The notes under the pieces: generated by a model
The model's database searches: none
What the model was told of the DNA's origin: nothing
Seen by the model: only the letters and a program-made list of their open reading frames with translations
NCBI GenBank assembly: GCA_963575645.1
Contig: OY754465.1
Coordinates: 34,483,501-34,547,500, forward strand
Direction of reading: 5' to 3'
Source of the DNA: Xanthostigma xanthostigma
Taxonomy: Eukaryota > Arthropoda > Insecta > Raphidioptera > Raphidiidae
DNA: 64,000 nt
Made by a program: the position numbers and the translations under genes
Shown: piece by piece, positions 1-64,000 of the stretch
How the letters are laid out: each line of letters opens with the position of its first letter
Numbering within the stretch: position 1 is the first letter of the stretch

Positions 1-360
1 TTTGGAAGTTTAAATAAATTTTATTAAATTGTCTTTAATTTTGAGGTCGGTCCTGGGGTTATATTATGTCACTATGGAAATATGTTATTATTATCAAAAA
101 TAATTGAGGCACACACAATTCTCTCAAAAACAGAACAATACACATACTTGATAATAACAACTTATTTCCATAGTGACATAATATAACCCCAGGACCGACC
201 TCAAAATTAAAGAAAATTTAATAAAATTTATTTAAACTTCGAAAGGCTGTTTCTCTCTTATTTTTGAGTTTTGATAAAAAAACTATTTGAAATATTTTCT
301 CGTCTATTTGATTTTTAACGCTGTAAAAAAAAAGCATCAACTTAAAACTCACTCTGTATA
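1..360. repeat. Fold-back element, copy 1 (cut by window edge)
   Basis: The arms at about 1-84 and 166-240 are near-perfect inverted repeats around a short spacer, and the right end runs on to 360 (ATCAACTTAAAACTCACTCT...). A second copy of the same element lies at 9414-9730 in an intron of the downstream PLCG gene, which shows the true left end (TATACAGGGTAAGTTTTAAG). No coding sequence is present. It is a non-autonomous fold-back or MITE-type element; the superfamily is not clear. Confidence 0.8.
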
Positions 361-447
361 GGTACTTTGGTGCAAAGTTGTTGTTCGCGAGTCCGCAAAG
401 GTTTCTGGCAAAAAAAAATCAATGTGTATAAACTATAAACATTGTAT

Positions 448-830
448 ATTAGATATCGTGTCCATCGATAATAGTTAATAAGAAAAAATTCGCAGGTTTG
501 TGGACAAAAGTTATATTTATAATTGTACGACGTTTCGTCTATAAATTTAGACTTTTTCAAGTACAAAATTGAAAATTATTTAAAACAATAATTATGAAAA
601 TAAACATTAATTACTAACCATAGCAATTAACAAAAGTTAAGGTACATAAGGTACATAATCTTATGTACCTTAACTTTTGTTAATTGCTATGGTTAGTAAT
701 TAATGTTTATTTTCATAATTATTGTTTTAAATAATTTTCAATTTTGTACTTGAAAAAGTCTAAATTTATAGACGAAACGTCGTACAATTATAAATATAAC
801 TTTTGTCCACAAACCTGCGAATTTTTTCTT
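448..830. mobile_element. Palindromic Penelope-like terminal-repeat insertion
   Basis: Two inverted copies of about 170 bp meet near 650. The insertion is bounded by a 13-bp direct duplication (ATAAACATTGTAT at 435-447 and 831-843), so it moved as one unit. The arm sequence is the same as the ends of the larger element at 52782-55005, which carries a GIY-YIG endonuclease fragment; this identifies it as a Penelope-like end pair. Each arm holds a degenerate hammerhead-like stretch: CTTGAAAAAGTC, a loop, then GACGAAACGTC (about 530-566 on -, 749-785 on +). No ORF remains. Confidence 0.75.
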
Positions 831-976
831 ATAAACATTGTATTTTAAAGTGGTACGTTAATACGGTGGAGCCGATGGCTCCGCTATTATTAAAAAATAA
901 AATTTCCCGCCTCTATAAATTTGCCGCTCCTATTCCGTTAGCAAGTATATAGTAATGTACACAATTTTTTCGGCAG

Positions 977-3900
977 GTTTTGGCACTGGGATCCGAGTTT
1001 TATTTCTGGAGTACCGTTAAAAGAAATTAAAGCATTTTTTCCGAGAACAAATTATAAGATCTCAAACAGTAAGCTCCAAAAAATATTTGAAGAGGTGAAT
1101 GATCAAAAACACAGTGTTTTTTATTTTGATGATTTTTCAACTTTGTATTACAAACTTGCGTTGAATGAAAACGTAAGTTATCAATTTTTTTGTCTTCAAA
1201 ACTTTTTGTATCGTAAATTTACTTTATTGCTAATCATATCACATCGCTATACCATAGAATATAGATCAATTAACAGAAAAGTAATCAAAAATAGCATCAT
1301 TCAGTTTGAAGATTGTAGCAACTTACTTACACCATCCAAGAGAAAAATTAAATAGTCTAATAGTCTAGAACTGTAGAATCTAGAATTTAGACCAGGATAA
1401 AAATACTATGAATTCATTGTCGAGTGTCGAGTTTATAATGTGATAACTGATATGTTTAGTCCTAAAATAAATTCACTGCATTTTATTAACAGTACATTTT
1501 TTTCATCAGAATGTTCATAGTCTTTTCGATAAATACGCCATATATTCAAAAGACAAAAAAACGATTACGTTCGATGAACTTAAAACGTTCCTTTGTCAAG
1601 AACAAAATGATCCGATCGCAAGCAATGATCGTGAACTGGTGAACTTCATTTTTAAATATTTAACCAATCCACAAAGATATGTTAAAAATCCGTATTTCAC
1701 GACCGTTGAGTTTACAGATTTTTTATTTTCAAAAGAAAATGATTTATGGGATAACAGTAAAGACACCGTGTATCAAGATATGAACAGACCATTGGCCCAT
1801 TATTGGATAGCGTCTTCTCATAATACGTAAGTAAAAATATTTCGTACTCAAATCTTTATTTAACGTCTGATTACTTTTCAATAAATAAAATTATCAACCA
1901 ATCGGTCGACAATTTAATTTATTAAAAATATTTCGTGATATGACTGATATAAATAAACAAAAAAATAATATTAAAATAGCTATTAACTACTAATCAATGA
2001 TTACCCGCTTGATGAGGCCAGGGCTGCCAGATTTCTCTCCTCAGAAATCCGTCGGTAAGGCGAAAAGTGGTGGGGGAAGTGGTCTGAAAAATCCGTTTCC
2101 ATCCGTTCGCCCGGTTCACCCATTAATGCAATGAGTGTGAGAGAGATAGAGAGTAAAGTGAAGTATGCGGTACCATAAACGACACATCGACGTGTTTCCA
2201 CCTTCATTATGGCTTTATTATTAACATTATTAAATGAATTTCGTATAAGACGTTGAATTTACTTTTACTTACAGACTTTAAATTGAATAGAAATGATTCA
2301 TTTTTTCACATCCAATGAATCGATTATATCGTAGATTTTTCACATTTTTATGAAATAAAAATATTATATTGACTGTTAGAATGTTGCGATAGTAACAAAC
2401 GCGGCAGTGCAATCAGTTAAATCCTCAATGTGTTCCGTAAATCCGTGTAACTCGAAACACTTGACTCCAGTTGTGTGAAAAAAACGCATCAGACAAAGAT
2501 AGCGAGTCGATATTCATCGATATAGGTGTGTGTTTCGCGAACACATTGTTTCATACACTCTCTTATCTTTTTCTACCCAAATAGAGAGAGGAGTAGGACA
2601 GAGGTAGTGAAAGAAACGTGCTCAGATATGCTCGAATCATGGACATAGGAATATATAGGGACGGAGTATGATGCTGCGGGGGGGAAGCCACTCGGGGACG
2701 GGGACGAGGTAAAATTGGTACCAGTTTTCTATTGGCTGATGGTTCTGCGCGTGCGTAATAAGTTTGCGCATGCTCAGTACACCAAATTCCATGTCATAAA
2801 CATGTCCATGGCCATAAACCAGTGATTCCCAAAGTGGTCTATATCGATTCCCAGGGGTCAACGACAACTTGCAAGGGCTCCATGTCAGCGGGAAAGAAAA
2901 TTGGGGGTCCATGAAATTAAAATGGGGGTCAACGATAGTGAATCTCCTAACAAAAAAAGAAACAAACTGGACATCGTTAACCAAGGAGACTTGAGATTAA
3001 ACCTAACTAAATTGTTGCCAAATGTTAAAAAGTTTGGCGACCTCTGCCATAAATAAACTTCTCGAAAGGTTAGGTCCATTATCACATTGTGACAAATTTT
3101 AGTAACCTTTTTCAAACTTGATGAAACATAAACCATAATTTTTCAAAAACATATTTTAACAACTAAGTTTAGCGCAAACCGTACTCATTGTGTTTCATTC
3201 AGCACAAAAAAGATTACTGCATTCTTTCACAAGGTTAATTATAAATAATTATTATTTATCAAAAATTCATTTGGCTCCATGCATTCGATGCTAAAAATAA
3301 TATTTTCTAATATTAATTAATAAAAAATTTTAATGTTACAGTACTATAACTACATTCATCGGTGCTTTACTTTAATAAAAAATGTATTTTAATGAATGTT
3401 TACAACAAATTAAAAAAAAAAACTTCTTTTACTATTTGATGTTTACCCGCGCTGAGCGTACGCAGTGCGTCGGCCAATCAAAAGCTGGCACCCGTTACCT
3501 CGTCGCGTCCCGCAAATCGGCTTCACCCCCCTCGTCTAAAACCTCAGTTCATGCTCCGTCCCTATATATATTCCTATGTCCATGGCTCGAATGTGCTAAA
3601 AATAACCGAATGTCCCCAAATTATCGATTATCGAGTGAAGTTTGAATTTATATGTAGTAAAAAAGGTAAAAAATTCGGAAAAGTTAGAAAATCCGTTAAA
3701 TCCGTTCAGATCATGAAATCCGTTCCATTATCCGTTCAAATTTATTTCTACTCGAAAAATCCGTTTGGAACGGAAAAATCCGTTCATCTGGCAGCCCTGG
3801 ATGAGGCACGCAAAATAAAATTGTCATCTCACCTTTCTAGTGCAAAGTTAGCACAGGTCTTTCGAAGCTGCAAACTTGGATATACGCTACTGGTAGTGGT

Positions 3901-6900
3901 CCTAACAACATATTAAAAAATCAGAACTACATGTTAGTTTGCGAGATTAGCGATTTTTAGTGTAAAATATGACTGGGCTATAAGTAATTTGTAGGTTAAT
4001 CATATTTGGTTCGATATAATGTTTTCTTAATGTTAATCATTCACCAGTTATTTAACGGGTGATCAATTTTCGAGTGAATCGTCTACAGAGGCGTACGTGC
4101 GTTGTTTGCGTTGGGGTTGTCGTTGTATCGAATTAGATTGTTGGGACGGACCGGACGATACACCTAACGTTTATCATGGTCGGACGCTTACGTCAACAAT
4201 CAGTTTCTTGGACGTAATTAAAACAATTAAAGAGCACGCGTTTGATATATCAAAATATCCTGTCATATTATCACTAGAAGATAATTGTTCAATACCTCAG
4301 CAGAAGAGAATGGCTCAAATAATGCAGGTAGAGCTTTTAATTTCCGATTCATTACTCAAAAAGTAATTAAATTACATGTACACTTTATCAATAGTTATAA
4401 ATTTGTGTTTTTATTGAGTTTTTTTTACAATGTTTAAGGAGGTTTTTGGCGACATGCTATTGACTAGTCCTATAGATAAGAATGAAAAATGTCTTCCATC
4501 GCCATTACAACTCCAAAACAAAATTATATTAAAACATAAAAAACTTCCAGAAGGTCAAGATGAAAATTTAACTTTAGAGAAACACGACGATACCAAAGAA
4601 ATGGATTTACGTAATACGATAAAAAACGGTATTATGTATTTAGAAGATCCAATTCACAAAGAATGGAAACCTCATTTTTTTGTTTTAACTCACAATAAAC
4701 TTATTTATGCTGATGCACCAGAATCTTGTAATACAATTCAGACATCAAAATCTTATCAAACCATTCAGGTAATTCAAAAACCGGACCATGATGAAATTTT
4801 AAAAAACTTCACTTGAAAATGGTTCTCTTTAAATTTTTCCACATCATTACAATTCCAGCAAAGTCTTTTAAAGTGGCAATATTTTTTTGCAAAACCTAAA
4901 TAGTATTTTTTTGTGAAGATCCCTGACCCTGAGTAGCTGCCCAGACCCTTGGGTTTTCCTACCAACAGATATTGTAATCGTTATATTCTTGAATATAAAT
5001 AGAGAATCTATTAACGTTTCATTGCAGGCGGGAAAGAGAATAATTTTTCAGACAGAACTTTAATTCTAGCTTGTTGTAGGAAATATATACTGATAAAGAT
5101 GAAGAAGATGAATGTCACCTTTTTTGGCTGTGTTACGATAATTTGGAAAATAGACAGAATTTTCTTGGTAAAAAATGTCATGAGCGCGAACCATGGTATC
5201 ATCCTCATTTAACAAGAAATCAGGCTGAGGAAATACTCCAAAAAATTCATGAAAACGGCGCATTCCTTGTTAGGCTTAGTAATGGGTCAAATTCATTCTC
5301 GATTTCTTTTAGGTATGCAAGTGACATATAGATATAAATAGATTGTATAAAAATATGTGTCCGATATTTTACCCATTTAACTTTTTACATTGAAGGGCTG
5401 GAAATAAAATAAAACATCTCCTTGTACCGATGGATGGCAGATTGTTCTTTGACAGTGATATTCAATTTGAAACCCTTTACGAATTAATAGACTATTATAA
5501 AGAACATCCGTTATATAAAGACATCACACTGAATACACCCGTTAGTGAAGATATAATTTTAAAAATCAGAAAGGTAAATTAAAATTCATAAAATATGTTA
5601 AAATAACCAAATTATTGTTTTGAGCAGAAACAATTTTAGACCTCACATGATTTTAGGGTAATATCACTAATGATACCACAAATTCCCTCAATACTTCACA
5701 AAAGGTAAGTTATTATAGACGAATGATTATATTTTTAAAACTGAAATGAAAATCAGACGGGCACTATTTACACTTTATGGACTATCGACTTGATTTTTGA
5801 GCTTAGAGGGCCCGTTTAATATAAATAAACTTCATAATGTTTCATCAGATAACAGCAAAAGCAATTGTTGATTACCGAGCCGAACAAGATGATGAATTAT
5901 CTTTCTGTGTAAATGCAAAAATTACCAATGTAAATTGTGCCAGCAAAAGTTGGTGGAAAGGAGATTTCGGAGGTAGAGTGCAACACTGGTTTCCAGCACA
6001 TCATGTCAAAATTATAGAAACGGAAAATATAGATGATGATGTAAGTTTTGCAAAGTCAATTTCATCATTAGATATTTAATATTTGTATTTTTTGTGTAGC
6101 CTTCTAATGACTCCATGCTACTCGGTAGTTTACAAAAAGGTAGTATTGATATTAACGATGCTGCGGTAAGTTTGTGTATAAATAATAAACCTGGTTTGGA
6201 ATGGCTCTTGCGCATAGAAAATGGAACAATGGGTACGCCGTTTGAAGCAGCAGTGCAATCGGAATATGAAGTTAGTATAACCATTCACATTATTCTAATT
6301 TTAAAATACATTTGAAGTTTCAACATTTTTCTGGTACCTACTGTAAATGGTTGCGTAAATGGAGTACACATTTTCGCAGAGTTCCACATTTTCGGCAAAG
6401 TGTTGGCACGTTATTCCTACGAATATAGATAACCGGGTTCCAGGTTTATTGTGTTGTAAAGTTTATTTTGATTTTTGATAAGGCACTGGACTGGAAAACG
6501 TGTATTGAAGAAACGGTATCCAGCGCTACAGCAAGGGAAAGCCAAAACAGGAATATAGAAATTGCTTGGCGCGTAGCCAAAGAAATATCAGATTTAATAA
6601 TATATTGCCGTTCGGTTTCGTTTTCAATTGAAAAGGCACAGCGCGATCCACCAGTCTTCCAAGAAATGTCTTCGTTTTCAGAAACTAAAGCTGAGAAACT
6701 GATATGTCAACAAGAAAACAAACTCTTTTTGAAATACCATCGTGTGAGTTTATAAGATATGAAATTTAAAATGCAAAAAAAAATGATTTTGATTTATATG
6801 TACCGAAAATTTTCAGTCGCAATTTAGTCGAGTTTATCCAAAAGGTCAGAGACTAGATTCGTCTAATTACGATCCAACTGGTCTTTGGAATTCTGGGTGC

Positions 6901-7618
6901 CAAATGGTTGCATTAAACTATCAAACAGCAGATAAACCAATGCAATTAAACCAAGCGAAGTTTAGAGATAACGGCCGATGTGGTTATTTATTGAAGCCAG
7001 ATTTCATGTTTTCGGATGAATTTGATCCATATGATAAAAATACGTTAAAAAATGTTGAATCTCTAACTGTGTCAATAAGAGTAATCGGTGCGAGACATTT
7101 GTTTAGGAAATCAAGACGCGGCGCTGCTAATCCTTTTGTAGAAATTGAAGTCGTCGGTGCTGAGTTTGATAGGGGAGTTAAGTTGACTACAAAAACCGCA
7201 TGTATGTATAAGTACGTTTTGTCATATTTATACAATATATGTAACATACTTTATAATATTATTTTTAAAGCGGAAAACGGATTAATTCCAATTTGGAATG
7301 AAGTCTGTGAATTCGACATAGCAAATCCCTCATTTGCTTTTCTTCGATTTATTGTACAAAATGAAGATGTATTTGGAGACCCCTGTTTTCTAGGACAAGC
7401 TACGTACCCTGTTAGTATTAAAAGTGATTTTTTATAAAATATTATGTTATACAACATACATAATTTTAAAATAAGTAATTTCAACTATATTTTTTTTATA
7501 GGTAACTTGCATGCGGACTGGATACAGAAGTATCGCCCTTAAAAATGGATTTAGTGAAGATTTAGAATTAGCTTCTCTATTAGTTTATATTACAATTAAA
7601 AAACAAACAAACAAATAA
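977..7618 (+). CDS. Phospholipase C-gamma paralogue lacking the N-terminal SH2 domain (5'-partial)
   Basis: Phosphoinositide-specific phospholipase C of the gamma class, which cleaves PIP2 to IP3 and diacylglycerol at the plasma membrane. Conceptual exons: 977-1172, 1510-1826, 4048-4327, 4439-4768, 5080-5312, 5396-5573, 5657-5704, 5849-6040, 6100-6270, 6483-6743, 6817-7201, 7271-7410, 7502-7618; 948 residues in the window. Order: EF-hand region, X box (SSHNT about residue 168; [19 protein letters not shown]), first split-PH half, one SH2 (FLVR kept), SH3, second split-PH half, Y box ([19 protein letters not shown]), C2. Catalytic His, Ca2+ ligands and substrate-binding Ser/Arg are all present. 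Compared with the downstream copy, the exon at 5080 is 315 nt shorter, in frame, removing the N-terminal SH2. The exon at 5657 reads [16 protein letters not shown] and has no tyrosine. The PH domain is not seen: 1-976 is repeats. Eleven extra codons begin the first exon. Conserved splice sites and open frames argue against a pseudogene; the 5' end is unknown. Confidence 0.88.
2019..3799. mobile_element. hAT-type non-autonomous element with 8-bp target duplication
   Basis: Terminal inverted repeats CAGGGCTGCCAGAT / ATCTGGCAGCCCTG are flanked by the direct repeat GATGAGGC (2011-2018 and 3800-3807). The 8-bp duplication and CAGGG...CCCTG ends are typical of hAT transposons. It sits in the long intron between the first two X-box exons of the upstream PLCG gene. 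Inside are many ATCCGTT-type subterminal repeats (2040-2110, 3690-3790). No intact transposase ORF is visible. Confidence 0.88.
2639..3584. mobile_element. Inverted-repeat element nested in the hAT element
   Basis: The 28-nt sequence starting ATGGACATAGGAATATATAG at 2639-2666 recurs inverted at about 3554-3584, enclosing about 890 bp. It looks like a second element inserted in the hAT-type element around it. No ORF with recognisable function was found and the superfamily is unassigned. Confidence 0.65.
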
Positions 7619-8107
7619 AATAGGCATTTATTATAATTGCAATGCAAATAGTTTCACAATATGTCATATGCATAATAAATTAAAAAAATAAGAAAAACTT
7701 AACACACCCCTTAAATAGGACAGCTTGTCGAATTGTTGCAGTATGTACCCTCCATATTATGTTGTAGATTTGTTCAACGAAAACTTTTTCAATATTCTTT
7801 ACTCCTGTGACACATGAAGTTGGCTAAGCAATAGGTCAACTGAGAAAATGAAAATTGTATACCTCTTGTCAAAGACTATGTGCAAAGTACTGTAATAATG
7901 TGATAAGTTCGATTTTAATTTTATTTTATGCGTTTTGTATTATAATTTTTAATTTACTGAAAACATTTTTATTATTGAGTATTTAATACAATATATTTTA
8001 AGGTTATTTTTCTTCTTTGTACATGAAATAAAGTATACTGTTAAAAAGTTTATTACTGCGAATATTTTTACAAGCTGTTTAAGGAGACATGTATTGTTTT
8101 AGTTAAT
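7619..8107 (+). promoter_or_regulatory. Intergenic spacer between the two PLCG genes
   Basis: Only 489 bases separate the stop of the upstream PLCG copy from the ATG of the downstream copy. An AATAAA overlaps the upstream stop region (7614-7619) and another lies near 8027, either of which could serve poly(A) addition. The promoter of the downstream gene must lie here, or transcription could run through both genes. I see no clear TATA box, and the sequence is AT-rich without repeats. Confidence 0.45.
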
Positions 8108-11100
8108 ATGTTTGCCAATGGTGCAAATGGAAGCAGTCTTGTTGATGAAAATGAGCGTATCATTAGCCATTTGGAGCGGGGTACGGTTGTTACAAATTTC
8201 TTTACGAGGCGGAAACCCGAGAGAAAAACCCTCATGATACGAAGAGAAACTCGCCAGTTGATATGGACACGCTCACAGAGCTGTCAGAAAACCTCACCTG
8301 AAGGCATTGAACTGCGAGAAGTAAAAGAAGTTAGACCTGGAAAAAATTCAAAAGATTTCTGGCCAGAAGAAGCAAAAAGAATTGAAAACTCAAGATGTTT
8401 TGTTATTTTTTATGGTTCTGAATTTAAACTTAAATCACTCTCATTTGCTGGTAAGATTAACTAAGTCTGTTCTTCTATAACGCGTTTATGCTTTGCGCGA
8501 ATTTGTTCATACGCGATTATGATACGGAAGTGAAATAAATATTAACCGATGATATTATTTACAGCTCTGTCCGAAAATGAATGTGATTTGTGGATTAAAG
8601 GACTACAACATTTGGTTCCTGACACTATAAGTGCACCATATCCATTGCAGTTGGAGCGTTGGCTCAGAAGGGAATTTTACACAATGGTGAATTTGTCTAA
8701 AACGTAAGTAATTTAAACCTATTCACGTTTTCGTTACTAAACAAAGCGTACGTACAAAATTTTGTCATAAAAAAAATGATATTGGCCTGAAGTGGACAAC
8801 ATGCGACCTACGGGCTTGCCTGAATACGTTTGCTAATTGGCCCTCATTATTTTTTAAATTATGTATACCTACAATAAATGGTTGACGAGAATGTATATTA
8901 GGAAATTCAGATTTATTATTATAAAAATGCTAGCTGACATTCCCGGTTTCGTCTGAACTCTGTGTGCAAATCGCACTTTTAAGTTTTCACCCAATTCCCG
9001 TTAACCGATTGAGTTAAAATTTGTGTAGTTCCGACGACAATACAATAGTATGGTGATATTTTGTGCACACATTTTTTTGTATATGGGACAAATCGCATCA
9101 TAAGTACAATTTTTTTAAATATCTCGACCCCAACCAACCTACCGGATCAAAAAAAAAAAAGAGATAAACTTATTGTAGCACCAGACAAATGTATGGTGTG
9201 AATATGGCGTCGATGCGTCCAGTTATTTAGACGTGATGCGCTTACGTATGTGCCAGCGCTTTTATATATTAAGATGTAGTATTGTTTTTTGTCGGAATAG
9301 TGGCAAAACTTTGGGATCAAAGCAGCTTTGACAGCTTACTTCTCCGAGGTACAAAAATAATGTAAATCATCTATTATTAGATATTATTAGGTTTGAGATA
9401 ATGAATATAGGTATATACAGGGTAAGTTTTAAGTTGATTCTTTTTTTTACAGCGTGTAAAAATCAAATAGACGAGCAAATATTTCAAATAGTTTTTTTAT
9501 CAAAACTCAAAAATAAGAGAGAAACAGCCTTTCGAAGTTTAAATAAATTTTATTAAATTTTGAGGTCGGTCCTGGGGTTATATTATGTCACTATGGAAAT
9601 ATGTTAACTTATTTCCATAGTGACATAATAATAACCCCAGGACCGACCTCAAAATTAAAGAAAATTTAATAAAATTAAATATTTGCTCGTCTATTTGATA
9701 AAAGCATCAACTTAAAACTCACTCTGTATAAGAACTAAAGAATTAATAAATTAGTTTTTGTATTTTATAAAAAAAAAAATATTAAAAACCGCAAATGTAT
9801 AGAAAGTTTTTCAACATATTTACTATGTTAAATCTCATTTGTGAAAACTGAGTTACAAATGCACAATTAAAAAAAAAAAACAAACCCGTTTTGATTATTA
9901 ATATGAAAAATTTCTTTTGATTTATTTTCATAAATGCAACTTCCTCCTGAAAGTATACTCTCCACAATAATATTATACTTTAATTTTTTTGTTTTTGTTT
10001 AGGGGAGCTGCAAAAAGCGTTTCCATTGGAGGTTTCGATAGCCTAGATGACGTTCCTAAAACGTATGTATATAGTAAAAATAGAGAACAATCGATATTCG
10101 ATACCCACAATAGTTATTGATAGTCACAAACTATCGATTATTATCAGTAGTTTCGAAATTTCAAAAAATAGTACTGTCGATAGTTTTCCACCTCTAATAT
10201 GAAGCAAAAATTTAATTCAAAATCAAATGTTAAAATGTATTTTTGTTATAGCGTTACACTGAAAGAAGTAAAAGCATTTTTGCCGAGAATAAATTACAAA
10301 ATGTCGAACAGTAAACTTCAAAAACTTTTTCAAGATGTGGACGCTCAGAGACGAACTGAAATTGGATTTGACGATTTTTCAACTTTATATCATAAAATAT
10401 TATTTGATGAAAATGTAAGTGTATTCATTTATTTTTAATTTTTTTTTTTAACAGTTAGACCATCGTTGGAAACTTCTCCACCATTAAATTTTCTGTCTGT
10501 TTGTCTTTTATAGAACATTCACGATCTGTTTGACAAATACGCTACTTATTCTGAAAACAGTAAAACTGTTACTCTTCAAGAATTTCAAATGTTCCTGCTT
10601 CAAGAACAAAAAGATTCCATGGCAAACGATGAACGTGAGGTGTCTCGATTTATGTTTGATTATTTACAAGATCCGCAACGGTACGTCCAGGAGCCCTATT
10701 TCACCATGTCTGAGTTTATCGACTTTCTTTTTTCAAGACAGAATGATTTGTGGGATAGTCAAAAAGATGCAGTTTACCAGGACATGACCAAACCGCTATC
10801 AAATTATTGGATTGCTTCATCTCATAATACGTGAGTTATCTAATATAATGTAACATTTTTACAGCTGATGTATTTTGAACGTTATTAACATAAAATACAC
10901 TAGACCAACTACAATAAAACCTGCACCAACATGTTCCTTGAAAACTCAGGAGAGGCCTCGGGGCAACAAAGGAGTGGAGGCCCCCTGGCCCTAAATTATT
11001 TTCCAAAAAAATAGACAATTTTTTCCACTCTAGTTTTCCAATAAATAATTTATTGTGAAACCAAGTATAGATTCTTTTATTATTTAACACATATAAATAT

Positions 11101-14100
11101 AATCGAAAACAAGAATTGTCTAAAATTAAATTTTAGCGTTAACGAATCGAACTTTCTGAGCTTTTTTCGTCGAAAAATATCAAAGGAAAAGTTGTTTACT
11201 AGTCTATTGTGGAGGCCCCGGGGCTGCAGCCTCGGTTGCCCATCCCTAAATCCGGCCCTGCAGGAGCTCTATGGAGTATACGTTGTGAGAGGACTGAGCT
11301 ATACATCAAAGCCATAAAAATGTCTGTAACGCGTGACGCGCTATCCTGTGCTCTTGCGTGGAGGCCTGGCAATTGACATGAGGTGTACGGGCTACATCTG
11401 GTTTTAAATAAAGTAAAAAGTCAGCTAGCAATTTCCAAACCCTTCTAATACAGGCAGCGAACCTAGGATAAAATAAAAAATTTAATCCCTTAATGAATTC
11501 CTTAAAATACATTAATAAAGTTTATGTTAAAGCGCGAAACGCTGCAGGTAATGGCTAGTCTAATATATATATTTAAAAAGTACTCGTAAGCTTAGGTGGC
11601 GGTCGATCCTAAATTTCATCATCAGTGGTCGAGTGGTTCGTAATTTGATGTCGGTACAGGCAAACAAAAATACTTTTCTGGTCTAGAATACAAAATACCC
11701 AAAAAATCTGCCAATAAAAACTGAAATGCAAGCAGACGTCCCATAACTATTTTATATGTTTGTATTGATGCTATAAATAGACCGTCATTTGTTAGATACT
11801 TGACGGGCGATCAGTTCTCGAGTGAATCGTCTACAGAAGCTTATGTTCGTTGTCTACGAATGGGCTGTCGATGTATCGAACTGGATTGTTGGGACGGACC
11901 GGACGGTATGCCTTTTATATTCCACGGTCACACGCTAACGTCGAAAATAAAATTTTTGGACGTAATTAAAACAATCAAAGAAAATGCATTTTTCACATCG
12001 AAATTTCCAGTTATATTATCGATCGAGGATAATTGTTCACTGCCACAGCAAAGAAAAATGGCCCAGGCTATGCAGGTAAATGAACTTGTTTAATTTTAAA
12101 TTTATAATGTTTTTGCTTGAATGTAAATCCAATTGAATCAGTCCATTTTTCAAGCGCTCCAAAAGGCGTCATTTATTAGTCACATTTAAAATAAATTTCA
12201 TAAGTTATGTCATTACCGCCCACGTGACAATATAGCATTAGGCTACTCAGTTTAGAATGAAAAAAATTAAATGCAGAAAAATTAAATTTTACACGTGAAT
12301 CAAAATCGATTTTTATAGAACTGTAGTTGTACAAAACTTATGGTATTTACGTCAAATGTGGCAAATAAATGACACTGAAAAAGTCCAAATAGAGGACGAA
12401 ATGTGGACGATTAAAAAATAAGTCGTTTTGATAAACTGATCAACTTCACAATAACTAAAGGCCGCTGCACACGAGACTAGAAACGCTGCTAGATTCCTTG
12501 CTAGATTTGCCTACTAGTTTTCTAGCGTTGGTTTTCTTGTTTCTCGATTACTGTAAAGTGCTCACTTCACACGAGACTATTTTTCAAGCTTGTTTTGTGG
12601 ATAGATCTGATGCGCGCGTAGTGACAGTTCGAATATAAACACAGAGCAAAACGTGTCTGTTGTCTGACTCTGAGCAGAATGACGCCGTGTTGGTTTGTGG
12701 GCATTTGTTCAAGTGCTCACGTGACAAGATACTGCTTCCTAATTGGTTCTTGCTCATATCTAGCAGGGAAAATAGCCCCTGTTCTAATTTTAAAACCTAT
12801 CTTCTTGTGAGCTAGCAGGCCAGCCCGCAGTGACGTCATTTCTAGCTTCGTACCCAGTCTAGCGGCTAGCAGAACTAGCAGCGTTTCTAGCCTTGTGTGC
12901 AGCGGTCTTAATACCCGATAATGGACAAGAACCGTCTTAAGATAACAAAATATCTAGTAGGTACAGTTCCTATCAGCACCTAAATCGCGCAGACGAGCTG
13001 CGCAGGTTGTATTACATTACAAAGCGATATATTTAACTATGGTCACAATATGTTATTATCAATGTCTTTGGAATATTCAAAATGTTGCACTTTATTCCGA
13101 GTTGCAACCATAAATGCAATTTTATGCTTGTTTAAAAAATCAGACAAATCTTCAAACATTATTTTATTTTTTTGTAGGAAATGTTTGGAGATATGCTATT
13201 AGTACAAGCTGTGGATAAGAATGAGAAATGTCTTCCATCACCTCAACAACTTCAACGAAAAATAATATTGAAACATAAGAAACTTCCTGAAGGCCAAGAT
13301 GAAACTTCTCTTTGGGCCAGACATGATGATCCTAGAGACATGGATTTACGTAACACTGTAAAAAATGGGATAATGTATTTAGAAGATCCGGTCGACAAAG
13401 AATGGAATCCGTTTTTCTTTGTCCTGACTCAAAATAAATTAACTTACACTACCGTATCAGATTCGTATCGTAATAATCAGGTAAGATTGAGGAGAAGTTA
13501 ATAGTGCGTTTAACGTTCTGTGAGTGTTTTGCGAAGGGTCAAGACTTTTCGAAAACACAGTAATAAATAGCGAGGTTCTAGACAAGCGCGTCAGACTAAC
13601 TCTTGGGAACCAAATATTTGATGACCCTGAAATATAACAGATTCGTCACAAATGGCGGGAGCGATTTCTCATGAAGGCCTAAGACTAGGTTGAGATGTCG
13701 GGAATGTACAATGGGCTCTTCCAGACCTGAGTGCAGCGGGAATTTTTTCTCGCCCGCAATTTCTTCTATTCTGTCTCTCTATACTGATGAATCCTGCGAG
13801 AGTTTATTTTATAATTTTTAATGTATAATGGTGGTGTGAAAATGTTTTCGTTGTAGGAATCGGACAGAGAAGACGATGAAGAAGAGTTCAGCTTTCCGAG
13901 ATTGCGTGACGACGTTCCAAATGACGAACTTCATTATAGTGAAAAATGGTTCCACGGTCGATTAATAGGCGGTCGAAACGAAGCTGAAGATCTACTTAAG
14001 GCGTACTCAAACTTGGGAGACGGTACTTTTCTCGTACGTGAAAGTGTTACGTTTGTGGGAGATTATTGTCTATCATTTTGGAGGCAAGGAAAAGTTAATC

Positions 14101-17100
14101 ATTGTCGAATAAAACACAAACAGGAAAAAGGACAGACAAAATTCTATCTGATCGAAGCAAACTGTTTCGACAGTTTATACAGTTTAATAACGCATTATAG
14201 ACAGCATCCGTTGCGTAGCCACGAGTTCGTAATAACTTTGCAAGAACCTGTTCCTCAACCGAATAAACACGAAGAGGAACCGTGGTATCATCCTCAGGTA
14301 TCGAGGATGCAGGCTGAAAAGATGTTAGGAAGAGTGCCCACAAACGGTGCTTTTCTTGTAAGACCGAGCGAAAGGGATTCAAATACATACGCCATTTCTT
14401 TCAGGTATGGAATATTCATACTTGATATGCAAAGACAGTGTTTGTCCACAAACTGTTTTCGAATATTTTTCTAATTTATTCATTATCCATATTTGATACG
14501 AGATCAGCAATACGTCCTTAACTAAATACATTCTGCTTGCATTCGGATACCGAAATTTTTCGACTGTATTCGAATATTTTATCCGATCTTGTATCCGTTG
14601 TCCATATTTGATACAAAAATCAACATTGTATCCGTATTAAAATACATTTAGCCTGCATTCGGTTACCGAAAATTTCTGGATATATTGACTTTATTTGAAT
14701 ATTTTTCTGATGTTGTATCTATTATCCATTTCTGATATGAAATCAGCAATGTATCCATATACAAAACAATTAGCCTGTATTTGGATACTGGAAGTATCCA
14801 AGTAATATATCTAGATATATCAACTGTATTTTTACCTAATGTAAAATTCGTTCTCGCACGATGTGAATAACAGTTACAAATATACTTTAAACATGAGAAA
14901 GATTGATTGTTTGAAAGTGTCCCTGCAGAATAAATGTTAACTTAGCCGCCGCAATACTTGGAGATTCGGGCATTTTTTCAAAATAAATTTTTCTTATATA
15001 ACATTATATCAACGGATATGTCTTAACAATAACGATAGCAAACTTTTGCTAAATATAATTGAAAATTAAAATAATTATAATTATTTACTTAGGGCTGATA
15101 ATAGAATAAAACATTGTCGTATTCGTGTCGATGGGAGATTATACACAATCGGTACCGTCCAGTTTGAAAGTCTTGTCGAACTCGTCAATTACTACAAAGA
15201 GTATGCATTGTATCGGAAAGTGAAACTAAGCTACCCAATAAGTGAAGACATTATTAGAAATATTTCACAGGCAAGTTTTCTTTTACAGACATATTTCAGT
15301 TCGGTTTTTAAATTGATCCCTGAAGTAATGAGAACAAACTTTTCATTTTAGGACGTAGAAGGAACTGTGTACGGGACTCCTGGTTATATGGACCCATCGA
15401 GTTTTTCGACAAGAGTAAGTTTGTTTTGTTTTTAATGTTTCGTGCAACACGGAACACTTATGGAATCACTTCGGTGTTCGTTCGTCCGTCTGTCTCAGCC
15501 GATTTTTTATAACAAATAAATAGTAAAGTCTATAAACTTAAATTGAATAAAGTCCATACAGAGATTTACCAAATACCGCAATGAATTGTACCCATATGTT
15601 AAAGACAGATAACAATGAAACCACTCCAGTATGGCTGACTGTCAGAAAATGATATTTTGAAGTCTTACATGTTCCCAGTAACATTTATTTTAGGTTGCAG
15701 TTCAAAAAATAGCAACAATTACATTTACACAATTTTAAATGTGTATAATTTGAATAATTTAAGTATTTTGAACATGAAAATGTTTATCTGTCATTGATAT
15801 TTACTTTTGAACTTGTTGCCTCAAAATGGTGGACGCTCCTTTGTCAATTTAAAGACTTGAATGCAAGCGACCACCACGTTTTTTGCCAGTTCTGATTCAC
15901 AGCTTTATAATGTGACACGGTTGTGTCGATAGTATAATTCACGATCGTTATAGAAATTCGCTGACAAACATCAGTGAAGACAGTCGAGTAATTTCAATGT
16001 TTGTTCCTTTAAGTTGTGGAATCAATAAAGAAACGAATGCTTATAGAGATATCCGTGTCACTTGTTTTTAATGAATTCCAGATAACTGTGAAGGCATTGT
16101 ATGACTATCGAGCGCAAGGATCTGATGAATTGTCTTTTTGCAAACACGCTGTCATCACAAATGTGAAATGTGTCAGCACTGGATGGTGGCAGGGTGATTA
16201 TGGCGGAAAACGACAAAATTGGTTTCCAGCAAATTATGTAGAAGAAATTGAACCTCAAGAGAACAATGATGAAAACGTACGTCCGTTTTTTAAAGACATT
16301 TTTATTAATGCTATCTAATCTAATAGTGCTAACACACGGTCGAACTTGGTCCGGTCCGACAACGGACATGGTACGGCGGATCTTGCAACAGACGACCGAA
16401 TCTGTTCCCATCGAACCGGGTGGACACGCAGACTACTGTACAGACGAACAGATTTGGTACAGAGCGGACCAGATCCGTTGTCCGCTTCGAACCAAGTTCG
16501 ACCGTCTGTTAGTACTATTACGTTAACGAGGATATATTTCTTTGCTATTATCACGCTAATAACATCATTGAGGTAGTTGTGGCGCCACGCTCAGGGACGT
16601 ATTTACGACATGGCGAAAAGGGTATTCACCCGAATAGGCAAAAATGAGAGGCCGACACAGCCGCACCGTTGACCGGCTGCCACCACTGAGCGGCGTGATA
16701 ATGGTATGCCATTTTAAGGTCGCTTCACTCAGACAGCAAACTTTATACTTGTCAAAATCGTCTTCATTCCATCCTTGATACTGTATCTGCTAATTCCATT
16801 TTTTTTTTACTTCTTATTTTTGGTGGTTAATAATCAGAAACAATGTATGTGCAAATCGTCTTTACCCAGGGCGTAAATTTTATAAAATTAGTCCTCCCCC
16901 ACAGCATTTACTGTAATATATGGATATTTGCGAATGCGACGAGAATTTTTGATTTCCGTTTGTGATTTCATTGACAGATTGATGTCAGCCTAATAACAAT
17001 GGAAAAATATTTTTACGTTTATCGAAAATCTAAATGTTTTCTTCAAATAAATAAAATTGTCGACCAATTTTTCTCAGACCGTATATTGACAAAAAATAAT

Positions 17101-20100
17101 AAAAATACAAATCAATATAACAAAAGATGACGTTTCGATCCGGATTTGTATCTTCTTCAGAAATATCTAAAAAATATAAAAATTAATTAGTATTAATACT
17201 AATTAATTTTTATATTTTTTAGATATTATATATAAATATAAAAATTAATTAGTATTAATACTAATTAATTTTTATATTTTTTAGATATTTCTGAAGAAGA
17301 TCCAAATCCGGATCGAAACGTCATCTTTTGTTATATTGATTTGTATTTTTATTATTTTTTGTCAATATATGGTCTGAGAAAAATTGGTTGACAATTTTAT
17401 TTATTTGAAGAGTTCTATTCAGACGTTAATCAAAGATCTAAATGTTTTCTCTTATTTATTTTTATAAACTTATTATAGCGAAACTCGACTGATTCATTGT
17501 TACTCGGAAATCTTACGAAAGGCAGTGTCGATATAAATGGCGCAATCGTTAGTTTGTGCGTCAACAGTAGACCCGGCTTAGAATGGTTGTTGCGCATTGA
17601 AAATGGAGCCATGTGTACACCATTCGAAGCTGCGTTGCCGACAGAACATGAGGTTGGTGTTTTTTTTTTTATCAGTAAATCTTTTGCTGTTTCCTTCGAC
17701 CGTTTAACTATAGACAAACTAAGCTAACTTCACACTTATTGACAAGACCTCCAGGGTTATATGATGTTCCGCTAGCGGCCGAGCTAAGAACTAAAACCTT
17801 TAAATATGTTGATACGGGAACGGCATGTAGACAGCGGTTGGTAATTATTGTCCATTCTTAAATTTTTAAACGTCAAGTTATTGACATTTTTGATGCAAAT
17901 TTTAAGATCACTAAATACCGACTTACAACGTTACAACCCACATAAATTTTAAAGAAAATCTGATTTTCAAAAAATCCTCAATTACTAAACAGTAGCCAAA
18001 ATAACCAGACCTGGCTTCTCACACTGAAAAAACAGACTATAGGTATTACTTCTTTACTGGTATAAGTTATTTGAATTTCCCGCTTTTCTGAAACGTATTA
18101 ATTTTATGCAAATCTACTAGAAAGGAAAACCAATAAATTTCGAGCCGAACTCGCGTGTTTTTTCATTGAATGTATGGAACCCTAAAAAAGGTTTTATTGT
18201 TTGTATGTTTCTTTCTCTGTTTAAAAGCCACTTCTTTCCGGCTTATATTTTATTCTGCTACAGCGAAAAGGGGATCAGCAGTGAGCAAAATTGTAAACCA
18301 AAATCTGTTCAGGCGAAGCCAGGCCGAAAAGCTAAGTAAATGATAAAGTGACTTCATTTTTTTTAACAGGCTATAGACTGGAAATGTCACATTGACGATA
18401 CGGCGTTAAAAGCGAATGCAAGAGAAACTCAACACAAAGAAATGGAACGTGCGTGGCGTATAGCGAAAGAAATATCAGACTTAATTGTTTACTGTAGATC
18501 TGTTGCATTTAATATTGAAAGAGCGCAACGTGATCCACCTGTCTTCCAAGAAATGTCTTCGTTTTCGGAAACTAAAGCTGAAAAAATTATATGCCAACAA
18601 GAAAACAAATTCTTTTTAAAATATCACAGGGTAAGAATTTGATATTATTTTTTGGTAACCACTGTTGAACTAAAGGCAGTAATGGCCGAACGAGTAACTA
18701 TTGGTTAAATAAACCATAAACAAATTTCTTTAACCAATAGTTACCCATTCGGCAGGCCCTGCTCCAGGGCAGTTCTCGATTCCGAAAACGCTATAAGATT
18801 GTGAGACAGTCACGTTGTATTTTTTTTTTTTTTTGACGTGGGCTGCTCTTGTGTTTTATTATTTTTTTTAATGGAATTTTATATTTATAATTCTAAAAAA
18901 TACCGTGTAAGTAAATAATTACGAAAATTTCATTCTGTTTCACAATCTGGCTGTCTTCAAAATCTTAAAATGCCAGTAGCCATGTTTTATTGGCTATGTG
19001 CAAGGAGGCGGAGAGAGACAGAGTGAGAGTACTAGGGGAAACTTCAAACTCAAATTTACCGTCAGTCAGTGAGCACTGTTTAATAAAAGTGAAAATAGTT
19101 ATGATTTTATAAAGTTTTTTAATTACAAAGAAAACATGGGCAAAACTAGGCGATCTGGAAATGTTTTTTGTGTCGGGGCTGTTGTGCTGATGGCGATTTA
19201 AGTGAAATAAAGATTATTGGCGCCATAACTTGACGTTACGCTGTCAGTAAGTTTGTTCCAAGCAGCCAGCAAACGGTAATGATGCCGTCACCCACGTGCG
19301 CAGTAGCTAAAACGTTCCAAAATCACCACAAACAGCTTCGTTTTAGCTACTGCGCACGCTGGTGACGGTTTCGTTACCGTTTGCTGGCTGCTTGGAACAA
19401 ACTTATAGTGTAAACAAATTAATTATTTATATATTGTAAGCCATAATCGAAAGCCAAAAAATACCCAAAATAAATAATTCTCACGTACCTTTTATGTTGT
19501 GCTATTTATATTGTTAGGCCAAGCTGTAGAGCATTTTTGCATGACATAAAGACTAGTAGCAAACCGATTGTGCGATGATATAAAAGATAATAATCAGATG
19601 AATAGGCATATGTTTTTCACTCGAGTTTCCGGTCCATTAGTTAGTTATCAACAGTTTATTGCAAAAAAAACGCAATTTTTGTCTTTTTTTGCTTGTAACT
19701 TTGAAACTAATGGAGCAATCGGAATGACCCAATGAAATGGTTTGTAGAGAATGTAAATATCTACAGAATGAGAGGTCGAATGTCTTAAATTTATAGCTCC
19801 GTCATTTTTTGAGCTGGAGCGCTAAACTTTTGAGAGAAATTAGGGATTATAATGTTCTTTATATGTGCCAAAGGTGGGTGCTGTCGGATTACTAATTTTC
19901 GCGAAATCGCGATTGAAAGTTTGCTGTGCGCTTTTTTCCGGCAGGCCTGTATGCGTTACCGTAAGTCCGATAATAATTTCAAAAAAAGTTTTGAAAAGTT
20001 GACATCATGCACTACAAAACGTAGATTTCAGTTTTTCGATCAGATGCCTGGAAGCATGCTAAAAACACTCGTAAAGTTCGCGAAAAACGGCCGAGCGCGT

Positions 20101-23100
20101 GCTCGCAGTCGAGTGGTGGTGGAAGGAGCAGCGGCGGAGAAGCGTATATATAGTAATAGCGCGCGCGGCGCGCACGTTATTTATATTCCCCCACCACTCG
20201 ACTGAGAGGGTGCGTTTCGGCCGTTTTTCACGAACTTTACGAGTGTTTTTAGCATGCTTCCAGACATCTGATCGAAAAACTTATTTAATTAGATGCTTAT
20301 AACGACACTGTACTTCTCCCATAATAAAATAATTGACATGATCTTCGATGCTACAAAATAATGTCATTCACAATTGTAGAGTAGCGTAGATAACCAAAGT
20401 GGACGAAAAATGCACCCTGTATTACATGTTATAAATTTGTTAAAATCTGTAGGTGAAAAAATATATGATTACTAGCGGACCCGGCGAACTTCGTACCGCC
20501 TAACAGTATAATATATATATATAGCGGCCCTGTACGTGCTTCGCTACGTATAAAGTGAAATAATAAAACAATTTAATTGGAACATCTATCTATCTATTTT
20601 ATTTATTTTAAAATATACATGGACGTATATGTGCGTATGTCGAGCACTCCGGCTGCGCCGTCGTGCCCGGTGCAAAAGAACGAATGGTGAAGGAAGAAAA
20701 AAAATTTAGGGGTGGACTACCCCTAACATTTAGGGGGATGAAAAATAGATGTTGGCGAAGTGACACCTGTAGACATCTGGCGGGGATAACTAATTAAATG
20801 ACGATTGATCAGTTTTCGACCGGAGAGGAAAAATGATTAAATTACTAAAATGGCTATTAAAAAATAAGGGTTGATCGTAGAAGGGTGAAAATTGAGGATT
20901 GTATGTATTTTTGTATGTTGTATCATAAAAAAATAGAAATTAAAAATTTTGTCTAAAAAATAAAAAAAAATTTAGGGGTGGACTACCCCTAACATTTAGG
21001 GGGATGAAAAATAGATGTTGGCGAAGTGACACCTGTAGACATCTGGCGGGGATAACTAATTAAATGACGATTGATCAGTTTTCGACCGGAGAGGAAAAAT
21101 GATTAAATTACTAAAATGGCTATTAAACAATAAGGGTTGATCATAGAAGGGTGAAAATTGAGGATTGTATGTATTTTTGTATGTTGTATCATAAAAAAAT
21201 AGAAATTAAAAATTTTGTCTAAAAAATAAAAAAAAAAATTTAGGGGTGGACTACCCCTAACATTTAGGGGGATGAAAAATAGATGTTGGTCGATTCTCAT
21301 AGATACCGGATAAGCACAAAAAATTTCATCAAAATCGGTCAAGCCGTTTCGGAGGAGTATGGCAACAAAAACTGTGACACGAGAATTTTATATATTAGAT
21401 TTAACGGCCAATTGACAGTTGAAATTCATTTTTCAAAAAAGATTTTTCAGAGATGATAATTTTTTTAGTATCTATAGGCTGTGTGCACGAAGCCTACTAG
21501 CGCCGTTAGTGGGTAATAGAGAATTATTGAACTCACTTTTTATGAAAATCGCGACATGTTTTTATGATGATAAGAAAAAAACGTTAGTTGGCTATGACGT
21601 AACAAAAAAAATGTAATGAGGAAAATTGATGTTAATTTGTTTACACTGACAGCGGAACGTCAAATTAGGGCGCCAATAGTCTTTATTTTACTTAAATCGT
21701 CATCAGCACAACAGCCCGGAACACAGCAAGCATTTCCAAATCGCTTAGTTTTCCCATGTTTTCTTTGTAATTAAAAAACTTCATAAAATTATAACTATTT
21801 TCGCTTTTAATAAATATTGCTCATTGACATACGGAAAATTTGAGTTTGAAGTTTCTCCTAGTGCTCACCACAAACGCTCGCATCGAAAAATTTGTAACTC
21901 CGCCTCCTTGCACATAGCCCATAGACACGATTTTTTTTTTAAATTCGTATCCATGGTTTTAAAATATAAACAGCCTTATGTATGATTTGAAAAAATTCTG
22001 TCAAAAATTAAAAAAACATTGATTTATAAACCATTGTGCGAGTCATTAGGATCAGTTTTTCTGACAATTATATTGACAAAAATATATAATTATAATTCAA
22101 TAAATTTATTGAATTATAATTATATATTGTCAATATAATTGTTAGAAAAATTGGTCGATAATTTATTTATTGAAGAGTACTAATCAGACGTTAATCAAAG
22201 ATTCAAATATCTAAATGTTTATTACTAGTCATTATACACGTCATTGCACACGTTAGTAGAAATTTTATTTTATTTTTATTGACAAAATATGTCAGTAATT
22301 TTAAAGTTGAAAAGATCTTTGATGAATAATAAATTGTCTTAAATTATTAAAATGAATTCGTTTCCATGATTTTGTTTAAAATGTGAAACAGACTAAAAAA
22401 ACCTTACCACAACTACCTACTTATTTGGTTTTTTACATTTATTTTAGAAATTTATTTGTGCCGTTGTTTATGTGGCGTTTCTATGGTTTGAAGCAAACTA
22501 GGAATTGTCGTCACGGAAAACTGTAAATTATCACATTCGTCAAAAATAAAAAAAAAAACACACATTGGTGGTTTTTAGGATTCCGTACCCGAAGGGTGCT
22601 CAATGGGACCCTATTACTAAGCCTCCGCTGTCCGTCCGTCTGTCTGTCAGCGGGCTGTATCTCAAGAACCGTAAGGGTAGAGAGTTGAAATTTTCACAGA
22701 GTGTGTATTTCTATTGCCGCTAGAACAGGAAATAATTAAAAACCCCCCCAAAACTCCCAAAAGAGGAGCAAACTAAGTTTTTTGCTCTTAATTCGCTGAC
22801 TAGCGGCATAGAAGGCTTCGTACACACACCCTATACGTCTATGAGCAGTGTATCTTTTGCGATATCATAGAGTAACAACCGCGGTTAATAATTTCAATTA
22901 TTGAAACATTTCAGTCACAATTTAGCAGAGTGTATCCGAAAGGCCAAAGAATTGATTCCTCAAATTATAATCCGATCTCGTTGTGGAATTCTGGTTGTCA
23001 GATGGTAGCACTGAATTACCAAACACCAGATAGACATATGCAGCTTAATCAAGCCAAGTTTAGAGACAACGGGCGATGCGGTTATTTACTTAAACCGGAG

Positions 23101-24151
23101 TTTATGTCCAGAGATGAATTTGATCCGTACGATAAAAATACGTTGGTAGGAGTGGAACCATTAACTATCGCAATTAGAGTGATTGGTGCGCGACATCTGT
23201 GTAAAAAATCTGGTAGAGGAACGGCAAGCCCTTTTGTAGAAGTTGAAGTTATCGGTGCGGAGTTTGATAGCAGTGTCAAATTAACTACTCGAACTGTATG
23301 TAAGTAAACGACAATGCGCAGTTTTGAAATGTATAACACGGGAAGGCAAATCAAGCTGTAACAGGTCTGTGAGCGACATTCATCTATCTCTTTCCATGGC
23401 TTAGGTATTAAATGCACACTTGCAAACTTTCCCAAAGTACCTCGAAACTTACCGAAATTTAAGTGACGCATCTTAATTAACAACTATCTGTGTCTCTTGA
23501 TTACTCAGAACTTGAACGCGCGTGTGTGAATTTTTCGAAGTATCTCGAAACTTGACGAAAATCAAATGACACGCCTTAACAAACAACTGTCTGTCTCTCT
23601 CAATTACTTAAGTCTGGAATACGCGCGCGTAAACTGACTCGAACGCATGCGCATGTAGGATGAGCAACTTTATGTCTGTTCTTTTCTCACACATGCTGTT
23701 TACATTTTTGGCCAAAGGCATTTCGTCTTCCAGTTATATATGTTTCATTTTGCTCGAACATTCCATATAGAATAAATAAACGTTTGGCAACACTAAAATT
23801 AACTATGATTTGTTTTATTTTGAAGCCGACAACGGGTTGAATCCTGTTTGGAATGACATCTGCGAATTCGACATAGCAAACCCGGCGTTTGCGCTTCTCC
23901 GATTTGTTGTACAGGACGAGGACATGTTCGGCGAACCGAACTTTCTAGGCCAGGCAACTTATCCGGTAATACTTATTGCTGTTGTTTTTTAAAAATCATT
24001 TACCGAAACTATAAATAATTTTTTTTTAAAGGTTACCTGTATACGAACAGGATATCGAAGTGTGGCACTGAAAAATTCATATAGTGAAGATTTAGAATTG
24101 GCCTCGCTGTTAATACATATTAGTGTTGGAAATCCTATGGTGAATACATAA
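8108..24151 (+). CDS. PLCG: Phospholipase C-gamma, complete gene
   Basis: Full receptor-coupled PLC-gamma (Drosophila small wing family), acting downstream of receptor tyrosine kinases. Sixteen conceptual exons: 8108-8450, 8565-8703, 10003-10062, 10252-10414, 10514-10830, 11796-12075, 13178-13480, 13857-14404, 15093-15270, 15352-15414, 16082-16276, 17479-17652, 18370-18630, 22915-23299, 23826-23965, 24032-24151; together 1222 residues, phase-consistent. Domains by approximate residue: PH 20-150, EF hands 180-320, X box 325-480 ([29 protein letters not shown]), split-PH half 495-530, acidic linker, N-SH2 566-665 and C-SH2 678-775 (both FLVR), two-tyrosine linker exon ([10 protein letters not shown], about 780-795), SH3 800-860, second split-PH half, Y box about 950-1070, C2 about 1085-1210. 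The start ATG at 8108 is the first in an open exon matching the family's PH region. The intron after 15270 uses a GC donor. The introns are loaded with repeats. The length fits the family (about 1200-1290). Confidence 0.95.
9414..9730. repeat. Fold-back element, copy 2 (complete)
   Basis: The ends are TATACAGGGTAAGTTTTAAG and the inverse at 9705-9730 (CTTAAAACTCACTCTGTATA). Near-perfect inverted arms carry the GAGGTCGGTCCTGGGGTTAT block and meet near 9605. It is the same family as 1-360 and lies in the second intron of the downstream PLCG gene. The remaining parts of that intron (8704-9413, 9731-10002) are AT-rich without a recognised gene. Confidence 0.85.
10870..11260. repeat. Probable DNA-transposon remnant
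   Basis: The stretch ends with CCCTAAATCCGGCCCTG and contains GC-rich blocks (GGAGGCCCC near 10975 and 11210) in otherwise AT-rich intron. The end resembles CAGGGCCGGATTTAGGG termini of non-autonomous DNA elements. I could not find the matching left end, so the limits are approximate. Confidence 0.4.
12374..12412 (+). ncRNA. Degenerate hammerhead-like remnant
   Basis: ACTGAAAAAGTCC, a short loop, then GGACGAAATGTGGAC resembles the Penelope-associated hammerhead-like motifs seen elsewhere in this window. The CUGANGA core has A in place of the invariant G, so activity is not expected. It marks an old Penelope-like end in this intron. Confidence 0.35.
12458..12909. mobile_element. Inverted-repeat MITE in PLCG intron
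   Basis: The left end GGCCGCTGCACACGAGACTA is matched by the inverted right end (CTAGCCTTGTGTGCAGCGGTC at 12887-12907). The interior repeats CTAGC/GCTAG motifs many times. There is no ORF. The family is not assigned. Confidence 0.75.
16321..16520. mobile_element. 200-bp MITE with 30-bp terminal inverted repeats
   Basis: TAATAGTGCTAACACACGGT... at 16321-16350 pairs with ...CCGTCTGTTAGTACTATTA at 16491-16520 with few mismatches. The interior is GC-richer than the intron around it and itself contains imperfect inverted repeats (GGTCCGGTCCGACAACGGAC / CGGACCAGATCCGTTGTCCG). It begins 44 bases after the SH3 exon of the downstream PLCG gene. Confidence 0.85.
17126..17160 (-). ncRNA. Hammerhead-ribozyme-like motif, - strand
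   Basis: Read on the - strand: CTGAAGA, an extra A, GATAC, loop, GGATC, then GAAACGTC. The CUGANGA and GAAA core boxes and a short helix II are present, with one mismatch in the helix. An extra A separates core and helix compared with the strict consensus. Stem III is too short for a monomer, so it would need a dimer. Confidence 0.45.
17291..17325 (+). ncRNA. Hammerhead-ribozyme-like motif, + strand
   Basis: CTGAAGA, extra A, GATCC, loop AAATCC, GGATC, GAAACGTC. Both conserved core boxes and a perfect 5-bp helix II are present. Hammerheads with very short stem III are known in terminal repeats of Penelope-like elements, which fits the setting. Cleavage is not shown. Confidence 0.55.
19248..19405. 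repeat. Nested fold-back insertion
   Basis: TAAGTTTGTTCCAAGCAGCC at the left is matched by GGCTGCTTGGAACAAACTTA at the right, with arms of about 65 bp and a spacer of about 25 bp. It interrupts the left arm of the larger inverted repeat: the right arm of that repeat reads straight through the equivalent site, so this piece was inserted later. Confidence 0.75.
20031..20280. repeat. GC-rich palindrome
   Basis: The arms pair TTTTTCGATCAGATGCCTGG at the left with the inverse ending at 20280. Inner arms include AACGGCCGAG and CGAGTGGTGG against CCACCACTCG. The loop near 20150-20190 is rich in GCGCGC. It overlaps no recognised coding sequence. Confidence 0.7.
20471..21402. mobile_element. Dispersed retroelement-like segment with internal tandem repeats
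   Basis: It starts ACTAGCGGACCCGGCGAACT and ends near AATTTTATATATTAGAT, preceded by AAAATCGGTCAAGCCGTTTC. These two ends resemble a non-autonomous repeat common in insect genomes, though I cannot name the family with certainty. A unit of about 266 bp inside is tandemly repeated (20697-21290). There is no ORF of note. Confidence 0.55.
20697..21290. repeat. Tandem repeat, about 266-bp unit, 2.2 copies
   Basis: Units start at about 20697, 20963 and 21229, each with TTTAGGGGTGGACTACCCCT followed by GATGAAAAATAGATGTTGG. Units 1 and 2 differ at only a few bases, so the duplication is recent. The unit begins with a short hairpin (AGGGGTGGACTACCCCT). Confidence 0.85.
22065..22200. repeat. Degenerate Penelope-like palindrome
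   Basis: ATATTGACAAAAATATATAA and its inverse surround a perfect short palindrome (AATTCAATAAATTTATTGAATT), followed by the family's right end (GAAGAGTACTAATCAGACG). The hammerhead-like region has been lost. Confidence 0.6.
22570..22860. repeat. Dispersed repeat (GGTTCCGTACC-type)
   Basis: ATTCCGTACCCGAAGGGTGC, then CCGCTGTCCGTCCGTCTGTC and CTGTATCTCAAGAACCGT, resembles a dispersed repeat seen in many insect genomes. It ends shortly before the Y-box exon at 22915. The exact family was not determined. Confidence 0.5.
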
Positions 24152-26256
24152 TGAAAATACGTTCAGAGACAGCCGTTTCATCAGTTAGGAACTATGGTAG
24201 CTAAAATTATTACAGGTATGTTGCAAGTGTGAGTCAAATATTCAAATAACAGAAGTGGCGATCACCACACAGACATATAAAAATGGTCTCAAAAATGAGA
24301 CTTGACTTTCTCATGTTTAATTTTTTATTATCGTTGCCGAACACTTATATCTTCAATGAATGTTCGATTTGGCGGCATGGAAAAAAAAAAACAAAAAAAA
24401 AACACTGTTGACAGTATAAAACTCTGGTGATAAAACAGTGCGTTTTGTATATACGAGTATTATGATATATTTAAATATCATACCATCACATCACGAGCAT
24501 TTTTTTATTATCTTGACAAATATTAATCCTTCAAAAATATTTATTATCTGATTTTTATTCTCGCATAGCATTTTATTTATATAAATATATTAATTCAACA
24601 TCTGCACCGGTTTATGTACAGTAAGTAATCACTGTCCGCACACCTGTTGAGACAATTTCTATTATAATTTACCCGACTTTACTTAAAGTTCTAACTTTGC
24701 AAGCTTCCTATTCAATGAATATTTAGTAGTACTTGAACACCTAAGTGATTCGAAAATTCCTGCCTATTTGTTTATATTAGTGTTATTGGACATTTCAAAT
24801 TTCAATGTCAGGAAATGTCACAAAAATTTATAGACATGTTAAAACTGTCCGGACATTATTTGTGTCCAATTTTTAACAACAGCTGTCAAAAGGGTCTAAA
24901 GAAAAATCACAAAATGGAGGAAATAATCTGAAATTTTATATGAAACTCAAAAAAAAAAATGTTCACACATTTAGCAACACTAGTTTTTAAACAATTGCAA
25001 TTATTTCTCTTGCTCCAATTGTTATGAAGCACTTTATTATTAAACAATGTTTTAATAATCGTTATTTTTCACAAGCCTATCTTTGAGACAGGAAGACAAT
25101 AATGCGACTGATGTTTTTTCAGCGATATTTAATTGGCTTTTGTGTATTCAAATGTCTTATAATATAACGTTATTCATATGTTTACTTGCCTTACCACAGT
25201 TTTATGTGTGCAGTGGCTGTAAATGTGAGCATTTAAAGTGCATTTATGTAAATTATTTTCAGTATTACATCGAATCAATACTTAATCGAATAAGTAACAT
25301 TAGCCGCGTTGTTAATTTAGTATAGAATTTAGCCAGCGGTTTGGCATTTTTTTTCTTAATCTATTTAAGATCATCAGCTGCCAGACTTACCTGGGTCTCG
25401 TTTTAATGTGTTATTATTTTTTATAATAAACGCTGATGACCTCAGCAGTTTACCGTCTATAATCCACAATCTCTCTTTATTCTTTAACAATAAATTGAAA
25501 ATCCAATTGATACTTCAAGCCAAATCTCAAACTAGATATTGGAAACTGGGGGTTTCTAATAGATGAGTCATGCAGATGTCAAATAAACAATGGCATCTTC
25601 GCGATCTTAGCTATTTTCAAGACTCACTCTGCATTAAAGTGTTTTTTCATTGGACAAAGGTCAAATAATTCTGGTAAAGAATGTTTCATAACAAAAATAA
25701 GCCCATATTTTTTTCTTAATCTAAGAGTTGTCAAAATTTGATTTTTTAAAAATAAATTTGCCGTTTATTTCATATTTACAGTACTACTTTATAGGGCATG
25801 TTCGTACTTTATATTCAAAATTTTGTTTATAACAAATTTGTATGGGTTTACTTTTTTTTAATGTTAATGGCCTGATTTTTGTCTTTGGCCAGTTTATATA
25901 TGTTATAATTTTATAGCTTTATTTGACACTATTTAAGATACCTATAAATGTCTTCGTAGGAATTGTGGGGTCCAGTACGATAACACTATGCACCCAAATT
26001 TTGAAAATTTTTTTTTAAGTCATAGAAAACGCTAAATTTTGATGTTCAAAAAAAAAAACTTTGCGGATTATTCACAAATTTCCTCAAAAATACGTGAAAA
26101 AAATGGAACTACTTTTCGTCTTTCACTGTCATTTTTTGAATCTAACCAATCAAAAATCACAAATACACGTCATAGCAACTGGTGTAGAATTATTGTATAA
26201 CTATCTCACTTTGAATGCAGCTTTCGATTGTGTTATGGAAGCAGGGTCGTATTTAG
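24152..26256. other. Non-coding flank of PLCG; nothing further recognised
   Basis: AT-rich sequence holding the 3' UTR of the downstream PLCG gene, with homopolymer runs near 24380 and 24950. I see no conserved reading frame, RNA gene or clear transposon end. Confidence 0.5.
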
Positions 26257-26480
26257 ATTCGCATACCCGTTTATCGTTCACCCCGGAATTGTTTTTTTAA
26301 AAACTCAACATTTGCCCCTTCCCGTTTCACTGCGAGACAATTCGCATACCCCTTTATCGTTCACCCCAGAATTACAATTCGCATACCCGTTTATCGTTCA
26401 CCCCGGAATTGTTTTTTTAAAAACTCCACATTTGCCCCTTCCCGTTTCACTGCGAGACAATTCGCATACCCCTTTATCAA
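26257..26480. repeat. Satellite-like tandem repeat, 120-bp unit
   Basis: ATTCGCATACCCGTTTATCG begins units at 26257 and 26377. Each unit contains TTCACCCCGGAATT, a TTTTTTTAAAAACTC stretch and CCCCTTCCCGTTTCACTGCG. The same material occurs as a larger array at 47087-47551 in a nibrin intron. Because 120 is a multiple of three, an open frame runs through it by chance. Confidence 0.85.
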
Positions 26481-29400
26481 AAAAAGCGGTGTTTTCAATC
26501 TTCATGAAAATGTGAGTTTTAAATTTAAAATTCGTTTTATAAATTAAAATTTCCAAATACGACTCTGCCCTGAACGTTCAATTCTATTTCATTCCAACCA
26601 ATTGATATTTCTATCTTTGTTTATCATAGGTACAGCTATATATAACTTTCTCTTTTCTTATCACTATATAAGACAAGATAGCGATCGCTATAGTAAATAA
26701 TATATTTACTATACCATATTTAATTTTTTTAAATTAATTTATAAAAATTAATTTTCCGCACTTAAAACGACCAATAACGCTGTTATATGTTATATAAAAC
26801 AATAATTGTGAATTTCCAGTGGATATTTTGCATAGCAAGTTATCGTACTCTTACCGGAATTGTGTTAGCAATAGATTGGTTGTTAATTACAATGGGTTTA
26901 CTTTTTTAACATTAAGCGTTCGCTAGTAGAGATATCCAAATTATTTCAGAATTATGTAATAATGCAATTTTAACCATAGGGAATTTGTTTTTTAACCCTT
27001 CAAAACAGTTGATTTATTTATGGCAGACTCTCACTAGGTCGGCTTAAGTTGGCAAAACGTAAAAAATGTTAAAATTGAGACCGATATTTTTATATTTTTG
27101 AGTTTATATAAAAGTTAAAAATCACCTTGGAAATACTGAACTGAACGAGTCATCTTCTGTGGGCCTGATGTATTTAAAAACATATATTTTATTTATAAAT
27201 TGAGCCACAATTAAGCTCTCGAAGTCTCATGTGACTCACGAGCTACAGTTTGGACACCGTTCTTATATAATATGAATATCGTACTTGAAAAACTCAGTTA
27301 AAAAAACGAGATAAACAATGATCGAAACGTCTTCTTTGTTTTCTCCAGTCACCACAATATCTGTTTGCACAATGATATACAAAAATAAATAACGTTTTAT
27401 TTCACGTGGATTACAGAAAAAAAAAGTTTTTTTAAAACGAATTTTTGCAACCAATATATTATATTTTTTTTTTCTTACTTCTCATCTGAATATTTAGACT
27501 CTCACGGATCCAACTATAAAATGTAAGCCATTTCAAAAACAATACAAATTCCCTATGGCAATTTAAACTTGGTAATTTATACGTAAAATTGATTACCTAG
27601 TGAATGTAGAAATGGTAAAATACACCATCTCTCTACTAGCTATAGATGAACGATCCTTATGGTCTGATTACGGTAAAAGACATCGGACGAAAGTGTTCTA
27701 AATTGAAGGCTAATCCAGCGCCTTGAAATGTTGCAGAAGGTACTTCCATAATAACGAGTACTGTAACAGTGCAGGTGTATTAACACGTTATTTAGTACCT
27801 ATTGCAACATTTCAAGGCGCTGGATGCGCTTTCAATAACTATAGGCACCAACAATATCAAGCACAGCACCGCCTGTCATAGTGCAAAAGGGAACATTAAT
27901 GGGAAGCAAACATGCAAAACCCGATAAATCCAGTTTAACTAGTTTCGAGTAAATCGTGAAAATCTGTCACATAGAATCCTTTAGATAATTAGCAAATTTT
28001 ATTTTACGAATCAGTGGCATATAAGCCATAGATGAGCTTACCAAATTTAGAAAAAAATATCATTTATATTTAAAAAAAAAACATTGATCTTTGGATTTAT
28101 GGGGTTTTTGCATGAAACCAGAATTTTAGCAGGTTTTTTTTCGCAAATCAAATATGTAAGTATTTTAGAAAGCGTTTATTAATATGATAACCCCGAATAA
28201 AAAGAAGAAAAAGTACATTTTTCAAAATAAAAACAGTATATAAAAAATTCTTGAAATAGTAAAAACAACGATTTTTTCTCTTAACTTGCATGGATCTTGG
28301 ATTTATCGGGTTTTGCTTGAAAGTCTCCACTTTAACACCCGTTTTTTATCGTGTATTGCATGTTTGCTCCTCATTTGTAACTCACTATTATTTTATTAAA
28401 TTACTTAAAAACTACCACTGTTTTGCAAACATCAAAATCGCTGTTGATCTCTGATTTCTAAAGATTTATAATGCGTGGTAAAATTGTTAAAAAATTATTT
28501 TCATAAACTTTTGTTTGTAAATCGTTGGTATTTTTTGTATCCATTGCCTGAAATTCTGATATTTTCGGTGTCTATACATAGATATTGTCGATTATAGACG
28601 CTCGACAATTCACCTTAATAACGTCTCACAGAATCGTAAATAGTATGAGATCAGTGGTGGTCTCTGATGAAATATAGATACATGAATTTTGAACGAAAAA
28701 AATAAAGATTTGAATATAATTTTGCTTCTTATCTTATATCAAAATATTATGATAGGTAATATAATAAAATTATACTGTATCGAAAATATGGTATAAACAT
28801 TTAATATTAAATGGAATTATTCAATTACTGTTGTAATTTCTTATTGAATGTAAAATGCGTAAAAAAATTAGCCCCCAGACAATCAGTATTTATAAAAACG
28901 ACAATATTATCGAAGGTCAGCGGACATTATGTTAAAGAAATAGGCCTGGCGCTGACAGGCAATTTTTAGACTGTCGAACTGTTCTTAACAATATTGACTA
29001 AATAAATACTAATCGTCTAAGAATCTCGTTAATGTTTTATGCTGCGAGTATTTTACTTTCTATATATTAGTTTGTCCAGTTGAAAACTTGCCATCAAAGT
29101 TGATCACACATAAATCACAGATTTATTGAAAGCACGGTATATTTAAAAACACTTACTTTAAGGTCGGAAACAGACGAGTGTTTGTGACGCGTTGCATGCA
29201 ATACGTTACGCAAATGCTAAATAAAATATAAAGATCTATGACAAACAAACCACAAACGTTTGATTATGAATAGACGTAATTTGCCATATTTGTGTTATAA
29301 TCACTGTTGTTACGTGACTACAGTGATTACAAAATTTATAAACACTGTTTTTGATCACTAATGTTTAACACGCTATTTAGGTAGGTACTTTGCTTAGCAG

Positions 29401-30165
29401 AATAAAAAACAAACAAAAGTGATTACCCAGAATGCATATTGTGCTAAGCACTTGGTGATCACCGTGGTTATCATTAGTAGAATACGTTTAAATATCTATT
29501 TTGACGCGTAGTTCATTTGTCCGTTTTAGACGGCACTAACATTAGACAATATATTAATAAATAATCATTTATTAAAGAGTTCTAATCAGACGTTAATCAA
29601 AGATTTGATTAGACATATTAGTTCACTAGCACCAGCCAATGAGCTCGTCCCACATTTTATTTTTTTTAAGGATTAGAATCTATACATTATAAATAGATAA
29701 CAAAACAATTTTTTGAGAATTTGTCGGAAACTTTTCCTACAAGAAAAAAGTTCCCAAAAGTGTGTATTTGTAATTTGTAATGTACTTCTAAACATAGAAT
29801 AATTCCGCTGGGAAGATATGTCATTGCTAGACAGTAGTGTTGTAACGAATGTCAATTTTTGGGCATCGCTACTAGACATCTTCAACTAATTTGTTGCCTT
29901 TAGTTGAATCACGTCTATTAGTTCTTTAGACTTGGATCCAGGGGCAGCGAATCCTTATTTGTGTATATTGAGGATTCAAAAGTCTACGAGTTTGCCACTG
30001 TTGATATTAACAGACCAACAGATTAGATCACGCTCCTGTGTAAAGAAATATATATGCATTTTTAATTAATTATTTAGTAATATTTCTTATGAATCTTTGG
30101 TATTTTTCATGATTTTTTCGTGAAAATGTTTTTTTTAATGAAAATTAGAAATTCGATAACTACTT
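26481..30165. other. Gene-free AT-rich stretch with small repeats
   Basis: It holds a 114-bp palindrome (27712-27825), a remnant of the Penelope-like right end (AAAGAGTTCTAATCAGACG near 29574), and a pair of inexact repeats around 28090 and 28300 (GGATTTATSGGGTTTT). No supported gene is visible on either strand. Confidence 0.5.
27712..27825. repeat. Short palindromic element
   Basis: ATCCAGCGCCTTGAAATGTT at the left pairs with AACATTTCAAGGCGCTGGAT at the right. The interior also pairs partly (GGTACTT...ATAACG against CGTTATTTAGTACC). It is consistent with a small fold-back MITE. Confidence 0.75.
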
Positions 30166-30745
30166 ATACAGAGTGTATCACAGAAAACCGAACATACAGT
30201 ATGTAAACACGTAAGGTGCACATAGGGAAATTAACATTGGGAAAAAATGATTGGATCAGAGTGAGCCTTGAAATCTTGTTTTTCAATTTGACAGATAATA
30301 TTCTTTTGCAAAATGAATGTGTATACTACCGAAGAAAATATTCAAATGATTACAACATAATCGGATTTTTTTTATTAATGGGACATTAAATTTCCAAAAA
30401 TACTTAAATATGGTGCGAGATAAAATATCTCCGCCTATTCGTGTTGAGCCTAAAGACATTGGGTCACTGATTTACCAACGCGCATACGTCATACCAGTCA
30501 AACAATTTTTGAATGAAATGTTTCCAAACAGATGGAGTTGTTTTTTTTTTATTTTTGTACAAAAAAATTAAAATAATGATTTATAAGAGCTTATTATTAT
30601 TAAAAAATCCAAGTAAAATAAAAATAAATCAAAATAAAATAGAAATCCTCAAGATTACCACGATAATTCAATAGAAATAACAATTAATGCAGTCATGGCT
30701 AACTCTAATCCAAGTATTTTTTCCCAATGCTAATTTCCCTATTAG

Positions 30746-31360
30746 TCCAAGAGACGGTTCCAGAAAATGTGTCGTCATAAGGTGGACGAACGAAAAAATT
30801 AGAGATGATAGTTAAGACCATAATTAAGAAAGATCGCTAAGGTTGCCTGCGAAAATCCTGCCGAAACAATGTTTTTTTAATTTGTTTATCAGTTAATAGA
30901 CCATTGAAGTTAGCTTTTGACAAGGACAAAATTAATAACAGAAAACGAATGACGAGGAAGGGAAGAAACTCCCGTCAGAAATACAGAAACCAAAAATTCA
31001 AATGCGTAAAAGGCCGGAGGGCTGTGGGGGGTGCATTTTAGGGGTCAAACGCGGTTTTCGTTATTTCCGGCGAAAGTTGACCTCCAAACGAAAAATGTTG
31101 TATGGCAATGTTGTATAGGTATTAAAAGGATGTACAACTTTTATGAATATAACTTTTTCACATAACCTTACAGATTCAAAGAAAATTTGCAAAAACCGTG
31201 TTTTTCGTTTTTAATTTTTTTTTTCATGAAATTTTCAGGAGACTTACCTTTCTATGTCCTAAATAAGCTGTAATTTGCAGGAGAAAAAAATAAAAACGAA
31301 AAACACGGTTTTTTCAATATTTCTTTGACGACACATTTTCTGCAGCCGTCTCTTGGACTA
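30746..31360. mobile_element. Mariner-like nested MITE (TA target)
   Basis: Terminal inverted repeats GTCCAAGAGACGG... and ...CCGTCTCTTGGAC, about 33 bp with mismatches, are flanked by TA on each side. Rejoining the flanks restores the inverted arm of the surrounding element, which supports insertion at TA as in Tc1/mariner elements. There is no intact ORF. Confidence 0.65.
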
Positions 31361-31569
31361 TATGTGCACCTTACGCGTTTGCAAATTAGTTAGGATCAAC
31401 GATTACTTTAGCCACATATGAGAATGGGTACCATGGTTGCGCTTAATTAAGCAGCGGCTTAATCGGTTATAAAAACTTTGTCTCACTTTGTCTAACATGA
31501 CAGGAGTCACATTGAAACATACTTCGGCGATTCATTACAAACCATGGTAACGACCTCTGAATTTATATT

Positions 31570-31680
31570 TTTTATAATTTTCGTCAATATAATATTATGA
31601 TCTGAGAAAGAAATTGGTGACAATTTTATTTATTTGAAGAGTTCTATTCAGACATTAATCAAAGATTTGTAATTTATACT
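31570..31680. repeat. Penelope-like end remnant
   Basis: TTGGTGACAATTTTATTTAT followed by GAAGAGTTCTATTCAGACA matches the right end of the palindromic Penelope-like family. Only one end remains. Confidence 0.6.
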
Positions 31681-32364
31681 ATGTACCATTCCTTATGTAT
31701 GGTTTCCTGTGATACACCCTGTATATAAAAATTACTTCTAAAATTAGTTTTAAAACTTATACCGCTTATCAGATCACAATGTATGTACCTAATTTTAATG
31801 TGGAAAGTATCGTTTCAAAAATAAAAAATAAATAGTTCATATTCAGTATAAACTTGAAAAAAATGGTATTTTAACAGTTTTTATACATACTGAAGCAGAC
31901 CAATGTCGTTGTGAAACTCCCTGTCATATTGAACATTAGGTTGTACGTGCAGAAAAACAAATAACCAATCTCCGTAGAAAAATATCACTTTTGAAGCTAA
32001 ATTTTAATCAAAATGCGTGGGAAAATGCTCTCTAGAAGTAGAAATTATGCAAAAAAAACTGTCAAATACATGTGTACGCAGTTTAAAAAAAATCTTTTCA
32101 ATTGATCAATTTATTATTTTTCGGGCAGGATCTATTTAATATTCTACAATGTTTGTCTTATGGAAAAATATGTGTGGTTACTTGTCACTCAATCTAAGAT
32201 CATTGTGAAATCAGATTTTTCGACAATGCTTTGCGCAACACAGAATAGCACTATCTGGCTGGTGTTAATGAACTTGTCAAGTAAATAAAATTGTCGACCA
32301 ATTTTTCTCAGACCGAACGATATATTGACAAAAAATGATAAAATTACAAATCAATATAACACAA

Positions 32365-32399
32365 GATGACGTTTCGATCCGGATTTGGATCTTCTTCAG
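32365..32399 (-). ncRNA. Hammerhead-ribozyme-like motif, - strand
   Basis: On the - strand: CTGAAGA, extra A, GATCC, AAATCC, GGATC, GAAACGTC. Core boxes and helix II are intact; stem III is minimal. Its exact inverse copy lies at 32594-32628. Confidence 0.55.
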
Positions 32400-32593
32400 A
32401 AATATCTAAAAAATATAAAAAATAATTAATATTAAGTTATTTATTAACTATAATCGATTGTACGTAAAATTGAAAGTTTGAAAGATTAAAAAATAATTAT
32501 TTTTTAATCTTTCAAACTTTCAATTTTACGTACAATCGATTATAGTTAATAAATAACTTAATATTAATTATTTTTTATATTTTTTAGATATTT

Positions 32594-32628
32594 CTGAAGA
32601 AGATCCAAATCCGGATCGAAACGTCATC
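32594..32628 (+). ncRNA. Hammerhead-ribozyme-like motif, + strand
   Basis: Same motif as at 32365-32399 on the opposite arm: CTGAAGA core, 5-bp helix II, GAAACGTC. The ACGT in GAAACGTC is self-complementary, so two copies could share stem III. Confidence 0.55.
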
Positions 32629-33004
32629 TTGTGTTATATTGATTTGTAATTTTATCATTTTTTGTCAATATATCGTTCGGTCTGAGAAAAATTGGTCGAC
32701 AATTTTATTTACTTGAAGAGTTCTATTCAGACGTTAATCAAAGATTTTAATGAACTTGTGTAATGTCAACGCCTATGAAGACACATTATTGGTTAATAAG
32801 AAAGTTTCCACTTGATAAAAATATGAATAATGATAGTGTCACATCATGATAATAAATATGACTTTAGAAATGCTGAAAGAATTGTTTTGATATTTTTAAA
32901 TTCAAATCAGATGTTAATTTTTTTGTATTTGGGTCTGCAAACGAGACTCATTGACTTCTCATCTGTCATTCTGACGTCTCGCGGCATGATGTGACTAATT
33001 ACTT

Positions 33005-34189
33005 ATAGTCAGAGTGCCCGTCGGCAAAAATTTTACTGACAAATACTCTCCTCAAACATTGGGCGTGTTTGGTCTAAGTAACTACTTACTAAACTTAGTA
33101 AGCCAGTTAGCTAAAAAAAATCTTACAAGCTGGGGGGTGGCTAAATAGGGATAAATTTAATTGAAATCGGATGGCATTGATACACACTATTATTTGTACT
33201 TAGGACAGTATAAATTTCGAATGCCATCCGATTTGAACAATTTTTAGTGTGTTTTTTTACTTATTGTTGAAAAAATCGAAAAAAAGGGTTTTTAGGCGAC
33301 TTTGAGGGGTTGTTTCTCCGAAACTGCCCATCAGGATCGGATGGCAATTTTTTTCCAACGTTAGGTGGTGTCAATAAGTATGCTCACTAATTTTGAAGCG
33401 GTTGCCTTTTCAGTTTTTTTTTTATTTTTTTTTTTAATCGCTAGTGCAAAAACGGCCCGCGTGTTTCGGCTGGCAAAAAAAATTATTATATAATTAGGGT
33501 ATTTCCTTCCATGCAACTGCATTTTTATCCGGTTGCCTTTTCAAAAATTTTTCGATTTTGCCCCACCCCCATATCGCCGCCCCCGTCCATTTGAGGTCAC
33601 TTTGGCCGCTACCAGGGGGTTCTGCACCACTCATAGGCCCAGATTACCACTCGCCATCCGGTTGCCTCTCCGACACCGGATTGACGTGCCATTGCTTTGA
33701 ATAATATCATAGATTAGATAGGTTATTAATAATTTTATTTTTGTAGTATTGAAATCGACAACTTTGACGCGTCAGACTGTAAAATAGGAAAACTATCTCC
33801 GTCAGACAATATGAAAAGTTGATTTTGCAGTGTTCAAATATAAGATACTGAGATAAGCTGGTTATTGATAAATTTTTTTATAGTCGTTTTTTCGACATAT
33901 TCGAGGTGTCAGACATTTTAAAAGGTTCATATTATTTGTCAGAGAACATTATTTTAGCGTTTTGGTTGAAGTTTTTAAGCTGTCCAATTAAAGATACAAA
34001 CAGTATCTATAAATTTTTTACATGTCGTCAAAACGACATGTTTCGGAAAATTTAGAGGGAAAACGCCCTAAAATCAAAAAAAGTCATAGAGGAAGAAATA
34101 GGTGTCAGACTAGGCATAATGAAGCCATATACAAAGTTTGGGGAGAGTATTTGTCAGTAAAATTTTTGCCGACGGGCACACTGACTATT
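33005..34189. mobile_element. Inverted-repeat element with 46-bp ends
   Basis: ATAGTCAGAGTGCCCGTCGG... at 33005-33050 is matched by the inverse at 34143-34189 (...CCGACGGGCACACTGACTAT). It contains, as a nested copy, the roughly 570-bp repeat that also forms the inverted pair at 43304-44453. A short open frame near 34022 overlaps the right end and is probably not a gene. Confidence 0.75.
33127..33694 (+). repeat. Dispersed repeat 'GGATGGCA', copy A
   Basis: It begins GGGGGGTGGCTAAATAGGG and ends CCTCTCCGACACCGGATTGACG. It contains the internal short inverted pair AATCGGATGGCAT / ATGCCATCCGATT and the block CCACCCCCATATCGCCGCCC. It is closely similar to copies B and C at 43304-44453. Confidence 0.85.
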
Positions 34190-35110
34190 ATTAGTTACCT
34201 ACTATAAATATATCAGTTGTGCAGTGTGACATTAACCGCACCGAGAACGACGTTACGCGGAAATTATTGTTAAATTTAAAAATTGAAGTAGTATAACTTC
34301 TTACTTCGTTATTTTTTAAAAATATTACAAAAATTCTTTCGCTATTAATTTTGTAATTTTTAGGACTATGATTAAGAGTTAAAAATAGGAAACTTCTTAT
34401 TTTTGAAGCAGATATATATTTGCTTATTGGCTGTATGTTTTATAATTTATTACGAAAAACCATACTTTGCGCCTTTTTCCACCTCCTGAAATATGTGCCG
34501 CTCTAGGCTCTAGCCTATTATAAAGGCCTATCGATAAATTTGCCCCTGGATAAATTAATTGATTAAAAAAAAGTATTAGGTATGTTAAAATGAGTCAATT
34601 TTAAAGGGAGAATAACTAGTGCAATTAAATAACATTATAAAAATTGATTACATATCACGTTATATTACACTTCATATTTTAAAAAAGAAATGACAGATCG
34701 CTCTCCTGTTGAGTTTTGTAAAATATTCAAAATATTTAAATACAGTTAAGTTCTGATATATTTAAAATATTTTTAGAATTATAAATTTTTGAAAATAAAA
34801 TCTTAGTACAGTCAAATTTATTTGTTTACATTTTATTAGATTACAGGAACCTGTAACATGTGTGCCGGTAAGTGTTTTTTTGCAGCTATACTACCTATCT
34901 TCAACTAAAATTGAAACTGATCAAATCATATTAGATGTCGAGACTACACCTTTCATGCAAATCAAAAGATTTTATTGATTTCTGTCAAGTGAATTTTGTT
35001 TATTTTTGTTTTTGTTCGCATTATTTGTTTATGTATATTGACATTTTTTTGTTAATTTTTATCATATTTCTATCATATGTGCATTAAATTCTCTCGACAC
35101 CCCTTCTTAA
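34190..35110. other. AT-rich stretch without recognised features
   Basis: No supported gene, RNA or transposon end is visible here on either strand. Confidence 0.4.
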
Positions 35111-35793
35111 TTTTGACGTGATAACGTCTTATAAATTGATGAAAACACCAGCTGCACGCACGAAAAAGTGTAACGCCGTAACGTTCCGCCTGACCCTGTG
35201 CGTGCAAGCGACGCGAGAGCGCAGTATAACCGATAGAGAAGCAAGATCGGCGTGTACGCATTTCACTCTTCTCGCGTGACGTCAGAGAGTAGTGTGCGTT
35301 CAACATTTTTTTCGGCTGTTCCAGCGAAAGCTACATCTGACAGATGGCCTTTATTTTATAAACCGTGGAAATTAAGACTTAAAATCAAGATATCTAATAA
35401 AAATGTCATAAATTATCGAATTTTTAAAGCAATTTTTCAGATAATACATCGTTATTTGTTCGTTTTTGCACGGATATTTTTTGTGTCATATAATTATTAC
35501 CGATTCATCCAGGCCAAAGTTTAACTGAACGCACAATAATGGATCTGCGTTTCATAACAGCAGATAAATTATACGGTTTGTTAACAAATATATAATATAT
35601 ACCTACATTCTTTTAAATGTTTTTTATAATTGCTTAAAAATATGTATTTTGCTTTGGTTGATCAAATTATTAGTCGGTAAAAATATAGTTTGACAGCTAC
35701 TAAAATTTAGGTTATGTATTATTAAATATGATTTTTGAGCGGAATACGTTATCACGTAAAACTATCGTCCGTAAACCGACTTTACAGACAACC
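35111..35793. repeat. Dispersed element 'ACGTGATAACG', copy 1
   Basis: The left end TTTTGACGTGATAACGTCTT and the right end (ATCACGTAAAACTATCGTCC ... TTTACAGACAACC) match, in inverse orientation, the ends of copies at 38164-38377 and 61277-61490. GC-rich blocks (AACGTTCCGCCTGACCC) stand out from the AT-rich surroundings. No coding sequence is supported. Confidence 0.65.
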
Positions 35794-36414
35794 AATTTTT
35801 TTAACGAATCTAGTGACAGTCACTTTTTTCGGAAGATATATTCATTTTTGAAACGCCGGAGGCACTACCAATTCATTGTTTTGATAGTTTTTATTTCGAG
35901 AAGGGTCATATCATTGAGGTAGTATTCTCAATGGGTCATACTGCATGTCATTAAAATGTGTAACTTGACGGCATGTTATTTAGTGCATTTGCCATATGGC
36001 ACATAACTATTTGCGTCGGTCAGGTGACGGCACCTGGGGATTGGACCGAAATTTCTCCTGAACAATTTGGCACCGATTTTGGAAATGTTTATTTATATAA
36101 TATGTACCTATGTGTGTATTAGTGATGTAACGAATGTCAATTTTTTGGCCTTTACGAATGCGAATATCTGTCGTCGATATTCGTGAATGCACAGTTTTCA
36201 ATCTGGCGCAATTTCTCTAAGGCTAAAATTTGGCAGCTGATTTCTGTGTAAGTCGCACGCACACATTAATTGTAGTGGTTGTGGGTACTAGGTTGATTAC
36301 TATTACTTAATCTAAAGCTTTATTACCTAATGTTAAAGTAATAGCCTGAGAGCCAGCGACAGGTTTTTCTTACCAATTTCCTTATGGCTCAATGACTCGT
36401 AAAATGCTCTAGAC

Positions 36415-36703
36415 CAGGCCTGGGCAAATGGCGGCCCGCGGGCCGGATCTGGCCCGCAGCGCACTTTCATCCGGACCGCGAAGCATTTTTTTAGAAAATT
36501 TTAGAAAAACAGTAGCGGAAATGAAATGTGAGGATCTTTCTTTTTTTTTTTTTTTGGTCTCCAAATACGGAAATAGAATGTGAGGATCTTTTTTTCTGCA
36601 AATTTTTGGCCCGCGAAGAAATTTTCGTCAGCCATCCGGCCCGCGGTCAAATTTTTTTTCATCACCTATGTGGCCCGCCGATCAAAAGATTTGCCCACCC
36701 CTG
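36415..36703. mobile_element. hAT-type MITE with 8-bp target duplication
   Basis: The ends CAGGCCTGGGCAAA and TTTGCCCACCCCTG are flanked by CTCTAGAC (36407-36414) and CTCTAGTC (36704-36711), an 8-bp duplication with one change. The interior is rich in GGCCCGC repeats. It is a typical hAT non-autonomous element. Confidence 0.88.
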
Positions 36704-36839
36704 CTCTAGTCAGTTGTACTATGTAGCATCGTGGCCGTCAGCTGCGGCACTATCGGGGGAATAGACAATTTTATAGCTTCGAAAATATTTTGAAAATAAA
36801 AAAATCAGCCGCTCTTTTGTTTTATGGATCTGTCAGAAA

Positions 36840-36995
36840 TAAACTAGTTCGGCATGCTTTGTTTAATTTTTACATGACGTGAACATAATATTATGTAGGT
36901 AACCATGGCAACGAATAGCAAATATCATATTGAATACGATCCATTACCCGCGTCACCTCCCGCGATATGAAGTTGGAATGCCCAATTGGCTGCAA
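36840..36995 (+). repeat. Dispersed repeat 'CAATTGGCTG', partial copy
   Basis: TTACCCGCGTCACC and CCCAATTGGCTGCAATTTTT match parts of copies at 59360-60010 (+) and 48740-49215 (-). A further piece of the same family is at 37720-37905 (GAGGTTCCCCGAATCC...GATACAGGTCAAACGG). Confidence 0.55.
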
Positions 36996-37012
36996 TTTTT
37001 GTTAGTCCATTG

Positions 37013-37369
37013 AAATGTTACATTTTTTTGGGCTAAAATTACATTTGTCAGAGGACGCAATTTTATTTTTTAGATATCAAGAAGGGGTTAGTGTAAAGTT
37101 AAATTCAAGTTTGTGGGGTAACAACCCTTGTCCCACGGCCGCCATCTTGGAAAAAGGGGTGCAAGTGGTTTCCATGGTTTATCTCACGAACTACAGGTCT
37201 CACAAAAAAAAAATTTAAACATTTTTTGTAGAAAATATAATTTCCTACAACTTTGGTTGTGACCCCACAAACTTGAATTTAACTTTACACTAAGCCCTTT
37301 CGTGATATCTAAAAAATAAAATTGCGTCCTCTGACAATTTTAATTTCAAATGTAACTTTTCAATAGACT
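37013..37369. repeat. Palindrome with arms of about 110 bp
   Basis: The left arm contains GTCAGAGGACGCAATTTTA and AAGTTAAATTCAAGTTTGTG; the right arm contains their inverses ending near 37369. The central part has CACGGCCGCCATCTTGG. No ORF is credible. Confidence 0.75.
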
Positions 37370-37458
37370 GTGTGTTTTGTCAAAAGAAAAATTCAACGTA
37401 AAAATTATTCAACGAAGAAAATGTGTGCAAGTGCCGTAATATACTCACTAAAATAAAA

Positions 37459-37675
37459 AAAAATATAACAAATCAATATAACACAAGATAAAAAAAATAA
37501 ATAACAAAAAATTAAAAAAATAATAACACAAGATGACGTTTCGATCCAGGTCGAAACGTCATCTTGTGTTATATTGTTTTATTTTTTTGTCAATATATTG
37601 GTTTGAGAAAAATTGGTCGACAATTTTATTTATTTGAAGAATTCTATTCAGACGTTAATCAAAGATTTGGATAAA
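37459..37675. mobile_element. Penelope-like palindrome, internally deleted
   Basis: The left and right terminal blocks (ACACAAGATGACGTTTCGAT / GGTCGAAACGTCATCTTGTG) are joined almost directly at 37550. The CTGAAGA box and helix II loop are gone, so neither arm has a hammerhead core. The family right end GAAGAATTCTATTCAGACG follows. Confidence 0.7.
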
Positions 37676-37899
37676 AAATATTATTCAAATAAATAAAATT
37701 ATCGACAATTTTACCATTCCAACACACAAGAATGGTAGGTACCTACTAGTTTAGGTCAAAAAACACTTTTCAAAAATTTTACAATATCTTTCCGTTTTGA
37801 GGTTCCCCGAATCCAAAAAATATATTTTTGAAAAAACTCTGTGTGTCTGTTAGTCTGTGAACACGATACAGGTCAAACGGATGAGCGGATTGAAACCAA

Positions 37900-38150
37900 A
37901 TTTTTCAGACTATATATTGACAAAAAATAATAAATTATAAACCAATATTTCACTAGATGACGTTTCGATCCGGATTTGGATCTTTTTCAGAAATAATCTA
38001 AAAAATATAAAAATTAATTAGGTAGTATATCTACTTTCTAATAGAATGGAGTTTGAATTATCGAATTTTAATGAAAAATTAATAACAAACAATTTTTTAA
38101 TAAGTAATCATGGATATCTATGTACCTAACAGATGTTTGCCAAAGATTTG
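37900..38150 (-). mobile_element. Penelope-like end remnant with altered hammerhead-like motif
   Basis: It has the family sequence GATGACGTTTCGATCCGGATTTGG, then TCTTTTTCAG (core CTGAAAA on the - strand, G to A at an invariant site; motif at 37956-37990). It runs on into sequence shared with the GIY-YIG-bearing fragment at 57120-57200 (ATTAATAACAAACAATTTTTTA-type). Confidence 0.6.
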
Positions 38151-38163
38151 GATATTAAAAAAA

Positions 38164-38377
38164 TGGTTGTCTGTGAAGTCGGTTTACGGACGATAGTTTT
38201 ACGTGATAACGTATTCCGCTCGAATATCATATTTAGGGTCAGGCGGAACGTTACACTTTTTCGTGCGTGCAGCTGGTGTTTCATCAATTTATAAGACGTT
38301 ATCACGTCGGCGGAACGTTACACTTTTTCGTGCGTGCAGCTGGTGTTTCATCAATTTATAAGACGTTATCACGTCAA
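38164..38377. repeat. Dispersed element 'ACGTGATAACG', copy 2
   Basis: It starts GGTTGTCTGTGAAGTCGG and ends ACGTTATCACGTC. A 67-bp segment (GGCGGAACGTTACAC... to ...TATCACGTC) is tandemly duplicated at 38242 and 38309. It belongs to the family at 35111-35793 and 61277-61490. Confidence 0.7.
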
Positions 38378-39377
38378 AAATATTATCTTTTTTACCGTGC
38401 GTGGGAGGCTATTTCACCGATACTGGCGCAGCTGACGACCACGATGCTATATCGTACTACTGTGAACTGTCTGAGCATTTTATGAGTCATTCAGCCGTAA
38501 GGAAATGGACGACCTAAATATTCGGATTCAGCGCACTCGAAAACATTTTTCTAGAGCTTAGGATTTGAAGATTGTGAATTCAATATTCCTATATTTAAAC
38601 ATCTCATCTGTAGCTAAAAATCTATTGGTTTTTAGGCTATGCGCCCATGAACACTTTTTCTTAGTAGCCTTTAAACTATAAAATAAAACCATTTTCGATC
38701 AATTTAACCGAAAACCAAATCCCATAAGGTTTGTGCGGGGTCCTTTATGTCGAATTCGAGAAAAGATGTTTCTTTGTTATGATTTTGAAATTTTATTTTA
38801 ACCAATAGGTAGAAAATATAAATAGTCAATAATAAGCAAATGATTAAAACTCGTAATATCCACAAACATATTCACTGTTATGAAAATGAGTGTGGATTCA
38901 ACTCTTGTATTTGATACAACAATAGAAAATACATTTGTATCTAATTCAAACAATTTAGATTATAATATCTTTTAAAATTTGTTGTTCTTTCATTAAACGG
39001 ACATTTTTGTTCTGTTTTTGGCATTTGGATGTTTTAATTATTTTGTTTAGTAATGTACAATGAAATTTTTCAATGACTGTTAGTTTTCACATTAATGTTA
39101 AAACGATCTTTACAATTATTTATTTTTAATTGCTGCATAGATATAGGTTCCGTAATGTAGCCAGAGCCGTGAATCGAGTAAAAGAGGATATGATACAAGC
39201 TACAGCCAACAGGGATAATGCGAGCTGTGTTCGAGAAAGTACGCAGTAGAATACTGATAAGAACACTGACAGTTCTGTGTTTTCAAGTATCAAGCTATGT
39301 TACGGATCCGTGAATTACTGACTACTTAAACATATAATTCACAAAACATAATAAAATAGATCTTATTCTGTACAATA
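38378..39377. other. AT-rich spacer before TMEM186-like gene
   Basis: No gene is recognised. The part nearest 39377 should hold the 3' UTR of the - strand TMEM186-like gene. Confidence 0.4.
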
Positions 39378-40046
39378 TTATTCGTAATTTACCATTTTAT
39401 TAAAATCACTTGGTCTTCGGAAATAATATTCTATAAAATAGAGTCTTTTTCCACGTACAAAATATCTAACATCGTACCAAGGTAAAAAACCGTAAGGTGG
39501 AATTGGTTGAACGTCCTTTGATGTGTATTTAATATTATTGTATTGAAAAGGAATTATACCGTAGGTTACAGCCACATACTCTCGGTTACCATTACTATAA
39601 ATTCTTCTAGCAAAGCGAGACACAAATCTTAAAATTGCCGCATTAAGAGCAATAAATGCTGCGCAAAATATTTGAAACTCTAAAGTACTAATTGAAAAAA
39701 AATTGTTCAGAACTTCTGAATCCGAAGACAATTCTGAAGTTTTTAAAAAAAGTTGAGAGAGACAGGCAAGTACAGTAGTTGCTGTTGGTACCGCTTGAGC
39801 TGCCAGGAAGTATCCATGAATTTTTGAGTGATAAATTAATTCGTAATCAACTGGTATATTGTGTTTAATCTTTTCTTTCCTTATAGCTTCCGATTTCTTT
39901 GGATAAATATTCCACATGAAACCTCGTGTCAAAATCGGTGATACTTGATTGTTTGAAGTCAATTTTGTTGTTTTCAGAACACATATTGTTCTTATGGTAT
40001 TTGTTATGAGAAAATGTGAATTACATTTCGTTAATAATTGACTCAT
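39378..40046 (-). CDS. tmem186: TMEM186-like mitochondrial membrane protein
   Basis: A 222-residue single-exon protein, close to the length of animal TMEM186 (about 210), a mitochondrial inner-membrane protein linked to complex I assembly. The N-terminus (1-45) is Ser/Thr- and Lys/Arg-bearing without acidic residues, fitting an import signal. Two hydrophobic segments are seen at about 82-101 and 124-142, the second followed by a basic stretch (RFARRIY). After it comes the family-like pattern of a short beta-rich region (YVAVTYGIIPF) and a DVQPIPP motif. The ATG at 40046 is the first in frame. The gene is head-to-head with the Aurora kinase, 366 bases apart. The assignment rests on remembered similarity in membrane topology and the C-terminal pattern; another TMEM70/TMEM186-type protein is possible. 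Confidence 0.68.
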   Translation of the reverse strand: MSQLLTKCNSHFLITNTIRTICVLKTTKLTSNNQVSPILTRGFMWNIYPKKSEAIRKEKIKHNIPVDYELIYHSKIHGYFLAAQAVPTATTVLACLSQLFLKTSELSSDSEVLNNFFSISTLEFQIFCAAFIALNAAILRFVSRFARRIYSNGNREYVAVTYGIIPFQYNNIKYTSKDVQPIPPYGFLPWYDVRYFVRGKRLYFIEYYFRRPSDFNKMVNYE

Positions 40047-40412
40047 TTTATACGATTAATTGCTTAGTTAATAAATTTAAGGTTAACAAAAATTCGCTTC
40101 TTAAATTCGTATCTGTCAATTATAGTTCCTATTTTTTCTTTAAGTTGGCAATGATACAAAAAAAACATCAGCTCGAAGTCAACAAAGAGTGAGCAGGACA
40201 TAATAAACAATGCAAGTAATAAAAAGAGAGGTAATTATTTTAGCCGCTGTGTTCTGACGTATTTAAACAAATTCCCCAGGAATTATTCATTTTAAATGGC
40301 TGTACCACAGTGAAACCGTTGAAAGTTTCTCAAGAAGAAATATTTGTTTTTATATATTCTTTTTATTTATAGTACGTGATATATATATATATATTTATTT
40401 GTGTTGTCTAAA
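40047..40412. promoter_or_regulatory. Probable bidirectional promoter
   Basis: 366 bases lie between two divergent ATGs (TMEM186-like on -, Aurora kinase on +). It contains a (TA)n run at 40379-40394 just upstream of the Aurora ATG and no repeat element, in contrast to the regions on either side. I did not identify specific factor sites. Confidence 0.55.
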
Positions 40413-41702
40413 ATGATTCCACAAAAATCTAATAATTGTGTTAAAAATTTTACAACTACTGCCCAGAATCGTGTTGCATCGAAAATCAAATTAGGAACTA
40501 CTGCACTAACTAAAAATCCGAAGTTAACACAAGAAAATGATAATAAGGAGAATGCGAAAAGTTCTAAAGTGAATAGTATTCAAAAAGACGGAACTCAAAA
40601 ATGTTTGAAAACTACAAAATGTCCTGTTAAACCGTCAGCAGAAAAGTCTGAGGTAGTTTCTAATCAAATTTCTGTTAATACTGCAATAACCAATACGCTT
40701 AAAACAACAACTGAATTGAAATCAACTGCCACAATTATTGATGCTAAATTATCCCGTGAAGTTAATCAGACTGATCCCACTCCAGAAGATTCACAACTGG
40801 AAAACAATCCACAGACAAGCACAGTAACAGGCAGTAAACCTAAACCGACACAACAAAATTCCGCTAGCTCCTCAACGAAGAAAAGTTGGACGCTATCAGA
40901 TTTTGAAATTGGTAAGGCGTTAGGTACAGGAAAATTTGGAAATGTTTATTTGGCTCGAGAAAAAAAATCGAAATTTGTGGTGGCGTTGAAAGTTTTATTT
41001 AAATCGCAAATAAAAGTCGCAGACATCGAATATCAAGTGAGAAGAGAAATCGAAATACAGAGTCACCTTCGTCACCCGAATATTTTACGAATGTATGGAT
41101 ATTTCCACGATGAGAGTCGTGTCTACTTAATATTAGAATATGCTCCGAGAGGCGCTCTATACAAAGAACTGCAAGCTACCCCAAATAATCATTTCGATGA
41201 AATCACTTCCGCAACTTACGTTGCACAATTAGCAGATGCTTTAAAATACTGCCACTCTAAAAAAGTTATTCACCGAGACATAAAGCCAGAAAACTTATTG
41301 TTGAATCACAAAGGAGAGCTAAAAATAGCCGATTTCGGTTGGTCCGTTCACGCTCCGTCATCCCGTAGAACGACGCTTTGCGGAACCCTTGATTATTTGC
41401 CTCCCGAAATGGTTCAAGGCAAAACACACAACGAACGCGTTGATTTGTGGAACTTGGGCGTTCTGTGTTACGAATTTCTAGTTGGAAAACCTCCATTCGA
41501 AACAGACTGTTATGATGAAACTTTCAAAAGAATTAGCAAAGCGCAATATTCTTTTCCTCCGCATGTATCGGAGGAAGCCAAAGATCTTATTTCTAAACTT
41601 CTTAAAGTAGATCCCGATGCGAGACTGAATTTAGAAGATGTATTACGTCATCCATGGATTGTTAAAAATGCTCGTCCTTGTGAAAAAGACAATAAAGTCT
41701 GA
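40413..41702 (+). CDS. AurA: Aurora serine/threonine kinase, intronless
   Basis: Mitotic kinase of 429 residues in one exon. The N-terminal ~158 residues are Ser/Thr/Lys-rich and low in complexity, then the kinase domain runs from about 160 to 420: glycine loop [15 protein letters not shown] lysine, HRDIKPEN catalytic loop, DFGWS magnesium loop, [16 protein letters not shown] activation segment (the typical Aurora phospho-Thr), and a C-terminal [15 protein letters not shown]. The long N-terminus is more like Aurora A (centrosome/spindle, TPX2-activated), while [10 protein letters not shown] resembles vertebrate Aurora B; I lean to A but cannot exclude B or a single ancestral-type Aurora. The start is the ATG at 40413, preceded by AAA; an in-frame GTG at 40401 is not used. 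AATAAA at 42394 implies a 3' UTR of about 0.7 kb. The absence of introns could reflect an old retroposition or intron loss. Confidence 0.92.
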
Positions 41703-43303
41703 AGGCATGTTAATAATTGTTTTTTTTATATATATACATATTATTCTATTTCTAATTAGAATAATTGACCATTTGTTAAGAACCAACAACGATTTTCATG
41801 TATGTACTGCATATTGGGGTGACTGCACGTTCGAAATTCCATTTCCGCGGCTCAATGGCATCGTTGATTTTTATAGGTATGACTGCTAACTCGGCATGAG
41901 CAAGAGTCGAGTGGGAATTTTGGATGTATAGCCAAAACAAATCACTTGTTTGCAGTATACAGCAAGGAATGCCATATTTCATATACAATTGAACTTTTCC
42001 AAGTCGAATCCCGATTTTATGTATTATTCAAGGATATTGTAAATGTCCATATTTTATATATATGTTATTTTATGAGACACCTGTAATGTTCCACCTTTAT
42101 AAGAATTAAAAAGAATGCAAAATTGTTTTTTAAATTTAATGCGTATTTACGTAGTGCTTGGGTATAATATGAAGTTTCTAAATATTTACTACATTTGGTA
42201 AAATTGTGTAATATAAAATGGCAAAATTAAGTGTGTACAGAATTATCTCTGAAACTACTTTTGAAAATAGTAAAATGTTTGTAACTAATATAAAAAGTAT
42301 ACAAGAAAACGATTAAATTTGTAGAAAAATGCATTTTGTAAAAACCATGTAATGACGTTATTTGTGCTTATATTGTGTTATTTCGTTTTACAAAATAAAA
42401 GAATTTTTTTTATCTGTCTGTTTAATTTCAAACTAAATTTCGTTTCAGTTTCATTCTTCCGTTAGAAAAACTAAATTCAAACAATACGTTTTGTTTCTAA
42501 ATCCCTGTTAAAAAAAAAAAAAAAAAACTCGTGCCAGTGCCAAACCCTATGATCCCTATCGAGGATACAGTGTATAAACTCAAGTTTATTTTTGGACAAA
42601 AAAATTTAATTTCTTAATACTTACATCCTTGAAAATAATATTTTTTTTTTCTTAACTGTAATATTATTATCAGTCCAAAATCTGCACCAAATAAAATACA
42701 TTCTTCAGTAAGTAAATCTGAATCCGTAAACTAGTGTTTTTATAAGATTTGTAAATCCAGACCTGTCGAACCGATTTTATTTAATTAAAAGCAGCACAAT
42801 GTTATCTTTTTTTTAAATTTCGAATTTGAAACGATTCGGAGAATTTTTTCTCATTTTTTTCACATTTTCTTTCAATCCCTAAATACCACCCTTAATACGG
42901 TTCAATTAAGCCCATTTTAAACAGGTTTCATGTGGTGATGGGTTCTAACATGTGGACCAAATTTCGTTTAAATCGATAATCTGTCAACAGTTATCGTGCT
43001 AACGCATATAGAGGCTGGACCATATTACACCGAATTAATTAATTATGAATAAATTCATTTTCTAAGTTAATATTTGTAGAATTAAGAAACCCTGAAACAG
43101 GTCGATTTTTTATTCTTAAATTACACTTACTTATATAATTATTATTAGTGGCGTTAAAAGTTCACCCCTAGCTTCAAGCCACTCAGATTTATAAAAAAAT
43201 TCAATCAATTAACCAATTCACGTTTCTATCCGGATTTGGATCTTCTTCAGAATTACTTGAGCTAAAAATAAATAATAAAATATTATAATATTCAAAGAAA
43301 TGA
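41703..43303. other. Aurora 3' UTR and AT-rich spacer
   Basis: It contains the likely poly(A) signal at 42394-42399, a poly-A tract near 42510, and a degenerate Penelope-like hammerhead stretch at 43219-43250 (CGTTTCTATCCGGATTTGGA). No other gene is recognised. Confidence 0.5.
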
Positions 43304-44453
43304 CACGTCAATCCGATGTCGGAGAGGCAACCGGATGGCGAGTGGTAATCTGGGCCTATGAGTGGTACAGAGCCCCCTGGTAGCGGCCAAAGTGACCCCA
43401 AATGGACAGGGGCGGCGATATAGGGGTGGGGCAAAATCGAAAAATTTTTGAAAAGGCAACCGGATAAAAATGCGGTTGCATTGAAGGAAATACCCTAATT
43501 ATAAAATAAAATTTTTTTGCCAGATGAAACACGCGGGCCGTTTTTGCACTAGCGAATAAAAAAAAAAAACTGAAAAGGCAACCGCTTCAAAATTAGTGAG
43601 CATACTTATTGACACCACCAAACGGGAAAAAATTGCCATCCGATCCTGATAGGCAGTTTCGGAGAAACAACCCCTGAAAGTCGCCGAAAAACCCTTTTTT
43701 TCGATTTTTTCAAGAATAAGTAAAAAAAACACTAAAAATTGTTCAAATCGGATGGCATTCGAAATTTATACCGTCCTAAGTACAAATAATAGTGTGTATC
43801 AATGCCATCCGATTTCGATTAAATTTATCCCTATTTAGCCATCCCCCAAAACTCATGAAAATAACAATTTTATACAGCGTTTGGCATTATTGTTATTGAG
43901 TTTCGGGGGGTGGCTAAATAGGGGTAAATTTAATCGAAATCGAATGGCATTGATACACACTATTATTTGTACTTAGGACAGTATAAATTTCAAATGCCAT
44001 CCGATTTGAACAATTTTTAGTGTGTTTTTTTTACTTAGGTATTGCTGAAAAAATAAAAAAAGGGTTTTTCGGCGACTTTGAGGGGTTGTTTCTCCGAAAC
44101 TGCCCATCAGGATCGGATGGCAATTTTTTCCCAACGTTTGGTGGTGTCAATAAGTATGCTCACTAATTTTGAAGCGGTTGTCTTTTCAGTTTTTTATTTT
44201 TTTTTTATTCGCTAGTGCAAAAATGGCTGGCAAACGGCTGGCAAAAAAATTTTATTATATTAGGGTATTTCCTTCAATGCAACCGCATTTTTATCCGGTT
44301 GCCTTTTCAGAAATTTTTCGATTTTGCCCCACCCCCATATCGCCGCCCCTGTCCATTTGGGGTCACTTTGGCCGCTACCAGGGGGCTCTGTACCACTCAA
44401 AGCCCAGATTACCACTCGCCATCCGGTTGCCTCTCCGACACCGGATTGACGTG
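43304..44453. repeat. Inverted pair of dispersed repeat 'GGATGGCA' (copies B and C)
   Basis: Copy B (43304-about 43850, -) and copy C (about 43900-44453, +) are inverted around a spacer of about 50 bp. Both carry the TTGACGTG...GGAGAGGCAACCGGATGG end and the GGGGTGGCTAAATAGGG end. Copy A at 33127-33694 is the same repeat in single form. The pair could fold into a hairpin of more than 500 bp. Confidence 0.85.
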
Positions 44454-44979
44454 CAAGTTGGAATGGTCCCAATACAAGGTTGTTGTCATTTTAGTTTAGA
44501 CGACAATTTTCAACTGGGGGAGTATTTATAAAACTTTAATAATTTTACATATTTAACCATTTTGGTATGTATTATATTTTTTCATGATTTTTTTGTGAAA
44601 AAAATTGTTAATACTGATTTATTATAATATAATGGAATTTGTAGGAAAAAATTGATTATTTCAAATAAACATGAAGTTTAAATTTAGAGCTCGAACAATG
44701 GATACGTAACTAATTTATCATTGAAATGATTTTAAAAATGATATCCTCCACAGCCGTAATTATTCTGGATCGAAACAATTCCTTGAAAAGTTTTGCGCCA
44801 AACATTTGGTAGTTCTGCGGTAAATTGTCAAGCTCGCCGACATTAATTTCGTATAAACAGTGTTTGGTTTTTCGGTAAAAGATTAGTATTAAAATAATTT
44901 TATGTTTGAAATATTATTGAAAAGTGCAAATTTAATCCTGAAAAATTTTGGTGGCAATTGCTACACATCAGTTTGAATC

Positions 44980-47900
44980 ATGTTGTGGTTTCTAACTACT
45001 GATAAAGGTACGTTTCGTATTTGGCATCTTTTTGATATTTACAAACTAAAATATATTACTGAACGCTATTGTTTTTATATATTCAATAAAAGGTTTGTGT
45101 TTGTATTTTTCATGTTATTTATGTACAGGTGAATATTTTTACCTAACCGGTAATGAACCGTATTCAATTGGAAGAAGTGGATGCAACTTAAATTTACCAT
45201 CAGATCAGTCTGTCAGTCGTAAACATGCTTCAGTATATGTCCTAGTAAGTGATATAATAGTAATTATACATGTAATTTTTATGACTTCACCTATCAATTC
45301 AAAATTATAGATTTTTGGTGGTAGTGTCTACAAGCTTTTACTTCGTAGTGATATCCTGTTGTTTCATAATTTTAACTTATTGCATTTTTAGAGCGATCGA
45401 GTGAAAATTGTAGATGTTGGTTCTCGATACGGTACTTATCTAAACGAGGCCATCGCTACGAATGATACATCCACCAGAATTGAACAAAATATGGAAGTTG
45501 AACTGAAGTATGGCGACAGAATTCGCTTTGGAATGCAGTGGAATATTTGGACGTAAGTTGAATCTATTAATTACACAGTATAATATATTCTTTAGAACTA
45601 CTGACTGGATTCGAATACGATTTTTTGCCATTCAATAGCTTATTCCTCAAGGAAGGTTTAAGTCTATAATAGCTGTCCGGCCTGATTTCGTCCAGATACT
45701 AACCAAATTGAAATTGATAGCTGTATGAAATGTAATGTGCTATGAAATTGTAATAAGTCGTAGCCTAAAACTAAAATACATCAAATCTTTGATTAACGTC
45801 TTTTTTTTTAATTTATTGTAAAATACATCAATGTTAAGAATTATCACTGGGTAGAATCCTGGCCGGGCAGCTGGTTAAAAATAAAATAAGCTTTTATCTA
45901 TTGAATATTTATGTATTTTATTATTTTTTAGGTTGCAATGTGTCAATTTTGTTACGGTAATGTCAAATGTATCGGCAGAAGGTAAGGACATAGTTCAGAC
46001 AATATTAACGTCGTTGAGGGGTCAAGTTCTAAGAGACTGGGACGAGTCGTGTACGCACATTACTTTAGAAATGGTGTTGCTAACGGCGAAAATGTTGTGC
46101 GCTCTCACTATCGGTCGACCGATAGTGAATATCCAGTATTGGCGTGACTGCTTACAGTGTGTCGAGGAAAACAGACCGTTGCCGAACCCTAAGTCATACC
46201 TACCGCCTATCCAGGAAGATCTTATCGATAAAGAAAATGTCTCACTCGAATACAATCCAGAAAGAAAAGTTCTTTTTAAGGGAAAGATATTTTTGTTCGC
46301 TAATGATCAAGCTTATCAAAGACTTCGCGTTATGGTTGAGATTGCTGGTAAGTCCATGTTTTCGTTTTAAAAAGTATCATGCCTTACACTTGTGAGAAGG
46401 TGTATCCTTTTTAGAGCTCGTCTGATTTTGAAACTCATTTATAAGGTTTCGTAGCCAAATGGCAAAGAAACAGAACCCTTATATTTTCGTCATGTCCGTC
46501 CGTTTTATAACTCCGCCGTTTTTCCATTGATTGTGATAAAATTGTACAGGCAGTTGTCTTATGTGAACCTCCACACGATTGTGTGAAACTTAACAATAAA
46601 AAAAAAGTTCAGAGCTAGCTTTCCATACCTAGAACTGAAGGATGAAGATTGATTGTTATGCATCCCATTGCCCGAGGTATCTTTGGACTGGTCTTTAAAA
46701 ATGCTATAAAATTTCTGAAGTGACATTTTTTTAGGTGAATATTTCACGAGATGTAAGCTCTTAAAGTCGTTAATAATGGTCTCTCCACATTCTTAGAAAA
46801 TCTGAAAAAATCAATAGTAGCATTTTATAAATTATTTCAACACAACATTATTTTGAACAAGACATGTTAACAAGTTTTTGGTAATTACACACTTTCACGG
46901 TCACCTGGTTTTTTGGCTCTAGAAAATCGAAAAATACATGGATTTCAATGATCTCGGTCTCAAAAAGTTCCATTTTACGGCGGATTTATGAAAAAAATTA
47001 GTAGAAGTAGCTAAAATAAAAATTTTTTTTCTAAAAAATATTTATTTAATTGACTGTCAATTAAATATACATTTTTTAGAAAACGCAATTCTATTCAAAC
47101 AATTAACTATCTAATTCGCATACCCCTTCATCGTTCACCCCGGAATTACAATTCGCATACCCCTTTATCGTTCACCCCGGAATTACAATTCGCATACCCG
47201 TTTATCGTTCACCCCGGAATTGTTTTTTTAAAAACTCCACATTTGCCCCTTCCCGTTTCACTGCGAGACAATTCGCATACCCCTTTATCGTTCACCCCGG
47301 AATTAATTCTATTCAAACAATTAACTATCTAATTCGCATACCCCTTCATCGTTCACCCCGGAATTACAATTCGCATACCCCTTTATCGTTCACCCCGGAA
47401 TTACAATTCGCATACCCGTTTATCGTTCACCCCGGAATTGTTTTTTTAAAAACTCCACATTTGCCCCTTCCCGTTTCACTGCGAGACAATTCGCATACCC
47501 CTTTATCGTTCACCCCGGAATTACAATTCGCATACCCGTTTATCGTTCATTAACTTTTTTGAAATTTTTTTTTTTCAAAATATTCATTTTTTTATGTAGA
47601 TTGCGAAAAAAAATATACGAACTTGATTCCACGACGTCAGAAACAGTTATAAAGGATTATATGTAGAAAGTCAATTTTTTTTTGCATTTAAAGTCATGAA
47701 ACTGTGAGAAATATTGATTTTTTCAATTTTCGTATTTTTTTCCTAAAATCCGCCATAAAAACGAAGATTTAAAAAAAAAATTCATCGAAATCGGATGATT
47801 TTTCGATTTTCTAGAGCCAAAAAACCAGGTGACCGCGAAAGTGTATAATTACCAAGTTTTTTATATATCCATAATTTTCAGTTTTCAATAGCAGTAATCT

Positions 47901-50900
47901 AGTAATAACAAAATAATACTCCACAGGAACCCTATGTTCTATGTATACGTTTATGACGGTCATTTGACCGGTTTTTAAAGCTTCATCTTTTCACGCAAAT
48001 ATTTGTTTCGCCAAAGATCTTAAATTATGGCTAATGTTAAAAGATGGCCTTAAAAAAATAATTTATTTTCGGTAATTTTGAACGACAATTTTATTTAACT
48101 AGGTGGTCGAGCTACTACCTGGAAAGAATTTGGCTTCCAGGGCATGGAAGATCCAAGTGTACTTGTATTACGGCCGAGCTCAGAAGCTCCGCCTGTCGAA
48201 CATTTGGATCAAGTTGACGCTTACCTTCGTAACAGAGGCAAACGATTAATATCCGAACACGAGATCGCGTTAGCAATATTACACTGCGACGTTTCGAAAC
48301 ACTGTAATCCATATTTTGATGTAACAAACGCAATTTTCGGTCAGAGAGAACAGGTGACCGCCAATCAACATGCCGCCGTTTTGTCCAAAGGCACACAGGA
48401 AAGTCACATGGCCGATACTCAGCGGAGCAATATTTCAGTAGGTGAGAGTTTCGGAATACCTTCGCAGGACATGATCAAGACGCAGGAAATTGACGCCGGT
48501 TACAATCCAAATCAGTCACAGGATAATGTCGGTCTTTTCGCGTCACAGACTGGCATCGGAAAGAAACGTAAAAGTGACTTTGAAGGTGACCAGCCTACTC
48601 AAACAACATTCTTTGATGTGTAAATATGTTTTATTTTTCTACAAATAGATAGAATATCGCAGGGGTGAACAGAGTTTTTGCAGTAAGAGCCACACCCAAA
48701 GTTCTTGGTGTAAAAATATGCCAGCCAATTGGGCGACGGGACCATTCCAACTTCAAAAATAATGACATTTTTACAGTATAATAAATAAAATAGCGTATCT
48801 GTCAACGCATGCGGTGGCGTGGGTAACGGCTAGTAATTAATATTGGGGTATTTGCCATTCCTTTGCATGGTTACATAATATGGTTTCACGTTTAAAAGGT
48901 AATCAAAGCGTGCTTGTCAGCTACCTAACTAATTTCTTTTTGACAGATCTTCAGAACAAAAAAAAAAACAGCTGATTTTTTTATGCGCCGATTTTCCCCA
49001 AAAACAATAGGGCTCTTCATATTTGCATGTCAAATATTTTATCGAAGCTTTGCTTCAATCCGCTGAACCGCTTGACCTGTATCATACTCACAGACAAAAA
49101 GGCGAACAGATTTTTCCCAAACATATTTTTTTTCGATTTTTTCGACCTTAGATGAAAAATATTGTAAAAATTTGAAAAGTTAATTTTGACCTTGTGGAGT
49201 TGGAATGGTAAAAAAATCAATTTAATAAGTCTGGTCTCATTAAATTTCATTGAATACGTAAATAATAAAATAAAAACCTACTGCAGAAGGTTCTTATAAT
49301 AGATTGAAATCATACTACATAGATTGCGAAGGTTATATCATAGAATGCCGAACTGAACAAATATTTTTTATTTATTGAGTCAAGTAAGCTCTTGAAGAGC
49401 AGAATGCGGCTCGGGAGCCACAGCTTGGGTACCAATAGAATATAACAACGATAATGGGTATTTGGGAAGCTTTTAAATGTTAAAGCATGTGCTGGCAATA
49501 CAGAAATCTTCGGACACAACTGCTTGTTTATTGGTCAGATTCTTCAGATTTAAATTGGTTCTAGCAGTTCTAGGTTTCTATCAAATTCAGGGGTATTGTT
49601 AAAACCAAATTCTAACAATTGGGTGATTTTACCAACAATCAGTTACCTTTGAAGGCTTTGTATTGTCGACACAGGCTTCAGTGGTTCAGAACTTGCCAAC
49701 AAACACGCGCAACAATAATAAATCAGGATGCACAGAGGAAGTTAGGAACTACTATTTTTCAAAAGAAGAGTATAGGATACCTGTCTGACTAATTTGATAC
49801 TCATAGTATTGATACCATTCTGTAGATGAACTGTCGCAAAAGTTTGGAAGTATTTGAAGTTGCTTTTCTTTTTTCGGCGCGATTGTGATAGTTAAGGCCG
49901 TGAATCTGTTTTTATTAATTAAACACATTTTTCTAGACAAAAAACCACATCAACTTCCAATGAAAATGCATTTATGCTTCCTGCAAAGAAACAAAGAATG
50001 TACGATATGCCAGAAGCAGAAAATATTCAACAAATAAAGGTAACTGACGTTTTATTACTTTGTTTAAAGGAAGGTGAGAAATGGATTATGTTTTTTACAT
50101 AATCCAATGAAATCTAGATATGGAGTACTAATGTATTACTGCTTATATTATAAAGCGACAGGAAAGAAATGGTGCACGCATGTCTCTTTCTAATCCATCT
50201 TATTATATGTTGTTGAACAAAGGCGGAATGACTGCCGCAATTATCGCTATCTCTTTCTATCATTTTGCTCACGCAGCCCAGACTAGTGCTGCATATGTAT
50301 ACCTCGATGAAATGATCAAAGTGAAGGGCAGACCTAGAAAAGACGGATTTTATTTTATAGATCGAGAATCACTGAATAGGAAATATATTGAAATAAGTAC
50401 TTTTTTAACCGACGAAAAACAAAAACGGAGGAGGTTCTCAATTCGACGCGTATATTTTTTTTTTTTATTTTTTTTTTTTTATTTTTTTTTTTTATTTATG
50501 TATGACCACGCATAACTTTTTACAGAGTAGTCCGATTTTGATAATTATTTTTTTGTTTGAAAGGGTATACCCCGAAGTTGGTCCCATATAAATTTGGTAA
50601 AAAAATTTAAACCCTAAGGGTAGGAAAACAGGGGATGATTGATTGTTCACTCACTGATTGTAATGTATGACCACACATAACTTTTTACAGAGTGGTCCAA
50701 TTTTGATAATTATTTTTTTATTGGATAAGGTATACCTCGAGGCTCGTCTCATATAAATTTGGAAAAAAAACTCCTACCCTAAGGGTGGGAAAATAGGGGT
50801 GATTTATAGTTCACTCACAGATTTTCATGCTTTGTGTATTACAATTATAAATTATATAGCCACAAAAAATTATAAAATAAAAACTTTTTAACAAAAAAAT

Positions 50901-53900
50901 TAAACCGCCGAAAAACTGAAAAGCAAAAAATAATAAATCTTTTTATTTAACTAAGTAGTTGAACGTACGTGACAGTCTAGTATATCTAAGTAATTTTGAG
51001 TCGGCGTCAACAATCCTCCGCCGGAAATCTCTGAGAGTTCACGAGAGTTCTCTAATTTGATTTGGTTATTTCTTTTAGTGATCTTTGTTCATTGATTGTT
51101 TGACGCCGACTCAAAATTACTTAGATATACTAGACTGTCACGTACGTTCAACTACTTAGTTAAATAAAAAGATTTATTATTTTTTGCTTTTCAGTTTTTC
51201 GGCGGTTTAATTTTTTTGTTAAAAAGTTTTTTTTTATTGAAACATTTATCGAATTTGCCGCGCACTGGGCTCAAGCGGCTAAGTACCGTACTATGTGTGT
51301 ATAGTTTCTTCTGTTTATTTTATTCTTTGAGTCTTGCGCTGGAATTTTGATTAGACTTTTACCTTTAAATCTAAACTTATGGTAGTACTGTCGATACCAC
51401 AAGTATCAAATAGACATATTTGATTTACATAGTATTTAGATTTGACAACGCCACGTAAAAGTAAGGGAGATAGAGGAATACTGACATTAAGTCTGTTTCT
51501 CTCAAAATATTAGAACTTGCATATAAAGCTATAGTTACAAGTTTTATACGTGTTTTTAAAATGTCAGAGTTGCCACATATAATAAAAATAACGAGATAAA
51601 AAATACATTATTGCCAATTACTCTTCTCACATGCTCTGAACTTTAATTTTTAAATGATCAAAATGTTTGAAAATTTTTTTTCTTTCTGTTTATACAAAAT
51701 TCATTGAAATCTGAACGGTACTTTTTAAGAAATTTAATAAAATCTGTGATTTCTCGTAAGGTTCAATGTTAAATGCAAAACACGTTTGATATTAATTACT
51801 TTTTGGCTCTCTGTAGCTTTTTGAAATTTTAAGTGGTTCATTATCTTATTAAAATCTACCAATATGCCAAATCTCATTTTATTCTGAACAGTAACTCTAA
51901 CTGACAGGACTACCTTAAGACATTTGTTTTCAACTAAATGGAGAGCTCTTATTTGAAAACAAGTGACGACTCTTAAATCTAGTTTTAGAGCTGAAAGTCG
52001 TATCAGACATCAAGTGGATCACTCACTGTAAGCTATAAGATAAGAATAATAGATTTTAAATTTGAGAAAAATAAAAAACTAACTGCTTTCTACATCTAGA
52101 GAGTAAAAAAGTTAGGCGAAAACTGTGTTTTACAGTCTGGAAAAGGATTTTTTATTTGTAGTCACCCTGCGTGTTCAATATTTTTTCTTTTAACGGTGGT
52201 GAATTTTACAGAACGAAATGGATGATTCGCTAAGCAACAAACGACCAGCTGAAGAATATTTGGGTTCGGACTCGAAACGCCCTCATATCGATGATTATGA
52301 AGCGGAAATAAACGGGTTGCTTAACTTCAAAACAGAGAATTCAACCATCATGGACGCGTCGGGCTGGCTCTCTAAAACATTCCTAGCAATGGATATAAAG
52401 AAGGAGGACGATGAAATATACGAAGGCAAACCCGATTACATCATTGACTACATCAAGTCAATACAAAGTAAAATAAAAGTTACAGCAATGCCCCTGGTGC
52501 TGTCTAACCGTACTTCAGACCATGCCGTAAACAATATCGCACAAAACAAATCTAACTTTAAAAAATTTAGAAAAGTAAGTATTTGTAAATTGATACCTCG
52601 TTTGTTTGTTTGTTTTTTTTTTGTATTACCTTAAATAATAGTAACAATAATTAGAGTCGCAATGAATGGAATTTTCGGCACCTAACTGAATACTGAATAT
52701 TCGGCAAGGTTTTGTGCCAAATAATCGAAGATTAAGCAGTTTTCTTGCACGTGTAGTAAGTAGAGAAAGTTTTTAATAACATATATTAGATATCGTGTCC
52801 ATCGATAATAGTTAATAAGAAAAAATTCGCAGGTTTGTGGACAAAAGTTATATTTATAATTGTACGACGTTTCGTCTATAAATTTAGACTTTTTCAAGTA
52901 CAAAATTGAAAATTATTTAAAACAATAATTATGAAAATAAACATTAATTACTAACCATAGCAATTAACAAAAGTTAAGGTACATAAGATAAAAACATGGC
53001 AACTAGTTTATGTATAAATGTTTTAAACAATAAAAATAAAAATTAAAAATAAAAAATTAAAAATTCGTAAGTTAGTTCAATTTCATAATATAGTTGTACT
53101 GACTACTTAAATTTTGAGTGTCTGTTCTATAATTAATAGAATTGTTTTTTCTAATAAAACACATTTCACTGATATTACGTTTTTTCCAATTTGACTCTTT
53201 ATCTAATATTTGAACTTCGTTAAATAGAAATTTATGTCCAGTGTCGAAATGATGAGATGACAACGCGGTCTTATTATCACTTAATAAATTATTGTTTCTA
53301 CAGTCCATTCTGTGTTGGTAAATTCTATGTTTTAGTAACTGTCTTGTTTGCCCCACATAACACTTACTACATTCACAAGGTATTTTGTAAATGATATTAG
53401 ATTGATGAAACAATAATTTATTAAGTGATAATAAGACCGCGTTGTCATCTCATCATTTCGACACTGGACATAAATTTCTATTTAACGAAGTTCAAATATT
53501 AGATAAAGAGTCAAATTGGAAAAAACGTAATATCAGTGAAATGTGTTTTATTAGAAAAAACAATTCTATTAATTATAGAACAGACACTCAAAATTTAAGT
53601 AGTCAGTACAACTATATTATGAAATTGAACTAACTTACGAATTTTTAATTTTTTATTTTTAATTTTTATTTTTATTGTTTAAAACATTTATACATAAACT
53701 AGTTGCCATGTTTTTATCTTATGTACCTTAACTTTTGTTAATTGCTATGGTTAGTAATTAATGTTTATTTTCATAATTATTGTTTTAAGGATGTGTATAA
53801 GGTCAAATTGTGTAGTACATCTAATTAAATTTTCAAAATCATAAATGTATAAAAATTTTCATTTGCGAAGACTTTGTGTTAATTTTAATCATTTTTTATG

Positions 53901-56157
53901 GTAGATTTTCTAAAAATTTTCCTATAATTAAATATTATGAACAAATATTTAACATTTAATTTGACTACTGTGACTTTAGTCAAAAACAATCAGGCAACAT
54001 GGCTGTTCACGTGGTCTTCTGACACTCGGAAACATAACGTGGAGATAGAATTTCTGACCTCAAAAATTTGAAGCTATGGATACTATAAAAATAATAATAA
54101 ATAAAAATGTCAAATCAAAATTCAAAAAAAGTATTTATTTATTATGAATTATTATCAAGCAATTGCAAAGTGGTCATTAAGAAATCAATTATCATTACGC
54201 AAAATAATAAACTGATAAACTGATAAAGTTTACTTTTGGCAGATTTTTGTTAAAGCAAAGTTTTTTCAAATTAATTGCAGAATATAATCTGTACGAACAT
54301 TTTAGTTTTCCAAACAAAAATAAATATCTCAAATCTTTTACATACTTTTGTTACATTACAGCGTTTATCCGACATATAAACGCATTTTGTGTTCTAAATG
54401 CACATAAATCTCAAAAATGACAGGTCCAGAATAATTGACAGTTGGTTCACGTGATATGACATTTCATAAATGCGATTTTTATTATCGACATGCAGGAACG
54501 CGACGTTGCCTCATTGTCTCATTACATCCGCCATTAATTAAGATTAAGATTCGGAGAATTGATTTCATCACTTTCAAAATAAAATATTTCCGTGAAATTG
54601 CTGGTAACTCCACGTTTTTTTGGGCTTGAAAAATCGCAAATTGTACAAAGAAACTGATAATAAGTTTTTGAATCATAAATCTTTGAAATAAAATGATAAT
54701 TGTTTTAATCTTCTCAAAATTTTTAACACTTCCGGTAGAAATAACATTGAGTGAATGGTGATTTTAAAATGAATTTTTTCATAAAAAAGGTCGGTAAAGT
54801 ATCTATTTTTTGGTTTTAATCGATGCAGGAGGTCTAATTCTATAACATATTTTAAATTTAGGCAAAAATCTTTGAATTCAAAAATGTTATATACATCCTT
54901 AAATAATTTTCAATTTTGTACTTGAAAAAGTCTAAATTTATAGACGAAACGTCGTACAATTATAAATATAACTTTTGTCCACAAACCTGCGAATTTTTTC
55001 TTATTAGTTTTTAATAACACAAAATCTAGTATTGAAAGCGAAAAAACTGGAGGTCCCTAAACGCAATATGATTTTGAAGCCCCTCTTAAAATTAAAAACA
55101 ATGTCTTTCTTAACAACGAATTTTGACTTGGTTGTCCTTGTTATTATTTTGTCTTGAAAGTGTATTTTTCCCTAAAGCTGTCCGAACTGTCTAAACATAA
55201 TCTATATTGCTTTATGATAAAAAAATTTAGGAAATAATCACAAAGTAAGATAGAAAGGAGTTTGAATGACAGGCTTTTTCATGATTTTTGCGTCCACAAA
55301 AACAGGCCAAACTGAGAGTTCATTTTTATGGACACTAATAACGTTGATGTTCGGGACGTACCGTTTAACTCAATGATTATTGGTTTAAGAGTATTCGTCC
55401 CTACAAATACCCCATGCACCCTTCATCTCAAATCTTTTCCCCTCGCCTAAAAACGGTTCGCGCTCACCCGACGCTATTTTTAAAGCTAGAGGGTTCTGGT
55501 AAACGCCAAATGAAAGACAAAGAATCAGACTACAGATCCTTCAGGCGAATTTTTTGAAAAAAAATTGCTGAAAAAATTGACAACCTTTTGAAAAAAATAA
55601 TAAGTTACGTAATATTTCACACGTAGGCGAAACTGTTTTTCAAAAAAATCGCCTGAAGGATCTATAGTCTGATTCTTTGTCTTTCATTTGGCGTTTACCA
55701 GAACCCTCTAGCTTTAAAAATAGCGTCGGGAGAGCGCGAACCGTTTTTAGGCGAGGGGAAAAGATTTGTGATGAAGGGTGCAGGGGGTGTTTGCAGGGAC
55801 GAATACTCTTAAACAAGTACTTTGTGCAAAGTAGCCCACTTTTTTAACATTTTAATATAACTGTTTTTGTAGTAATAGCTCGTTGCTTCTGATTGTCTCC
55901 TGTATTATCTTTTATAAATGTTTGGCCACTAATCAAACACTTTGCCTGGACATTTGGCAACACTATTCATTCATTACTTTTTTTTAAAGAATCCAACAAA
56001 ATTGGCGAGATCGATTTGTACATCATATACAAAGGACGTTTCGAAACCGCAGACACAAGACGAAATGGACAACACAGAACAAAACAGTGAGTCCGATTTA
56101 AACTTCTTCGAAAAGTTCGATTTAAATATGAAGACAACACCGCGTTTGATTACATAA
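44980..56157 (+). CDS. nbn: Nibrin (NBS1), MRN-complex subunit
   Basis: Nibrin brings MRE11-RAD50 to DNA breaks and recruits ATM in the nucleus. Conceptual exons: 44980-45007, 45129-45244, 45392-45552, 45932-46347, 48103-48619, 49937-50039, 52212-52574, 55990-56157; 1872 nt, 623 residues, all phases agreeing. The FHA domain spans residues 15-105 (SIGRSG, SVSRKHAS, GSRYGTYLN); tandem BRCTs about 105-290 (THITLEM...ALTIGRPIV; FKGKIFLF). A middle region is Ser/Gln-rich with several SQ/TQ sites (IPSQD, IKTQE, NQSQD, FASQT) and KKRK. The MRE11-binding core NFKKFRK ends exon 7. The last exon gives an acidic/aromatic tail (ESDLNFFEKFDLN), resembling the ATM-binding end. Exon 5 ends two bases before an in-frame stop that belongs to the intron. 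The last exon is the least certain join, since the intron before it holds a transposon. The start at 44980 gives a short coding first exon, as is common in this family. Confidence 0.85.
46873..47861. mobile_element. Inverted-repeat element carrying a satellite array
   Basis: Arms of about 64 bp (GGTAATTACACACTTTCACGG at 46880 and TCTAGAAAATCGAAAAAT) recur inverted at 47799-47861. Between them is the satellite array at 47087-47551. The element lies in the nibrin intron between the BRCT exons (46348-48102). No ORF is seen. Confidence 0.75.
47087..47551. repeat. Satellite-like array with 218-bp higher-order unit
   Basis: A basic unit of about 33 bp (ATTCGCATACCC, YTTTATCGTTCACC, CCGGAATTACA) is embedded in a larger 218-bp unit starting at 47087 and 47305 (AATTCTATTCAAACAATTAA). 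The two large units are nearly identical. The array is closely related to 26257-26480, some 21 kb away. Confidence 0.88.
48740..49215 (-). repeat. Dispersed repeat 'CAATTGGCTG', - strand copy
   Basis: It contains CCAGCCAATTGG, ACCATTCCAACTTC, GGCGTGGGTAACGGCTAGTA and GATTTTCCCCAAAAAC, the inverse of segments in 59360-60010. It lies in a nibrin intron. No coding potential is seen. Confidence 0.6.
50180..50515 (+). other. Unassigned open frame in nibrin intron
   Basis: An ATG-initiated frame of up to 111 codons. The first ~85 residues have mixed composition (ALA-rich helix-like FAHAAQTSAAYVYLDEMI, then KVKGRPRKDGFYFIDRES), while the rest runs into T-rich simple sequence coding for poly-Phe. 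I do not recognise it. It could be a gene or transposon fragment, or an extra nibrin exon, though no matching splice phase was evident. Confidence 0.25.
50500..50825 (+). repeat. Tandem duplication, 165-bp unit
   Basis: GTATGACCACRCATAACTTT begins units at 50500 and 50665; each continues with TCCGATTTTGATAATTATTT-like sequence and a CTAAGGGT block. It is preceded by a T-rich simple repeat (50457-50498). Confidence 0.8.
50880..51230. repeat. Palindrome with arms of about 130 bp
   Basis: The left arm runs from AAAACTTTTTAACAAAAAAA to GAGTCGGCGTCAA (about 51011). The right arm is its inverse from TTGACGCCGACTC (about 51100). A spacer of about 90 bp separates them. It lies in a nibrin intron. 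Confidence 0.82.
53072..53413 (-). pseudogene. GIY-YIG endonuclease fragment of a Penelope-like element
   Basis: 113 codons remain. The pattern IIYKIPCECSKCYVGQT is the GIY-YIG start with the two cysteines usual in Penelope-like endonucleases, followed by LLKHRIYQH (catalytic Arg region), then a SHHFDTGHKF block and an ENWKKR-type segment. The reverse transcriptase upstream is missing, so this is a 3' remnant cut at the palindrome centre. Confidence 0.8.
53442..53633 (+). pseudogene. Inverted duplicate of the GIY-YIG C-terminal part
   Basis: It encodes the same last 63 residues (from SSHHFDTGHKF to the C-terminal KLN) as the - strand fragment at 53072-53413, without amino acid change where compared. 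It lacks the GIY-YIG motif itself. Confidence 0.8.
53789..54898. mobile_element. TTAA-target non-autonomous element
   Basis: 1110 bp bounded by TTAA on both sides (53785-53788 and 54899-54902), with short inverted ends GGATGTGTATAA / TTATATACATCC. Removing it and one TTAA restores the terminal arm of the surrounding Penelope-like element. TTAA duplication is typical of piggyBac-type transposition, but no transposase is present. Confidence 0.8.
55385..55812. repeat. Palindrome with arms of about 180 bp
   Basis: TTAAGAGTATTCGTCCCT at the left matches AGGGACGAATACTCTTAA at the right. The inner arms share GCTAGAGGGTTCTGGTAAAC and CAGATCCTTCAGGCGA with their inverses. It ends about 180 bp before the last nibrin exon. 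Confidence 0.85.
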
Positions 56158-56940
56158 AGTGGACTGTTTACAAAAAATCATTTGCCAATGCAACTATTAT
56201 TTTATATTCTCATTCAATGTGTATTGCATAAATATGTGGAAATTCATCAGTAGAATAGACTCTAGCTCTTAAGTATTACAACAAATCCTTGCTGGAAATG
56301 TCAATCCATGTGAAGATTCAGGTGTATTATGTTGTTCGTTTGTTTTATCGATTCCTAAACTCGAGTCAAAACTGAATTTAAGGTTAGTGTTACTTTTTAC
56401 CTTGAATTCAAACATAATATTAGCTCTGTTCCAACCTGCTATAAACGGTAATGAAACTGTTTGTATCAGTTTTGTGTGCATGCGTCGACTGTTTTGTGAC
56501 TTTTGTTGACATTGGCTGGAACGCTTTTGTGACCATTTGTGATCAGAGAGAGAAAGAGATTGTATCAATACCTGAGGTCATCAGCATCTATATTGTGCAT
56601 CAAAAATCCATTCCAGATTTCAGGATTATAAACAAAAATAAGAGTTTTATGACCTTATTTTTTGATGAGAAACTTTCTTATGCGGCACTTGGACATTTGG
56701 AAGGTAAAATAAAAAATGGTTGTTATGTCGCAAAAAATTGTCATGAAAAATTTCAAAATAGTTTGTTTACTAAAAGCATGGTACCATTTTCAAGGCTGTT
56801 ATTATGTCTAAATTAGAAAATTGTTTAAAATAAAAATTATAGAAGTTTCACTTTGGTCATGACTTCCACAACAATGCATTTTTCATTTTTAAAATAATAG
56901 AAAAAAAATCGTTATTGCGTTGATACTTGTAAATTTATTA
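56158..56940. other. Nibrin 3' flank
   Basis: The 3' UTR of nibrin should lie here. An open frame at 56451-56816 shows no recognised motif and I do not call it a gene. No repeat end is obvious. Confidence 0.4.
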
Positions 56941-57583
56941 AAATAAATAAAATTGTCGACCAATTTTTCTCAGACCAATATATTGACAAAAAATAAAAAA
57001 TAACAAATCAATACAACACAAGATGACGTTCGATCCGGCTTTGGATCTTCTTCAGAAAAATATAAAAATTAATTAGTATTAAATTATTAATTATTATCTA
57101 ATTGCACGAATGATGATGTTTGAAAGAATCAAACATATTAATGAAAAATTAGTAACAAACAATTTTTTAATTTTTAGTCATGGATATCAAAGTACCCATA
57201 AAGAAAAAGTTATTTAAAAACAAAATTTTATTTCAAAGTAATATCATAAATTTTACTTAAATTTTCGGTATCTAATTGAGCATTAAGATTTGTTAGATTT
57301 TATATATAACATTTCCGAAATACTTCTTTTAAAATAATTACTTTCATTATCTAAAATTTTAACATTATTCCAATTAATTTTATGGTCAAAGTCAATTTTA
57401 TGCTTAGTAACGACATTATGCTTATCGGGGTTTAATTTTAGATTGCTACGATGTTCTCTAATTCGTGTTTTAAGCGCTCTTTTTGTTTGCCCAATATAAT
57501 TCATATATCACAATCTTCACAACTAATTTTGGTCGACAATTTTATTTATTTGAAGAGTTCTATTCAGACGTTAATCAAAGATT
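56941..57583 (-). mobile_element. Penelope-like element fragment
   Basis: It starts with AAATAAATAAAATTGTCGAC and ends with GAAGAGTTCTATTCAGACG..., the same ends as the palindromes at 17043 and 32278, but carries internal coding sequence (GIY-YIG remnant at 57283-57504). The hammerhead-like stretch at 57022-57055 has lost one base in GAAAC. This copy ties the palindromic elements to Penelope-like retroelements. Confidence 0.8.
57283..57504 (-). pseudogene. GIY-YIG endonuclease remnant
   Basis: 73 codons: NYIGQTKRALKTRIREHRSNL is the YIG half with the catalytic-Arg helix, then DFDHKINWNNVKILDNESN and FKRSISEMLYIK, typical of the Penelope-like endonuclease C-terminus. Upstream sequence (reverse transcriptase, first half of GIY) is deleted. 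It is a family distinct from the fragment at 53072-53413. Confidence 0.8.
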
Positions 57584-58041
57584 TTACTTTTAAATTTAAT
57601 TAAAATATCAAAATTAATGTTTTATTAATAATTTTGCACAATAATTCAGTTAAAACAAGCGTGAATTGAATAAAGAACGGTCACTAGTCAGTATTATTAT
57701 GGATCTCCATTATCCACAGTTTCATTTTGGTTTCATGTTTAGACCATGTACCGAAATGATCATTTGGAAACCGTTCACAAATGATCACTAATTCGGTTGG
57801 AACGCTTAAAGGCCTGTTTGACAACCGTCCATATCCGCATTTTATCTACTGCTCATGAGCGTGATGATAATATTACCATTTTCAGAGAGGTTGGAACAAA
57901 GCTATTAGTTGTGTTCATTGGTCTCTTCATTTTGAAGATTTCTATCAAAATTATGGACGCGCATGCGCACAGCCTATTTTTAACGACTGCTTTAAAAAGA
58001 AGATATCAACAATCACAGCCGTTATACAAATTGTTTATTAT

Positions 58042-58264
58042 CAGGAGTGTCAAACTGTGACCATTTTTTTTTGTTAACAGTACAGCCTTCATCGAAAACA
58101 TTTTAAAAAAATTTTTGTCATAACTGAATTTTTTAATTTAGTGCAAAAATCAATGTCTATATATCAAAATCAGGCACACGAAAAAAAATGGCCAATTAAA
58201 AAGCGTCTTAAGGTTACACTATTGTAGGATGTGGCTAATGACACAAATAAGTTTGACACCCCTG
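58042..58264. mobile_element. hAT-like MITE
   Basis: The ends CAGGAGTGTCAAACT and AGTTTGACACCCCTG are the CAGGGGTGTCAAACT type used by hAT elements. I could not see a matching 8-bp flank, so it is probably old. Confidence 0.6.
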
Positions 58265-58479
58265 TGCGTCTATAATCTAAAATATCTCATTTGTTTATTG
58301 ATTTCTTAATTTAAGTCGCAACTTAATGTGACTTTGTACTTTGTATTCCGATGTATTATTCGTTTGTTAATTTTTGGCGTTTTTGACCTCACTTGTTGTG
58401 CGTCGATAATCTACAATTTCTGTCTCATTTGTTTATCAATTTTTACAATAATTGATTAACGGCCCTCTAGCACTCATTA

Positions 58480-58727
58480 CGGGGCGTTCACAAATTACGT
58501 GAGGTAAATTTGGCGATTTTTCGACACTCACTCCCCTTTTGGTTAGATATCGTGAGATTTTTCAAAATACGTATTTTTATTGTAAATACGTAAATCTCTA
58601 TGCTTGATTGCATTCGATTTATGCACTGTTTCTTGCGAAAAAAATTACGTGATTTTTGCCGAGACCCCCGTGTCAGATTGGGTGAGCCCCCCCCCCCAAC
58701 GCCTGTTTTAATTTGTGTACGCCCCCT
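58480..58727. mobile_element. MITE with GGGGCGTTCACAAATTACGTG ends
   Basis: The left end GGGGCGTTCACAAATTACG is matched by an inexact inverted right end (TTTAATTTGTGTACGCCCCC). The interior has a C12-13 run near 58687 and TTACGTGATTTTT. No ORF is present. Confidence 0.6.
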
Positions 58728-59359
58728 TATATTTGTTTATTCACTATGTGCATTTCCTTGAGAGACTATGGAATAGAACTTACAGCGCCCGTTGTGGCAA
58801 GGTACGGAATGTTTTGAAAGGTTTGACTTTTAAAGTATGTATAGTACATAAACAAACGCGGAAATAACTTCAAACCGTGGTCAAATTTTTAATAATACAA
58901 AAATTTATTAAAAGTACGCCTGTTAGCATTTTTTTTTAATTATAGAAATGATTATTTTTTAAACCGTAACTTTGGTTTAAAATGGAAATACAATGCAGAA
59001 AAGTTACTTTGAAAAACCCAATGAGTTCGTCAAAGAACGTAGTAATTCGTTCCACCACGCCAATACTAGACACCGTGCACATAGCGAATAGAGAAATTCC
59101 AATTGATGTCCTCGTCAGACATCACTGTAGATATATATCAACCTGGTTTAATTCTTGACCATAGATAAATAACTTCTGTCAATTTTTTATTCGCGTCTCG
59201 TGAGTTGTCTTGAAAAATGAATTCATCATCAATTATATTATAATCTGCTATACGAATCGAACTGGTGGACGTCAGGTTAACTATACGGTGTCTCAAAAAT
59301 ATATACGAACCCCATCCCACTTGTCAAAAAACTTATCGGTCCTCGATTAACAGAAATCA

Positions 59360-60010
59360 AAACAATAGTGTAACATAGGTATTTGTTACCATTCTAACTT
59401 CTCAAATGGGGAATGGTATTAATTTAGGTCTTTTTCAAAATTGTACAATATTTTTTCGGTTTAAAGTTCCCCGAGTCCAAAAAATGTATTTTTGGAAAAA
59501 GTCTGTTCGTCTTTAGTTTCTGAGCATGATACAGATCAAACGGTTAACAGATAGAACTCAAATTTTGGTAAGATGTTTGAGATTTAAATATGAAGAGTTA
59601 TATGGTTTTTGGGGAAAATCGACGCATGCGCAGAAAGGATATGCGCTATAGCGTTGTTTTTTCTATTATAAGAGTATCCTTTTCATAATGGTTTATTATT
59701 ATATTTATTTTTCCAAGAACGTTTTGTAAACAAAATTTTTATCTAAACTTTATTGTTTCGAAATTATTTTGGAAAAAAACAGCTATTCTTTTGTTCTGAA
59801 GACCTCTCAAAAAGAACCATGCTTTGGTTACATTTTTACTTGTCATACCATATTATGTAACCATGCACACGAATGCAAATATAATATTTAATACTAGTCG
59901 TTACCCGCGTCACCGCACGCGATAACAGAAATGTTATTTTATTTATATGTCAAACGTCACTATTTTTGAAGTTGAAATGGTTCTGTCGTCCAATTGGCTG
60001 GAATTTTTTA
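59360..60010 (+). repeat. Dispersed repeat 'CAATTGGCTG', longest copy
   Basis: It spans TACCATTCTAACTTCTC, the GTTCCCCGAGTCC block, GATACAGATCAAACGG, TTGGGGAAAATCGACGCATG, CGTTACCCGCGTCACC, and ends CCAATTGGCTGGAATTTTT. Parts recur at 36840-36995, 37720-37905 and 48740-49215. Confidence 0.65.
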
Positions 60011-60779
60011 TTTTGTATCAAAACATTTTAGGCACTATTTACATAACCTTAAGCTTATGGAAAAATATTATTAATGTTAAGTGGCCCCTACACGATCAAT
60101 TATATTGTGCAATATTATATATTTTTCGACACAAACGATTCAATATTTTTGTACAATATCCACTCGCGATTCACTGAGAGCAGATGAATTAAAATGTCTC
60201 AAAAACGAAAAGCGTGTAATTATTGTGCAACGTACAAATTATTCAATATTTCACAATTAATTTCAAACAAGCACAATCTTCATTCAATACTTGCGCAAGA
60301 TACGCATTAGACACACAATAAAATTGCGCAATATCAATTATTTCGCAATAATATTGGTCGTGCAGTGGCCCTTTAACGCATTTCGGAAGTTTCCGTTATG
60401 TAACATCACCTTTATTGTGTATAACGGCAATTTTGTCGTGTCTTTACAAAAGATCACTCATTTTCATACATAATGCTATAAATATATGTGGAGGTATAAA
60501 ACGCGTTACTTTTACCCATTTCGTTTTTACGATAATGGAACAAATTTCACTATATGTTTTCAGAATAGGTTTTAATATGAATACTCAGCCGAAAAAAGTA
60601 TATAGAACGGTTCATTTTAAATATACAGGGTTGTATCACAGGAAACCGTACATAGGGAAAAGTACACAGTACAAATTAGTTAAGATCAAAGATTGCTTTG
60701 CCCTCTATTCAGAGGTCGTTACCATAGTATTTGCTTTAATTTTTGATTTTTACTGTTTGTTTGGTTTAAGGTAGTACGA

Positions 60780-61256
60780 GCACCAAGGCAATTTTAAATA
60801 AAAGGCTTGATTTTTTTTTATATGAAGTTGGACTAAGTCTAAACCAATTCTGAAAATTTTCGGGGGTTTGCCCGATTATTTAAATAAATAAATGACTTAA
60901 AAAGTAGGCATATTTAACATTGGCTTTATGGTAAAACGATATGTTTTCATTGATTTCTCTAAAACTAGTCGGTGGAAATTAAAAAAAAAAAAACTATTTA
61001 AATTAAAGTTAAAACCTTAATAATTATTGAAAACAAAAAAAACCCGTTGTGCCCGACTAATTAAAAAGATTTTAATTAGTCGGGCACAACGGGATTTTTT
61101 TGTTTTCAATAATTTATTAAGGTTTTAACTTTAATTTAAATAGTTTTTTTTTAATTTCCATCTACTAGTTTTGGAGAAATCAATGAAAACATGTCATCCA
61201 TCTACCGAAATATAAGAAAAAAAATCAAGTCTTTTGTTTAAAGTTGCCTTGGTACC
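60780..61256. repeat. Nested palindrome
   Basis: The arms begin ACCAAGGCAA and end TTGCCTTGGT. The centre is AATTAGTCGGGCACAACGGG and its inverse around 61060. Each arm is about 230 bp with a few differences. Confidence 0.8.
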
Positions 61257-61276
61257 TTAATATTAAATTAAAAAAA

Positions 61277-61490
61277 TTGGTTGTCTGTAAAGTCGGTTTA
61301 CGGACGATAGTTTTACGTGATAACGTCATAAAGAAACATTGAAATGCGTACAAGCGGACGCTTGGGCCGATCGTGCCTCACTATCGCTTATACCGCGCTC
61401 TCGCTTGCACGCTCAGGCTCAGGCGGAACGTGACACTTTTTCGTGAGTGCAGCCGGTGTTTCATCAATTTATAAGACGTTATCACGTCAA
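61277..61490. repeat. Dispersed element 'ACGTGATAACG', copy 3
   Basis: It starts TTGGTTGTCTGTAAAGTCGG and ends ACGTTATCACGTCAAAA, with the GGCGGAACGTGACAC block. It is the same family as 35111-35793 and 38164-38377. Confidence 0.7.
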
Positions 61491-61620
61491 AAAAATATTT
61501 TATAAATAAACTTACCACGGTACCCATTTTCATATGTAGCCAAAGTAATTGTTGATCCTAACTAATTTGCACAATGAAGTTTTCCATATGTACAGTTTTC
61601 TGTGATCCATCCTGTGTATA

Positions 61621-64000
61621 TATTTTTTTATAATTTCTTTAAAAAAATGAAATTTCAATAGATGGACCACAACTGAAGTAGGATGGGACTCGTAAATAAC
61701 ACACTTTGAAAAGGTAGAACCATATCACAATGCAGAGCATAAGAGTTACGGTGCATAGTGTTTTGGTTTCACAATACATATGTCCAAATATCATTTTTTC
61801 AAGTGTATGTTCTTTTTTTTGAGACAATGTATTTAAAAACTCTGATCAGTGTTAAATAAACATGTAACTTATTTCTACAGAAATAAAAGTAACTAATATC
61901 TTACTTGTACTTTAGGCGTACCAGTACAAGTAAGATATTAATTAGTTACTTAGAACAAGTAACTTATTGTAATAAGTTACTTATTCTAATTATTAGTCAG
62001 GACTTTAAGACTCGGTAGAAGTAAATTTTCATGTGCGCAGTAGGAAATTTTAATTATTTTTTTTTTTAATGAAGTTGTTCTGCGCAAGAGAACACGAAGG
62101 ATTTGATAAAACATAATAATTATCAGAAAACATCATAATGACCTAAGTTTCAGTTCCTGTATTTAGAAAACCAATAAGGGCTACCATTTTTTTGTTTGTC
62201 AGAAGGCGCTACTGTCATAAGGTATGTGTCATTAACGGTTTGTGCTCAGTCATTTTTCTATTCAATAAAGTAAATTTTTTATTTCATCTTAGTATTTACT
62301 TTTATTTACAACTTTTATTTATTTAAATGAATATAGATCTTCGGTATAGCCGTCAAATACCTAAATAGTATAAAACATAGTCACTCTCCGCGTCTGTATT
62401 TTTGTTGACTTAGCTCTTCTAAACTACAAAATGGATTTTGATGCGGTTTTCACTACCATTTAGAGAATTTTTTCCATAAGGTTTATGTGTATAATGCATT
62501 CATATTAAATTTAAAATTGTGAACAAATCTCGATGTTTTTTAATCAAGTCGTAAAAAGACGCCTACATGGCTTATGCTGACTAAAAAAGAAATATATCAA
62601 ACGAATTTACTACAGAATAGGTCATATGCATAAAACTCCAAATTGGTTAAAATTTTTATTTCGAAATATATTTTAGTTCTTGATCATAACGTAATGGTTA
62701 TTTTATTAATCTAATCACTGAAAAAAATACAAATAATAAAAAAGAAATGTAGAAAATAAGCGCTATTTTCGAATTTTCAAAACGCATCGTGACGTCAGAG
62801 TATATATCAACAACAGTTTTCATGACGACTGTGTCGTCTCACAGTAAGATTATGTCAGTATTTAGAGAAAACAACAAATAAACTTCATTTAGAACATTGA
62901 CAATTTGACATCAAGGTTGGCATGCATCGTATATCATGACGTCACATAAGCCCGCGAACATGGCCGATTGTTTAAACTGTCTATTTTTGAATGTGGAATT
63001 TAATTTTTTTTTTCTTATGATAATATTACATTTTTAAATGATTATCAATTTTTTTCCGTATTATGGTTGACTAAATAATCTATTAAAAATATAAAAAAAA
63101 ATCATGCATATGACCTATTGTAGGTCTTAAAAAGGCCTGCAGAAAAGTCAGCGACAGCCCAGGATAGCCCACAGTAACCATTTCTATCTTTCTTAAAGTT
63201 TGATCAAAAATATTTGCTAAGCTATTTTGACTGGCATGGTATTAATCTTTATTCAATTAAACATAGGTTATTCTTCAAAGCCGGACCGGGCCGCTAGCTC
63301 ATTATATTTAACAAAATATTTAAAGAAAAAACTAGTGTCGAATATTTTTTTGTTACTAAATCAAAAATTGAAGTAAACAAAATGTGCAGAACAACTCCAT
63401 TGTACTTTTTAAATTAATATTTTTATTAAAAGTTGAGTCAAATGCCACATCTATCCAGCCTGTAAAACAGTTTGAAATAATTTTTACGTAAAAAAAACAT
63501 AGTTGAATTTCGATACATTAAATATTAGCAATTTCCCGGTTGCATTTGATGTTCATTATTGGTTCAAATTCTTTGGCAGTTCATATTAAGTAGCTTATTC
63601 TGTAAGCTTAGCTTAATGTTTTTGTAAGGAAACAAAGCCATCTTTCTTTGTAGTGGTAAATCGTTCAAAAACATCTAACCGGGCTCGATAATTTTGAACG
63701 ATTTTCGAAAGCTTTTGATAAACCGTATTTTGCTTATTTTCGACTTAACATTACAATTATTAATATAAGAGGCGTGTTCTATATAATATTGGTATAAACC
63801 GAAAAGATTAGGGAGGAGAACAAACTGCCATGCTTTCAGCACTGGCCGCCTGAAAGAAAATAGGGTGGTATACCAGGCGGCGCTGCGAGCGTCCTCGATC
63901 CTACGAACAGTATGAAATGCGGTATTCTGCGCAGAAACATACGCTCGCGACATCCCAGATTGCTCCGAGTGATCTTCCGCGCATTTTCGTATACGCCCAC
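61621..64000. other. Gene-free AT-rich end of window
   Basis: It contains a short palindrome near 61885-61950 (AGTAACTAATATCTTACTTG and inverse). An open frame on - at 63675-63953 has no recognised motif. I see no supported gene, though exons of a gene continuing past 64000 could be missed. Confidence 0.4.

Follow-up and report, generated by a model that had tools for sequence, protein, structure and literature searches.

In textbooks, PLC-gamma is what connects receptor tyrosine kinases to calcium signalling, and tandem SH2 domains and the activating tyrosine Tyr783 have been taken as inseparable from the family. In published models of its control, the N-SH2 domain docks on the receptor and primes the enzyme; phosphorylated Tyr783 then binds the cSH2 and detaches it from the C2 domain, and the regulatory array leaves the barrel, while the linker loop is dispensable for autoinhibition (PMC7004563; PMC9203054). 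One of these sources also mentions binding of Rac2 to the split PH domain (PMC9203054). Human PLCG1 and PLCG2 are tabulated with two SH2 domains in a review (PMC9783222), and Drosophila is described as having three PLC genes, of which sl corresponds to both human PLC-gamma genes (PMC12387771). No PLC-gamma with a single SH2 domain is described among the matches listed from titles and abstract openings of the open-access literature. We describe here a tandem pair of PLC-gamma genes in Xanthostigma xanthostigma, the upstream member of which (copy 1) lacks the N-SH2. Our reading of its sequence, to which we give a probability of roughly 0.55, is that copy 1 arose by an ancient tandem duplication of PLC-gamma, is still functional and is no longer coupled to tyrosine kinases.

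Both genes lie on the forward (+) strand of contig C2 of a 623-Mb genome in 28 contigs; positions below refer to the window, that is, the whole stretch of 64,000 nucleotides analysed, unless another reference is given. Spliced, copy 1 encodes 1104 aa in 15 coding exons with no internal stop, and its coding introns are GT-AG in 14 of 14 cases. Thirteen of the 15 coding exons are in the window (977..7618, +), and exons 1 and 2, which supply the ATG and the PH domain, precede it (L009 3361-3688 and 4077-4215, window -6639 to -5785). The preliminary description of the locus had missed this gene start, as it had the loss of linker tyrosines and the divergence of the SH3 groove discussed below. Of all the joins, that at the acceptor of exon 3 (977) is the least certain; we chose this acceptor for its phase and pyrimidine tract, and it gives about 11 residues more than in copy 2. 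From there on, the + strand exons carry EF-hand 2 and the start of the X box with its catalytic His (H335 counterpart; 1510..1826), the X box with the counterparts of E365, D367, H380 and E414 (4048..4327), the X-box end (K462/K464 counterparts) with the first half of the split PH (4439..4768), the two parts of the C-SH2 (5080..5312 and 5396..5573), the cSH2-SH3 linker (5657..5704), the SH3 (5849..6040), the second half of the split PH (first exon 6100..6270), its end with the start of the Y box (6483..6743), the remaining Y box with the start of the C2 domain (6817..7201) and, in the final two exons (7271-7410 and 7502-7618), the rest of the C2 domain with the stop codon. Copy 2 (8108..24151, +) is a canonical PLC-gamma with two SH2 domains, encoding 1222 aa in 16 coding exons, and its ATG follows the copy 1 stop after a gap of 489 bp (7619-8107). 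It has one GC donor, after exon 15093-15270, and an extra exon of 60 nt at 10003-10062; at the introns shared by the two copies the splice phases agree. By eye, each ATG stands close behind an AG resembling a splice acceptor, and a good donor (AACAG/GTAAGT) is seen 62 nt upstream of the copy 1 ATG, delimiting a putative 5'UTR intron of 62 nt (L009:3299-3360); the two copies might share a non-coding leader exon or be joined in read-through transcripts.

The surroundings of the pair contain several further elements. The copy 1 intron 1827-4047 harbours a repeat (about 2026-3805) with a near-copy in the upstream intron (L009 about 4788-5607), and its copy in the window carries a further insert of about 950 bp at about 2637-3590, whose ends look inverted; both were judged by eye. 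Two near-perfect fold-back repeats are present at 1-244 (arms 97 nt, 96%) and 474-836 (arms 177 nt, 99%). Neighbouring coding sequences are a 440-aa single-exon protein kinase frame at 40380-41702 (Pkinase 3e-74), which we take to be Aurora-like, and exons at 45885-48623 that match the nibrin BRCT II domain. Elsewhere in the genome, contig C28 (17.7 kb) includes a complete COX1 and probably represents the mitochondrial genome, and partial COX1 matches with stops at C6:1195571-1196020 and C2:16906869-16907126 resemble nuclear copies.

The preliminary description held that copy 1 had lost its whole N-SH2 by an exact in-frame deletion, with the C-SH2 left in place. The exon concerned (5080-5312) measures 233 nt, and its homologue in copy 2 (13857-14404, +), which holds the entire N-SH2 and the first part of the C-SH2, measures 548 nt, a difference of 315 nt or 105 codons. 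Both exons begin in phase 0 and end in phase 2 and are flanked by an AG acceptor and a GT donor. In copy 1 there is a single match to Pfam SH2 (PF00017), at residues 569-642, compared to two stretches in copy 2, and the C-SH2 of copy 1, split over 5080-5312 and 5396-5573, retains the FLVR arginine. Frame, phases, splice sites and Pfam concur, which rules out chance or a misread exon. The loss and its in-frame nature are thereby borne out, whereas a single exact event is not: the ends of the breakpoint are ambiguous in the DNA alignment of the two exons, and residual residues are left. Ahead of its C-SH2, copy 1 still has about 36 residues, of which 26 show a weak alignment to two scraps of the copy 2 N-SH2 (shuffle P 0.019, or 0.031 minus the last five residues, in a test designed post hoc after viewing the alignment); the same 26 show no similarity to the rat N-SH2 (shuffle P 0.33 and 0.65). 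The sequence fits stepwise erosion of the N-SH2 as well as a clean cut.

The two copies are close neighbours on the same strand, 489 bp apart, an arrangement that would favour an artefact in which the N-SH2 dropped out during assembly, comes from an unseen exon, or reaches copy 1 transcripts from copy 2 through read-through or splicing. We consider such an artefact very improbable. A permissive tblastn search with the 140-aa N-SH2 region of copy 2 against 38.1 kb that starts 30 kb before the window and runs as far as base 8100, up to copy 2, gave no N-SH2 among the matches listed, and below E 0.5 these comprised only the C-SH2 of copy 1 itself; an N-SH2 elsewhere in or near the gene was rejected on this search. 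The genome-wide exon-by-exon SH2 scan gave at least 40 matches, of which copy 1 has one and copy 2 has two; neither a third PLC-gamma locus nor a further PLC-gamma SH2 appears among the matches listed in the genome scans (PI-PLC-X, SH2 and whole proteins). These scans also gave PLC-like matches, not further classed, at about 67.15 Mb on C1, 55.68 Mb on C2 and 28.16 Mb on C10. Since protein identity to copy 2 is only 66%, copy 1 is not a haplotig. The linker tyrosines, lost independently in another exon, likewise argue against an artefact.

The linker between cSH2 and SH3 in copy 1 (residues 652-686) contains no tyrosine, compared to three in copy 2, one of which aligns with rat Tyr775 and another with Tyr783. 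The linker exon has 48 nt in copy 1 and 63 nt in copy 2 (15352..15414, +), where it carries tyrosines 784 and 789, the latter aligned with rat Tyr783; the third copy 2 tyrosine is found just ahead of it, in exon 15093-15270. This loss concerns an exon other than that of the N-SH2 loss and is independent of it. The SH3 of copy 1 has AIVDY in place of ALYDY and, in the second motif, HH in place of NY, positions that we take to line the peptide groove, and the predicted groove has diverged. Because the published models need both N-SH2 docking and phosphorylated Tyr783, and copy 1 has lost both, the changes in linker and SH3 strengthen the case for an altered recruitment or activation.

Of the positions bearing on phosphotyrosine binding, the C-SH2 of copy 1 retains the counterparts of R675, R694 and H714; R696 corresponds to Ser in both copies, and only copy 1 has Leu at R716. 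The loop by Y747 has R748 replaced by K, K749 by D and K751 by T. As this is the loop that clasps the C2 domain, the lock of copy 1 may be loose, and with the latch changed in this way a constitutively active PLC, unlocked and with its output set by expression level, becomes the main rival to an uncoupled but still controlled enzyme. Besides the loop changes and R716L in the phosphotyrosine pocket, it draws on the strong activation of rat PLC-gamma1 reported upon removal or mutation of the cSH2 (PMC7004563). However, copy 1 retains the residues corresponding to Y747, D1019 and D1165, R748K is conservative, and the split PH that caps the barrel has not accelerated, copy 1 and copy 2 showing no difference in unique changes in its first half (1 v 3) or its second half (6 v 3). 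A permanently unlocked copy 1 is unlikely in our view.

The catalytic core speaks for an enzyme in use. All eight mapped X-box residues (8/8) that we assume to be catalytic are retained, as are the Y-box motifs SSFSE and FSRVYPKG. The X box has 12 changes seen in copy 1 only, among them H382R, K387T and K389S near the second catalytic His. Catalytic death through H to R in the YHGHT motif was considered and rejected, as the change affects the counterpart of H382 and H380 is kept. The X-box changes nevertheless count against our reading, and hydrolysis of PIP2 by copy 1 is a prediction. Both copies have Pfam matches to X, Y, C2, SH3, PH and EF-hand domains, and in copy 1 those to X, Y, PH, C2, EF_HAND_1_PLCG and EF_HAND_2_PLCG are above the curated cut-offs. 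The regulatory insert between X and Y in copy 1 comprises, by Pfam, the SH2 (569-642) and the SH3 (687-733), and a split PH that is absent from the Pfam list and was recognised by alignment, its halves covering 50 and 87 aligned sites with 48% and 21% identity to rat.

Across 1090 aligned codons the two copies have identical residues at 718 (66%), and their differences fall on the three codon positions as 261, 200 and 550. In a pairwise codon model dN is 0.23, dS is 3.9 and saturated, and omega is 0.059, a value that is indicative because of the saturation; omega = 1 is rejected with a likelihood-ratio statistic of 688. With domain boundaries set by hand, here as in the rate counts below, segment fits gave omega from 0.006 to 0.107 in seven of eight cases, and the eighth (C2) ran to the boundary. 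If non-synonymous change is split 116:43 and dS equally, an arithmetic estimate of omega for the copy 1 branch is about 0.09. When neutral drift of the copy 1 coding sequence was simulated (200 replicates per level), the share of replicates that stayed free of stops fell from 31% at 0.01 substitutions per site to 4.5% at 0.02 and to zero at 0.05. The pairwise omega and the drift simulation together argue that purifying selection has acted on copy 1 over nearly the whole of a long period, and an old pseudogene is rejected on omega, saturated dS and the simulation; a loss of function would go unnoticed here only if it were very recent.

Rates differ between the copies and between their domains. 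Counted over 1043 gap-free columns, with rat PLC-gamma1 as the sole and distant outgroup, 116 changes are unique to copy 1 and 43 to copy 2 (P 6e-9). No difference is seen, copy 1 v copy 2, in X (12 v 9), Y (2 v 5), C-SH2 (16 v 9) and linker (2 v 2). Copy 1 is faster in SH3 (12 v 0, P 0.0005; 13 v 1 in a wider range, rat 791-856), EF (18 v 3, P 0.0015), PH (16 v 4, P 0.012) and C2 (15 v 4, P 0.019), where the ten per-domain P values are uncorrected and only SH3 and EF survive Bonferroni correction. X and Y combined have 14 v 14 changes (Fisher P 0.0045 against the rest). Thus, the catalytic barrel and the capping split PH held while the SH3 drifted. PH, EF and C2 drifted as well, although they do not face kinases, which counts against a purely kinase-directed story. 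The faster change of copy 1 overall, including these domains, would also be expected of a decaying duplicate whose regulatory half drifts and which is becoming, or has very recently become, a pseudogene, and a gene that lost its function within the last 0.01-0.02 substitutions per site or so could still be free of stops (P 0.31 at 0.01, 0.045 at 0.02). Against such decay stand the saturated dS with an omega of 0.059, 1104 codons free of stops, and X and Y boxes as constrained as those of copy 2, and we regard it as distinctly unlikely.

For a functional paralogue uncoupled from tyrosine kinases, the altered recruitment or activation proposed in the preliminary description is the natural reading, given an absent N-SH2, a kept C-SH2 with catalytic residues and purifying selection. 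As the receptor-docking module and the tyrosine switch are both lost, copy 1 is probably controlled in some other way. It would neither dock on a phosphorylated receptor via an N-SH2 nor be opened by a switch of the phospho-Tyr783 type. The lid formed by C-SH2 and split PH would still cover the core, at least partly, since Y747, D1019 and D1165 all have conserved counterparts in copy 1. Its output might be a low basal activity, raised by recruitment through the membrane or Ca2+; a small GTPase acting on the split PH, or a C-SH2 ligand supplied in trans, could serve as alternative activator. More tentatively, and with somewhat less than even odds, copy 1 could stand for a conserved PLC-gamma-derived class, at least in this insect lineage, that shed its kinase interface (N-SH2, Tyr783 switch and SH3 groove) after duplication, with the core fully constrained, the lid kept and a different key. 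If such a copy has been maintained for long in nature without N-SH2 and Tyr783, the autoinhibited core would prove open to rewiring, and the copy would help to separate, in a natural experiment, the parts of the regulatory array that lock the enzyme from those that only open it.

Identity to copy 2 (67%) and to rat PLC-gamma1 (44%) over 1043 columns, shared splice phases and the best PDB matches point to descent of copy 1 from PLC-gamma. Among canonical features it has PI-PLC X and Y with catalytic residues, PH, EF hands, C2 and the regulatory insert with split PH, SH2 and SH3; it has one SH2 in place of the tandem found in copy 2 and lacks the activating linker tyrosine (Tyr783 in PLC-gamma1). 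Because these two defining features fail, copy 1 is, judged by its predicted protein, a PLC-gamma derivative and not a canonical PLC-gamma. Searches for homologues in prokaryotes and viruses (genome_contigs and viral_contigs) gave 214 and 160 pattern matches with none confirmed, which says little on animals, and Rfam gave no match at the gathering score. PLC-delta provides PLC activity without a receptor-docking SH2, and PLC-delta1 (1qas) shares the catalytic core with copy 1; copy 1 differs from it by the gamma-type X-Y insert and scores 372 bits against it, compared to 913 bits for its best PDB match, a PLC-gamma1 chain. With PLC-gamma1 and PLC-gamma2 (6pbc, 7t8t, 8t7c, 8jqg) copy 1 has in common the catalytic residues and the order PH, EF, X, split PH, C-SH2, SH3, split PH, Y, C2, and differs in being without N-SH2 and linker tyrosine and in its changed SH3 groove; over the 1043 columns, copy 2 is closer to rat PLC-gamma1 (51%) than copy 1 (44%). 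Copy 2, presumed to be the counterpart of Drosophila small wing (sl), resembles copy 1 as its tandem neighbour, with equal splice phases at shared introns and 66% identity over 1090 codons, but has two SH2 domains, three linker tyrosines, an extra 60-nt exon and a slower rate of change.
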